Assembly (NCBI GenBank): GCA_021234155.1
Contig: JAJEKV010000064.1
Location: forward strand, 2,914,001-2,978,000
Direction of reading: 5' to 3'
Origin: Isoetes taiwanensis
Lineage: Eukaryota; Streptophyta; Lycopodiopsida; Isoetales; Isoetaceae
Length of the DNA: 64,000 nucleotides
Numbering within the stretch: position 1 is the stretch's first letter; each line of letters begins with the position of its first letter. Shown one piece after another: positions 1-64,000 of the stretch. A program made the position numbers and the translations under genes. Under the pieces are notes generated by a model. The model saw only the letters and a list, made by a program, of their open reading frames with translations, was not told the DNA's origin and made no database searches.

Positions 1-191
1 GAAACTGGAAGAAAGCTTGGATGCACACTAATAGACAAAAATTCCAATTATGGCCAGTTTTGGGGTCGGGGTGCTTCTTTTTATGTAAATTGACAGGGTT
101 CCGAAAAAAAATGGGAATGGAATGAGTCCCACTTTAATTAAATACGACTTCATTCTTAGAATTTTCCAGAAATCTTAAAAAATTTCTCCTT

Positions 192-842
192 CTAAGACGC
201 ATGGAAAAGAAACTTTGCCTTCTGAGACGTCTTCTTCCTTCTGAGATGCACGAAAAATCTGCTGAACATCTGGTCTATTTGATCATGAGTGTGCCCTACA
301 AGTAAAAATCCGAGCTTTACTTTTCTGAAGATCCCTAGCTCCACTAGCATGGCACAGTAACCAAAGAGTGTTTGATTTTTGTTCTCTCTGGTAGTGTTGC
401 CAAGTTGCAAGTAGAACATTAGTGGTAATTGCTCTTGATCACGAAGCACCTTGTTAAGTTGTGAGGTTCGGATCACCATGCAAGTTAGGATATATCAAAA
501 AGACTTTGCACTTTAGACATCCTTTGAAGACCATAGCTCCATCAATTCCAATAGACATATATTGCAGTGGGCATTCAAGAGCTTTTTTCCTGTGCTTAGC
601 AAGCTTTCTTCTCTCGGCTGCTTATTGATCACAGTGTCTAGAAAGCTTCTGTTGCACAATATCTGTTAAAGAAATCAGGTCAAAACAATTCTATGAAACA
701 AGTATGAGAATGAAGAACTTCAACTTACTTTTTTTGACCTCTGTCCTTGCAGTTTCTCTTTGACTCTTCAATTCTGCACACATTGAGCACATAGAAAGTC
801 TATGTCTCAAGAGAATTTTCACAAGACCAGATTCACTTTTCC
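192..842 (-). pseudogene. DUF7869-domain transposon-associated protein, broken fragment
   Basis: Reading the minus strand from about 842 downwards gives HRLSMCSMCAELK, then a donor-like GTAAGT near 728. An acceptor near 661 is followed by KLAKHRKKA, LQYMSIGIDGA, YLQLGNTTRENKN and FLLVGHTHDQIDQMFSRF. This order and the final histidine/aspartate motif are typical of the plant DUF7869 family, which is found in repetitive, probably transposon-borne genes. An in-frame TAA interrupts the segment just before KLAKHRKKA (near 630), and the frame shifts by one base near 470-480, so it cannot make a protein as it stands. The end near 200-250 also carries a short local repeat of cttctgaga-type sequence. 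Family recognition is by motif; function is unknown for the family. Confidence 0.72.
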
Positions 843-1872
843 ACTAGTAAAGTGTGAGTAAGAGATGTGATGAGACTGAATGCATGTCTCTTTGTATTAT
901 TAGAAGACATCTTTTTTTTTTGTGATGTTGTCTGTCAAATGATAAATGTTGCTACTAGACAACTTTTCATATGTTTCTCTAAAATATATTATGAAAATGT
1001 ATGCAACTCATTACATTTGAAAATGCTTTTTTACATTCTTTTTATTGGGGAAAAAAGCCTTAAATTTAAAATAAAAGGTCTTTTTAACCATATCTAAGTA
1101 ATTAAAATTGAAGAAAGTTTTTCTCTGCTTTTAAAAAGCTCTCACAGATCCGTGAATTCAGAGGCTGAACACCTTTGATCCATGGCTTTTCGTAGCCATG
1201 CCCGATGCAAGAAGCCGGAAAGAAAAGGCTGGAACCTATGGCCAGAGAAAACTTCCATGGTTTTTCTTAGCGGGAAGATGCAAGAAGCTGGTAGCCTGAC
1301 CGTTTTTTGAGCAACTGGCCGGACTTCCTCTCTACATAAGCTTCACGTTATGGAACTTGGATCGTTCAAGCTGCAAGAAAACACAGGAAAATCTTGAGAA
1401 TTCATTGCCCTTTTGTGCAGATTTCGGCCATCCGGAATCAATATCAGGTACCGTAGATGCTTTTTCAGATATGAATTGGAACCGGTTAGGGACTGGATTA
1501 GTTAAACATCTGAAGTTTTGCCTTATGTAGGCTGGCAGAGTTATAAGCTCCTCCAGACTTTTGATCCAGAAACGGATGCTTTAGGCCAACGAGTGGCTTA
1601 TAGGTTTAAATACAAAAGTAAAATTGGTTCGAATCATAGTAATAACCAACTCATCGATGAGCTCAAATCAACAGTGGTGCTTGGAACATCCTGACTACAA
1701 AAATCAACTCAAAGTAAAGTTGCTTAAGATAGAGAAACAGATATGTCTCATGTTGAGTAGTGCTTTGAGTAGAGCTTTCACTAGGCGCCAGAAACCTATC
1801 CAGGAGTGTGCCCTTGCCCTTTTCATTGAACATGATATGGTTGAGAACTTGAGGAACAACTGAAGCCTAACC
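843..1872. other. No gene recognised
   Basis: The open frames here are short (under 80 codons), of low complexity or AT-rich, and show no recognisable motifs or intron signals. Nothing else is supported. Confidence 0.5.
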
Positions 1873-1988
1873 GAAGCTGGAACATTGTACAAACTGAAGC
1901 TGGAACATTGTACAAACTGTTCTGAAAACTGTTCTGAAATTTGACGCAATGTTTTTCAACTGTTCTGAAATTTCACGCAATGTTTTTC
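1873..1988. repeat. Two adjacent short tandem duplications
   Basis: A 23-bp unit beginning GAAGCTGGAACATTG occurs twice (1873-1895 and 1896-1918). It is followed by a 31-bp unit beginning AACTGTTCTGAAATTT twice (1927-1957 and 1958-1988) with one G/C difference. Both are seen directly and look like replication-slippage products. Confidence 0.9.
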
Positions 1989-3373
1989 CTTATAATACTC
2001 TCTGCTGAGCAGATCATTCTGGCCATGTCCTTTATCCTGCATTATTGTAGTGCATCAAGTTTTTACAAGGATATTGAAACTAAGACAGGTAGCAATCCAT
2101 TTTCTTGGCCTCTTTAATTCCTTACTTTGGGCATTATGTTATGGTGGCTACGTGATGTCATCCGCATTTTGTATCAAAAAAAAAAATTTGAAAATTTTTG
2201 TTTTTGTGTATTATGGGAGATGTTTTTTTTGGTTTAGGAAAAAAATAAAAAATCAAAAAGCATTGGCAAGTTCATCAATAACATAAAAATTAAAAATAGC
2301 ACTCATAAGGCTTGACTTGCCAAAAGGACTTTTAACAGCCAGAATGTTCAAAGACTAAATAGAATGCTTAGGAAAGCAGCCGAACATCTCTACACTAAAG
2401 TTTCATCACTATAGAACTGAATAGAATTGAAATGAATTGACCTTTATCATTCATAATGACCAAAATCATTTTCTTGAACATAGTAGAATAGCACAAATGC
2501 ATATGTCCATATGGGTCACACAACCTAGACTTAACATCAAGGATCACCTCTACAACACAGTGTTCATCTTAGATTCTTAAACCTATTCTACTAGCACTAA
2601 AACACGAGATTGCACACTATGTATTCTATGGGCATCAGGAAGCTACAATCATAGATCCAATTACAAGGCATTCCTCCTTTCTTTATAAGTTAGAGGATCT
2701 ACCTCTTTTTTTTTAGAAAGTTTCTAAGAATGTCCTCGGTCTTCGTGGATGTAAGATTATCCATCTATTCATTGTTAAACTCGGGTCCTTGAAGGTTATA
2801 AGAATTCTACCGTTCTTTTTGTTGGATCTTGATTAGTTATGTTTCACAATTCCTCGAATATTCCACTTTGCCGAATATTTTATAGGTTATCCCCAATAAT
2901 ATTTCGAGCATTCTATATGCTCTTTGTTGGTATTTCTAAGCTCTGACCGGTGGCCAAGAGCTCTTAAGTGATTTTATTCTTGCTTGTTCTTCATGAGAAC
3001 TGCTATAAAGGGTTTGATTCTATATATTTCCACATTCTTTCATCACAATCTGACAGTGTTTCATTGATTGCATTTTAAAAGCCTTCGTTTGATTCATGGT
3101 TCACCCAATCTCAGTATTTGAAGCCTTAGATTGATTGAACACACTGCTTTAGACTTGGGAATATTTTTTTCATTTATGTTGAAGCAAACCATGAAAAGCC
3201 ATAGTTGGAGCTCTGTTCTTTCTCTGATTCTCAAGCTCTGTTTCTTCCAGGAAAAAAAACTCCATTGCATGCAACCTTCTCAATCTTGGGTTGTAAGGGA
3301 GGTCACTCTCCTCTCTCAATGATTATGCCAATAACCCACTTGGCCCCAAGGGTTATTTTGCATCCTCGTGTAT
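1989..3373. other. No gene recognised
   Basis: AT-rich sequence with homopolymer runs and only short unrelated open frames on both strands. I see no domain, RNA gene or clear repeat. Confidence 0.5.
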
Positions 3374-3514
3374 CTATCTTGTATTTGTTGAAAAGCACCA
3401 AAATATTATAGCAAATTGTCGAAATACAAACCACCACTCGTACTCTATCTTGTATTTGTTGAAAAGCACCAAAATATTATAGCAAATTGTCGAAATACAA
3501 ACCACCACTCGTAC
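3374..3514. repeat. 71-bp tandem duplication
   Basis: The unit starting CTATCTTGTATTTG and ending CCACCACTCGTAC is present at 3374-3444 and again at 3445-3514, essentially identical, so the duplication is young. It lies about 450 bp downstream of the aldo-keto reductase stop codon. Confidence 0.92.
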
Positions 3515-3960
3515 GAATCTTGAGTTCAAACACCGCTAGTGACTGAAGTAAAAGATATAACACACGTCCTTCAACTTTATTGAAAATAATCAAGATGTGA
3601 TTCTTCAAAAACAACTCTTTTAAGAAAAAGATAATCTTGTTTGTACAGAACAATGTCCTTAACTTTTTCTCTTGTGCCATATCATTGACAGAGAGCAAGC
3701 AACGTACAAGAGTTCAGCTTTCAGATGCAATGTCAGAGATGTCACCAAGGTTCTTTTTAGTTTAAGTCAAATTAATGAATGGCACTGTCGTATTAGCTCC
3801 AATTGATTAATTCAAAGTGCTTGCATGTGCTACTTGAAGAGAAGAATTGGAAAAGGCTTGTAGTGTGGAGTACTAAGGTCAATTTGAGATCATCAAATTT
3901 GCCTCATCGTGCACAAATGCATTTATTTATTGCACATGCCCAGGAAAACACAAGCAATGT

Positions 3961-5286
3961 TCACGCTGCTGTTGTAGGATCCCAAGCCACACAAAAGCCT
4001 TCATCCAAGGAGTCTAACTTCAACATGTCATCAGGTGATAATATAAAATCGAAAACCTGTATACATTGATTAATACCAGACAATTTTCAGAGCAAAAATT
4101 CGAGTAAAACCCATTTACCTCAGAATTTTCTTTTATTCTTGCTGGGTTGCTAGACTTTGGAATGACAACAAATTCTTTTTGGAGACACCAACGGATGAGA
4201 ACTTGTGCTGGGGTTTTGTTGTAATGCTTTGCAACCTGTCTTTTACATCACATTAGTCTCTTTATTAAAGCAAATTATTTATAGGACTCTTCTTTGAAAA
4301 CAAGAGATAAAATTTTACCTCTACCACTACTTTGTCAGTGAGGCGCCTCCCTCTAGTCAATGGAGAATATGCTTCAAGAGCAATATTCTGTGACCGACAA
4401 AATTCAACTAACTTCTTCCTTGAGTTGAAAGGATGAAGTTCTAACTGCCATGAAATGCAGAATGTTAGCAGTGAAAGTTTTACATAATAAAGGGCTCTAG
4501 CTCTGTTACACACATTTGACAAATATCAAAAAGCCAACCTGATTAACTGAGGGCCGAATTGTGCAGTGAGCAAAAAGCTCCTCTAAATGTTTTATTCCAT
4601 AATTGCTTACTCCAATAGACCTTGCCTTTCCACTTTTAAGGATAGTTTCCATGGCTCTCCATGTCTCTAATCTCTTCTCAGACATGGGCGAGTGCACCAG
4701 ATACAAGTCCACTATCATAAATCATATAAAGAAAACTTAATATGACGCAGGAAATGCACCAGATACAAGTCCACTATCACAAATCATATATAGAAAGCTT
4801 AACATGATGCAGGATATGGTACATATGCCATAAATCTGAGTGTTTTAAGATACTAATCCACATAAATCTTGTTATACATACATACCATAGTCCATATCCA
4901 ATTCCTTAAGGCTGCGCTCGAAAGCCCTCAGCGTCTCATCGTAACCATGATCTGAATTCCAAAGCTTGGTTACAACAAACACCTCCTTCCTAGGAATGCC
5001 ACTTTCCCTCACAGCCTTGCCTGACCAATCAAAAACCTAATTGAAACTACAACACACACAAGCATAAGGAAAAAATTAAGGGGAAAAAACTCATACCTAC
5101 AGCGGCCTCGTTTCCGTATAAATGGGCGGTGTCGATATGACGATATCCAAGCTTGAGAGCTGCCGGAACCGCCTGCATGACCTCTTTGGGACTCATCTGC
5201 CATACTCCAAGTCCGAGCTTAGGGATTTGAATGTCCACACCTGCTCCTACGTTTACAAGCTCCAGACATCCGCACTCCATCGCCAT
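3961..5286 (-). CDS. Aldo-keto reductase, six exons, 278 aa
   Basis: Exons (minus strand): 5286-5097, 5020-4886, 4711-4539, 4444-4319, 4235-4119 and 4056-3961. All introns are GT-AG; the coding total is 837 nt ending in TGA. The product is a single-domain NADPH-dependent oxidoreductase of the AKR superfamily, expected to be cytosolic with a (beta/alpha)8 barrel. The catalytic tetrad is present: Asp52 and Tyr57 in [11 protein letters not shown], Lys82 in FVVTKLW, His115 in DLYLVHSP. Cofactor-side motifs follow: [17 protein letters not shown] and [12 protein letters not shown]. At 278 aa it is close to compact bacterial and plant 2,5-diketogluconate-reductase-like members and shorter than ~315-aa forms. 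I chose Met at 5286; the frame stays open to 5412, so a longer start is possible but the upstream part looks like 5' UTR. Substrate cannot be told. Intron 2 carries a duplicated 3' splice region, and a LINE-type tail lies upstream. Confidence 0.93.
4693..4816 (-). repeat. 62-bp duplication of an exon-3 acceptor inside intron 2 of the aldo-keto reductase
   Basis: The unit spanning the end of intron 2 and the first ~19 nt of exon 3 (4693-4754) is repeated immediately upstream in the intron (4755-4816) with a few substitutions. The extra copy keeps the GATAG-type acceptor (as GTGATAG), so the intron holds a second, decoy acceptor followed by a duplicate of the exon start. Confidence 0.85.
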
Positions 5287-5453
5287 TATTTCTGTTTGTG
5301 ATTGTGTTAGTCCGATGCCAGCATGTTTTCCTTTGATCGTGAAAATCGGCACATGGCAGTCATAAACTTTATAGCCTATTAACAAGTGCCATTTCTTTAC
5401 ATGCTTTCCCATTGCATTTTTGAAATTGGGCCCAGCTTACAAACATTCTAACT

Positions 5454-5513
5454 AGGAAGGAAGGAAGGAGGTTCTTTTATCGTCCGTGGAGGCCAATCGG
5501 CCTATGGGACCCA
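5454..5513 (-). mobile_element. Severely 5'-truncated LINE/SINE tail with (TTCC)n end
   Basis: On the minus strand, GGGTCCCATAGGCC and CCTCCACGGACGATAAAA are followed by a TTCC simple repeat. The same box ends a recognisable LINE at 48.9 kb, there with an ATT repeat, and recurs at 57.44 kb with a TTCTA repeat. It is therefore a 3'-end relic of that retroposon family, about 170 bp upstream of the chosen aldo-keto reductase start. Confidence 0.7.
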
Positions 5514-5549
5514 AATTAACACGGGTGCAGCAAGCCCGTTGCTACCCGG

Positions 5550-8240
5550 ATTAGGGGAAATGCAACCTTGGGGAATGGGTTAGGTTGGTTGTAGGATTGT
5601 TGGATACAACGATTTGTAGATCATGAAAATGAGGCCTAGCTATACCTCTTGCATCATGTGTCTGAAGTAGCAAATAAGTACATTGGACAATTGTTGGATC
5701 CTTGAAAATGTGTGAAGCACCACATGTTGAGGCCTAGTCGAAAATGGCTAGAGATATTAGGAAGTACGGTCTTTTGCAAGAGGACATACTAGATGTCTTA
5801 CATATGAATCATTCCAATCCTTTTGAATCAAACATTATTCAAAGTTCAAACTTCAAATTAAATATAACCATCCACTAGGATTTAATCTCATTGTTTGCGC
5901 TACATGTGGAAGCTAAATTGTGGAGGATATTGCCTATCTCACTTGGATATTGCCTATCTCACTTTGCTTTCTAACGTTAACATCGTTATTGGTCCTCATA
6001 GCATTTGACATCATTATTGGCCTTTACAGCATTTGACATCATTGTTTATCATCTACTATATGTCAAAGCTAGGTCAAGAGACCTATTTTTACACCAAGAT
6101 CTTGAGCTATAGTCCACCAACATGGGTTTACCATAGAGGAGCTTACCTATTGGTGTTATTATGTCTTTAGCCCAATGTTCATTTAGTACCAAGTCACGAT
6201 CATAAGAAGTTTAAGCATGAATCTGAAGCAATTGCTTGAGATGATGCCAACAAAATAATAGTTTCAAAGCATGAATATAAATTCGAAATGTCGCTTCAAA
6301 TGTTGCCATTTGAGTCATATGGACCACCAAACATTGCAAAGGCAACTACCAAGGTGCCAAGGTGCAAAGGCAACTACAGTGCCAACTCATTCTACCAATT
6401 GTAGGTGCATGACCAACTTTCCAAACATGGTAATAGATGTGGCATTGTCTGCTTTTTTCCTTTCTGTGGACAAACTTGAAGGTCTCTGTTTATGACCATG
6501 GAACACGTGCACTCAGATATGACAGTAAAAGTTTTACGTGCCTTAATATCATTGCAAGGGCAATATAATAGCTATGTTCTAAAATGTACACTTGTTAATG
6601 GAACTGCTTGAATCACCCTAATCAGCATTCTTGCATGGCATGGATTTATTGGGTACATATCTATAACCTTGGTTTGGGAATTTTTTTGCCTATGATCGGC
6701 AGTTTTTCTACTGGAATTAGAGCAGCCTACTAGCTATGAACTCCCTCGCTATTTTTGCCGGAAGTACCAAGAAAAATGCCTGTTTTAGCAGGAAATTTTC
6801 CTATTGTTTCTAAACTGTACTGCCAATTTTCATTTCCACATGGTAGCTTACAAGGCTTCCGAGGAATTTCTCAAACCAAGTCCATAACCCATCCAATTGG
6901 GGTTGGTAAACCTATTGACGGATTTAGTACTGATAGTGCCTTCAGACATTTTTCGCCTTGCAATAATGAATCAGGTTCAGGTGGAGTTGGGAAAGGAAAG
7001 TTGACTACCTGAAGCAAAAAATCAATGCATTGTCAGAGATACCAATGGACCATTTTACAATACCAATATTTTATTGCCATTAATAACTTTCTGAATCGCA
7101 ATGTTGAAAACTAAAATAACTTCGGAATCATAAATAATGAAAAGATATAGCTTTGCAAAAATCCATGCTATAAGTCTAGATCTTAATCTTAGTAAAGTGT
7201 TCATCCTCAAGGTACATTTTGCAGGAAACCATTTCAATTCTCACCTTGCTAATCCCCATGCATTTCAGAAAAACTATAACTCCCTTCGGGAAATGTATCA
7301 TTAAAAATTGCAAATGAATAGACGATAACAATGACCTAGACCTGTCCAACCAGCTCTGCTTGAACAATGAGAAGCCAAAGCTTTGTTAATCCAATGGCAC
7401 ACTCTTTCTTTTGTGTGCCCACAATCAACAAGCATATCGTATTCTGAGAATATTACATTTCAGCGACATTTGTAGCAATGACAACTAGCCACATTTCATA
7501 TGGAACCTGACCAAATACTTGTAACTGAGAACATGTACGAAGCATGGCATAGAGTGGCAACACGTACAATTGTCCTGACTTCCTTCGCCTTTTGCCAGGC
7601 AGGCATAACTACATAAACAATAGCTTGCCCTGAAGTCAAAGAAGGTTCATCGTCTTAAGTTATGCTATCATCATCAGATGTTCCATAGCACTACGTAAAC
7701 TCTGAAAGTTCATTTTCACTTCAAGGGTCAATAAGTGCTTCAAAGAAATCTAAATCTGCAGTCTCTTCGCCATCAACTGCATAAATAAAAGTCCCTAAAT
7801 CAAGTCCACTAAGTACTTGCTTTTCTCGAACAGATGCCTTATCATTGATGATTGTCCGGCCCTAAGATTTTGAATATGTGGCATAAGTTTTAGGCTTTGC
7901 AAAAGCCTGTCTCAGTTTTGTACAAAGGCATTCAACTTCCCCTTGACCAGTCAAAAATTCCATACCAAAATGCGACTAGGAAGAAACTTCTTATAAAATG
8001 GCACAAACTTTTTTGGATGCAGCATCTTGATAATCTAAGAGTTCTGTTTGCACTAAAATGGTTAGTTATCGAAAGCTGCCTACTAGACATCCTAATTACT
8101 GGCAGTGGGACTGGAAACATCCTGCTATTAGAAGTAAAATCATCAACACGTAATGTCGCACCCATTACAATCAGTTTTAGGGGAGCCACTGAACTCGAAC
8201 TTTTATTGAGTTCATGACCATGACCATGCCCATCAAATCT
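5550..8240. repeat. Segmental duplication, copy 1 (partner 41488-44141)
   Basis: From the shared GGGGAAATGCA and GAATGGGTTAGGTTGG near the left edge to CATCAAATCTG near the right edge, this block matches 41488-44141 in the same orientation. Substitutions and small indels occur throughout. It contains about 900 bp of non-coding DNA and a helicase pseudogene. Flanks diverge sharply on both sides. Confidence 0.9.
6500..8235 (-). pseudogene. DEAH-box RNA helicase (DEAH13/DHX37/Dhr1-like), unprocessed pseudogene, copy 1
   Basis: Minus-strand pieces follow the C-terminal half of the ribosome-biogenesis helicase DHX37/Ecm16 in order. PLKLIVMGATLRVDDF corresponds to motif III, where SAT is changed to GAT. 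Then come the RQLSITNHFSANR region, LPLYAMLRTCSQLQVFGQVP, VVIATNVAEM followed by a stop (motif V region), MGISKV, and NFPFPTPPEPDSLL with CLKALSVLNPS. Intron-like sequence is kept (a CAG acceptor precedes VVNFPFP), so this is a genomic duplicate and not a retrocopy. Frameshifts and stops are spread through it. The family acts in nucleolar 18S rRNA maturation; this copy cannot encode a working enzyme. The stop within motif V (near 7453) is private to this copy. Confidence 0.8.
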
Positions 8241-8831
8241 GAGCCTCGACAGACGAAATGCTCCATTGGTGGTAGGATTCATTGATCAGCCTCATAGGCT
8301 CATTTCAAGTCTACATATTGAATCTCTCATATTAGACAACTCTTGCAAAGATCTATAATCAAAATAACAAAGAATGAATCTTCCTATTCTATATCGCTGG
8401 CAGTGCAAGCAAATAGAAAAATTGTTGACCTGCTTTTGCTTGCCCTTATCACAAAGCCAACTCAAATTAAATTTTATCTAATATACTTAATTCAAGTAGA
8501 GTGCAGCTCATCATTGAAGAACAGTAGTTCTGTTGCAATTTAGGGTTTAGGAACGACCACCGTATAAGATGCACCATAAAAATCTGCCACAAAAATGTAG
8601 AAACCCATTAATTATCACAACGATCTCTATTGTACCATCACATTGAGGGATTAGCAGCAAACGCTGGCGAAAACATTTTGCCCTAAAAACACAGTGACTT
8701 TTCTTGGAAAAAGGGACCAAGAAAAACACTATTATGGCTAGGAATTCAAAAAATGGCATAAGGACCTGCTGGCAAAAATGTACTCTAACGTCGAAAAACA
8801 TGTTAGCAACTGCCCCCTAAGACTTCTTAAG
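8241..8831. other. No gene recognised
   Basis: Unique-looking AT-rich sequence between the segmental duplication and the LTR. The open frames are short and carry no known motif. Confidence 0.5.
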
Positions 8832-10336
8832 TGTGACGTTCCAGCATAACATACGATCCGAATACGTATATTATACTGACACGGCACACGTACATGTCAC
8901 CACGACAAGTACTTGAGAGCCGTAAAGGGTTGCACCTAGGGGGCAAGATGCAATTAAAACCCCTTGCCAAGTGGCAATACCCCATTTGGCCCCTTCTGAC
9001 CTAACCCTAAAAATTCATATATAAGGAACCAAAGGGGAAACCCTAAACCTTTCCCCTTTCGCATTTTGGGTTCCCTGAGCCATTCCGGCCAAGGCAAGCT
9101 GCCATTCCGCATTGCCAAGCGCCGCTGAGCTGCCTTTGCACATTAGATTCATCAAGAGCAGCTGTCTTCAGCAAGAACGAGAGCGTGGACGCGATCCGGG
9201 GAGCTGGAGCAAGTCAAGGATCAGGTAACTTGCGATTCTATTGTGCAAAGCCGCCTCTTAGCCCGGCAATGAGTTAGGATAATATGTTAGATCAGTCCTA
9301 TCAGCCTTGTAGATCCCAAGATCACCAGCCGTAATGAAAGAACCTAACCTTGTATGTTAGGTAAGATAAATTAGATCTTATTCAGTATTTCAGTTCTGGA
9401 TGATGATGATGTTCCATTCTATGCTCTCCCGTGTATGTGGGAAGGGGGGTAGAGACCCTGAAACCTTCAGTAGCAAATGATCCTAGATAACCTCATTAAT
9501 TCCCAATTAATACGGCCCGTGTACAAGAGCCCGCCTGGTTGTGGGCGGCGGGGCTAGACCGATGGAACAAGGGGGACTTGTCCCATCACTGATTGACCCC
9601 TCTGGTGTGTAAAGCCTACCAGGGATCTAAGCTGGCTAGGCTTAATGGTTTGCCACTGCGTGTGGGCAAGGCATGAACTCGACACCTCTTGGGTGATCCG
9701 TCGCCTTCAATGAGGTTCAAGTCGAATACGGGCAGTGGCCCTCTAGCCTGTGATGGGCATGCATGCCTCTGGAGGAGAGGAGACTCTCCTCCTGCCTCAT
9801 TGGGACTGGGAAGATGCAACCCAGTAGTAGCCCTTTGGCTACGCACTCGACAGGCTACGGTCCAGTCCCAAGAGTCTTCAACCAACTCTACAAAGTGTGC
9901 ACGGGAGGGGCGGACGGAGTGGACTACCCAACAGCCATGTTCTTATGCCAGTCCAATCCAATTGCCATGAATTCTGTCTGCATTGACTTCTGGAGACCCA
10001 AGCCGTCAGTCGATCCCCCATGAGTCTGAGCCTTGGGTAGGATTCCCCTTATGTTGATGTTACTGATGTTGTTATTACATATGTTATGTTGTGGTGTATT
10101 CATCCTTCGAGGTCACTTGTTGCTATATTGATGTCATGTGCTTATGTTTATTCACGTTTCTGCAGCTAGGACGGTCCCGAGGGAAGACGGGGCAAATGAC
10201 CCATCCATTCTTCCCCATTGATCCAGTGTCAAGGATTGGTGTCAAGTGGATGGCCCCTATCAGTTTGGCTGCCAGGGGGATGAACTCCACCTTCTGATAT
10301 GATGGGAGCATTGTAGAAGAAGTAGGGGACGTCACA
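8832..10336 (+). mobile_element. 1.5-kb long terminal repeat (5' LTR) of an LTR retrotransposon
   Basis: The block starts TGTGACGT and ends ACGTCACA, a perfect 8-bp inverted terminal pair with canonical TG...CA ends. It is followed after one base by a primer-binding site. TATATAA at 9018-9024 would serve as an LTR promoter, downstream of an ACCCTAA motif. The 1505-bp length suits large plant LTRs. No second LTR is visible, so the rest of the element is deleted, displaced by the cluster to its right, or beyond the window. The GC-rich open frames within (9616-10023) look like chance. Confidence 0.8.
9018..9024 (+). promoter_or_regulatory. TATA box of the LTR
   Basis: TATATAA, 187 bp into the LTR, followed by a GC-richer stretch that would be the transcribed R/U5 part. 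Inferred from position and sequence only. Confidence 0.5.
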
Positions 10337-10337
10337 G

Positions 10338-10349
10338 TGGTATCAGAGC
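10338..10349 (+). other. Primer-binding site for initiator methionine tRNA
   Basis: TGGTATCAGAGC is the classical plant retrotransposon site complementary to the 3' end of tRNA-iMet. It sits one base after the LTR end, which fixes the LTR boundary and the plus orientation. Confidence 0.9.
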
Positions 10350-10562
10350 ATGATCTTGGTAGACCAAGATCGGGCACTGACCATTCCCTGTTAGAACTAA
10401 CAGTAGAGTTCCAGTCTTAAGAATAGCAACCCAAGCATGAACCTCAAAAATTTGGAAAAAAAAAGAAAAAATTCAAATCCTTAGAGTAGCAAGTAGAATA
10501 ATGCTAAGTTAGGAAGAATTATGGGAAACCCCTGAAAAATTAGGGCCATTAGGAAGTGACCC

Positions 10563-10625
10563 CTCACAGAGTGCGCCCTGGGCATTTCTAAACTTTTTGA
10601 GAATGCTTCTCGCACACTGTGTGAG
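10563..10625. repeat. Hairpin repeat, copy 1 of 4
   Basis: The arms CTCACAGAGTGCG and CGCACACTGTGTGAG pair around a spacer containing AAACTTTTTGAGAATG. Direct-orientation relatives lie at 14490, 16066 and 16270. This copy is ~210 bp after the primer-binding site. Confidence 0.82.
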
Positions 10626-10703
10626 CAGTGGACCCATGTTGACCTAGCCAGATGCATAATTAGAGCAATCTGAGAGTAGCTTAAACCTTGAATTTGAGCT
10701 AGG

Positions 10704-10879
10704 AATATGTAGCATAATAACAGGGGGTTACTTTTTGTTTTTTATACGTTTTTTCACATGGTTTTTCTATGATTTCGTTGTTGTATTCATTGAGGTGTAC
10801 TAAATAGTATTTCTAGAGTGCACCCTTTATGGGCCGTTAATTTTCGTTGGCTGAAACAATCCGAGGGTTGTTGTCTTTC
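10704..10879. mobile_element. ~176-bp non-autonomous element, copy 1
   Basis: Runs from AATATGTAGCATAATAACAG to GTTGTTGTCTTTC. An almost identical inverted copy at 33696-33870 is absent from the sister LTR at 26.4 kb, which shows that the unit is mobile. A diverged copy is at 12735 and a terminal fragment at 58831. There are no clear terminal inverted repeats. Confidence 0.75.
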
Positions 10880-10898
10880 TCTGCATGTTTGTGCATGA

Positions 10899-11073
10899 AC
10901 ACTGCGCATGTGTATGCATGTGCATGTGCACGTGCATGTGCACGTGTGTGCATGTGCATGTGCATGTGCACGTGTGTGCATGTGCATGTGCATGTGCATG
11001 TGCATGTGCATGTGCATGTGCATGTGTATTCTGCTTGTGCATGTGCATGTGCATGTGCATGCGCATGTGCATG
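10899..11073. repeat. (TGCATG)n / (GTGCAT)n microsatellite
   Basis: About 175 bp of hexanucleotide repeat, interrupted by ACGTGTG variants and by TATTCTGCT. The long Cys/Met/His/Val-rich open frames on both strands are artefacts of this repeat. Confidence 0.95.
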
Positions 11074-11079
11074 TGTACT

Positions 11080-11782
11080 TGCCCTCTTGGATTCTTGTTG
11101 CCGGAGTGGATGTTTGCTGATGGAAGGTTATCACGAGATGGATTTTTTGCTCACATTTACAAAGGTATTTGTTTTTTTAATGTTTCTTCAGTTAATATAA
11201 TGGTATTTTTTACAAGATATTGGTTTTCTGATTCTACAATGCAATGCTGCAAAACCCGCCTTTGTTTCCTTCACTTTGTCTATTCTAAGATTTGTTGCAG
11301 ATTCTAAAAGAGTTTAGAGTTTTAGGCCCTCTGTTTGCTTCCAACTTCTTGGATATTCCTGGCCTGCTGGATTATTCATAGTAACCAGCCTTTAGCTTCA
11401 ATCAACAAATGGATTCTTGTGCACACAACAGGCGGATTATTCCATGCCGCTTTCTGAGTCGTGCAGATCAGTCAAACAGTGGCCATATGGAGCATCCAAA
11501 ATCATATGGATTGATAAACAATGGTTTCATTGTGAAAGAGAAATAGCTGTAGCTGAAGTAACACGTGGAATGCTAACAGAGCAAGCTTGCTTCAAAACCT
11601 CTATCCTTGATCTCGCTTCACTGACTGTTACAGGAAACCTACTCCACATCACCAAACTGGCCGATTCTCTTCACTTGTTAAACCAAAGCCAGGCAACCCG
11701 TGAGAAAGTGTCACTAAGTTCTTTATGAACCTCACCAATTGTTACTGCAGAGTAACGTTGATGTTGTTGTCTTTCATGCAAT
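11080..11782. other. No gene recognised
   Basis: A 103-codon plus-strand open frame at 11417-11728 has ordinary composition but no motif I recognise, and no partner exons are evident. It is left uncalled. Confidence 0.4.
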
Positions 11783-11937
11783 GGTTTGTGAATAAAACAT
11801 TATTGTCAAGCATATCAATGTCTAAAGCTTTTATTTGATTCAATTTTATTTTGTTACTAAAGGTTTGTGAATAAAACATTATTGTAGAGCATATCAGTGT
11901 CAAAAGCTTTTATTGATTCAATTTTATTTCACTAGTA
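11783..11937. repeat. 79-bp imperfect tandem duplication
   Basis: The unit starting GGTTTGTGAATAAAACATTATTGT occurs at 11783-11861 and 11862-11937 with several substitutions and small indels. Confidence 0.85.
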
Positions 11938-12734
11938 AAATTCTATTTTCTAAATTAATATCAATCTAACCAATTTCTTTCCTTTACGTTCATGCAGACT
12001 ATAGAATCTCTCAATCCATCAATTCCACATGACATTTCTTCGATGCCTGAAGTCAACATGATGTTGATCCAACATTACTGTACTAGAGAATCCAATAAAT
12101 GAAGATCAAGTTCAATTAGTCCCCGCCACCATCAAGCAACAACCACCACCAAGCATGGCTAAGACCCTATTGATGTGTTGTTATTATAGTTGGTTGGTTG
12201 GTTGGGTTTACGCGGCGCAAGTAAATAGGCTAACCGCCCTCGTAAGATTTGTTTGATAGGCAAATCAACGAAGATGTATATCGTATCTTAAGCCGCTATC
12301 TATTTTGAGTGCTTCAAAATTGCTATAATACTCTTGCTGTCTTCAATGGCTTAATAAATTTTTAAATAATATGCTTTTAAAGCGTATGTAATTAAGTTAC
12401 ATTATGCTATAATATTATAGTTACTCAGGCTTCATATTAGTTTTTTTTTTTTTTTTTTTTTTTTTGTTATAATGCTAGATATTACATATTACATATTGCT
12501 ACATGTTTTGCATGTTTACATGTTTTTACATATGTTTGGTTTTTCTTATTCCTTAATCTACACCGTACGTAAAATTCCTCGTTTGTGGGGTATGCAAGTA
12601 CAAAATTTGCTATACTGTATAACAAGATTTGCAAAATACTATAAGATTTGAAGCAAAATACTATATGGTGTTGATTTTGTACGTGCAAAATATAATTATA
12701 AGGGCTCTCGCTGCCCTACGTCACCCCCCGTATG

Positions 12735-12880
12735 AATATGTAGCATAATAACAGGGGGTTTTCTTTGTGTTTTTGTACGCTTTTCACTAAGGTTTTCCTA
12801 TGATTTCGTGATGTATTCAAATGGATGTACTAATGCGTACATCTAGAGTGCACCATTTCTGAGCCATTGATTTTAGCCCT
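12735..12880. mobile_element. ~176-bp element family, diverged copy 2
   Basis: Shares AATATGTAGCATAATAACAG, the ATGATTTCGT segment and TCTAGAGTGCACC with the copy at 10704, but with many substitutions. It lies inside the foldback cluster. Confidence 0.7.
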
Positions 12881-12890
12881 TTTTTTTTCA

Positions 12891-13061
12891 ATGGTCAACA
12901 ACCAATGGCTCACAACAAAAGCCCTTTTTTTGTGCGTGTGGTGCATAATGGTCAACAACCAATGGTCGACAACAAAAGTCCCTTTTTGTGCGTGTGGTGC
13001 ATATTGGTCAACAACCAATGGCTCACAACAAAAAGCCCTCTTTTTTGTGTGTGTGGTGCAT
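12891..13061. repeat. Three tandem ~57-bp units
   Basis: ATGGTCAACAACCAATGG followed by a poly-T tract and GTGCGTGTGGTGCATA is repeated from 12891, 12948 and 13003 with small changes. It gives rise to repeat-only open frames on both strands. Confidence 0.88.
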
Positions 13062-13724
13062 AATGGGCACATGAAGGGCTTGAAGGGCGCATGTAGTGCG
13101 GTTTCCCGGCAACACATTTCTTATCATAACTTTTGATCGAGCTCTTTGCTTCGGATGATTTTTATTGCGTTGGAAAGCTCTCTCAGAGATCTTTTTGATA
13201 GTGTATGATATGGATATGTTTGGTTAAATTATCTATGCTAAAACAGCAATTTTTCGGCCGGGTTTGGTAGGTTTTCACATCCTACCCGGTGATTATCTGA
13301 TTGCGCTATTGGATATTGTTTTATGGCTCATTCGAATGAAGCTTGCAAACAATTACCATGCATTTTAGATTTTGAGGCAGTTATTAAGCAAATTCCAAGG
13401 CTTCTAGATCCTTGTGCTAACAAGCGAGAAAAGTTCCCCACTTTGGTTTCTCACCACAAGAATCCATGGAGGCCAAGCCGGCTCTTTGTTAAATTCGGTT
13501 GAAAAATGTTTGTGTATGGGTGTTGCAAACTTTGACTTTTGAGAATAATGGGATCAATCTGCTCTATCTTTATGGTAACTTTTACTTATGTTCTATTTGT
13601 TTTATTGTGATGAAATTCAAAAGCTCTGATGCAATGTGATGAAAGCCTCAAATGAATTCTAGTTTTTTCGATTTGAATTCTAAAATTTTTGTCACACCTG
13701 GGGAGGGGTGACGTCCTAAGGCCC

Positions 13725-14300
13725 CGAAGGGCCAAAATTTTTTTTTTGCAACACAAACCATTAACATCCAACATATAAAAATTAAATCCCCAACATATAA
13801 CGACCAACACACATAACAACCATTGACATCAACAACCAACACATAACTACCATTGACATTAATTAACACAACCATTGGGTCCAACACATTTAAATTAAAA
13901 TCCCCTTAAACCCCCTTTGGTTTGAGTGCATATTCACCGCGAGGGCCCTCATAATTGTATTTTGCACGTACGAAATCAACACCATATAGTATTCCGCTTG
14001 AAATCTTATAGTATTTTGCGAATCTTGTTATACAGTATAGCAAATTTTGTACTTGAATACCCCACAAACGAGGAACTTTACGTACGGTGTAGATTAAGGA
14101 ATAAGGGGTGAATATGCCTATCCAACAGCTCTCGTTGCCCGGAGTCACCCCCCGTGTGAATATGCACCCAAACCAAAGGGGGTTTAAGGGGGATTTTAAT
14201 TTAAATGTGTTGGATCCAATGGTTGTGATAATTAATGTTAATGGTAGTTATGTGTTGGTTGTTATATTAAAAAAAAATTTGGGCCCTTTGGGCCCTTAAA
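13725..14300. repeat. Inner inverted repeat of the foldback cluster
   Basis: The left arm 13725-13940 (AAGGGCCAAAATTTTT, AACCAACACATAACTACC, CCCCTTTGGTTTG) is mirrored by 14140-14297. The left arm additionally holds a short internal tandem duplication of the AACAACCAACACATAAC segment. The arms would form a stem of ~150 bp. Confidence 0.75.
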
Positions 14301-14489
14301 AAACCAAACATATGTAAAAACATGTAAACATGCAAAACATGTAGCAATATGTAATATGTAATATCTAGCATTATAACAAAAAAAAAAAAAAAACTAATAT
14401 GAAGCCTGAGAAACTATAATATTATAGCATAATGTAACACTAAGAAACTACTAATAAAACGAAAATTTGAGTCAAAAAAGGTGTGACCC

Positions 14490-14547
14490 CTCACAGAGTG
14501 TGCCCTGGGCATTTCCAAAACTTTTGACAATGCTTCTCGCACACTGC
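14490..14547. repeat. Hairpin repeat, copy 2 of 4
   Basis: CTCACAGAGTGTGCC...CTTCTCGCACACTGCA; the right arm is less complete than in the other copies. It lies ~115 bp upstream of the TATA box of the H3-like gene. Confidence 0.78.
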
Positions 14548-14640
14548 ATTGGTGGGTACTTTTTGCCTAAAGGAACCCAATGTATCAATCCAGCAGACAC
14601 TAATGCTTTACAGAATGGTACGACATAAAATTGCAGGTCC

Positions 14641-14670
14641 AAACCCTAAAATCCCCAGACCTATAAATAG
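14641..14670 (+). promoter_or_regulatory. Promoter of the H3-like gene: telo-box plus TATA
   Basis: AAACCCTAAAA (14641-14651) is a telo-box of the kind common in plant histone and translation genes. It is followed by TATAAATA from 14662. The ATG is ~110 bp downstream, leaving a short pyrimidine-rich leader. Promoter activity is inferred. Confidence 0.6.
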
Positions 14671-14773
14671 ACATTTAGGGTTCTTCAATTTCACTTTCCT
14701 TCTCCAGCTAGCTGCTCTCCGTCCAAGAAGGCAATTTTTAGGCGCTCCGAAGGCGATCATCATATTTCAAAAC

Positions 14774-15915
14774 ATGGCCCGCACCAAACAAACCACTCGA
14801 ATGGTTGTACCAGACGATTACGTCAGCGCCCAGGTTCTTGCAGCCCAACAGAAGGTCAGAGAGGCTCAGGAGCGAGCCAGGCAAGAAGAGAACCCTGACC
14901 CAAATCCTGATGCTGAGGAGGAGGATCAGGAGCAGCAGGACGAGGAAGAATATCCCCAAAACCCTGAAGAGTAGGAAAACCCCAAAAATCAGGGCAATGG
15001 AGGAGGGGACGAGGATGACGAGGACGAACCACTGCCAGAGGAGCTGGTACGTAAGCTGAAGAAAATGGCAAAGAGGAAGAGGGCGGCGAAGAGAAAGAGA
15101 ATTGCGGAGAAGGAGGAGCGGGAAAGCTTGAGGAAGGAACGACAGAAATTGAAGGAGGACAAAGGAAAGGACCCCGAAGTGCCCAAGAATCCCCGGCAGA
15201 AAACCAAGTCAACACCAACAAAAGGGGTGAGCATAAGGGAGCAGGATCCCGACAGGCCGTCGTCATCGTCATCAGACACCGAGTCGGATGAAGATGAGTC
15301 AAGGGTTCCCCACCCAGCAGAAGGCTCGGGACCTTCAAATGTAGATGCTAAGGAGGAAGAATCTGCCGCAGCACCCCCATACCCCAAGTGGCCGAATCCA
15401 AAGAAGGGCAGGCCGGCACGGGAGTCGTATGTACTCAAACACGACCGAGAGTACAGGAAGAAGCTAAAGAAGTAAAACGAGTACATGAAAATGTACGAGG
15501 AGTACTCGAAATGTTACGAAGAACATAAGGTAACGTACGTGGAGGGAGGAAGGCCATCTAAGAAGAACACTTTGAAGCCGTCCCCGGAGAGACCCGTACC
15601 CCCGAAGAAGCCAAGGAAGAGAAAGGCGGACTCCTATTTTGCAAGAGCTGCTCGGGAGATCCGACATTTTCAGAGGAGCTACGGACTGCTGATACCAAGA
15701 GCTGCTTTCGCAAGATTGACCCGCGAGATCTTGCAAGAATTTGGCAAAACCAAGAGAGTGACCGATGATATGTTACTCGCATTACAGGAAGCAGTAGACA
15801 AAAGCTAGTTCAACACTTCGAAGACTCACTAGCATGTGCTCTCCATGCAAAAATGGTCACTTGTATGCCTAGAGATATGAAATTAGCTAGATTTATTAAG
15901 AAGGAAGATTGTTAA
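14774..15915 (+). pseudogene. Histone H3-like protein with a giant N-terminal tail, broken by two stops and one frameshift
   Basis: ATG at 14774 begins MARTKQTTR; canonical H3 begins MARTKQTAR. The same frame runs on through an acidic Glu/Gln-rich part (to ~residue 90), a Lys/Arg/Glu coiled-coil-like part (~97-150), a Ser/Asp/Glu patch (~165-185), and two AT-hook-like cores, KKGRPAR (210-216) and GGRPSKK (258-264). It ends in an H3 fold: REIRHFQRSYGLLI from residue 294 (H3 REIRRYQKSTELLI), FARLTREILQEF (FQRLVREIAQDF) and ALQEA. After a 1-base shift near 15799-15805 come LVQHFED, HAKMVTCMPRDMKLARFI (H3 HAKRVTIMPKDIQLARRI) and a stop at 15913-15915. The tail before the fold is ~293 residues against ~48 in H3. 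In-frame TAG at 14972 (codon 67) and TAA at 15473 (codon 234) interrupt it. No introns are needed. An extreme CENH3-type or novel H3 variant is possible; nucleosomal function is inference. Confidence 0.88.
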
Positions 15916-16065
15916 CTTATTGTAATTACAAAACTTTTTGTAAATATAAAAATATATTTTGATCAAGTTTGAAGTGCAAAAGTGTAAATAATAAGGTTGT
16001 AATAATGATATGTGCATTTGGAATTAGCTAATTTGGACAAAAAGCCAGTATTTTTGACCCCACCC

Positions 16066-16128
16066 CTCACAGAGTGCGCCAGGAGCATTTCCAAACTTTT
16101 TTAGAATGGCTCTCGCGCACTGTGTGAG
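16066..16128. repeat. Hairpin repeat, copy 3 of 4
   Basis: CTCACAGAGTGCGCCAGGAGC pairs imperfectly with GGCTCTCGCGCACTGTGTGAG over about 21 positions. It lies ~150 bp downstream of the H3-like stop codon. Confidence 0.85.
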
Positions 16129-16269
16129 TGGTCGGCCACTGATCTATGTCCAGACTTGCCCAAATGTAGAAAGTAAGGGCGCAGACTGCCCTAACTCAAC
16201 GAGATAAGTAGGATTCTACCCTTAGATTGTAAAATTTGAGCCATCTTGGATCCAAACAAGAGCCCACCC

Positions 16270-16332
16270 CTCACAAAATGCACCAGGAGCATTTCCAAAC
16301 TTTTTGAGAATGGCTCTCGCGCATTGTGTGAG
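16270..16332. repeat. Hairpin repeat, copy 4 of 4
   Basis: CTCACAAAATGCACCAGGAGC with GGCTCTCGCGCATTGTGTGAG, same orientation as copy 3 and 204 bp from it. The stem mismatches arise from transition-type changes. Confidence 0.85.
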
Positions 16333-16474
16333 TGGTTAGACCAAAATGGCCCAACCTCATTCCAGCCACCTCCAAATTAGATGAAATTTGTTGCAATAGG
16401 ATCCTTAGGATGCACTCTTTTACTTACATTACCTATGAATTGCATAGCAGCACCTCAAAGTGATAGATATCCCC

Positions 16475-16680
16475 AAACCCTAAAAAAAATTTAAATTAGG
16501 GTTTTGCCTATAAATAGGACAACAACCCTTATTTGCACCTTACTCTGTTGCTCCTCACTCCAAGGCGATTTCTCAGCTCCCAGAGGCGCTTCCATATCTG
16601 TTTGATAACCCCAGCAACACTAGCATCATGGCACAGAAGAAAATGATTACACATATGCAAAGATCATCTACTCCACAATA
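16475..16680 (+). pseudogene. Second H3-unit-style promoter and leader with a truncated 17-codon frame
   Basis: AACCCTAAAA (from ~16477), an ATTAGGGTTTT copy on the other strand, and CTATAAATAGG (TATA from 16509) reproduce the layout upstream of the H3-like gene. The leader has similar CTCCAAGGCGATTT / AGAGGCGC words. The ATG at 16628 opens MAQKKMITHMQ and stops by 16680. It looks like the 5' end of a diverged sister unit whose body is lost. The relationship is inferred from layout and short shared words. Confidence 0.45.
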
Positions 16681-16809
16681 ATATGACACCCAGTATAGTT
16701 AATAGAAGTTATAGGATAAATCAAAATGATCACGCATGGTGATTACAACTAATTTAGATGCCCGAAGGCTTACACAATGATACAAAAAACATATAAAACT
16801 AAGAACTTG

Positions 16810-17300
16810 GGCCAGCGTCGTCTTGCTTTGGAGTAGGAGGTTGGGGTGGGCGCCGATATCGAAGTATAGTGTGATGCCTGGGCTGACTAATACGGCAGTT
16901 GTTGATGGTACCTCCGGTGGAAATGCGATGGCCAATGGAGCGGCCACGAGCAACTTCATGCTCGTCCAGGCCACAATGTCTTGACCCAGGACGGCAAGGG
17001 CAAGGTTGCGATGTACCAACACAAGGGTAACCGTGCAGTAATTGACCTTCTTATGGCCCGCCAGGGTGGATAAAGCACGCAGTGCCCACCATGATGCTTC
17101 CGCCTCAGGGCCAAGGTCCTTGGCAAAGAAGAGAACATGTTCTTGCCTAAAGGCAGAGAGGAAGAACCGCGTGAGCTGATTCCCCTTATCTAGATTTATG
17201 GTGACCTATTTATCCTTGTCCTCATGTGTCTCCTCTTTGAGGTGTTCCTTATTGTCAAAAGGGTCTTTCCCTTCCTCACCTTTGGACCATACTATAATCT
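16810..17300 (-). pseudogene. Unrecognised conserved-looking reading frame with one stop
   Basis: One minus-strand frame is open from ~17300 (KQIIVWSKGEEGKDPF) through an in-frame TAG near 17205 to QLTRFFLSAFRQEHVLFF, SWWALRALSTLAGHKK and IVAWTSMKLLVAAPLA, ending near 16810. Ordinary amino-acid composition and the length across a single stop suggest former coding sequence. I cannot assign a family. Replication-, capsid- or retroelement-type proteins are possible, but nothing diagnostic is present. Confidence 0.4.
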
Positions 17301-17339
17301 GCTTGATTATTGTATGGAATGATAGCTAGTAGGCTTGTT

Positions 17340-19391
17340 GCCTAGGCTAGTAATCTCTAGTTTTTTTTTTTTTTAAGTTATTATTCGTAAGTCTATTACA
17401 GGATCCCAATAGCTGTTGCGCTATTGCAAGGTGCCAGAAGTAGTTATATGCTCGTCCTTTGCATCGCCATAGTTCTATTTTGGTCTTTTGCATCTTCATA
17501 GTTTGTCTGCACATATGAGTGTGTTTTGTGTATTTTGAGTTTAGCTTGTTTGCTTGGCTGGCTTTTGACCTTAAACGACTGATGTATGGTGCGCTTTTCT
17601 GAAGGGAAATAGATGACCTTTGTAAGCGGCCTGATGCATATAGCTTCTGGAACCATGAGGTGATTTCAAGATAGGAAAAAGTAAGTTATTTTTTGAAAAG
17701 TGCAAGAGCTACAAGTTCATTTCAATGCTGCTTACTTTCATTTAATACAGATGGATTGCTTGCTTTGTTTGCTTGTTGGGCACTATCTAAAATAGGGCCA
17801 TCATCTTGAGATGAAGCTTGCAGAGCATTATAAAAGATCGTTGACATATGTGCTTCTGGTACAAGGGGTTTGTTGATGGTTCTAATATACAAAATAGGTG
17901 CTACGTGATCTTTGGTGATCGTCCTGCCTTCATGTGGAATTATTTGTCCTCCCTTTTCTTCCTCTTTCTCGTTGTCTTTCTTGAGTTATTTTGCTCTTAT
18001 ACATTGTCAAGGTTCAGCCCTTATGATATGCCTGCAAGCGCAAGGGGTTCCTGGCCTAGTTTCTATTTAAGATGTCTTTTATGCACAGCTTACTTGTGTT
18101 GCGCACAGAGTGTGATGTTCAACTTGTATTTTGGCCCCATACTGGTATATGTGGGGTCAACAATGTATTTAGCTTGTTTTCTAATGTATAATTGACAGAA
18201 TAGAGCCACATAAGCATAAACCCTTGGATAGATGTCGAGGGTTGCACATCGTAAGATGTTCCATGGAATAACCTAGGATCCTACGGCCCAAAAGCCATGA
18301 CACAAGAGAGTTCAACGTAATAGTACTAAGTAGTAGTATATGCTTCCTTCATATAGAGTAAGCAAGGCTAGATATACTTTCACATTTTCTTTTGGCTATG
18401 ATTAAGCTTGCTATATAAATGGAGTTGAGAGTTCCAATATATACAATTATTCTAGGGTTGTTAGTTAAGAATGCGACAGAATCTAAAAGGCCAGAAGCAG
18501 CTAGAAGCTTGACATTCACCAAGGTCCGACTAGCTCTAATCAGTCTACACTGATTGATCTCCCTCAAATCCAATATGTTACAAATCCTTTTAGGTTATAA
18601 AAAAAAAAGCCTGCATCTCCTACGTGAAAACGGCAGTAAAAAACACATAAGGCAAACTATCCAATTTACTGATCCAATCTGTAGGCTAACCCAATCTGTT
18701 ACTTCTAGGTAAAAATCGTAAAAACATGCTCTTTCTCCTTCTCCAGGTGAAGGAAGATTTAGTTAATGCCTATAACTTGGCTTAATAAAGCAAACATTTT
18801 GCCATAAGACGTCCATAAGTCAGAAGAATGAAATGGCCAAGGCGATAAGGATTTTATGGTACGAACTGGGAAATTCCAGCCTTCCTTGCCCTTCATTAAT
18901 ACAGGACACCACTGCCCTTCATTAAAGCAGCCACAAGAGAATGCCACCACATCAAGTGGCTGCCCAGCATAATCTGACGTGCAACTCAATTTTAGCATTT
19001 ACACTTAGCATTAAGCACTTCCTTTGATAATCTACTTTCCAATACATTCGGGTCAATAAAGAAACTCCAGGCTTAACCTGAGTGGTTAACAATTCAGACG
19101 GAAATTTCTTGCATCAAAGCTGTCATAATAATGTACATAAGAAAATCTTCTTGCATCATATAATATGAGAGACCCACATACTGTACAATTTGGGAAGGAA
19201 ATAATGTACACTTTATTGACACCTCACGCAGATGTCCCACTCCTTAGGACCTTTTGAGAGCCACCCTTTAGGCATCAAAATTGCTGTAAATAAGCAGTGC
19301 TAAGAATTTCTTGATCGTTATGGTACCTTGCTCGAACCTGTTTAAGCTGAACACTTCTTGCTGACTTTTCCTGAATCAAGCAAAGCTGGAA
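17340..19391. other. No gene recognised
   Basis: Contains a T-tract at ~17361, short unrelated open frames on both strands and the 3' flank of CLF1. A 115-codon hydrophobic plus-strand frame (17848-18195) has no recognisable family and is not called. Confidence 0.5.
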
Positions 19392-22102
19392 CTAATCAAC
19401 ATTGCCTTCCACCTTTTGCTTTTTCCACTTGTAAGCAGCTTCTAAAATTTTCAAGGTCGGGGCCGCTCCTAATTCTTCAGGGAATATGTAATCGATATAC
19501 TCCTCATATCTGATGATGCATAAGAACAGATTAGATTAATAAAGAATGTATTGTTGCTCACCATAAGAAAACATTTCTCCATTTCGTAGCTTAAATTAGA
19601 ATTTGGAAAGCTGAAGGTACATACCCAGAAGGAGTTCCATCCTCTGACATGATTGGCCTTTTCCGTTTGACCCGCCGTGGCATCTTTCGTTGAACCAAAG
19701 CCACATCCCCAAAATCGCCAAAGCTCCTCTCCATTTCCTTCCATTCATCAAGAAGCATTGCTCTTTCCTCTTTTTGTTCTGGTGCAGATGATCTAAGCGA
19801 TTCAAATGCCCTTTCAAAAACACCTGAAACATTTTGCCGGGATGAGAAGCCTGACACAACTTTTAATGTAAATTTACCAGGCAAGACATATTAATACCTC
19901 TTGAACGAAGTGCCCTCTGCATGCTTTGCTCCTGCAGTAGACTTTCATCAGGTTCTCTACCTTCTTCTTGTGCTGACAGCTCTTCCTCAAGTGCAATGCC
20001 AGCTTCAAACTTCGCATAGCTCAACCACACCTTCAAGTGCTTCGTTCTGTCAAGGAGCCTCTCATATAACTGTCTTGTTCGTTCATGCTCTCCTTCTGAA
20101 ATTTCAAATTCTATGTATGCCTGCAGAAAATAACAAACAGTTTAGCACTGGTCATCAAGGAGAAAGTCATGAAGGGAGGAAGAGCATAGATGGCTGCTGA
20201 CTGAAAACTACACGAACCTTCCATAAAAGTTCTGGCATATCTAAGACAGGCTGCATAATTGCTAGCTCGAAAATTGATCTCCCTCTGTCTGTTTCCCCGA
20301 GGGACCTTTCAAGCTCTGCGTATTTACTCCATGCATAACAATTTGCAGGAGCCCATTCCAAGTACTTTTCATATAAAACTCGACAGCGGTCTATATTTCC
20401 CAGCTGTAATTCAATCTCGATGTAGGTTTTGAAAATCTGAACATACAAACCAAGTTATATTCATTGCTTAAAGGTACTTATTGGTCCCAAACGCACTACT
20501 CAGAATATAAAGCTTGCTCTCAATTAAAAAAGCCCAAAAAGGAGGCCTCAAAGACCTCGTAAGGCACGCACCTTGTCCTTTGGAGCCACACCAATTGCAT
20601 TGCCTAATACAAGACGTGCAGCTTTTAAGTTTTTCTGCCTGATCTCAAACTGCGCAGCCATTATCCAGATTTTTGCAAATGAAAACTTTTTATGCGGAAT
20701 TAACTTTAAGCACTCCCTGAAACAGGAATAACTTAAATATAAGCATAATTAAGCTTGAAATGAAAATGCATACAAATTATGCCAATATCAGGTCATTACC
20801 GGTAAACTTCTTGGGTACGCTCCATATCCTCCGCTTCCAGCTCCTCATATAGAGCATAAAATATCCTATAAAAAAGGTGTGCAAATGAAACATTGAAGTG
20901 GGTTCAAAGGTGCCAGGACATGAATTTTGAAACAAGGCTGCTACATACCATATGTAAATATAGCGTTGCCAGTATCTTTTTTCTTCTGCAGGAGGAACAT
21001 TAGCAATGGCTCTTTCATAAACTTCCCTAATACGATCTTTGTTGCCTACACTTTCCTCGAGCCTTATATAATCAAACCAGACATCATAATTGCGCGAGTT
21101 TTTTTTTATTTCCTCTTCATACTGAAACCTTCTCTTCCCTACAATGACATCTTCAATCCCCTCCCTATCGCCGTACTTTTTTTCAAATGCAACGAATTTT
21201 TTGTACAAGTCCTCAGCTTGTCCTTTGGGAATGTGATCCAACGCATATTTGTAGATGCATCGAGACCTTTCAAGTTCCTTGCATCGTTCTTCAAATTCTG
21301 CGAAGGCAACAAACAACTCCTCTGTTTGCCCATCCTCTTCGAGCTGTGCAACTGCTCGTTCGTAGCAACTTCTGGCCCTAGTTACTTCCCCATTCTTGAA
21401 CTCAAACTTGGCAAATTTCACCCATGCCTTCACAGTAGGCAGGCATTGCACATACCTTTCATAGATCGCCCTTGCTCGATCAACTTCGTTATATCTCAGC
21501 TCAAACTTAATATAAGCAGACCATCCATGGTGATCTGGTTCCCACGCCATCCATCTTTCAAAAATCTGTCTAGCACCTGCAACATTTCCCAGCATTTCCT
21601 CCATGTGAATGTATTTATACCATAATTGATCAATGCGAGGCAATAAGGATACAGCCCTGTCCCATACATTTCTGGCATGATTTATGAACTTATTTTTCAT
21701 CTCCATTTCCGCATACTTGAGCCATAACGTGGTGTTTCTGTACTCAACCTCCAGCGCTCTCTCCCAAACCGAACGAGCCCTCGCAAAATCTTTCTGGGTT
21801 TCTTCCCATTGAGCATATTTAACCCAAACACTGACATTCCACCTTACCCGTCTTATAAGATCCTCGAACTCCTTTCTCCGGCGAAGACGGTACTCAGAAA
21901 GCTCATCATAGTCAGTGATCTTCTGTTTAGGAGGACGGATTTCTGCTTCCTGTCGTTCACGAGCTTCCCGAAGGATCTGCTCTGCTGTGATTTGAATAGG
22001 GGCAGGTGTCTTATTCTTAACCCTAGTGGGACGAGGTAATTTTACCTCTGTCTCTTTACGAGTGAGGTACCCGAGGGTGGGTTCCCCTTCTCTGGACGCC
22101 AT
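19392..22102 (-). CDS. CLF1: Crooked-neck-like pre-mRNA splicing factor CLF1/CRNKL1, seven exons, 707 aa
   Basis: Exons (minus strand): 22102-20949, 20865-20800, 20716-20572, 20436-20218, 20120-19898, 19823-19625 and 19509-19392. All introns are GT-AG, the phases join, and the coding total is 2124 nt ending in TAG. The protein starts [11 protein letters not shown] with the family N-terminus ([16 protein letters not shown]). About 16 HAT (half-TPR) repeats follow, marked by recurring W..YA..E and R.R.(I/V)(Y/W)ERA patterns, for example [38 protein letters not shown] and [20 protein letters not shown] basic tail has PRRVKRKRP and [14 protein letters not shown]1 is a scaffold of the Prp19/NineTeen complex in activated spliceosomes in the nucleus; full length matches plant orthologues (~700 aa). 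No truncation. A telo-box lies just upstream, and a retrotransposon LTR ends 133 bp before the ATG. Confidence 0.97.
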
Positions 22103-22235
22103 AGCCGGAACAAGCTTCTGAGCTTGGAGCTCAAAGGGTAAAATTTTAGGGTTTTCCCCCTCTGATATATCTCTATGGCCCTTTCTGCGCCTTTTTAACT
22201 ACTAGTTTGTCCCTATTTTGGCCTTCTGAACTACT
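22103..22235 (-). promoter_or_regulatory. Remaining native promoter/leader of CLF1 with telo-box
   Basis: Minus-strand AAAACCCTAAAA (22141-22152) is a telo-box about 40 bp before the ATG. Only 133 bp separate the ATG from the inserted LTR, so any further native promoter elements are displaced ~16.5 kb away. Confidence 0.6.
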
Positions 22236-22768
22236 TTTTACGAATAAGGGCAAAAAGCAATTGATAGAAAGATATATTTGGCAAACACAAGCGCTAAAAT
22301 GGATTGTTTATTCAATAAAGGAAATACAGAGAACAACATAAGTAAAGAAATAGTCCAACCGCTCGACCACGAAACTAGCACTTCAAAACAATGAAGTAAA
22401 CCGCTAGGAGCCTCCAAGACTCCGCCGCTAGTTCCTCCCCTGAACTATGATGTAATCTCTCTCAGAGCCAATCTCTCTCGAGACAACCAATGATGCCACA
22501 TTATTCCACAACATGTTCTTATAAACCATAAGGATCTATTCTCGTCCTCTCATCCATTATTGGCTCTGGCTCCTGTAATACACCAGACTAAGATTAGCAT
22601 CATCTATTCTTTAATCTCCTCCAATCATAGATAACCAATAATAGAGTAGCTAATTCTATGGTGCACTATGATTGGCATGACAATTAGAATAGCTAATTCT
22701 AATGCCATGGTTGTATAAAAGTCTGGACTTTCTCATAACATTCTAACCTTTAGAATGTGTTCGTAACA
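22236..22768 (-). repeat. LTR 1 of the array (3' LTR, CLF1-proximal)
   Basis: 533 bp, minus-sense start TGTTACGAACAC at 22768 and end at 22236. It points towards CLF1 in the same transcriptional sense. Confidence 0.88.
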
Positions 22769-22786
22769 GCCCGTCGGGGTAAAGAA

Positions 22787-23810
22787 TCAACTGTCCTCAG
22801 TTGGCAAAGTAGATGAACCCCCTGGAAATAATATAGGCCTGTTACATTCACTGCGCAGATAGACTTCCCTGTAAGCTTCCAACAGAGGTAAGTAATGCTC
22901 GAAATAATCTTCTGATTTCCATCCTGCTTCAGTATATGGCACCTCCTTATACTTTACCAAATATCTGCGTTTAATACCACGACCCTTATGCCTCATAATC
23001 ATCTCAGGTTGATACACTGTATTATCATCCACTAACACTGGTTCTGATGCTTGCGGCACTAATTGTGGGTTAACTCATTTAAATGACCTGAGATATTCCA
23101 CATTAAAAGAATTATGCATCTTCCAAATATCGGGCAATTCCAACCTGTAAACATTATCATTTATCTTTTCAGTGATCCTAAAAGGTCCATAAAACCTGGT
23201 AAGAAGCTTGTGCTTTTTCTGTTCGGAAGGAGCACGTCTTTCCTTAATGATTTTAATGAATACCCAGTCATCCACCTGATATAGAACCTGTCTGCGTTTC
23301 CTGTTCGCTTGACGAGTGTACCTTTCATGTGCAACAGTGAGTGCTGCGCTGGTGGATTCCAAAACAGCATCCATATCCTTAGCAACTCGATCTGCCTCTA
23401 TCACACCTGCCACTTTAATAACCGGATTTGGAGGTAAACGTCCCTGTATAATATAAAAAGGTGATAAACCTGTGGCTGAGTGTGTGGCCATATTATAAGC
23501 AAATTGAACCACTGGAAGATACCGCTTTCAATCAAAAACATGCTCATGTACAAAACTGCGTAGCATGCTTAGAAGAGTTCTATAAGTAACTTCTGTCTGC
23601 CCATCCGTCTGAGGATGGAAAGCTGTGGAGAAATGCATCCTTGTACCTAAATTTGTAAACAATGCTCTCCAAAACTTGCTGCAAAACTTTGAATCTCTGT
23701 CAGAAATTATTACCTCCGGCAATCCATGGTTCTTAAATACTTCTTTCAAAAATAATCGTGCAGCATCATGAGCTTTTAACGTCTTTTTGCAAGGAATAAA
23801 GATTGCATAT
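22787..23810 (-). pseudogene. Ty3 chromovirus pol, internal region 1, sense arm: integrase core to chromodomain
   Basis: Minus strand: integrase core with ISDRDSKF and FHPQTDGQTE, then VQFAYNMATHSATG, the C-terminal DDWVFIKIIKE and NSFNVEYLRSF segments, and a chromodomain (KRRYLVKYKEVPYTEAGW). Stops and frame breaks separate the pieces near 23525 and 23065. It begins abruptly at 23810 inside the integrase core, so the first catalytic Asp region is absent from this arm. Confidence 0.85.
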
Positions 23811-25048
23811 GGGTAGTGATTTTCACATTAAAACAGACCAACAAAGTATTCAGTTTTTATTGACACAAGCTTCTGCAAACCCACGCCAGGTTAAATGGGC
23901 AGAGTTGTTATAGTGTTTTGGGATTGATACTAATGCTATTCATTATAAGCCAGGTCCACAGAATAAAGTTGCTGATGCTCTTAGTCGCGTGCGTCATTCA
24001 GATGACATTATTCAGATGAATAATTTTTCCCTTTGGCGGGAAAGCACATTTGAGGCAATGAAGGGTATGTATGAGCAAGATGATGAATTTGGTAGTGTTT
24101 GGATTGATTTGCATGAAAGCCAGCAACGTATTATTGACAATTTCTATTTACGCAAAGGATATTTGTTTTTCAAAGATTGTCTTTGTGTTACTCCACAATT
24201 CAGGGAAACGGTTCTACGGGAATGCCATGAGGTAGCAATAGCAGGTCATAGGGGTATTTTTAATACTCATGATTTGGTTTGAAAGTATTTCTATTGGAAA
24301 ACTATAAGAAAAGATATTGTTGCTTTTGTGGAAAGATGTCTTGTGTGTCAGAAAACCAAAGATTCTCATGCCAAAGTATGACACTAAGTATCCCGAAAAA
24401 ACCTTTTCAGCATATCAGTATGGACTTTGTTAGTGTTCCACGGAGCAGACAAGGTAATGATCAGGTTTGGACCATTGTGGACCGTCTGAGTAAGTATGCA
24501 ATCTTTATTCCTTGCAAAAAGACATTAAAAGCTCATGATGATGCACGATTATTTTTGAAAGAAGTATTTAAGAACCATTGATTGCCAGAGGTAATAATTT
24601 CTGACAGAGATTCAAAGTTTTACAGCAAGTTTTGGAGAGCATTGTTTACAAATTTAGGTACGCAGTTTTGTACATGCGCATGTTTTTGATTGGGAGCGGT
24701 ATCTGCCAGTGGTTCGGTTTGCTTATAATATGGCCACACACTCAGCCACAGATTTATCACTTTTTTATATTATACAGGGACGTTTACCTCTAAATCCAGT
24801 TATTAAAGTGGCAGAAGATGTGATGGAGGCAGGTCGAGTTGCTAAGGATATGGATGTTGTTTTGGAATCCACCAGGGCAGCACTCTCCGTTGCACATGAA
24901 AGGTACACTTGTCAAGCGAACAGGAAACGCAGATAGGTTCTATATCAGGTGGATGACTGGGTATTCACTAAAATCATTAAGGAAATACGTGCTCCTTCCG
25001 AACAGAAAAAACACAAGCTTCTTACCAGGTTTTATGGACATTTTCCAC
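23811..25048 (+). pseudogene. Ty3 pol, internal region 1, inverted arm: RNase H end to integrase
   Basis: Plus strand, starting at GSDFHIKTDQQ of RNase H and running through PGPQNKVADALSR, the integrase zinc-binding region (ERCLVCQKTK), QHISMDFVSVPRS and ISDRDSKF. After a small deletion near 24660 it continues to the C-terminal region, ending at LLTRFYG exactly at the LTR edge. It is opposite in sense to its own LTRs. An in-frame TAG within GELL*CFG is shared with the equivalent arm of internal region 2. Confidence 0.85.
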
Positions 25049-25534
25049 TTTTACGAATAAGGGCAAAAAGGCAATTGAAAGAAAGATATATTTGGCAAAC
25101 ACAAGCGCTAAAATGGATTGTTTATTCAATAAAGGAAATACAGAGAACAACATGAGTAATGAAATAGTCCAACCGCCTGACCACGGAACTAGCACTTCAA
25201 AACAATGAAGTAAACCACTAGGAGCCTCCAAGACTCCGCCGCTAGTTCCTCCCCTGAACTATGATGTAATCTCTCTCAGAGCCAATCTCTCTCGAGACAA
25301 CCAATGATGCCACATTATTCCACAACATGTTCTTATAAACCATAAGGATCTATTCTCGTCCTCTCATCTATTATTGGCTCTGGCTCCTGTAATACATCAG
25401 ACTAAGATTAGCATCATCTATTCTTTAATCTCCTCCAATCATAGATAACCAATAATAGAGTAGCTAATTCTATGGTGCACTATGATTGGCATGACAATTA
25501 GAATAGCTAATTCTAATGCCATGGTTGTATAAAA
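25049..25534 (-). repeat. LTR 2 of the array, first part (continues at 35250-35301)
   Basis: Matches LTR 1 and LTR 3 up to TTGTATAAAA, then jumps into the TIR element. The missing ~50 bp resume at AAAAGTCTGGAC (35250). Confidence 0.88.
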
Positions 25535-25851
25535 GGGTGAAAGCATTCTAGGGTGTACCATCTAAAGTTCTTTTTAGGGAGTGCAAAACTACCCAAAAAA
25601 GTACCCAACACTGGGTACTGGGAACTTGCATAAAGGTCTCAATAAACAATAAGTTTGAGAGTTGATTCATTAATTTTAATCTCTAATAGTGTTGTTATCC
25701 TCTGATACTATAGATTGACATGTTATTGACCTTCAATTCAAAAGTTTTGAATTGATTTTAATGGGAAGAAACAACAGAAAGTACTAGTTTTAAAAGTACC
25801 CAGTAAAGGTACTTTTGAGGGTTCCAAAAGTGGTACACCGTTATTGACCCT

Positions 25852-27740
25852 AAACCTGGCTTAAAGGTCAACCACAAGGAAATTGGGGTTAGAACCTCCA
25901 GATCACTTAAGGTGATCAGTCTATGCAAGATAAATTTAAATACAAGTTCAAAAATGTGAAGTTCTATACCTTTCACATTTCCAAAAACTGGCACCTTTGC
26001 CAAAACAGATGTGGTGATGAGATGTAAATTGATTTTTTGAGTCAAGCACTATAGACTTGGTCAAAAAAGTTGTAGGTACCCAACAGTAAAGCCTCTGACC
26101 AAGTCAGAGACTAAATTTATGAGTTATTCGAGCTCAAAGTGTGGTTAAAATTTGGTCAATAGAGGTCAAATATGGGAAACAATGATCAGAAAATGAGATT
26201 TGAAGTTGCTAAGCTTGTTTTTGAGAATTTCCAAAGCAAATATATTGCAGTGGTGATAAGGAAGAGAGGCAAGTGGTCAAATTCTCATTTAGATGTGTAA
26301 AAGTATTTTTTGTGGCTGGATTTGGCAAAATACAGTCAAAACTGTTCAAAACATAGAGCAATTTTCTTGAAGTTGAGCTAGACGTGATGTTTTTGGATGA
26401 TTTCAACTCCTTTGGCTTCCACAAGTCCTAAGAATAGTTGGCAAGTGGGCCAAAAGAACTAGAAAACACACGAGAATTTTCTGGAGAATATTTTGTGGCA
26501 AGAATTGTTAAGAAAAATATCAGAGATTAATTTGACAACTTGGCAATCAATTTGAATTGATATGAAGGTAAATATATCATGATAACAATAGATAAGGATG
26601 CTTCATAGCTTTAATCACAGGAAAATAATCATCACAAGTAATGTCAACTAGATCTTGTAAATCCAATTGAGGAGAGCTCAGGAACTTCAAGGATCGTTCA
26701 GATCTTGCTCAGCAATGATCAATGTAGGATCTGAGTACTTCTGGGCCTTCAAAAATGTTGAGGTTGTGTTTCCCCTGTATATAGTTTCGAATCTCGGTTT
26801 CAGTGATTTTAGGTAATAAATTTAGGCTTAATCTATTGCTTAAGTTCCGGAATCCAAGAATAGGGTGGTCTCAGAGAAAATGGAACGCGGGAAGGCATGA
26901 TTCGAGCTGGATTTCCAGTTCTAGGGTTCTTCAGCTGTATTTTCGCATAATTTGCGCGATACGGTTTCGTATTTTTGTAGGAATATACCCTGTATATGTT
27001 GTATTCAACCCTTTTTAAAAGCTTGGCCAATGATTCAAAGACCTTTACCCATAAAATACTTAAAGGAGATTATAGCCCAATGACCATAGGGATGATTGCT
27101 CACACGTGCAAGAGGATAGGGAATCTTTGAGGCATTTTTTGACAAGGTTGGGAATATACCACTGAAGATATGATGGAATAAGAATGAAGGTAAAAGAAAT
27201 TATGAGGGACATTTGAGGGGGCAAGGAAAAAATAAGGAGAAAGGAATGATATTTTTTGAGACAAAGGCTTAAGTTGGTTTTGAAATAGGCAAGGTGATGG
27301 CACATTGAAGGAATCAATAGGGAATTTGATGAAGATGGCAATTATGGCAAAGCAATCATGGCAAGTGAATGAATCAATGGATATGAAAACAAAGTTGAGC
27401 CAAAAAGTGCTAAAATGGGAGTAGTGAGGTGGAGCAAAGGGAAAGATTAGAAACTATACACCATGGGGTCTTCCAAACTCTAAACTTCCAATCTTCAAAA
27501 TATGTCTTCCAAACTTCATAACCCAGATTCTTCTAGAGCATACCCTTTAACTAAGCCAAAAAATACCTCTTATGAACTTTAACCTTGAGCTCTTGTTGAC
27601 TTGAAGAATGAACATCCTTTGACCTCCATATCAATGTTGAGTACCAAGAATCTTCCAAACTTTGACCTAGTATTCCAAGATAAGTTGGCCTAGTTTGAAT
27701 GCATAGATCACAATTAGCATGTTGCCCTTTGGGGGCAACA
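25852..27740 (-). repeat. 3' LTR of the dual-RNase-H element
   Basis: 1889 bp, closely matching 33118-35229. Relative to that copy it lacks ~27 bp near 25890, some 20 bp near 26640 and the ~175-bp insertion. Short conserved-looking frames inside both LTRs are shared non-coding sequence. Confidence 0.9.
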
Positions 27741-28600
27741 TCTCGCCAAAACAAGAAAAAGGCTGGTCCCCTCAGCCATATGATGTCAAAAATAAATAAC
27801 TAGAGGTGTCTTCAGCTTTGTACCAAGATGTCTAAGTGGGAATCATGATAGAATAAGAGTGTGAAGTGCAAACGTTGATGAGATGAGTGTGAATGTGGTG
27901 ATGAAATGATGTGAATGGAATATAATGAGTGAGAAAAGGCAAAAGTGAGTGTGAATATGATAGGATGATGGTGCAATGGAGATGAAGTGATTGTGCAAAT
28001 GTTTGAGATCTCGCCAAAACAAGAAAATGCATGTCTTCTACTTGATCTTCAAAAAGTTGCAACTCTGCTATGGTGGTAGAGATGAATTGCAGAGTGCTTT
28101 TCTTCTCTTGGGAATGAAAGCAAGAATAAAAAGTCTAAATGGAAGGTAGGGCTACTTATGACAGATGAAAAAGAATGGAGGAAGAGTGCACCTGTCATGG
28201 AAACACACAAACCAATTAGTCTCAAATCCTTGCAACTCTGCTATGATGGTAAAGGTGACTTTGCAGAGTGCTGTTAAGGTATGAAAAAAAAGAATAGGAG
28301 GTTGAATGGATGGTAGGAATATTCTAAGACAGATGAGAAAATGGAAGAAGGATGCTCCTGCATATGACACTTGGTAATCATTAGTATCAATCCTGTTCTT
28401 GAGATCATGTGTACTCTTATCTGGTAAGATCAACCTAAAACATGACCAATTCTATTAGAGTATGTGCTCAAAGTCAAGCTAATCTAACTGCTGGAATAAT
28501 GTACTCAAAAGTCAAACTGATTTAACTACTTTAAACCTACTATAAATCTCTAAGCTTTTAATGTAAAAAGAGGGACAAGCAAGCATGCTGGTCCCAATAC
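27741..28600. other. 3' non-coding region of the dual-RNase-H element with an imperfect tandem duplication
   Basis: No pol homology. A unit containing TTGCAACTCTGCTATG and TTGCAGAGTGCT is repeated with a ~173-bp period (about 28056-28400). CTCGCCAAAACAAGAAAA also occurs twice (27742 and 28010). Confidence 0.65.
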
Positions 28601-28644
28601 CTTTTCAGGTGCAGGATGTTGATAGGATTTGGCAGTGGCATTCC

Positions 28645-29700
28645 TTAAGCAACCTCTTGTAACCAATAAGAATTAGTACCTGCAGGTTCCAGCACTACAA
28701 AGGGTCCTTCCCAAATATTATCAAATTTGCCAGCTGAGTCTTCCTTTGACTTGTTCCATTTGAGAACAAGCTCTCCTTTCTTAAAGGTGCCTTGTATTTT
28801 GTGTGCAGCCTTGAATGCAGCCAGATCTTTGGCCTTTTTCAGCAAATTAGTGTTCTCAGCTTCCATTCTAAATGTAACAGGGCGTCCAATCTTTCCTGTG
28901 CATGTTCAAAAGGTAAGCACAATTTATGAGCTAATCTCAAGGAAGGTAATTCAAGTTCTACTGGTAGAACTGCTTCTATGCCATAGACCAAATTGAAAGG
29001 TGTATGATTTGTAGCTGTTTTGATAGTGACTCTATAAGCCCAAAGTGCATCCACTATTTTGATATGCCAATCCTTTTTGTTAATCTCAACTGTCTTCTGC
29101 AAGATATTTTTCAACACTTTGTTAGTAGCTTCAGCTTGTCCATTACCTTGAGGATAATATGAAGAACTTTTGGTGTGCTTGACCTTCAAAATGCTCAACA
29201 AATTAGCAATGACTTCATTAACAAAGGGGGTACCTCTATCATAATGTATCTGGAAAGGAATACCAAATCTGGAGCAAACAAATTCATGTAAAAACCTTGC
29301 AGTTGTGAAGGCATTAGCTTGCCTCAAAGGTATAGCCTCTGCCCACTTAGTAAAATAATCTGTAGACACAATAATATGCTGATGTTGACCTGTAGAAGAA
29401 GGATTAATGGGACCAATATAATCTAGCCCCCAAATTTGAAAGGGTCCTGGAGATATGATAGGATTCAAGGCAGCTGGCAATAAAATTCTTTTACTAAAAA
29501 TTTGACATTGATGGCAAGTTTTTATGACCTCATAGCAATCTCTAAAAACAGTAGGCCAATAATATCCAGACCTGAGAATTTTTTTGCAGTGGTATCCCCA
29601 GCAAAATGTCCTCCACAGATACCTTTATGCATCTCCCTAATAATTAAGGCATATTCTTCTTCACTTACACACCTCAGCAAGATTCCATCCCTGTTAACTT
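28645..29700 (-). pseudogene. Integrase of the dual-RNase-H Ty3 element
   Basis: Order on the minus strand: zinc-binding part (LIIREMHKGICGGHFAGDT, then a C..C half read in a shifted frame near 29510); DDE core with the first Asp in WGLDYIGPI, the second in YDRGTPFVNEV (usual Ser-Asp-Arg replaced by Tyr-Asp-Arg) and the Glu in NGQAEATNKVL; then ALWAYR and a C-terminal domain (FKKGELVLKWN, WEGPFVVLEP). The core from 29480 to 28839 is one open frame of 213 codons. Frames shift at both ends of it. Confidence 0.88.
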
Positions 29701-30720
29701 TGCACGACATTGTCTATCAGCTTGAATTGTTTGCACTTGTCCTTGAGTCGTCTTCTCTGACTTGGAGTGAGGCTTGGAGAGATGATCCCATGTTGTAAAA
29801 AATCTTTAATAGGTTGCTGCCATCCTCCTTTGGCTTGATCTCCTTGAGTTACTTCTAAGTGTGCTACTGCAAGTGAAGTGTCAGTAGTATTCAATTCATC
29901 TTCATGATCAAAAAATATATAAGGCAAGTAGAGGCTAGGATTTCGTGTCAAGTGCAACTCTTTTACAGAAATATCATAACTTTGCAACTTACAAGCCCAT
30001 CTCTGGATCTTTGGTTTATTAGTTGCTTTACCAAATAGCAAGCCCATTGGGTTTTGCTTTATATGAACTTGAACTTGGCTCTTCAGAAGCAAATGTCCTT
30101 GCCTATTAATAAGAAACATGAGAGCAGCTGCACTTTTTTCTATTCTGGTGTATCTTTCTTCAAGAGCAAACCATTGTTTGCTTGCAAAGACTATAGTATG
30201 CTTGTCCTGCAAAATGGCTAAACCTATGGCCTTTTTAGTAACAGTGATATAAACTTCAAATGGCATGCTCAGATCTGGTTTTTTCAAAAGAGTAGCTTCA
30301 CATATAGATGAAATGAGAAAGTCAAAAGCCTCTTGGCATTCTGAAGTCCATATAATAGGTATGTGCTTGCTTTCAGATTTAGAAAATTTACCTACCCTTG
30401 TCAACTTAGAGATGGGACTTAAAATATGAGCAAAATTTGGAATATACATTCTAAGAAAACTCGTCATACCAATAAAACTTTTAACCTGCTTTAGATTCTT
30501 GGGAGGTGCTAGCTTTTTGAGAGCTTCAATCTTATCCTGAGCAACCTGAATACCCTGGCTGGATACTTCATGTCCTAATAGCTGCCCTTTAGATGCAAAA
30601 AAGATACATTTTTTTGGATTTAGATTAACTCCTGAAGTCCTGCATAAAGAGCAAATTTTTGCAAGTAATTCCACATGGTTAGTAGAATGAGAACCCAAAC
30701 AATAGTAATTTCCCAAGAAG
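29694..30720 (-). pseudogene. Reverse-transcriptase C-terminal part and Ty3 RNase H
   Basis: After GSHSTNHVELLAKI, the tail of the archaeal-type RNase H, the frame continues directly into SGVNLNPKKCIFF, LLGHEVSSQGI and VKSFIGMTSFLRMYIPNFA. That is the reverse-transcriptase connection region. A degenerate Ty3 RNase H follows (FEVYITVTKKAIGLAIL, where an Asp is normally first; ALEERYTRIEKSAAALMF; QVHIKQNP). The fingers and palm with YADD are absent. The frame is open for 340 codons. Confidence 0.82.
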
Positions 30721-31130
30721 TAAAGTAAGCGAGCATTCCCATTACCTGATTTCTCAGGGACTCCATGTCAGCATTCTTGGCCTGATACTCACCACTAACC
30801 TGTCTGCAAACTAACTGAGAATCTCCATAGATGTGTATGACTGAAATATCCATAGCTTTAGCTTCTTGAAGACCTGCAATCAAAGCCTTGTACTCTGCTA
30901 CATTAGAAGTTATTTGGGAAAAAATCCTTCCTACCTTAGCCAAGAGTTTATTGAAGGTATTCTTTAGTATAGCTGCAGATGAAGCTACATTTAGTTTCTT
31001 TGAAATCCCTCCATCAAACCATAAACACCCTTCTTTTCCATTCTCAGAAGGTAGTGCACACTCTCTAATCAAAGGACTCAGATCAGTTTTCTTTGTGCTA
31101 GGGGTTGCTAGACTATAAAATCCTAGGGGC
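30690..31130 (-). pseudogene. Archaeal-type RNase H (aRNH) placed upstream of reverse transcriptase
   Basis: WFDGGISKKLNVASSAAIL, NVAEYKALIAGLQEAKAM and IYGDSQLVCRQVSGEY carry the acidic residues expected for this RNase H type (Asp in FDG, Glu in AEY, Asp in GDS). The end lies in a shifted frame (SHSTNHVELLAK). In well-known Tat elements the second RNase H follows the Ty3 RNase H; here it lies between protease and reverse-transcriptase remnants. Confidence 0.82.
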
Positions 31131-31214
31131 TCTTCTATAAGCATTTCTTTAATAAAGTGTACCTCTTCCTTGAAGCCATAAGAACCATCCTGGTTGTAAA
31201 TTGTAGCTACTTGA

Positions 31215-31560
31215 GTGCCATTTGAAATGGTGCATCTCCCTTCAGACCAGATTGGCCTAGCATCAACTGTAGCCATCCACCTTCTCCCTAGCAAGAGATC
31301 ATATATATCTGCATCTTCTCCTAAATCTTCAAAATCAACAATAACAAAATTGGCGGCTACAACAATGCCTTGGTGTTATAGGAACTTTGGTCACAATCCC
31401 AAGCTGGTGCTATTTTAGCATTAGAAAAGGATTTTAACAAAGCAGGATGACCTTTTATCTATCTCAAGCCCACATTTTTTCATAACATGATAAGGCATGA
31501 TATTTAGAGGTGAGCCTCCATCAGGCAACACATTGGAAAGAAAGAAACCTCCTAGAGTAA
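31215..31560 (-). pseudogene. Retropepsin-like protease remnant
   Basis: Minus strand VLPDGGSPLNIMPYHVM resembles the Asp-Ser/Thr-Gly-Ser active-site loop with Gly in the middle position. ANFVIVDFEDLGEDADIYD then LLLGRRWM matches the flap-to-LLLGRPW end of Ty3 proteases. The frame is interrupted in between. Confidence 0.68.
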
Positions 31561-31952
31561 TTTGAACACATAAATGCACCTGGATCTTCTTCATTTTGAG
31601 TCAAAATAAGATTAGTGGCATTTGCAACACCTACACAAAGCCCTTTGCCTCACTAAAAGTAGTTTGTTGCAACAACTTTTTCCTATAACCAGGTGCAATT
31701 TTTAATAAGGTAAATAAATCCACACTTACTTTGGAATTTTTCAGTAAAACATCCAACTCATCTAGATCTTGATAGGTGGAGCTATTTCTTAGGGAGGAGC
31801 TTCCATGACAGGAGGTAGTGGCAATGTTGATTTCCTGGAATGCTCTGGAACAAATTTGTTAGGCTCAACAGGTCTATGGGTATCCCCCATGCTCCTGGTT
31901 TGTACCACCATCACTTCCTCAGTCTTTGGCATCTCTATAACCTGCACAAACC

Positions 31953-33074
31953 TTATAGAACTAGTAGATTCAGCAAACTTACATGTGGAGTTGCCTCAAG
32001 TTTTTTCTCCCTCTCTTGCTTGGCAAAATATTCTTTGACAGAGCACCTAAGGTCAGTATGACCAATCTCCTTGCAAAAAGCACAAACTGGACATTCTCTA
32101 CCAAAATGACCTTTCTTTTTACATTTAGGACATATTTGCCAATAACAAATATCAATTTGGATGTGAAGTTCTATTGCAATGAATACATTAGGGATAAGTT
32201 CTACCACCTACGCTTGCTTTGAGCTCCACAAGTTGCTTGGTCACTTCTGCTAAAGCTTCAGTTACCTTTGTCAAGTCTGCTTTGACCTCTGAAATTTGAG
32301 AATTAGCCTCTTCATCTTTGGTTTATTTCTTTTCTTTATGCACAGCATAGATAGGAACAGAATGGTGAGGTTCATAAGGAACATCAGTGGCATCAGGGTA
32401 AAAGGGATCATGATGAAAACTATGGTGTTTTTCTGGTAGGATAGAAAGCATTTTAGTCAATTCAGTAGTCTTGGTAAAAACTTTGTAGATGGAATCAAAA
32501 CCTTCTGCAGCTTGAATCTTGATAAGTTTTCTATGAATTTCTGGTCTAGAAGATAGGCCTTTGATGAAAGAAAACACCAAAAAAGAGCGTGGGGACAGTA
32601 ACTTGACCTTTATGACATCTATTCATGAAGGTGCTGAATCTTTCCTTGTACTGACTAACACTTTCACCTGCATAAATGGAGAAATTTTGCAATTCATTAA
32701 CAAGGTCCTTAGGAGCAGCAAGCTTTCCACTTGGTGACAAGATCATCCCAAGAAGTGGTTCCCATAAGCTTCTCATAAGTCGGCCAAGCACCAGCTTCAC
32801 TCTCCTCTTTAAAGCACTTCTCAAATTGTGAGAATTTGCATCCTTTCTTGAAGCCATAATCCCTGTAGTAATCTTCAAAAATCCTCAGAAAAGTATTAGC
32901 ACTCATGCCGGAATCAAAAGTAGGTAGTGGAGTAGGCACATTCAATTCAAACTGGTAAGGCAAACTTTGGAGTAATCCAGCTGAAAAATTCGGGGGGAGA
33001 TCTCTGCAGAGTTCTGAAGTCTCATGATCTTCCATTGGTTCTTGCTCTGCTGGAAATTTCTGTTTTGGAGCCAT
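31953..33074 (-). pseudogene. Gag of the dual-RNase-H element
   Basis: ATG at 33074 starts MAPKQKFPAEQEP, 44 bp inside the 5' LTR edge. Capsid-like pieces then run across three frames: ANTFLRIFEDYYRDYG, LVNELQNFSIYAGESVSQY KERF and FIKGLSSRPEIHRKL. Two zinc knuckles follow (CPKCKKKGHFGREC and CAFCKEIGHTDLRC). At least two frameshifts make it non-functional. The candidate primer-binding site TGGAGGTTCTACC lies a few bases after the LTR (near 33114 on the minus strand), but I cannot name its tRNA. Confidence 0.82.
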
Positions 33075-33117
33075 GAGTTCTCGAAATCCAGGTAGAATCT
33101 CGGTAGAACCTCCAAAA

Positions 33118-35229
33118 TGTTGACCCTAAACCTAGCTTAAAGGTCAACCACAAGGAACCAATTTGAGTTTTCACTCAAATTGGGGTTAGAACCTCCTAAT
33201 CACTTAAGGTGATCAGTCTATGCAAGATAAATTTAAATACAAGTTCAAAAATGTGAAGTTCTATACCTTTCCCATTTCCAAAAACTGGCACCTTTGCCAA
33301 AACAGATGTGGTGATGAGATGTAAATTGATTTTTTAAGTCAAGCACTATAGACTTGGTCAAAAAAGTTGTAGGTATCCAACAGTAAAGCCTCCGACCAAG
33401 TCAGAGACTAAATTTATGAGTTATTCGAGCTCAAAGTGTGGTCAAAATTTGGTCAATAGAGGTCAAGTATGGGAAACAGTGATCAGAAAATGAGATTTGA
33501 AGTTGCCAAGCTTGTTTTTGAGAATTTCCAAAGCAAATATATTGCAGTGGTGATAAGGAAGAGAGGCAAGTGGTCAAATTCTCATTTAGATGTGTAAAAG
33601 TATTTTTTGTGGCTGGATTTGGCAAAATACAGTCAAAATTGTTCAAAACAGAGAGCAATTTTCTTGAAGTTGAGCTAGACGTGATGTTTTTGGATGAAAG
33701 ACAACAACCCTCGGATTGTTTCAGCCAACGAAAATTAACGGCCCATAAAGGGTGCACTCTAGAAATACTATTTAGTACACCTCAATGAATACAACAACGA
33801 AATCATAGAAAAACCATGTGAAAAAACATATAAAAAACAAAAAGTAACCCCTGTTATTATGCTACATATTCAACTCCTTTGGCTTACACAAGTCCTAAGA
33901 ATAGTTGGCAAGTGGGCCAAAAGAACTAGAAAACACACGAGGATTTTCTGGAGAATATTTTGTGGCAAGAATTGTTAAGAAAAATATCAGAGATGAATTT
34001 GACAACTTGGCAATCAATTTGAATTGATATGAAGGTAAATATATCATGATAATAATAGATAAGGATGCTTCATAGCTTTAATCATAGGAAAATAATCATC
34101 ACAAATCATAAGGTAATTTTTGAAAGTAATGTCAACTAGATCTTGTAAATCCAATTGAGGAGAGCTCAGGAACTTCAAGGATCGTTCAGATCTTGCTCAA
34201 CAATGATCAATGTAGGATCTGGGTACTTCTGGGCCTTCAAAAATGTTGAGGTTGTGTTTCCCTTGTATATAGTTTCAAATCTCGGTTTCAATGATTTTAG
34301 GTAATAAATTTAGGCTTAATCTATTGCTTAAGTTCCGGAATCCAAGAATAGGGTGGTCTCAGAGAAAATGGAATGCGGGAAGGCATGATTCGAGCCGGAT
34401 TTCCAGTTCTAGGGTTCTTCAGCTGTATTTTTGCATAATTTGCGCGATACGGTTTCGTATTTTTGTAGGAATATACCCTGTATATGCTGTATTCAACCAT
34501 TTTTAAAAGCTTGGCCAATGATTCAAAGACCTTTACCCATAAAATACTTAAAGGAGATTATAGCCCAATGACCATAGGGATGATTGCTCACACGTGCAAG
34601 AGGATAGGGAATCTTTGAGGCATTTTTTGACAAGGTTGGGAATATACCACTGAAGATATGATGGAATAAGAATGAAGGTAAAAGAAATTATGAGGGACCA
34701 TTGAGAGGGCAAGGAAAAAAATAAGGAGAAAGGAATGATATTTTTTGAGACAAAGGCTTAAGTTGGTTTTGAAATAGGCAAGGTGATGGCACATTGAAGG
34801 AATCAATAGGGAATTTGAGGAAGATGGCAATTATGGCAAAGCAATCATGGCAAGGGAATGAATCAATGGATATGAAAACAAAGTTGAGCCAAAAAGTGCT
34901 AAAATGGGAGTAGTGAGGTGGAGCAAAGGGAAAGATTAGAAACTATACACCATGGGGTCTTCCAAACTCTAAACTTCCAATCTTCAAAATATGTCTTCCA
35001 AACTTCATAACCCAGATTCTTCTAGAGCATACCCTTTAACTAAGCCAAAAAATACCTCTTATGAACTTTAACCTTGAGCTCTTGTTGACTTGAAGAATGA
35101 ACATCCTTTGACCTCCATATCAATGTTGAGTACCAAGAATCTTCCAAACTTTGACCTAGTATTCCAAGATAAGTTGACCTAGTTTGAATGCATAGATCAC
35201 AATTAGCATGTTGCCCTTTGGGGGCAACA
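33118..35229 (-). repeat. 5' LTR of the dual-RNase-H element
   Basis: Plus-strand edges TGTTGACCC (33118) and GGGGGCAACA (35229) give inverted TGTTG/CAACA termini. It contains the ~175-bp insertion at 33696-33870. Confidence 0.9.
33696..33870. mobile_element. ~176-bp element family, copy 3 (inverted), inside the 5' LTR
   Basis: Nearly identical in reverse complement to 10704-10879. It is missing from the equivalent position of the other LTR (26399-26403), which proves insertion after the retrotransposon integrated. The target duplication is unclear; a base or two may have been lost. Confidence 0.85.
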
Positions 35230-35301
35230 ACCATAGCATGATTTCACCCAAAAGTCTGGACTTTCTCATAACATTCTAACTTTTAGAATGTATTCGTAAC
35301 A

Positions 35302-37456
35302 GCCCGTCGGCGTAAAGAATCAACTGTCCTCAGTTGGCAAAGTAGATGAACCCCCTAAAAATAATATAGGCCTGTTACATTCACTGCGCAGATAGACTTC
35401 CCTGTAAGCTTCCAACAGAGGTAAGTAATGCTCGAAATAATCTTCTGATTTTCATTCTGCTTCAGTATATGGCACCTCCTTATATTTTACCAAATATCTG
35501 CGTTTAATACCACGACCCTTATGCCTCATAATCATCTCAGGTTGATACACTGTATTATCATCCACTAACACTGGTCCTGATGCTTGCGGCACTAATTGTG
35601 GGTTAACTCCTTTAAATGGCCTGAGATATTCCACATTAAAAGAATTATGCATCTTCCAAGTATCGGGCAATTCCAACCTGTAAACATTATCATTTATCTT
35701 TTCAGTGATCCTTAAAGGTCCATAAAACCTGGTAAGAAGCTTGTGCTTTTTCTGTTCGGAAGGAGCACGTTTTTCCTTAATGATTTTAATGAATACCCAG
35801 TCATCCACCTGATATAGAACCTGTCTGCGTTTCCTGTTCGCTTGACGAGTGTACCTTTCATGTGCAACGGAGAGTGCTGCCCTGGTGGATTCCAAAACAA
35901 CATCCATATCCTTAGCAACTCGATCTGCCTCCATCACACATTCTGCCACTTTAATAACCGGATTTGGAGGTAAACATCCCTGTATAATATAAAAAGGTGA
36001 TAAACATGTGGCTGAGTGTGTGGCCATATTATAAGCAAACTGAACCACTGGCAGATATCGCTCTCAATAAAAAAAATTGCTCATGTACAAAACTGCGTAG
36101 CATGCTTAGAAGAGTTCTATGAGTAACTTATGTCTGCCCATCCGTCTGAGGATGGAAAGCTGTGGAGAAATGCATCCTTGTACCTAAATTTGTAAACAAT
36201 GCTCTCCAAAACTTGCTGCAAAACTTTGAATCTCTGTCAGAAATTATTACCTCCAGTAATCCATGGTTCTTAAATACTTCTTTCAAAAATAATCGTGCAG
36301 CATCATATGAGCTTTTAATGTCTTTTTGCAAGGAATAAAGATTGCAACTTACTCAGACGGTCCACAATGGTCCAAACCTGATCATTACCTTGTCTGCTCC
36401 GTGGAACACTAACAAAGTCCATACTGATATGCTGAAAAGGTTTTTCCGGGATACTTAGTGCCATCAATAATCCTGGTACTTTGGCATGAGAATCTTTGGT
36501 TTTCTGACACACAAGACATCTTTCCACAAATGCAACAACATCTTTTCTTATAGTTTTCCAATAGAAATACTTTGAAACCAAATCATGAGTATTAAAAATA
36601 CCCCTATGACCTGTATTGGTACCTCATGGCATTCCCGTAGAACCGTTTCCCTGAATTGTGGAGTAACACAAAGACAATCTTTGAAAAACAAATATCCTTT
36701 GCGTAAATAGAAATTGTCAATAATACGTTGCTGGCTTTCATGCAAATCAATCCAAACACTACCAAATTCATCATCTTGCTCATACATACCCTTCATTGCC
36801 TCAAATGTGCTTTCCCGCCAAAGGGAAAAATTATTCACCTGAATAATGTCATCTGAATGACGCACGCGACTAAGAGCATCAGCAACTTTATTCTGTGGAC
36901 CTGGCTTATAATGAATAGCATTAGTATCAATTCCAAAATGCTGTAACACCTCTGTCCATTTAACCTGGCGTGGGCTTGCAGAAGCTTGTGTCAATAAAAA
37001 CTGAATACTTTGCTGGTCTGTTTTAATGTGAAAATCACTACCCATAAGATAATGTTTCCAAATTTTTAAAGCATGCACAATAGCCAATAATTCTTTTTCA
37101 TATACCGTATACTTTAATTCCGCAGAATTAAGCTTGCGGCTCTCAAAAGCAATAGGATGCCCATCCTGTTCTAATACTGCTCCTATAGAAGAACCACTTG
37201 CATCAGTGCAACAAACAAAGTATTGCTTAGAAAAATCTGGCAATCGTAAAACAGGTGTGGTAATAAGGCGTTGCTTCAAAGACTGAAAAGCTTGTGCTTG
37301 AGAGTCGTCCCAATGAAAGGGTGTGTCATGCTTTAACAAACTTGTTAAGGGCAAAGCCAACTGAGCAAAATTACGGACAAACCATTGATAGTAGCTACAA
37401 AGTCCCAAAAAGGAACGTACCTTAGTGAACATTATCTTATCGGTAGTGATTTTCAC
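35302..37456 (-). pseudogene. Ty3 chromovirus pol, internal region 2, sense arm: RT connection to chromodomain
   Basis: Minus strand: reverse-transcriptase connection (FTKVRSFLGLCSYYQWFV), RNase H with CTDASGSSIGAVL, YTVYEKELLAIV and FHIKTDQQSIQ, then PGPQNKVADALSR and integrase (KDVVAFVERCLVCQKTK, QHISMDFV, ISDRDSKF, FHPQTDGQT). AYNMATHSAT, the C-terminal region and a chromodomain (KRRYLVKYKEVPYTEA) follow. Frame breaks occur near 36580, 36330 and 36060. This arm retains ~1 kb more of the 5' side of pol than the sense arm of region 1. Confidence 0.87.
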
Positions 37457-38218
37457 ATTAAAATAGACCAGCAGAGTATTCAGTTTTTATCGACACAAGC
37501 TTCTGCAAGCCCACGCCAGGTTAAATGGGCAGAGTTGTTATAGCGTTTTGGGATTGATACTAATGCTATTTATTATAAGCCAGGTCCACAGAATAAAGTT
37601 GCTGATGCTCTTAGTCGCGTGCGTCATTCAGATGACATTATTCAGGTGAATAATTTTTCCCTTTGGCGGGAAAGCACATTTGAGGCAATGAAGGGTATGT
37701 ATGAGCAAGATGATGAATTTGGTAGTATTTGGATTGATTTGCATGAAAGCCAGCAACATATTATTGACAATTTCTATTTACGCAAAGGATATTTGTTTTT
37801 CAAAGATTGTCTTTGTGTTACTCCACAATTCAGGGAAACGGTTCTACGGGAATGCCATGAGGTACCAATAGCAGGTCATATGGGTATTTTTTATACTCAT
37901 GATTTGGTTTCAAAGTATTTCTATTGGAAAACTATAAGAAAAGATAGTGTTGCATTTGTGGAAAGTCACTAAAGTGGAAGAAGGTGTGATGGAGGCAGAT
38001 CGAGTTGCTAAGGATATGGATGTTGTTTTGGAATCCACCAGGGCAGCACTCACTGTTGCACATGAAAGGTACACTCGAGTGTCAAGCGAACATGAAACGC
38101 AGACAGGTTCTATATCAGGTGGATGACTGGGTATTCATTAAAATCATTAAGGAAAGACGTGCTCCTTCCGAATAGAAAAAACACAAGCTTCTTACCAGGT
38201 TTTATGGACCTTTTCCAC
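37441..38218 (+). pseudogene. Ty3 pol, internal region 2, inverted arm
   Basis: It starts at the same GGTAGTGATTTTCAC point (GSDFHIK) as the inverted arm of region 1 and ends at the same pol-LTR junction. Integrase from the zinc-binding domain to the C-terminal region is deleted (jump near 37965). It shares the TAG codon with region 1, so the two regions descend from one already-inverted ancestor. Confidence 0.83.
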
Positions 38219-38733
38219 CTTTACGAATAAGGGCAAAAAGGCAATTGAAAGAAAGATATATTTGGCAAACACAAATTCAATAAAGGAGATACAGAGAACA
38301 ACAGGAGTAAAGAAATAGTCCAACCGCCCGACCACGGAACTAGCACTTCAAAACAATGAAGTAAACCGCTAGGAGCCTCCAAGACTCCGCCGCTAGTTCC
38401 TCCCCTAAACTATGATGTAATCTCCCTCAGAGCCAATCTCTCTCGAGACAACCAATGATGCCACATTATTCCACAACATGTTCTTATAAACCATAAGGAT
38501 CTATTCTCGTCCTCTCATCCATTATTGGCACTGGCTCCTGTAATACACCAGACTAAGATTAGCATCATCTATTCTTTAATCTCCTCCAATCATAGATAAC
38601 CAATAATAGAGTAGCTAATTCTATGGTGCACTATGATTGGCATGACAATTAGAATAGCTAATTCTAATGCCATGGTTGTATAAAAGTCTGGACTTTCTCA
38701 TAACACTCTAACTTTTAGAATGTATTCGTAACA
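38219..38733 (-). repeat. LTR 3 of the array (5' LTR)
   Basis: Minus-sense start TGTTACGAATACATTC at 38733. It lacks ~20 bp near 38273 relative to LTR 1. It joins the inverted pol arm directly, with no primer-binding site or gag leader. Confidence 0.87.
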
Positions 38734-38756
38734 CTACTAGTTTATGAAAGGAGTAA

Positions 38757-38916
38757 TTTGAAGGACCATAAAATTTCTGAATGAAATCTTGAGCAGACCT
38801 GGCGAACTGACCTGGCAGGTCACAAGCGGCGGAGCTGCGAGTGGCACCGCCAGGTCTGCTCAAAATTGCCGCTAGGTATGCTCAAAATATTGTTCAGAAC
38901 TTTTATGGTCCTTTAA
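38757..38916. mobile_element. ~160-bp MITE-like hairpin element
   Basis: TTTGAAGGACCATAAAA (38757-38773) is mirrored by TTTTATGGTCCTTTAAA (to 38916) with one mismatch. Inside, GAGCAGACCTGGC and GCCAGGTCTGCTC form a perfect second inverted pair. It lies 18 bp from the array's target duplication. No clear target duplication of its own. Confidence 0.7.
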
Positions 38917-41487
38917 ATTCTCCGACGAAAATTTAACCATCTTCAAATTTCTGCCCGATCCAGCTTCAAATTTCTGCCAGTTCTTGAGATCTGTAGCATT
39001 TTTTGCCTTTGATTTTGTTTTTTGAAGTTCCTCATTGAATTTTAGTCTCACAAATGCTGCTGAAGTCGTTTCTACCATAAAGGAGTCTGCCGATTCTACC
39101 AGTAGTTTCTACTATAACATCTTCTGCCGATTCTGTGACAGATCAAACTCTGGGGACCCAGTGTTCTTTGTTTCTACAAATCTAGAAACTCCAGGCACTT
39201 TTAACATGGATCTGCCAAGCCCAGCCATATTCAGGCCAAAAATTCTGCCAAACAACTGTGGCACTGAAGGACAAATGAAGCTGCTAAAACCAAGCATTGG
39301 AGAAGCGGATTGTAGGAGTGGAGAAGGGGCAGAAACGCAAAGGAGGCGACGCCGCCCATGAAAATTGACACAAGGTCAACAGAGATTTTCACTATTTAAA
39401 GATAAGGTGAAAGAGGGCGAAATTTGAAGATGGATAAAATTTTGTCTAGCGTATGACTCTTTTCCAAAAAATACGGTTGTCATATATCTTTACCATAGTG
39501 TTTGGCACTGTCGGATTGAACTTGTGATATCTCCTACAATGAATGTTCTCGTCGCATTCTCTTAATCCAACCATGGACCATGATTTTAGGCAGAAATGAA
39601 GATAAATAATTGGTAGATAGTACTTTTTATGTCATATTACTGAACTTGCAACTTTTTGGGTTGCCCGAAGGGCAATCCCTTTGCATGGTTGTGAGGAATG
39701 AGGAATATGCCATGAATATGTGCATGTGTGGCTGAGATAGTTGAATGGGATGGAATATGCGGAGAATATGCACATGTAATGGTTAGAGATAAGCAAAGCA
39801 ACCGAAGATGCCCAAAACACAATACTTTCTAAACCGAGGTGAATGGAATATACGGCCTACTGGGAAAATGCATGCAAGGGAAGGATCGCATGCATTGAAG
39901 AAGAGCATAGCCAAAATCTCTCCCAATCCCTACATACTGCCTATGTTTCCCGGCCTTGGAATAGATCCTTTGTGCTTTGCTTTGCATTCAAAGTTCTTGC
40001 TTCCATTTCTGATGTTGTTGGACTAGTTGAAGCTCAAAGGCGACATGTTTTCTCTGTTTTAACGAATTTTTAGTAGAAATGTGCTACTGCAGGCCTTGGT
40101 GGATGAATGAAATGGTGATGGAAATGCAAGACGGCTTGGATAGAGAAGGTGCCAAGTTTATGATGATCCCCTTCCTACTGGGCAAGCATTTCCTCTTTCT
40201 TTTTCAAATGCAGTATAAAAGCGTGAAGTTATCCACCCAAAACCGTCATAAATTATTGCCAATTTGATCTATGAATATTACAAGAATTTCTTGTAAACAG
40301 ATTTTATCCGTAGAATTTGAGAGATGAGCAAAGTTGGTAGGCCCATCTTATGGATGCTTGCAGGGCATATAATATTGATCATAACATAGAATGCTCTATC
40401 CTAATCAGGTCCATTGCATGCCTAAGCATGTCCATTGCATGTGCATATTTATTGTTTGTAGCTTTAGGCAGAAAATGCTATGGTAATCCTTCTGATAGAA
40501 TAGGACATCAATTATTATGTTCTCTTAATATATGGTGCTAAATTCTACTAGATGAGAATCCATTGCCTCCAAATCTCAGTAGAAATTATTATGATGTTCG
40601 TCCATTGATATTCTGTAGCTACTCTTAGGGTTTCCTGGAGTATCTAAGCAGTGCTCAAGGTACATTCTCTAGTGCTCACGACACATACTCCAGACTACTA
40701 TAGTCTATCTCAGCTAGATCCCTTTGAAGCCAAGATCAGGAAAGGAAAAACGGGCAATAATTTGGGCCGGAATTTGGATTGCAGGAAAATTGCAGTTGTA
40801 AATGCCATTAGCATATCCTTCCTCTTCAAGCCAGTTGATACAATATGATCTATTTAAGTCTTGCATGAATTCCAGTTATAAGGTAGACAAGCCGTCTAAC
40901 CAAACATAAATTTTAGTGCCTTCGCATATTCTTTTGTAATCTCAAGCATGTATATGATTCTCAACATATACATTACTGTAATCTCACTTCTGCAATAAGT
41001 TATTTCGTGATATTTGAAAAATTTGTCAGACATACTTGGATTGAGCATCCCAAGTTCTCGTAGAAAGGCGACAGTATTCACATTTGTGGGGAAATAAGAC
41101 AAATTCAATCACACACTCATTTTCATGCTCTACTCACAACACCATTTCTACCTCCTAACATCTATCTAGGGGGCAACCCACTGTGCGATAGCACCTTGTT
41201 AAGGAAGCAAAGCAGGTTTGATTGATGGAAGAATGGTTTTGATTGATGGAGGAAAATAAGTCTCCTCTTGTTGTACATTACCTCATAAGACATATCTTAA
41301 AAATAGCCATGGAAAAACAATTTTAGTTTAAGACCTTGTGTGGCCACGATCCATTTCCTGATATATAAGACTTGCATCCCGTGGCAAAAGAGCATGAATC
41401 CACATTATCGCTAGATCTAGGCCGTTCCGAATTCACGTAGAATACTCGAGGCATCATGACATGTAGACCCTTGGATTACAACCCTAA
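38917..41487. other. No gene recognised
   Basis: Open frames of 60-108 codons on both strands (for example 39035-39361, 39808-40073) overlap one another and carry no motif I recognise. ATG/TGCATG-rich stretches near 39710 are low complexity. Confidence 0.5.
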
Positions 41488-44141
41488 CTAGGGGAAATGC
41501 AGGCTTGGGGAATGGGTTAGGTTGGTTGTAGGATTGTTGGATACAACAATTTGTAGATCATAGCTCCATGACAATGAGGCCTAGCTATACATGTTGCATC
41601 ATATGTATGAAGTAGCAAATAAGTACATTGGACTATTGTTGGATCCTTGAAAATGTGTGAAGCAGCATATGTTGAGGCCTAGTCGAAAATGGTTAGAGAT
41701 ATTAGGAAGTACGGTCATTTGCAAGAGGACATACTAGATGTTTTACATATGAATCAGTTCAATCATGTTTGAATCAAACATTATTCCAGTTCAAACTTCA
41801 AATTAAATATAACCATCTACTAGGATTTAATCTCATTGTTTGCGCTACATGTGGAAGCTAAATTGTGGAAGATATTGCCTACTTTGCTTTCTAACATTAA
41901 CATCGTTGTTGCTCTTCATAGCATTTGACAACATTGTTGGCCTTTTATAGCATTTGACATCACTGTTTGTCATCTACTTTATGTCAAAGCTAGTTCAAGA
42001 GAGCTATGTTTATACCAAGATCTTGAGCTATAATCCACCAACATGGGTTTACCATAGAGGAGCTTACCTATTGGTTTTCTAACGCTTGTTATTATGTCTT
42101 TAGCACAATGTCCATTTAGTACCAAGTCATGATCATAAGAAGTTTAAGCATGAAGCAATTGCTTGAGATGAATATAAATGTGAAATGTCGCTTCAAATGG
42201 TTCCATTTGAGTCATATGCATCACCAAACATTGCGTTTTAACTTCTACTAAAGATATAAGGCCAAGAAATAAATTAAAGTTGTTGGGTTGAGAATACTTG
42301 TGGTTGTTGGAAGATGCAGACCTTTCCAATAATTCATGTGAACCGTAGACCTGATATATTGACAGTCTTATGGTATGATATAAACCATCTCAATATGAAG
42401 AAGCCATCTATAGTTACCAGGGTTACCAATTGTAGGTACATGACCAACTTTCCAAACATGGTAATAGATGTGGCATTGTCTGACTTTTTCTTTTTCGTGG
42501 ACAAACTTGAAGATCTCTGTTTATGACCATGGAACACATGCACTCAGATATGGCAGTAAAAGTTTTAAGGGCCTTAATATCATTGCAAGGGCAATAGAAT
42601 ATGCTACCAATAGCTGTGTCTTGAAATGTACACTTGTTAATGGAACCGCTTGAATCACCCTAATCATCATTCTTGCATGGCATGGATTTATTGGGTACAT
42701 ATCCATGACCCATCCAATTGGCGTCGGTAAACCTGTTGAAGGATTTAGTGCTGATAATGCCTTCAGGCATTTTTTTGTCTTCCAATAATGAATCAGGTTC
42801 ATGTGGAGTTGGGAAAGGAAAGTTGACTATCTGAAGCAAAAAAATCAATGCATTGTCAGCGACACAAATGGACCATTTTACAATACCACTATCTTATTGC
42901 CATTGATAACTTTCTGAATCACAATGTTGGAAACTAAAATAACTTGAGAATCATAAATAATAAGCGATAGCTTTGCAAAAACCCACGCTATAAGTCTAGA
43001 TCTTAACCTTAGAAAAGTGTTCATCCTCAAGGTACATTTTGCAGGAAACCACTTCAATTCTCACCTTGCTAATCCCCATGCATTTCAGCAAAACCACAAC
43101 TCCTACAACTGGTGTGGTATTCATTTATGGGGCTGCAAATTCTGGAAATGTATCATTAAAAATTGCATATGAATAGACGATAACAATGACCTGGACCTGT
43201 CCAACCATCTCTGCTTGAACAATGAGCAGCCGAAGTTTTGTTAATCCAATGGATTTCAAACCCAGATGCTCCGCCAAAGCAATGGTACACTATTTCTTTT
43301 GCTCACCCACAACCAACAAATATATCGTATTCTAGGAATAGTAAGAGATGTTTCAGCGACATTTGTAGCAACAATAATTAGTTGCATTCCATCTGGAACC
43401 TGAGCAAATACTTGTAATTGAGAACATGCATGAATCATTAGAGTGGCACTAGATACAATTGTTTTGACTTCCTGTTTATAACTTTCACCTTTTGGTAGGC
43501 AAACATAACTGCATTAACAATAGCTTGATCTGAAGTCAGAAGGTTCATCATCTTCAGTTATGCTATCATGATCAGATGTTTCATTAGCACTATGCAAACT
43601 TTGAAAGATCATTTTCACTTCAAGGGTCAATAATTGCTTCAAGAAAATCTGAATCTGCATTCTCTTTGCCATCAACTGCATCAGTTATAGTCCCTATATC
43701 AAGTTCACTAAGTACTTGCTTTTCTCGAATAGGTGCCTTATCATTGACGATTGTCAGAGCTTGAGATTTTGAATATGTGGCATAAGTTTTAGGCTTTGGA
43801 AAAGCATGTCTCATTTTTGTACAAAGGTATTCAATTTTTTTCTTGTTCAGACAAAAATGCCATATCAAAATGTGACCAGGAAGAAGCTTCTTATAAAATG
43901 GCACAAACTTTCCCGAATGCAGCATCTTGATAATCTAAGAATTCTATCTGCACTAAAATGATCAATTACTGAAAGCTGGCTATTAGAAATTCTAATTACT
44001 GGCTTTGGGACTGGAAATATCCTGCTATTGGAAGTAAAATCATCAATACATAATGTCGCACCCACTATAATCAGTTTTAGGGGAGCCACTGAACTTGAAC
44101 TTTCATTGAGTTTGTGACCATGGTGCCCATCAAATCTGCAA
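41488..44141. repeat. Segmental duplication, copy 2 (partner 5550-8240)
   Basis: Same orientation as copy 1, about 36 kb away, with scattered substitutions and indels. It ends at CCCATCAAATCTG, after which the two loci differ. Confidence 0.9.
42500..44100 (-). pseudogene. DEAH13/DHX37-like helicase, unprocessed pseudogene, copy 2
   Basis: Same layout as copy 1: APLKLIIVGATLCIDDF, the frameshift just after FSADR, LLPGHILIWHF with IEYLCTKMRHAFPKPK, then SQLQVFAQVPDGMQ, IIVATNVAETSLTIPRIRY (motif V intact here), NFPFPTPHEPDSLL, and YPINPCHARMMIRVIQAV. The GAT in motif III, the frameshift and the stop after VCAIL are shared with copy 1, so they predate the duplication. Confidence 0.82.
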
Positions 44142-45170
44142 CTTTGATGGTGTTGTTATTGTAGAAGATGCCAGTCAACAAATCATTTACGATGGGAAGG
44201 GAATGCTGGAAAACATATATGATGCATTAAAAACATAATGAAGACACACTCTACAAGTATCATTCTATATGCAATAACTAATTTATGTGCACCTGGCTTG
44301 AAAATGATTATTAGCGTATACTTTGGATACTTTTTAAAAATGGTAAATTAATGCATTCTAATGAAATTATAACACAAAAAAGTAATGGAACAAACAATGC
44401 AACCTGAGCAGGATGAAGCAACTGCAAAGAGGACTAACGGTAACTCGGATAGGTAATCAAACGAGAAAGTCAAATCCACTTGTATGGCGTATGTGGAAAG
44501 GAGCAAATAATAACAACTGGAGCCAAATAGGTAGATGGAAGAAACAGGAAGTAATATGAAAAAATGGGTGGCTAAACAAGACCAAAGAGGAGGGAATCAA
44601 TAGTAAAACTCAAAGACAATGAAGAATAGAAGCCCCTAGTTGGCCAACCCAACAGCCACAAATATAAAGAAACGTAACTAACTAGCCAACATAACAAAGA
44701 TGTATGTAAAATCTAACCTCGTATGAACACGTGTAACATAACCTCATCACCTATCTCTTAGCATCCTAATCAAAAGCCTCAACCAAACAAATAACTTGCA
44801 ATAGACGCTTATGTGAAGAGACCTCCCTGGCCTAGAGGCTAACATAACCAACAACACGTATGTACTTAATTCATGCGAACAATATCTATAGACAAATGAC
44901 ATCATGAAATGTAGATACAAGAGTTGGACGGACAAAGAAATGATTATGGCAAAATGACCAAAACCTGAACAGATGGCACCCCATGCATATTAATAACCCA
45001 ACCCATGTGCTTTCAAAATTTTCTCTGAGAAAAGGCCAATCGTAGCAAACCATGTGAGGATCCAAGTAAAAACAATGCATCAGGATAACAAACCAAAATG
45101 GATCTAACGGCGCATAAGAAGCCACATGGTGCAAGTCCTAGCACCTTATGTCGAATGAGCGAACATAATA
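44142..45170. other. No gene recognised
   Basis: Directly after the duplication a plus-strand stretch (44128-44238) reads FDGVVIVEDASQQIIYDGKG and then stops. It has coding-like composition but I recognise no family. The rest is AT-rich with nothing supported. Confidence 0.4.
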
Positions 45171-45418
45171 GGATAATGCAGGATCTGAGCTAATGAGAGG
45201 CTACAACATGTAGTATCAGCAAATTTTCACTCTAGGAAACCACTATAGTGAGGTAACGAGAAACCATAACCAATTTGACGACCACATGATGCATAGGATA
45301 ATGCAGGATCTGAGCTAATGAGAGACTCCAACATGTAGTGTCAGCAAATTTTAACTCTAGGAAACCATCACAGTGAGATAACGAGAAACTATAACCAGTT
45401 TGACGGCCACATGACACA
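45171..45418. repeat. 125-bp tandem duplication
   Basis: GGATAATGCAGGATCTGAGC begins units at 45171 and 45296. About a dozen differences make it older than the other tandems. Confidence 0.87.
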
Positions 45419-46586
45419 AGCCCTAACACAAGTCCTAAATATTGAATAATGCAACATAACAAGGTTCTAGGAAATGATAAATAGTAAAGTCCATGCAATT
45501 TGTTCGATGTAACCCTCAAGAACTCAAGAAATTCCAATTCTATAATGACAAGAAAAATGCTGATAAAAATGCATCATGATGTCAAGTTGACAAATCTATA
45601 AAATCCAATGCTATCATAGGAAAAGGACAACAAATGCGTTTAATAAGCGAGTCCATGTGAATGACCAACAAATGAAACATGAATAGGGAGATATAATGCA
45701 TGTTTGCAAAGATCATCAAGAAATGAGAATACTGTTTATTTTGGATATAAATGATGAATGAGACGTCATACTGACCAACCAGATTTCCATGAAAACAAAA
45801 TATATAATCTAGCGCATGATTGTGAAGATGATCAATGAGAATATCAAAACACAACATGTAGTGGAAATAGATCAAAGAAAAATATGGTTTTCTGATTGAG
45901 GAGTTGTGTGATCTATGGGCAGACTCGAGCCGATACCAAAAACAAAAAGACAAAAGCAAATGCTAAGGTGTTCAATGAGAGAACATAAAAGGATTAGCTC
46001 ACGTATGGTCTTAAGGTTCCTTAGAATGGTGACAATTTTGGCAATCTTGCTCAAACCCACCTCCTCGAGCTAGCCTTAAACGTTCAATTTTCATCCGTTA
46101 TTGAATAATAAATTAATTTGAAATAATGAAAAATGAAGATCAGAAGGAAGGAATGAAATACCGATAGGCCACACCGCCAAAACAAGGAAGAACTCGATGA
46201 ACCACCAAGACTCCGAAGATACGACCCAACAGCCATCAACTGTTAGACCATCCTGGCTCCAAGCAAGAAGCACAAAAAGTTCACCAAACATTGACAAACT
46301 CCACTTCATACAAGCTCAAAGGAAGACCAAAATCCAAAAGCACCACTTGAAGGGACAAACGACATACGACCCATACAGACCCAGCAAGGAGGAGGGACCA
46401 ACTATTCAAAAAATAAAATGAAGAATCTAGGTTATGCTCTCAAGATCCAAGAAGACAAGACATAAGACCCCAAACCTCTTTTACACAAAAGCAGGCCATA
46501 AACTTTCCTCAACAACAACTTAATACATCACCACAAGAAAACATGGAAATTTCCTAGAAAACGACCTAATGCAATACAAACATGAG
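45419..46586. other. No gene recognised
   Basis: AT-rich, with only short unrelated open frames on both strands. Confidence 0.5.
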
Positions 46587-46944
46587 AGAAATGGGAATTT
46601 TTGTCGGGCCATATACTTTCCAACAAGTTTGTGCAATATAAACAGGAAAGAAATTTGAGAGAAAATGGGAACAAATGTTCAGCCATTGGAGGGAATCGAA
46701 CCATATACTTAAACAACAAGTTTATGCAATATAAACAAGTTTTTCCAGAGAACAACTTAAAAGCAATACAAACGAGAGAATTTTTGGAGAGAAATGGGAA
46801 TTTTTGTCGGGCCATATACTATCCCAACAAGTTTATGATATAAACACGAAAGAAACTCAGAAAAAAGGGAAAAAATATTTGGCCATTGGAGGGAATCAAA
46901 CCAACAATTACAAGTTGCAAACCAAAAAAGCTACCCACAAGGCC
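46587..46944. repeat. Two ~200-bp tandem units containing tRNA-like box B
   Basis: GAGAAATGGGAATTTTTGTC and GGGCCATATAC recur at ~46587 and ~46794. Each unit has GCCATTGGAGGGAATCRAACC, whose complement GGTTYGATTCC matches the RNA polymerase III box B consensus. Confidence 0.65.
46881..46944 (-). tRNA. Degenerate tRNA-like sequence (Thr-TGT-like anticodon loop)
   Basis: Minus strand: GGCC ends pair (46944 against 46881), TAGCTTTTTTGG resembles box A, CTTGTAA would be a 7-nt anticodon loop reading TGT, and GGTTTGATTCC is a near-consensus box B. At ~64 nt it is too short and the D and T stems pair poorly, so it is a tRNA relic or SINE head and not a working tRNA. Confidence 0.3.
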
Positions 46945-48877
46945 AACAACAAATTCTTAGTAAAATCAAACAAATAATACATTTAAATGAGCTATGCGAT
47001 ATCAGACCCAATATCCCCTAACAAAAACCTCTCAGAAAATGGCGGCTGCCAAAGCTGACGCTAATTGGGCATGTCGTCGGAGAAATGGATGGAGGTTTCA
47101 TATAGCTAGACGAGAGGTTTCATATAGCTAGACGAGAACTTGAAGGATACCTAGACCAAACCGAGCATATCAGCTTGAAAATCAAAGAGCAATGGACGGG
47201 TCATTTCACAATCCCAAGAGCTAGCAGCTCTAGTGCAAAATCAAATTCTAGTACTCAAGAATGCCGGTTCCACCTGTAAAAGAGCCAAAAAACCTCTTAG
47301 ATTGAATTCAAAATGATTCATATCACCACAACCCTTTAAGAAACAGAAATGCAAGAATCGAGTACACATACTACTGATCATGTATGACAAGAATCAGAAG
47401 AAAAAGTAAATCGACAACTATAAGAACGAATATCAAGATAAAAACAAAAAGCATTAATTAAAACAAACTACCACAATATGCTCTACCTTGTACAAGACTC
47501 TGCCTACGACTAAGAATGCATTTCTACCTTGTGCAAGACTCTGCCTAAGACTAAGAAAGCATCTTTAACAACAAGCTAAGAATCCCAACATACTTAGAAT
47601 CACCAAACCATCTAAGAAAGGGAAAAGTAAGAAGACAACAAAACCGATTTCGTCCAGCTGGGCAATGGTGGGGCAGTCGGATAAGCTGAGTGCAGGTCAA
47701 GGAGGGCCTGCGATGGGAAAAAAGAAGGCAAGAGAAAGGCAGAGGTAATCGCAGCCATGGTACAGAAGGAAAGAAAAGGCTGAAAAGACAACAGAGAACA
47801 GGAGGCTAGAAAGTTGAGGCAACTGATAGCAAGGCCGATCTGCAATCAAGACCCAGGATAAGAACAAAAAGGGAATGGGCGGCTAATAGACTGGCAGGAT
47901 GTCCTCAACGGACATACAAGATAAAGAAACACAGAGATAAGCAATCTAGGAAGGAGAAACGCAGAGATAAGAGGCAAGCACAGACAGATTTATTAAGGGA
48001 TCGGCTCATCAGGGCAGTACCATCGACCCATGAGGTGCAGGCGCCACCCTAAGACCAATCCAATAGATGCATGACCAAGCAGCAGTACATGTGCTAGGAA
48101 TTGATGAAGTAGGAATCTCTGCACAATAAAGAATTCAGCTCAGAGGAAACACTGATGAAGGAAAAGGCAAACAACATAGTATATATAGATGACAAAGCCA
48201 AAATGAGAGCCTGTGCTATAAAAGGCACAGGCCACAGAAAGAGCGGATCCAAAACTTGCGTGGCGCCAAAACCGACGTCCCCTTTCCTAAAATGATGGTT
48301 CTCTTCTATATAAGAAGAGAACCATGACAAAATATCTTGCATGACTTGGAAAGTATTTGACCTGTATTTGTGTGATGAACATGCATCTGACAGAGTGGCA
48401 AACTCCTTGTTAGCATGCCAATGAGAATGTCTGTATTTAGACTTCGTTCATGTGCTTCATCAAGAAGAATTACAGAATATTTCTACAATAAAAAACATGT
48501 CCACAACATGCTAATTGCCACAATAAAAACACCAAGAACAATGTGGGAACATCAAAAACTTGATAATATATGCTCTATTATGTGAGGTGAAAAAAGCAAG
48601 ACCCCGAGCAAGATATTCCCACAAAACAAACATTCTATAGCTCAGTAGGCTTGACACTGAGCTATGACATATTTACACAGACTGCTATTTTCTGGTTTGA
48701 TACCTTCTTGAAAGAACTAAAAAGCTTCAGAAAAAAAACCTTCTAATTGGGAAACACTTCCGCATTTTATTAGTGCCCTCTTGGCTAAAAAAATCAAGAA
48801 AATGGGTGCCCTTTCGCAGAAATAGGCCAAGATACGGTGAAGGCAAAAGTGCAAATAAGTAGCTAGCTATATTTGAT
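46945..48877. other. No gene recognised
   Basis: Contains a 20-bp tandem (GGTTTCATATAGCTAGACGA at ~47095) and a short duplicated TTCTACCTTGTRCAAGACTC phrase near 47480 and 47520. No supported gene. Confidence 0.5.
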
Positions 48878-50230
48878 TATAATAATAATAATAATTGATA
48901 TTAACGTCCACGGGGGCCTAAGCAGGCCATGGGACAAAATTACATGTTTGCATATCACAGTGAAATTGTCTTTTTTAGATAGTCTCCCTCTTGTCTATGT
49001 TTTCCAAGAGTTCCTTTACAAATGCACTCACTCCACAAATTGTTGAAGGACAACCAAAGAAAACAGGTAAGGTTGAGCTCCAGTTCAAATGGGAAAACTG
49101 TGTCCTGAGGTTAATGTATTTTGGGCAGCGGAAGATCACATGTGCTTCATCTTCTATTTCTTGTAAGTCGCATGTGCATAGGCGCTCTTCCCTTGGGATG
49201 CCTTGCCATCTACCTTTCTCAATTAGCAAGCGATGTGAACTCATACGGATTCTTGCAACAGCCCTAATCATGTTTGGGAACAATTTAAGATGGCTCAGAT
49301 ACAATTGTATTCTATGTTCTCTGGTAGGATTGAAATCTGTGATGTAGTATCTGACTTTCTTCTTGCTGCCCAGCATAACAAATCTTTGAAAAGCCTGTTG
49401 TCTGAACTCTTTATTGTAGTCTTACCAAGCCATGCATTTAACTCCTTAAACCAGCTTTTATCACCTCTGTCGCTCAGATGAATAGAGCTCTTGATTGCTG
49501 AATGTATTAAAGTGGTCTCATTGACTACTTTCTTGTACAAGAAATCCAGTGTTCTGTGCATTGCCAAAACTTCTATGGGGTAGCAGCCGCTTTCAAAGAG
49601 CATAATCTCATAAGGTGTAGAGCATTTGACGCCAAAAGACATATGCATGAATGCTTTCTGTATGCTTTCTAGTTCTTGCCATTTGGATTTAGCAAGGGAG
49701 GGCCCCCAGATTTCACATGCGTATAGCATTACCGGAGTGACCAGTGCATCGAACAACTGTTTTTTAAGAGGCCATGCACAAATGCTTGCCCGTTTACATT
49801 GGTTTACCATACCATAGAATGCTTTATAGGCTGTTGCTATGCGACAGTCCATGCCAGTGGTCCATGGTCTCCGATTTGCATGTACTTCATGGCCTAGATA
49901 TTTGTATGATTCCACCTGCTCAATAATCTGTCCGATTATGGAATGACAAACATCACTATTTGAGCTATGGCAGAAATGGACATGTTTATGTTTGATAGTA
50001 ACCATTACAAGCTCTGTATTTTGGCCAAGATGGCATGGAACTTCAATGCCAAAATATGAGAGTCTGGATGGTGTGTCAATTCTGAAATTAGCAAAAGGAT
50101 ACGTTAATCCCTTCAAACTCTATTTTACCATCTTAAGGACAATTGTAAAGCAAATATTTGTTGTGCTTCACCTTAAGGCAGAATTTTCAGCCTTCCTTAA
50201 GCTCCAACAAGCCATTCTCAGCAGGAAGGG
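48878..50230 (-). mobile_element. LINE family A, 5'-truncated: RT C-terminus, zinc-knuckle tail, 3' UTR and (ATT)n tail
   Basis: The frame at 50116-49295 carries the post-palm region of a non-LTR reverse transcriptase (VESYKYLGHEVHANRR, KQLFDALVTPVMLYACEIWG, TPYEIMLFESGCYPIEV). It passes into SSHRLLIEKGRW, GIPREERLC and EDEAHVIFRCP, a Cys/His tail typical of plant LINEs, in an overlapping frame to 48975. After the stop come GTCCCATGGCC, CCCGTGGACG and an ATT repeat at ~48880-48893, which is the 3' end. The 5' RT and endonuclease are absent and there is at least one frameshift (near 49300-49370). Confidence 0.88.
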
Positions 50231-51305
50231 CTTTGTTAACTAGGTGCCATATTTGTTCCTTTGTTGCACAAATTAGGAAAGGGCATGAGATTAATATCCA
50301 GAACCTGGTTGGCGTAAAACAAGAAAGCTTGGCAAAGGATGAGAGCTAAATATAGAGGCTTTCAAAGTTTGTATGCCCGAATATGCTTGGGTAGATGCCA
50401 CAACCAAACAATTGAGCCTTCTAGATTAGATATCTAACAAAAGGGAACTGCAATATTTTCTTTTAAGATTTGTTAGATCCATCAAAATTTGCATGATGAG
50501 GTACAAGACCTACACAAACAAATGCATTGCTTAAGATAAATCCTAATTGCAAAAACAATACTCACATGAATACGAGATACACAGTTCCAGTGGTCCAGCC
50601 AAACCTTCAATTATTTGTTTTTGCATGAGATTAATCTCCCAAACTCTGGTTGGCCTAAAACTGGAAAGTCTGGCATAAGGGTGGGAGCTAGGCCTAGTAG
50701 TTCTACCAGTTTTTCAAAATTGAGGGCCCGGACTTTATAAAATTTTATGTTGCCATATAGCATCCAGAAACAAATATTATTGTTAAGTATTTGTAGGCCA
50801 GCATATGGTCTATAGAAATAAGCAAGGCTGAATGCATAGTGATAACATTATTTGATCAAGAAGCTACCCTGTTTCACATGCACAATGCCTATCTGGTATT
50901 GTTGGAAATAAAGAGTCTATTTCTGTGTACGTTTTGATGCTTTTCAAAAGAAATGCTTTTCTCTAAAAACACATGAAATCTGCGAAAATGGAATGGAGGA
51001 AGGAAGGTAATTTTAGAGCAAATGATCTCTATCTTTATGAAGATTGACGAGAAGCTTGCACTTATAGATTTTTAAGATCCTATAGCACTCCAGTCATTGT
51101 CCCTTACCGAATTCACTATCCCTTACATAGGTCAGGTAGCGATGAAGAGCGGCCACGCATAGCCTCCTCAAATTACAATTTATTGGCCAACACAATGATA
51201 TTTGTTCTATGGACAAACCTAAGAAATGATGGCATGAATAATCCTGAACCATCATGGCCTAAATACCAAATGAATCCCAGTTAAATTACAGGAAACATAC
51301 TATCT
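50231..51305. other. No gene recognised
   Basis: Two related phrases (GAGATTAATMTCC...TGGTTGGCSTAAAAC near 50290 and 50630) suggest an old local duplication. Otherwise nothing is supported. Confidence 0.5.
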
Positions 51306-51501
51306 CTGCACCTCTGCCACATCTGTCTTGCTCAAGCTCAACCATGTTAAAATCACCCACCATGATCCATGCAACAGGGGAGCCTAACCTCAGCAATTTG
51401 GAACGCAAAGAAGCCCACAATGCGCCTCTCTGACGTGGTCGATTATGCGCATATACATTAACCAATCCCCATTCTTGCCCTTTATCAAACCACTTGACTC
51501 T
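51306..51501 (-). pseudogene. LINE apurinic/apyrimidinic endonuclease fragment
   Basis: One open minus-strand frame reads VKWFDKGQEWGLVNVYAHN, RQRGALWASL and WIMVGDFNMVE. VYAHN and GDFN are the signature motifs of the LINE endonuclease domain (exonuclease-endonuclease-phosphatase fold). It is isolated from any reverse transcriptase and truncated on both sides. Confidence 0.78.
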
Positions 51502-51929
51502 TGATAAAGACCCTATAATACTTGGTCAAAATTTTAGAGCTGTAGAATCACATCCTTAATTGGTATCGAAACTGTGATAAAATATTGTATATTTGCCACT
51601 CCACAACCTTCAAGGTTCAAAGTGGGTGTGATTAATACATAATACTGACGACGACGATGATTCTTTTGCAGGTGCATCCATTTCTAGTTCATCTTCCATA
51701 TGTAAAGATACTATCTCATTTATTTCTACCAATTGTTCTCCTCTACTCCCATCTGCAGCTCCAAAAAAACAGCAAACATTATGCAGAGGTAATGCACTAT
51801 CAATGCAATGAAAGTACGATGCCAATATCATGAAGGTAAGGTGTATTATTGAGGCTAATTTATCCTTTAATTTGCTGAAAACTCCATGTTGGAGGAACAT
51901 GGTAGAGTTTTTCTATCATAGAAGAGAAG
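51502..51929. other. No gene recognised
   Basis: Short AT-rich spacer; the minus-strand frame at 51610-51900 has no recognisable motif. Confidence 0.45.
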
Positions 51930-52366
51930 CATAGTGAAATCACATACAGTCATATGAGAAATAAGGGCTTGAAGGATAAAGTGACATCTTTACAGGAGAA
52001 AACAAGGAAGATCGGGGCATTGTGGCCTAAATATGGTTGATTCATACTAACCGATGAATGGGTTGATATTTGTCATAAGAAATTTGTAAATGTTTTGGCT
52101 GCATATTGCTATGGCATGATGTTTCTTGGATCTATAGATTGTAGCCATGTTGACACCACAGTTGATAGCACCTGGTTGGCTGAGAAAATTACAGAAGCAA
52201 TCAAAGAGGTTGGTAAGGAAAATGTGGTGCAAGTTATTTCAGATAATGCTGCAAATCGCGTGCATATGGGTTATTTACTAGAAGATGAGTTTTTTCATCT
52301 TGTTTGGAGTCTAGAAGAAAGCCATGACTGGGTGAAAGCTAGAATGTCATCAATAAATTTATCTTG
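51930..52366 (+). pseudogene. hAT-type transposase relic (DUF659)
   Basis: Plus strand: LWPKYG, a stop, then ILTDEWVDICHKKFVNVL, FLGSIDCSHVDTTVDSTWL and VGKENVVQVISDNAANRV. The spacing matches the DUF659 part of plant hAT transposases, with the DNA-cleavage Asp in the TDxW and SDNA motifs. It breaks off after LLEDEFFHLVWS at a TGAGGTAAGC that could have been a donor site. The dimerisation domain and BED finger are not found nearby. Confidence 0.8.
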
Positions 52367-52399
52367 AGGTAAGCTTTATAGTTGTGGCACTGGGAAGCT

Positions 52400-54423
52400 T
52401 TTTCTCTTTCTTTTTTTCTTAATTTCTGGCTGATCCATTATCTAATGTTATAGTGTCTTATGTTACAGATGTGATCAATTCAATTGCATGAGTCATTAGT
52501 GAGCTCTGGGCCAGTCTCCACGTTAACTCAAGCTACATTATTTCCAACTGCCTCTCAAAGATCGTGGCTCCTGCGTTCTCATTCTCAGTTCACCATGTTT
52601 TGTATTTGACAATGGTCATCAACTAGCAAATTCTGTTTTCTGGTGCAGCATCTAACGTGGTGGTATAGACACGCCATCAGAGTTATGGAAATTGTTCTCC
52701 ATATCTCATTATTATTTTGTTAGACATGAATGCGTGGATTAATGTTTTATCACAATGATCTTACACAACCTTCATCATTTGTGAATAGTTTTATTGCAGG
52801 ATCTGCAGGCCTATGGCTATATGCCAATTAAAAATGTTTATTGGATCTTACATATTCTTGATAGTTTGTGAACAATTATTTATTGCAGAATCTATAGTTT
52901 CAATATGCCAACCACAAGGATTGCAATAAGGTAGAAATTGTGGAGTTTTGGGTGTATCTTTTGTTGTATCTAATGCAATATACATGGAAATGAGTTCGAA
53001 GTACATTTTATATGAAGAGATGGAATTTAAATACGCACCTTTTCAAAAATTTTACTCCACGAAGCGCCATCATTTATGTTAATAATAAATTGTAAAGATG
53101 TTAGATATTGTGTGAAAAGCCTTTAACGATACATAAGGTGTTACATTGCATAAGGTGTTTCTTCATGTCCCTTCCATGGCCAACAATTATAAAATAAACC
53201 TCTTCACATATCAATTGCTCACGTAATTGCATACACCCAAGTTTATAATCTTGCAACCACATACACCAATTGGACGTGGCACCGCCTTCTCCACAATGCA
53301 CAACTCCAAGAAGTACCATGACACTACTAAAGCTAGACAAACAATATTGAGTCTAGGGATAATGTAGATAGATTTGAAAAAATATTACCTAACCGGGGAA
53401 GAAGCAAAATGCTCATCATTAAGGAGGCACTTCAAATTTATGAGTATTAACATACCCTGAACCAATGTTAGTATTAACGTCACCATTCACTTTATAACAT
53501 ACTCATTTAAAATTTCGTTACAAAAGAAGATAGTGAACAACTCCAAGAAATACGTTGAGCCTATTAAAGCCAATCAAACAATATTTGAGAGTACTAAACC
53601 TTACCAAACATATTGAGTAAAATCTACAAAGGCCAACCAAGGCTAAGGATAATGAAGATTAAATTTGGAAAGAAATTGCTCAAGAAGCAAATTATACCCG
53701 CAACAAACTACATGTCCATTGCACTAAAATGTGCAAATATCATCTAGACCCGTCCCTTTATCCAAAAGAATCCCTCTCTCCTGACATCACCGCAAAAGGG
53801 GGGGAGAGGAGCTGCTCACGTTGCAGATATAGTGGCAGAAGTATTACAAAGCTTCATATTGTAAGTATGAACATCTATTTATGCTATGAATCAATGTATA
53901 TATCAATCTAGACTATGCATCAGAAAGTGAGCTTTATTCTGATCAAGTAGAAGTTCTTATTATTAAACAACTGTCTCAAAGATGATTATTTCCTGAGCAA
54001 GCTAAAGTTTACATGTCTTCTTCAGAAGGACTATTGAAGGCCTTCTACAATATACCATACGTGGGTAATGATTGTCCCTTGGTAAGTTATTGGTATTGTT
54101 TAGAATTTGGTGGTAATTGTCCCACGGTCTTATTCACATGCATTTGATTAAGATCCACTATTTTATGTTTATTCTAGCCTAATCTCTGTCCATCTTTGCA
54201 ATGGACATTCTATTGCATGCTTAAAATCATTCATCTGACCATATATTATACATCAAACGACCTTATGGATATGACGAATCCTACTTAAGTACATCAGTGG
54301 TTCAGCCTTTGGTTAAATTTTAACCAAAATAAATAGATCTAAGTCTCTAAATCATAATTGTATGAGACCTAGAATTCCCTTTACTATATGGATCTTATGT
54401 CAAGCATACAGTTTTCCTCATTA
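52400..54423. other. No gene recognised
   Basis: AT-rich with only short open frames; two phrases around TTTATTGCAG-ATCT (52790, 52880) and repeated CAACTCCAAGAARTAC (53302, 53548) suggest decayed duplications. No gene is supported. Confidence 0.5.
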
Positions 54424-54741
54424 GTGGCTCTAGATGCATTAGAAAACACATCATGAGCAGCTTATGCAAGGTCTGATAACCTTCCATGCTTTCTTTGGAT
54501 TTAAATATCTTCCATCATTTATTGTACTCTTCTTAGGCCTGTGGTAGGGATTAAAGCATATGCAGACCAACACGTAAAAGCAATGGCTGACATGTTTGAG
54601 AATTGTGCTACATGTGCAAGTTCTAAAACTCATTGTGGCATGCATGCCATTCTAGCTTTAAGCAATATATAAAACGACATATGGCATGCAATCCGAACTA
54701 AGACTTTCTTGATTGTTGGATATACTTAAATGAGGAAGGAA
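54424..54741. repeat. Tandem duplication, copy 1 (copy 2 starts at 54742 and resumes at 57328)
   Basis: GTGGCTCTAGATGCATTAG...GAGCAGCTTATGCAAGG followed by GATAACCTTCCATG and GCAGACCAACACGTAAAAGC matches 54742-54790 joined to 57328-57527. The second copy is therefore split by a LINE. Confidence 0.78.
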
Positions 54742-54790
54742 AAGTGGCTCTATATGCATTAGAAACACACCATGAGCACCTTATTCAAGG

Positions 54791-57327
54791 TTTTTTTTTT
54801 TTTGAAGGACGAAAGCCAAAAAGTTTATTAATCAGAGAAAAAGTACAAAATTTACATGTCTCATCTAACTGTGTAAGCACACAGAAATGCTACAGGAGCA
54901 CGAGCCTGAAGCACAATGTACTTACTCTAGAATAGGAGACTAATGATAAGAATCAATTCGAAGATACTGAATCCAGATGCGTTCCACCAGTGCTGAGTCA
55001 AGGGAAGAACACTCATAGGCTGTCAATATCTTTTTCTGGGCCACCGTAATAACACTGTGTGCAGATGAATAAATGCCCTGAAAGATGTGGTGCCTGTGAC
55101 GCTCCCATATCGACCATAGGAGCCAACCGGAACCAAGATGAAATGCCCTTTGTTTAGCTGGAGGCCATGCGTTGGGATAGGACGCCAAAAGGATGCATCG
55201 GCAGTCCAATGTATTTGTTAAACAAACCTTGTAGCGAGGACCACGCTGGTTGAACCTCAGGACAATCAAAGAGACAATGCTCAAGAGTCTCAACGTCCAG
55301 AGACAGGCGGGCATACTGCGGATATGCGAGGATCATAGCGATGTCGAAAGGCATTAACCCCATGAGCTTTTGTGGATAACCCCGCCACCACAAAGATGAG
55401 AGACTTTTGGGGTGGATCAACCTATCCCAAAGCCATCGCCATGTATGCGACACAAAGTGGGTGTGGAACATGTAGGTGCCACCCATGTGGCTAACCGGAG
55501 GGGTTGTGGTGCTAAAAAGAAGGCGATATCGATCGACAAATTGCTTGCCTTTGTGAATATTTTCATGGCAGTCCCATGGCACCCTTTCGGCAACACCAAC
55601 TTGCACTATGAGAGGCAAATTTTTTGCGACCTTCTCCCATAGAGATGCATCCCAACGAGAGAGCGGGAACTTTGCCTGAAATTCAGCCAAGACAAGAGGT
55701 GACCCTCCTCATACCATGCTTGAATAGAGACAACACCGCAAGAACCCATCGTCTCGTGTAAGGGGATGAACTAAGGCTGCCAATGGAGGTCTTGAGGGGT
55801 GCGGAGGCGGTGGTGCCCACCACCATGGAGTCTCCAATAGGGTGTGGATAGAGGGCATGGCGGAAAAAGATGTATGATTGCCTCCCATGCGCCAACAAGC
55901 CCACGCAAAAATGGAGAAGCGCTTGGAAAAGGGCTGCAGAGTCTCGAAATAAAGCCCAAGGTAGGACTGGTTTGTGACCTTCTTGCCTAGAGGGATCAAA
56001 GTGACCAAGAGCTTGTCTAAGAAGGCGTGAAACAGAGAGTCATCCCCACCATTTAGGAGTCTCCAAATGAACTTTGAAATAAGCACTTTGCTCTAAAGAA
56101 GAAGTCCATCATACCCGGACCACCGCCCATTTTGGAAGGATGCACCCGACCAAGCCACCTTAACCACAGTACCTTCCTCATTACACCTTAAAATAAAGTT
56201 CGAACTATTACAACTTGAGCTCACACACTTTGATGCGTGGTGCTCGCAAAGAAGGATGCCATATAAACATGGGTACTACTAAGGACCGACTTGGCCTTTA
56301 TGTCACGACACAAGAGACAACTTAGCGATGGACTACCGTAAGAAGTGCTTCTCCAAACCCCTAATGATCTCCTCCCATGCAGCTCCCATAGTAACATGGA
56401 TGCCAACTGGAATCCCCAACAACTTGATGGCTTTGTCCATGCGCCAAGTAATTTCCATGGATAATCGTGAACATATGACGGAGCCGGATTATCCAATGTC
56501 CACAAAGTCTGTACACCGCCACCCCCCAAGAAGAACAGGAAGCGGTGAAAAAGTGTCTAAAAGCATTTTGGCAAAGCATCAAGATTCTCATCATTAGCGA
56601 CCGGGGAAGAGGAACGTGGTCAATACGATATTGATTGCAAACCTCTTGTGTGCCGTTCTCCATTGCAAGACCATGGAGAAGTCCCTCTGTCGTTGCAATG
56701 GTGAATAATCGCGACAAAGCCTATGCAACAATTGTGAAAAGCAATGGTGCTAAAAAGGGCATCCCTGGCGAATACCACGGCGAAGAGTGAAAAGGCATGT
56801 GACGGCTCACCATGGAGCAGGGGACGGTCGCCCGGCGAGATATGCGGCTTCATAATATCTCGATGTGAATTGTTCCCCAAATCCGGTCTTAGCATACAAC
56901 GGCGATGAATTCCCGGTGACAACTTTGTCATAAGCCTTTGCAAAATCAAGCTTAAGGTATACACGGAAGGTTTTGCCCTACGTGCCCAATAAATTCCCTG
57001 TTAGCGGTAGCAACATTATTCAAAATGCATATTTTTGGAAGAAAAACCTTTGGGGTTGTTGAGATGGACTCTGCCAAGATGTCCTTTACCCGCTCTGCAA
57101 AAGCCTTGGCGAAGATCTTATATACGGATGACAATAAGGTGATGGGCCGCCAATCTGAAATAGTCTGAGGATCCTTGACCTTGAGGATGAGTGAGATAGC
57201 ACCTGTGTTTAGAATTCTATCCAAAGCAGTGGACCGCCGAAAGTCACAGAAAGCATCATACACATCTGGCTCCAGCCATTCCCAATACTCCTGGAAGAAC
57301 TCAATTGGCAAACCATCCAAACCTTCC
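54791..57327 (-). mobile_element. LINE family B, 5'-truncated, with poly(A) tail
   Basis: Minus strand pieces in order: RT start (GLDGLPIEFFQEYWEWL, ISLILKVKDPQTISDWRPI, LLSSVYKIFAKAFAERV), DFAKAYDKV, LRRGIRQGCPF, MDKAIKLLGIPVG with WEEIIRGLEKHFLR, SKFIWRLLNGGDDSLF, and a zf-RVT domain (WRWLWDRLIHPKSLSSLWWRG, TLEHCLFDCPEVQPAW). The last piece is RAFHLGSGWLLWSIWERHR before the stop near 54940. The 3' end has a poly(A) run (T13 at 54791 on the plus strand). Several frameshifts and stops; the endonuclease is missing. It inserted into one copy of a local tandem duplication. Confidence 0.87.
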
Positions 57328-57434
57328 ATGATAACCTTCCATGATTTATTTGGATTAAAATATCTTCCATCATTTTTTGTACTCTTCTGAGGGCCGTGGT
57401 AGGGATTAAAGCATATGCAGACCAACACGTAAAA

Positions 57435-57504
57435 TAGAATAGAATAGAATAGAATAGAATATGATTTTATCGTCCACGGAGACCAACTGGCCTATGGGAC
57501 CCAA
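57435..57504 (-). mobile_element. 70-bp retroposed tail with (TTCTA)n and GTAAAA target duplication
   Basis: Minus strand TTGGGTCCCATAGGCC and CTCCGTGGACGATAAAA end in TTCTA repeats. It is flanked by GTAAAA on both sides (57429-57434, 57505-57510). The empty site is visible in the tandem partner at ~54575, so the insertion is certain. The sequence equals the 3' end of LINE family A. Confidence 0.85.
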
Positions 57505-57837
57505 GTAAAAGCAATGGCTGATATATGTTCATGTTGGACATCGGGTCCTTTCCAAACATAAGATGTAGATTGATACAAAAATATGTCGATGGAAATTAAG
57601 ACTAGAAATAGAAGAGACTCAATTTGCTCACAATCATCAGGACCTACTCAATCAAAATAAACATATGAGTAATCCTAATTACCACTTCTGCCCTCTAAAT
57701 CAGACATTACTTATATTTGACGCAATCCAAATTACAGCTAATGTTGCTTTCACATTGCAATACAAATTTCTATAGGTTGCTAAAGCCTACCAATGCCTCA
57801 CAATAAAATCATTTCGATAGATGCACTATAAAATTTC

Positions 57838-57990
57838 CACACTTCTGTGTTCTCTGCTTTTCTATGTTATGTATGTGGTGGGTAGTGTTGCTCTAGTGGA
57901 TATCTTCTCCACTGGGTTTTGAGTCCCCCATGTACTCTTTGTTTTCTTCTGAGTAATAAAGATCCACGTTCATCAAAAAAAAATAATAAA
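57838..57990 (+). mobile_element. LINE family B 3'-UTR copy with poly(A)
   Basis: CTGCTTTTCTATGTTATGTA through GAGTCCCCCATGTACTC and GAGTAATAAAGATCCACG to A-rich tail; it matches the minus-strand copy at 61644-61790. AATAAA at ~57955 is the polyadenylation signal. No coding part remains. Confidence 0.82.
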
Positions 57991-58147
57991 AAATGTAAGA
58001 CCAAAATCCATAACTTTTTGCACAATTGTTCTTTATCCTTATCAATGAATCTTAAAAGCTTTCTCTATACCGCCCTTGCCCCCTCCAAGCCAGATCGTTT
58101 GCTCTAAGCAACAGATAAAACAACCATCTCTTCAAATTGCTACTAAA

Positions 58148-58175
58148 GCCCGGCAACGCCGGGCACTATAACTAG
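58148..58175 (+). mobile_element. Helitron 3' terminus
   Basis: GCCCGGC-AAC-GCCGGGC is a perfect 7-bp hairpin 7 bp before CTAG, followed by T. This is the standard Helitron 3' end (subterminal hairpin, CTRR, insertion before T). The 5' TC end was not located, so the element length is unknown; it may include the LINE tail just upstream. Confidence 0.72.
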
Positions 58176-58830
58176 TATGTTATTAATCATGCATAAATTG
58201 AATAATATGATTGATTAGGAATATATGCATTTGATTGAACTTAATAATTTTCTTAATCACATTCACATGCATACTATAATTGATCATCTTTTTTTTTTTT
58301 GACGACATTTGAACTCTAAACAATTGGTATTCGCTTCGATGAAGAGAAATGTTCGCGGCGACCTTGGCCGTCACAATAAATTTCCTCTATTACCTAAGTT
58401 ACATCATATATATTCTAAACGAGGTGCACCCTGGACTACCACAGTCGTTGGATTCGTCGATCCTACGACCCAGATCATATGTTGGGGCCTCTGGCCGCCT
58501 CTCGTTTCGCTTATAGTCATTTATGATTGGAGGCACCTATGATTTTGAAATATGAAATACGATTTCCCCTAAGGTTTTGAGGGAATATCGAACCTCTATA
58601 CGTCTTTGCCTAAGATTTTAGAATATGAAATACGAGGGCTCGAACCTCTACCAAAATAACTCTGTGTCCTAATAAGACTACTTTAACCAATATACCCAGT
58701 GAGTTAATGTGATTATTTTTTATCTTGAATCTATGTTTTTTTTTATAACAACTTATTCAATTTTTTGGGGGTGTATGGTCTATGGTTTCAGGAATTGTAA
58801 TGTTTACATCCATATCAAATCCCCCTGGAA
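58176..58830. other. No gene recognised
   Basis: AT-rich spacer with a T-tract at 58290 and repeated GATTTTGAAATATGAAATACGA-like phrases (58543, 58614). Confidence 0.45.
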
Positions 58831-58854
58831 CCCCCTGTTATTTTGCTACATATT
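58831..58854. mobile_element. ~176-bp element family, terminal fragment
   Basis: CCCCCTGTTATTTTGCTACA plus TATT matches the end of the copies at 10704 and 33870 (inverted). The remainder of the element is absent. Confidence 0.5.
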
Positions 58855-59002
58855 GATACTAATGGTAGTAAATATTTTTACGTGTATAATAATACGACAA
58901 GTGCCATCGTTGCCATGCACTCCCATACTAGCGTATCCTTGTGCAGCCACCACCCATAGGCTCTCCACATGTAGGCTACCTACGTGGTATGCATGTGTCT
59001 GT

Positions 59003-59065
59003 GACGACCCTCTTCATATTATACCCATGCGACGACCATATGGGTATAATATGAAGATGGTCATC
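59003..59065. repeat. 26-bp near-perfect inverted repeat with an 11-nt loop
   Basis: The left arm 59003-59028 (GACGACCCTCTTCATATT + ATACCCAT) pairs with 59040-59065 with two mismatches. The stem would be stable as RNA or cruciform. Confidence 0.85.
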
Positions 59066-59606
59066 ATAGTGTCGAGTCACGCATATACTAACCTTGTAGA
59101 TGTCATCTAGGTGACATGTACTGTGATGTGGCAGTATGAGATACGTATTCATGGCATATAATATACTGGAACATCACAATTGCAGGGCTTGGGCACACAT
59201 CCTTCTCTCACGTATGGTTCACCCCACGCGTAGAGGCTCGAGTGTGTTGCACAACCTATGCCCAAGTTGGTAGAAGATTGGCACAAAAGCAGATGTATTG
59301 GTATAAATCCATAGACAACGTTTGTCAGGCAGGAAAATACAGTCATGAACATAGGGAGTGTTTTTGCCTTAATCTGGAATTTATTGTCGAGGAATGTCTT
59401 GCGAGGTTCCTAACTTGGCCTATACAAATAAACTTATACTTAACACATTTACTAAACTATATCCTTTTTTGGCATCTTGATATTTCACCCACAATGAACT
59501 CAACCTTGAAATTGACATCACCGAATGTAAAGCTTCAAATTTACAATAGTCATGCTTTAAATAAAAGCAATAGAGTTTTGGGCCAAATTAATCGGAAGGA
59601 ATATAT

Positions 59607-60003
59607 AGCCTTGCTTGATGCAAATGGAGTTATGGCATCACAATCTCTGGTAGCATTTACCGGAAGTGTTAGAAAAACATTTACATGAATGGAGCAATAC
59701 GAAGCTTGCAATAGCCAGAGGCTTGCCAACGTGAATCTGAGACTACCCTAGCCTGCATAGCCTTGCCTATTTTTGCTCCATTAAAAACCCTATTTCTCGT
59801 CATAAGGCATGTTTATGCTCCATGGTGGTCTAGATGCATTTGCCATAGCCACATCTGCACCCCCCAAATGCAGCCCGCAATTACCATCGCTGGAAAATGC
59901 CCAGGAGTGTATTACGTTTTGATATTTTCCGGCCTTCGGATTCTGGTCGGAAAAAATATCTCGACGGAGCCGCCAGCCTCGACAGTGCAACTCGCTGCTC
60001 CAG
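59607..60003. repeat. Large tandem duplication, copy 1
   Basis: From CTTGCTTGATGCAAA through GGAGCAATACGAAGCTTGC and CTAGCCTGCATAGCCTTGC to ATATCTCGACGGAGCCGCC. It matches 60245-60690 with about 10% differences and an indel of ~35 bp near 59890. Confidence 0.88.
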
Positions 60004-60244
60004 AACGACGAGTCGACGGGGATGCCGATTTGATGTTGTTGGAAGTAAGTATGCGTATGTGTTCTGAAGGTTTATCAGGTTAATGATTTCTTTTATCATA
60101 TTCGAGCGTTTGATGCAGCCAGATGTTGTTTGGTATATGTTTTGAAGTTTTATTAACGACTTCTTTATTCATACTAGCGTGTTTTTGCAGCAAACCCTTG
60201 GTTTTCGCCTTAAAACGTTTGACAAACTCAAGAATATGCACAAC

Positions 60245-60690
60245 CTTGCTTGATGCAAACGGAGTCTTTGCATCACAACATCTGGTAGCATTTACCAGAA
60301 CTGTCAGAAAAACATTTACATGGATGGAGCAATACGAAGCTTGCCATAGCCAGAGCCTTGCCAACATGAATCTGAGACTACCCTAGCCTGCATAGCCTTG
60401 CATGTTTTTGCTCCATTAAAAACCCTGTTTCTAGTCATAAAGCCTGTTTATGCTCCATGGCGGTCTAGATGCATTCGCCATAACCGCATCTGCATCCCCC
60501 AAATGCAGAGAAAGCCCGCATCCACCATCGCTGTTCAGCGAAAAAAATCTCCAGCTGGAAAATGTTTTCTGTACGTAATTCGCCCACGAGTGTATTACGT
60601 TTTGATATTTTCTGGCCGTCGGATTCTGGTCAAAAAAAATATCTCGACGGAGCCGCCAGCCTCGACAGTGCACTCGCGGCTCCACCGCTC
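60245..60690. repeat. Large tandem duplication, copy 2
   Basis: Second copy of the 59607 unit (period ~638 bp). A further inverted hairpin GATTATGAGAT-TTC-ATCTCATAATC follows at ~60759-60783. Coding frames in the two copies are not conserved between them. Confidence 0.88.
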
Positions 60691-60929
60691 CTGCGCCGCC
60701 TCGAATTTTTACCGGCCGGAATCTCTTCGGCCAGAAAATTATGTAATACATAATAGCGATTATGAGATTTCATCTCATAATCTTCTGCTTTGAAGATGAT
60801 CTGGAAATTATTCTGTTGCAAGGCTAGATACAATCTTATTTCATTAGTGGATCCTGCATGCTGTCTACGAAAAGGAATAGTTTCGTTAGTTTCTCAGCTT
60901 TCATTCACTTGTGAACACTTTGAAGGTAG

Positions 60930-61545
60930 AGTTAAACATTACCTTGTCAATGACGTGATTTGCACCAGTCTCGTAGTTCACGGGGCGGTCAACTGTCTGG
61001 CTTGCTTCTACCACCTACAAAATAAATATAAGTCAAGATCTTACAAAATGTGGTGAAAACATATTTTAAAGCTCACCTGAGACATCCAGATCCTGATAAA
61101 ATAGTACTGCAGTCCATGATGTACCTGAGGAAAACAAAATGTTTCAACATAGTTCTATTAAGGGTAGCGTTGCTCAAAAATGGCATTTATGTTACTAACC
61201 TTGGATATGTTATAGAGCCTTTAAATGGCTGTATGCATTCATCAACAGTTATTTCCTGCCATAAAAGTCATAGAAAACTTAGAAGTAGTTCGAAGAACAA
61301 ACCCTTCACCTAAAAATCTGCAATGGTAGACCTTGTGACAATGCTCCCTTATCAGAAACCTACTTTCTGGAAAGATCCACCTACAATTCCAATCTTCCTG
61401 TTTAGCTATCATTGGCATTGCAGGACATGCATGTGATTAAAAAAAAAACATTGCATACCTTGAATACTGTTGCCTGGTTGTCATTGGGTTTGGTGCCTTG
61501 TTTCATTAACTGGAGGTGCTCTTGTTTCCTTAGCTCTAGTGAAAG
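60930..61545 (-). other. Possible exons of an unidentified minus-strand gene
   Basis: Segments bounded by splice-like signals: 61541-61465 (acceptor TTTCTTTCACTAG, reading QEHLQLMKQGTKPNDNQAT, donor GTATGC); 61256-61201 (acceptor ATGGCAG, reading EITVDECIQPFKG); 61124-61075 (between CCTCAG and GTGAGC); 61018-60947 (reading VVEASQTVDRPVNYETGAN, donor GTAATG). The VDECIQPFKG phrase resembles the catalytic DE...FKG segment of PiggyBac-type transposases, but the flanking pieces do not fit clearly. The exon grouping is conjecture. Confidence 0.28.
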
Positions 61546-61626
61546 AAAAAAGGGAATGGTTAAAGCATGATTAAATGACAGACCTGAGCTTATTCTGTAG
61601 GTGGCAGAGAAATAAAATGTCCTCCT

Positions 61627-62034
61627 GCATTGTTCGTGCCTCTCGTTTTGATGAACGTGGACATTTATTACTCAAAAGAATACAAAGAGTACATGGGGGA
61701 CTCAAAACCCAGTGGAGAAGATATCCACTAGAGCAACACTACCCACCACATACATAACATAGAAAAGCAGAGCATACAGATCACCATGAGCACAACTGTT
61801 TGCTATGAGTAGGTGTGAATCTGAAGATATTGTTCCCAAATGACACTTTTGATGTCATCCTTCAAGGAAGAACATTTGTACGCCTTCACAATGCGACTAC
61901 GGGCATCGCGAAGCACTTGCATATCTGAAAAGAGCTGTCCCTTGAAGATGAGGAGATTTCGTCTCTTCCAGATGGACCAGATGATCCAAGCAGATGCTAA
62001 GTGGAAAGCCCTCTTTGGCATTGTTCGTGCCTCT
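61627..62034 (-). mobile_element. LINE family B, 374-bp 5'-truncated copy with 17-bp target duplication
   Basis: The minus-strand frame 62021-61803 reads KRAFHLASAWIIWSIWKRR and KAYKCSSL, equal to the last part of LINE family B. It is followed by the same 3' UTR as at 57838. GCATTGTTCGTGCCTCT flanks both sides exactly (61627-61643, 62018-62034). The element proper is 61644-62017 with a very short A tail. Confidence 0.93.
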
Positions 62035-62939
62035 ACATCTGTTCAAAGGATGATTTGGGAAATTAGCATATAACTCGCATCACGGTTAACTATAAGTCAG
62101 GAAAATATTAGAAAAATAAATAGCATAGTATAGATGATTCAATGCGTCAGGAGTTGGTCAAATCGTCAAACTGAACTGCCTAATACTACTCTAGAAAAAA
62201 TATTGTGACGGGCCTTAATTTCCATAAATAGATGGCAATCAAACTGTTGTAAAGGGCAGAAGAAGCAAATGTATTACTTTATTAGAAAGGTCCAGCACTG
62301 CAATGACAGGCAAAAGAAGTAGAAAGTAGATGTAATTGCTTTTAATTCGCAAGAAAAATGGAAAAATAGAAGCTTAAATTTCTGAACAGAGTTCTTCGTG
62401 TCATGGCATAATCAAATCTGAGATGATATAATTCATTATCATGGTTAGTACTACTAATCTGTGTTTGAAGGGCTTCTGAAATAGCTTACTGTCCATGTAA
62501 GCCACTAAAAGGTCCTCTGCAGCTTCTCTATAGGCCACTAAAAGGTCCTCTATAGCTCATCAAATTTACCGTTCTTGACAAAATGTTTAACTGAGAAGAA
62601 CAAAATGTAATAAATGCTAAACAAAGGCATAAAGATGTACAGGTCTTTAGAATAATATAAGTGATGGCAAAATACCTCTTTTCCTGCAAAGAACAGTAGG
62701 CAGACAGGCCATTTTCTTCAAGCAAGTAATCAAGTTAATAATCCCAGATGCCTTAAAGAACGTTTATGCAAGTGAACAAAGAAGAAAAACCTGAGCAAAA
62801 CAGAAGTTAAACGCATGCTTAATGAACATTAAACCCTAGGGCTAGCAGAGAATGCACCTTAGAAGCCAACACAGCAACTCTCGTCCTACAGTTGTGAGAA
62901 ACATCCGCTAGAAAGCGAAATCGGCCATGTACATTCAGA
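62035..62939. other. No gene recognised
   Basis: AT-rich; AAAGGTCCTCTRYAG phrases at 62508 and 62538 are a short tandem. Nothing else supported. Confidence 0.5.
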
Positions 62940-62964
62940 TATGAATCATCAAGAGTGTGCAAAC

Positions 62965-63060
62965 CTTGGCATGCTCCGCCATAGCTGCAGAACCCCTAAA
63001 TCGTGTTGCAGATCTTGACCTGCTCTGCCATAGCTGAAGAACCCCTAAATCGCTAGAGCA
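62965..63060 (-). repeat. Imperfect tandem with ATGGC start-like sites
   Basis: Minus strand CGATTTAGGGGTTCT(K)CAGC then TATGGCRGAGCA occurs twice, ~63 bp apart. Each would begin MAE. The second (MAEHAK) reaches a GTTTGC donor-like site, so this could be a first exon, but no downstream coding exon can be joined with confidence. Confidence 0.35.
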
Positions 63061-63591
63061 AGAAGAACAGAGCTACCAATTCAGATTTGCGATTGAATAA
63101 TGGGCTAATCGTTCCTTAGGCCTCCCAGTTTACTCTTGCTTGATTCCTTTGTTTCTGTAACCAGTGGTTTGCCGCTTGTGATATCAACACCTTTCTTATC
63201 GGTGCTATTGAAAAAGTCTAAACCAATATTGATCTTAGGGTTTCGAAGGGACAGAGATTACCTGCACCTTTGAACGTTATCGACCAACATCATCTCGATG
63301 CATTCGCTTGAACCTGGTTTAGCCTGTGGTAGTGATCTTTCAATATTGGGTTACTATCCTCGAATTTATTTGCTGGTAATTCCAGAGTATTGGTCTTACA
63401 TGTTTCCTTTTGCTTCTGAAGGACCGGCCCCATAGTCTTCATCTATGGCCAAACAAAGCAAAAACATTAGCAGACATGGCCGCTCCACTTGCGGCTGCAG
63501 ATATGGTCGCCCGATCCTTGGGATAAAATCTCAACTCTTTGCCTTTGATCGTAGTAAGATAATCTCGGCCGTCTGCATTAAATCATGACTG

Positions 63592-63763
63592 AATCTAAAC
63601 CGCCCAAATTAGGGCTCGATGCACTACACACTTACACCAAAACATTATAATACAAGAAATTTATCGCGGCGGCCGCAAATCTAAACCGCCCAAATTAGGG
63701 CTCGATGCACTACACACTTACACCAAAACATTATAATACAAGAAATTTATCGCGGTGGCCGCC
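63592..63763. repeat. 86-bp tandem duplication
   Basis: AATCTAAACCGCCCAAATTA starts units at 63592 and 63678, virtually identical up to TTATCGCGG(C/T)GGCCGC. It is recent. Confidence 0.93.
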
Positions 63764-63842
63764 GCCGCGAACATTTCTCTTCTCCAACCCGCTGCAAAAG
63801 AAGTTTTGTGCTAAGTCGAATAGATCTCAATTCTGGACTATT

Positions 63843-63918
63843 GCAGGAGTTGAACCTGCTCTATTGCCATCTATTTTGTGCCAGTAATATAGACAGGTGC
63901 TATAACCGACACCATGGG
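63843..63918 (-). tRNA. tRNA-like sequence with a perfect T arm
   Basis: The minus strand reads GTCGGTTATAGCACCTG at the 5' side. Towards the 3' side, GCAGG-TTCAACT-CCTGC is a perfect 5-bp T stem with a 7-nt loop and a box-B-like GGTTCAACTCC, then AATAGTC and CA. The acceptor pairs about five of seven positions. The D and anticodon arms are irregular, so I read it as a tRNA relic or SINE head; the isoacceptor is not called. Confidence 0.3.
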
Positions 63919-64000
63919 ATTCCTATTATTCTCTGTCTCCTCTCTTCTTTTCATAAAAACCTATGTTTATATGGTTTTCCTGACGAAACTTGGGAAGTAA

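Follow-up and report, generated by a model that had tools for sequence, protein, structure and literature searches.

The histone-like gene studied here is, with near certainty, the first open reading frame (ORF) of a Ty3/gypsy chromovirus of Isoetes taiwanensis. It lies between the primer binding site and gag. Its product is a divergent histone H3 that begins exactly like H3 and has a tail of about 280 residues, and the copy in the window (the whole stretch of 64,000 nucleotides that was analysed) is a truncated, dead insertion. The best overall explanation, for which we estimate a probability of about 0.85, is an H3 variant borne by a chromovirus; its proposed action on the chromatin or the silencing of the element is the less certain part, with less than even odds. 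The window copy comprises the following features:

8832..10336, plus strand: 5' LTR, TGTGACGT...ACGTCACA, with a sharp boundary and an LTR pair at C246
10338..10349, plus strand: primer binding site TGGTATCAGAGC, directly after the LTR end
10337..10706, plus strand: first part of the leader, common to other copies, with one hairpin repeat at about 10556
10707..14434, without strand: nested insertion missing from other copies, its flanking blocks being adjacent in 14 of 20 loci
14435..14773, plus strand: second part of the leader, common to other copies, with a hairpin repeat at about 14483
14662-14669: TATA-like box TATAAATA in the second leader part (motif scan)
14774..14800, plus strand: H3-like N-terminus MARTKQTTR in the sequence, the next codon being Met at the position of H3 Lys9
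14801..15628, plus strand: long acidic, basic and Ser-rich tail, periodic and conserved in copies, with stops at 14972-14974 and 15473-15475
15629..15912, plus strand: H3 histone fold (PDB and Pfam matches, alignment) with a one-base shift near 15800-15808
15916..16627, plus strand: 3' flank of the H3-like gene inside the element, with hairpin repeats at 16056 and 16260
16628..16633, plus strand: first two codons of ORF2 (ATGGCA), where this copy is broken off and 13 of 20 loci continue

An H3 fold behind a replacement tail

The plus-strand frame 14774-15805 of the window opens with MARTKQTTR and is interrupted by the two in-frame stops listed above, and the one-base shift places its last ~36 codons in a frame ending at 15912. 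A preliminary description had proposed for 14774-15915 an H3-like start, a very long tail (~280 residues) and an H3 fold in a dead copy; its coordinates and reading were correct, and the two stops and the shift were found as it claimed. It had also spoken of an insertion of ~245 residues. The long non-H3 stretch exists, but it is better termed a replacement tail, as only the first ~8 residues ahead of the fold are H3-like. The fold itself is real, since two separate pieces of the broken frame each match H3 independently. In a PDB search, the third piece matched H3 chains (best 1.6e-7) and the fourth matched H3.Y (7.9e-9). The Pfam Histone model was matched above the cut-off by the third piece (1.9e-10) and below it by the fourth (8e-5, 23.3 bits, cut-off 26.4), and a relative with an unbroken fold scored 4.5e-21. 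Rfam and tRNA scans gave no matches. A giant-virus origin was rejected, no relative of the third piece being found in one viral contig scan.

The H3-like frame is not a product of chance, because its stops are far fewer than in shuffles of the same composition: frame 0 contains 2 stops, whereas dinucleotide shuffles average 13.4, and none of 5000 shuffles had two or fewer. For the tail taken separately, the 2 stops compare with a shuffle mean of 9.7 (as low in 4 of 3000 shuffles), and its codon periodicity is strong (as high in 0 of 3000); the short fold piece alone shows no periodicity (1264 of 3000 shuffles as high). That the locus is an H3 gene of ordinary size with the tail as an intron has a negligible probability. 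GT-AG pairs removing both stops do exist (69 combinations), but the splice sites are weak and the tail is codon-periodic and, unlike an intron, poor in T (only 12%). It was also selected at the protein level (see below), and an intronic tail was rejected on splice sites, composition, periodicity and selection.

The first eight H3 residues (ARTKQTAR) are kept in family A. In the 40-row alignment, all 38 readable copies retain K4, whereas R2 is present in 30 of 37 and R8 in 30 of 38, five of the losses of R8 being stops. The position of H3 Lys9 is occupied by Met in 30 of the 38 readable rows, by Val in 7 and by Trp in 1. Of the modifiable H3 tail (K4, K9, K14, K27, K36), only K4 is kept; K9 is replaced and the remaining tail is unrelated. 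The tail contains a confidently predicted helix of 43 residues. The fold has the length of H3 and is identical to a typed plant H3.3 at 44 of 87 positions, its sole gap lying at the frameshift. Conserved within it are H113 (35/35), D123 (34/35), C110 (33/34), L126 (33/35), I130 (34/35), R69 (38/38) and R83 (36/38), which we take to be H3/H4-pairing or DNA-contact residues. R63 and R129, presumably also H3 contact residues, are lost (Pro in 34/38 and Phe in 35/35, respectively). K56 and K122, which we assume to be modification sites of H3 like K9, are replaced by Arg (39/39 and 35/35 readable copies). A structure model of half of the fold had low confidence (pLDDT 65), and no PDB structure matched it at E <= 0.001.

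The same fold bears on the question of whether the gene is a dead copy of the host centromeric H3 (CENH3), a reading to which we give hardly any credence. In comparisons with typed H3 and CENH3 sequences, plant CENH3 residues are found at 4 of 6 diagnostic positions (P63, A65, T85, L89) and H3 residues at none, and the fold is at least as similar to typed rice CENH3 (45/87 identical) as to H3.3. Plant CENH3 also resembles the element protein in its divergent H3 fold and variable tail. However, loop 1 has 0 extra residues, against 1-3 in four typed CENH3s, alignment scores favour H3, and the H3 tree (midpoint-rooted, built from 15 rows and 88 columns, with 5 of its 12 inner branches weak) groups family A with family C and not with plant CENH3 (90/92). 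The element protein further differs in its H3-type start. The retrotransposon context is decisive, and CENH3 identity was rejected on loop 1 length, tree and this setting.

The surrounding chromovirus

The genome (1,658,258,908 bases, 1110 contigs) was searched with the 1142-base gene, and the best 40 of 1074 loose candidates, the window's own place included, were scored; they are spread over many contigs. The 39 other places are 78-91% identical in DNA to the window copy, and the sample is biased toward its relatives since only the best 40 were scored. In 33 places, the window and 32 others, the match begins within the first 8 bases of the query and ends within the last 4; the remaining seven are partial, and one of these, C1070, ends before the fold. 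Tail and fold therefore form one unit, present as such in 32 of the 39 other copies, and the chance joining of the two, which the preliminary description had left as a possible objection, is ruled out. Its suggestion of open relatives elsewhere in the same genome was borne out by 3 of the 40 aligned rows, full-length and without stops or shifts, one of them with an in-frame deletion in helix 2. The new histone class of the host that it envisaged was rejected: the gene is a dispersed repeat and belongs to a Ty3/gypsy LTR retrotransposon of high copy number, of which it is the first ORF and whose start lies 6 kb further upstream in the window.

The limits of this element were obtained by comparing 20 gene copies and their flanks with the window. 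A sharp onset of homology at 8830-8832 is seen in 11 of 20 loci and a TG start in 11 of 20; in 13 of 20, homology ends exactly at 16633 and the locus continues with sequence of its own. The first block, TGTGACGT...ACGTCACA and then GTGGTATCAGAGC, represents an LTR end and a primer site. The primer site TGGTATCAGAGC at 10338, presumably of the initiator-Met tRNA type, shows small differences in the other loci inspected. The block ending at 10702-10717 adjoins the block starting at 14435 in 14 of 20 loci, and 10707-14434 is thus a later insertion. The rest of ORF2, gag, pol and the 3' LTR are missing from the window copy. The genome search with the LTR gave 7945 loose candidates (best 40 scored) against 1074 for the gene. 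Among the nine gene copies with a listed LTR upstream, the LTR lies 609-727 bp before the ATG in seven; the remaining two distances are 1568 bp and, in the window copy with its insertion, 4444 bp.

Some further observations concern the window. The motif TATAAATA was found four times within it, on both strands, in the motif scan. A hairpin repeat of ~75 nt occurs four times inside the element (10556, 14483, 16056, 16260), in the leader and behind the H3 gene, with folding z-scores of -5.5, -3.1, -1.6 and -1.5 for the four copies. The insertion nested in the retrotransposon leader includes a foldback element (12396-14438), whose inverted arms are long and nearly perfect. By eye, we also noted a long open frame like the splicing factor Crooked neck/CLF1 (20780-22198, minus strand), an exon like an aldo-keto reductase (5050-5436, minus strand), and more gypsy fragments with a LINE-like reverse transcriptase fragment (23078-37969 and 49298-50119).

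At C246, the sole element in which both LTRs and pol were observed, the H3-like gene lies between two LTR copies (~16.7 kb in total), which are 95.1% identical over 1471 columns and end in GTCACA; the first ~75 bases of the 5' LTR are lost. The order downstream of the gene is ORF2, gag, protease, reverse transcriptase (RT), RNase H, integrase, chromodomain and 3' LTR, as pieced together from L018/L029 and C246, with the pieces searched apart and the frames broken. Pfam matches were obtained for Retrotrans_gag (2.5e-17), RVP_2 (protease, 7.6e-10), RVT_1 (9e-19), RT_RNaseH (1.8e-19) and Integrase_H2C2 (integrase zinc domain, 2.5e-19). Chromo (PF00385) was matched at the integrase end of one element (2.5e-6, 27.7 bits, cut-off 25.1), and the integrase core rve was weakly matched, below cut-off and in a broken frame (0.0038). 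At least 9 of the 40 gene copies are followed on their own strand by a gag at a distance of 2.8-13.4 kb, one of these being the query gag; the pairing used 18 rows picked by eye from the ~150 best of 14,715 loose candidates, and a recount by eye of these ~150 rows gave no further gene-gag pair. Past gag, C1086 and C1025 share the protease and the start of the RT and then both diverge, and the C1061 stretch past gag showed no shared sequence. By eye, another gypsy element seems to be nested in the protease region of C246. ORF2, between the H3-like gene and gag (L018:6725-8357; an ORF of 431 aa on the minus strand at L052), has no Pfam match above cut-off and is conserved between families A and C.

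Based on the LTRs, the primer site and the order gag-protease-RT-RNase H-integrase-chromodomain, the repeat with the H3-like gene is a Ty3/gypsy chromovirus. It shares with plant Ty3/gypsy chromoviruses the LTR, the iMet-type primer site, the gag-to-integrase set and the C-terminal chromodomain, and differs in the H3-like ORF and ORF2 between primer site and gag.

Related families and purifying selection

A genome search with a typed canonical H3, in which the best 150 of 9022 loose candidates were scored, gave 15 full-length intact canonical H3 genes (96-98%) and 135 further H3-like places with 71-86% identity, mostly over residues ~25-135. Open frames of at least 400 aa were present in 51 of these 135 places, which may not all belong to one family. 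Family B has intact H3 ORFs of about 400 aa. In L054, which was read completely, the frame is open over 463 aa; its fold matches H3.3 at 3.2e-52 and is 80% identical to canonical H3, and its new N-terminal part has no Pfam match. The LTR end GCGTCACA, followed by GTGGTATCAGAGC, lies upstream of it in the following element:

G000:C1034:23090030-23107060: family B element with L054 and L055; 16 other listed places pair with the family B LTR

For the family B LTR end, the best 40 of 5994 loose candidates were taken. Twenty of them have a partner among the 135 H3 places, 17 of which are involved. The LTR end lies 1.6-1.7 kb upstream of the H3 place or 7-18 kb downstream of it, three places have one on each side, and all pairs share a strand. 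Family B, too, is thus an LTR retrotransposon. In the L054 element the two LTR ends agree at 98%, and the 40 best ends are 95-99% alike; the family B copies examined look young. The LTR ends of families B and A are 79% identical over 156 bases, and by eye the listed rows of both place no family A gag within 10 kb of family B genes. Family C is represented by one copy (L014), which starts with MAHTKCTARK and thus has Lys at position 9. Its tail and early fold are 34% like family A and its second ORF 31% (4e-25), and upstream it has a similar LTR end and the primer-site-like AGTATCAGAGC without the first bases.

Selection on the H3-like ORF was assessed in 40 aligned copies (39 from the genome and the window), restricted to codons readable in at least 15 rows and to variants that differ from the commonest codon by a single step. 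Variants in at least three copies comprised 266 synonymous, 121 nonsynonymous and 5 stop changes, those in exactly two copies 74, 86 and 2, and singletons 101, 316 and 18. The normalised nonsynonymous/synonymous ratios for shared, two-copy and singleton variants were 0.13, 0.32 and 0.89, with 0.07, 0.27 and 0.69 in the fold only and 0.14, 0.34 and 1.0 in the tail only (shared versus singleton, Fisher p 5e-39). Four open copies, of which one is partial, gave dN/dS values of 0.14-0.20 in their six pairwise comparisons. Purifying selection acted on the H3-like ORF, in the tail as in the fold. The low ratio of shared variants, together with a singleton ratio near 1, indicates that the ORF was constrained during the spread of the element and that it decays once inserted. 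Repeated mutation or gene conversion can, however, also produce shared variants. Such selection is a sign that the protein mattered and says nothing on its mode of action.

These data bear on the idea that a host H3 gene was captured as a passenger without function for the element. The capture of host genes by elements is well known, but strong purifying selection on tail and fold contradicts a functionless passenger, and in family B and the sole family C copy, too, an H3-like ORF follows an LTR end and a primer site, which makes this idea very improbable.

Proposed function and significance

As a tentative proposal drawn from sequence features, the chromovirus-borne H3 variant may pair with H4, enter nucleosomes at the DNA of the element, and escape or reshape silencing. 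Its conserved fold would pair with host H4 and bring the protein into nucleosomes on or near element DNA. The tail would not be markable by the host as that of normal H3 is, and could help newly made element DNA to evade or reshape silencing. The chromodomains of other chromoviruses read histone marks, and the integrase chromodomain would be a plausible partner of the H3-like protein. This domain is described as a histone-mark reader of chromovirus integrases in the available part of PMC9289625.

Two other roles are conceivable. The protein might be a nucleic-acid packaging factor or Gag partner, its fold binding RNA or cDNA in particles and never being nucleosomal. The position of the gene upstream of gag and the long charged tail with its predicted helix fit such a role, which we nevertheless regard as rather unlikely, given the H3-length geometry and the H4-pairing residues retained by the fold, and the ARTKQTAR start, needless for packaging. 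Slightly less probable still, the protein could be an integration-targeting factor that uses the H3 chaperones of the host to enter particular chromatin and directs the chromodomain integrase there. The element does encode a chromodomain, and the H3 start, to which tail readers bind, is present; against this, family A has another residue in place of K9, which chromodomains usually target.

A bolder and improbable version, argued by analogy, holds that a retrotransposon lineage brings its own nucleosomal H3, and that the family A tail could be a natural H3K9M, dominantly tying up H3K9 methyltransferases and disarming the silencing mark. In the accessible part of PMC5030085, H3K9M traps the H3K9 methyltransferase and blocks H3K9 methylation. 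Family A resembles this mutant histone (PMC5030085, in part) in having Met at position 9 after ARTKQTAR, but continues with VVPDDY and not with the STGGK of H3, and Met is not universal. Val in seven family A copies and Lys in the sole family C copy speak against a simple K9M reading, and K9M-type trapping is unproved here, as the residues after position 9 differ. The Met at this position may instead be a former start codon, belonging to an ORF further downstream that became joined to an H3 start.

Core histones encoded by mobile or viral genomes have precedents in bracovirus H4 and giant-virus histones, which belong to DNA viruses and represent other histones, not retrotransposons. The capture of domains by gypsy elements is already known, according to the accessible text of PMC9289625. 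In that text, orchid Ty3/gypsy elements likewise have an additional ORF encoding a host-type domain, in their case an AlkB-type RNA demethylase. The angiosperm screen in the same portion of PMC9289625 names CHROMO, PMD, AIR1, AlkB, G-patch, KOW, ArgoL2 and B3; a histone is not among them. Tcn1-like and other non-seed-plant chromoviruses are also chromodomain gypsy elements, lycophytes included, and an additional ORF of unknown function is marked in some of the drawn elements (PMC2864245, available sections). These sections describe SM-Tcn1 as differing from the present element, with 5.7 kb and gag and pol only, and mention no histone ORF. No retrotransposon-encoded H3 was found among the literature matches listed, which mostly come from outside subscription journals and were available in part, and the word 'histone' is not in the main texts of the Isoetes genome papers (including PMC8566536).

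An element with its own histone could alter the packaging and silencing of its DNA. Retrotransposons are repressed via H3 marks, and a selected H3 variant of an element would act directly in that contest. If this is true, such an element would provide a natural experiment on the parts of H3 that silencing needs, possibly including a natural K9M inhibitor, and would demonstrate that core histones can turn into selfish genes. Also, the histone family gene counts in such genomes need care, with 15 canonical against 135 other H3-like places among the best 150 of 9022 candidates.
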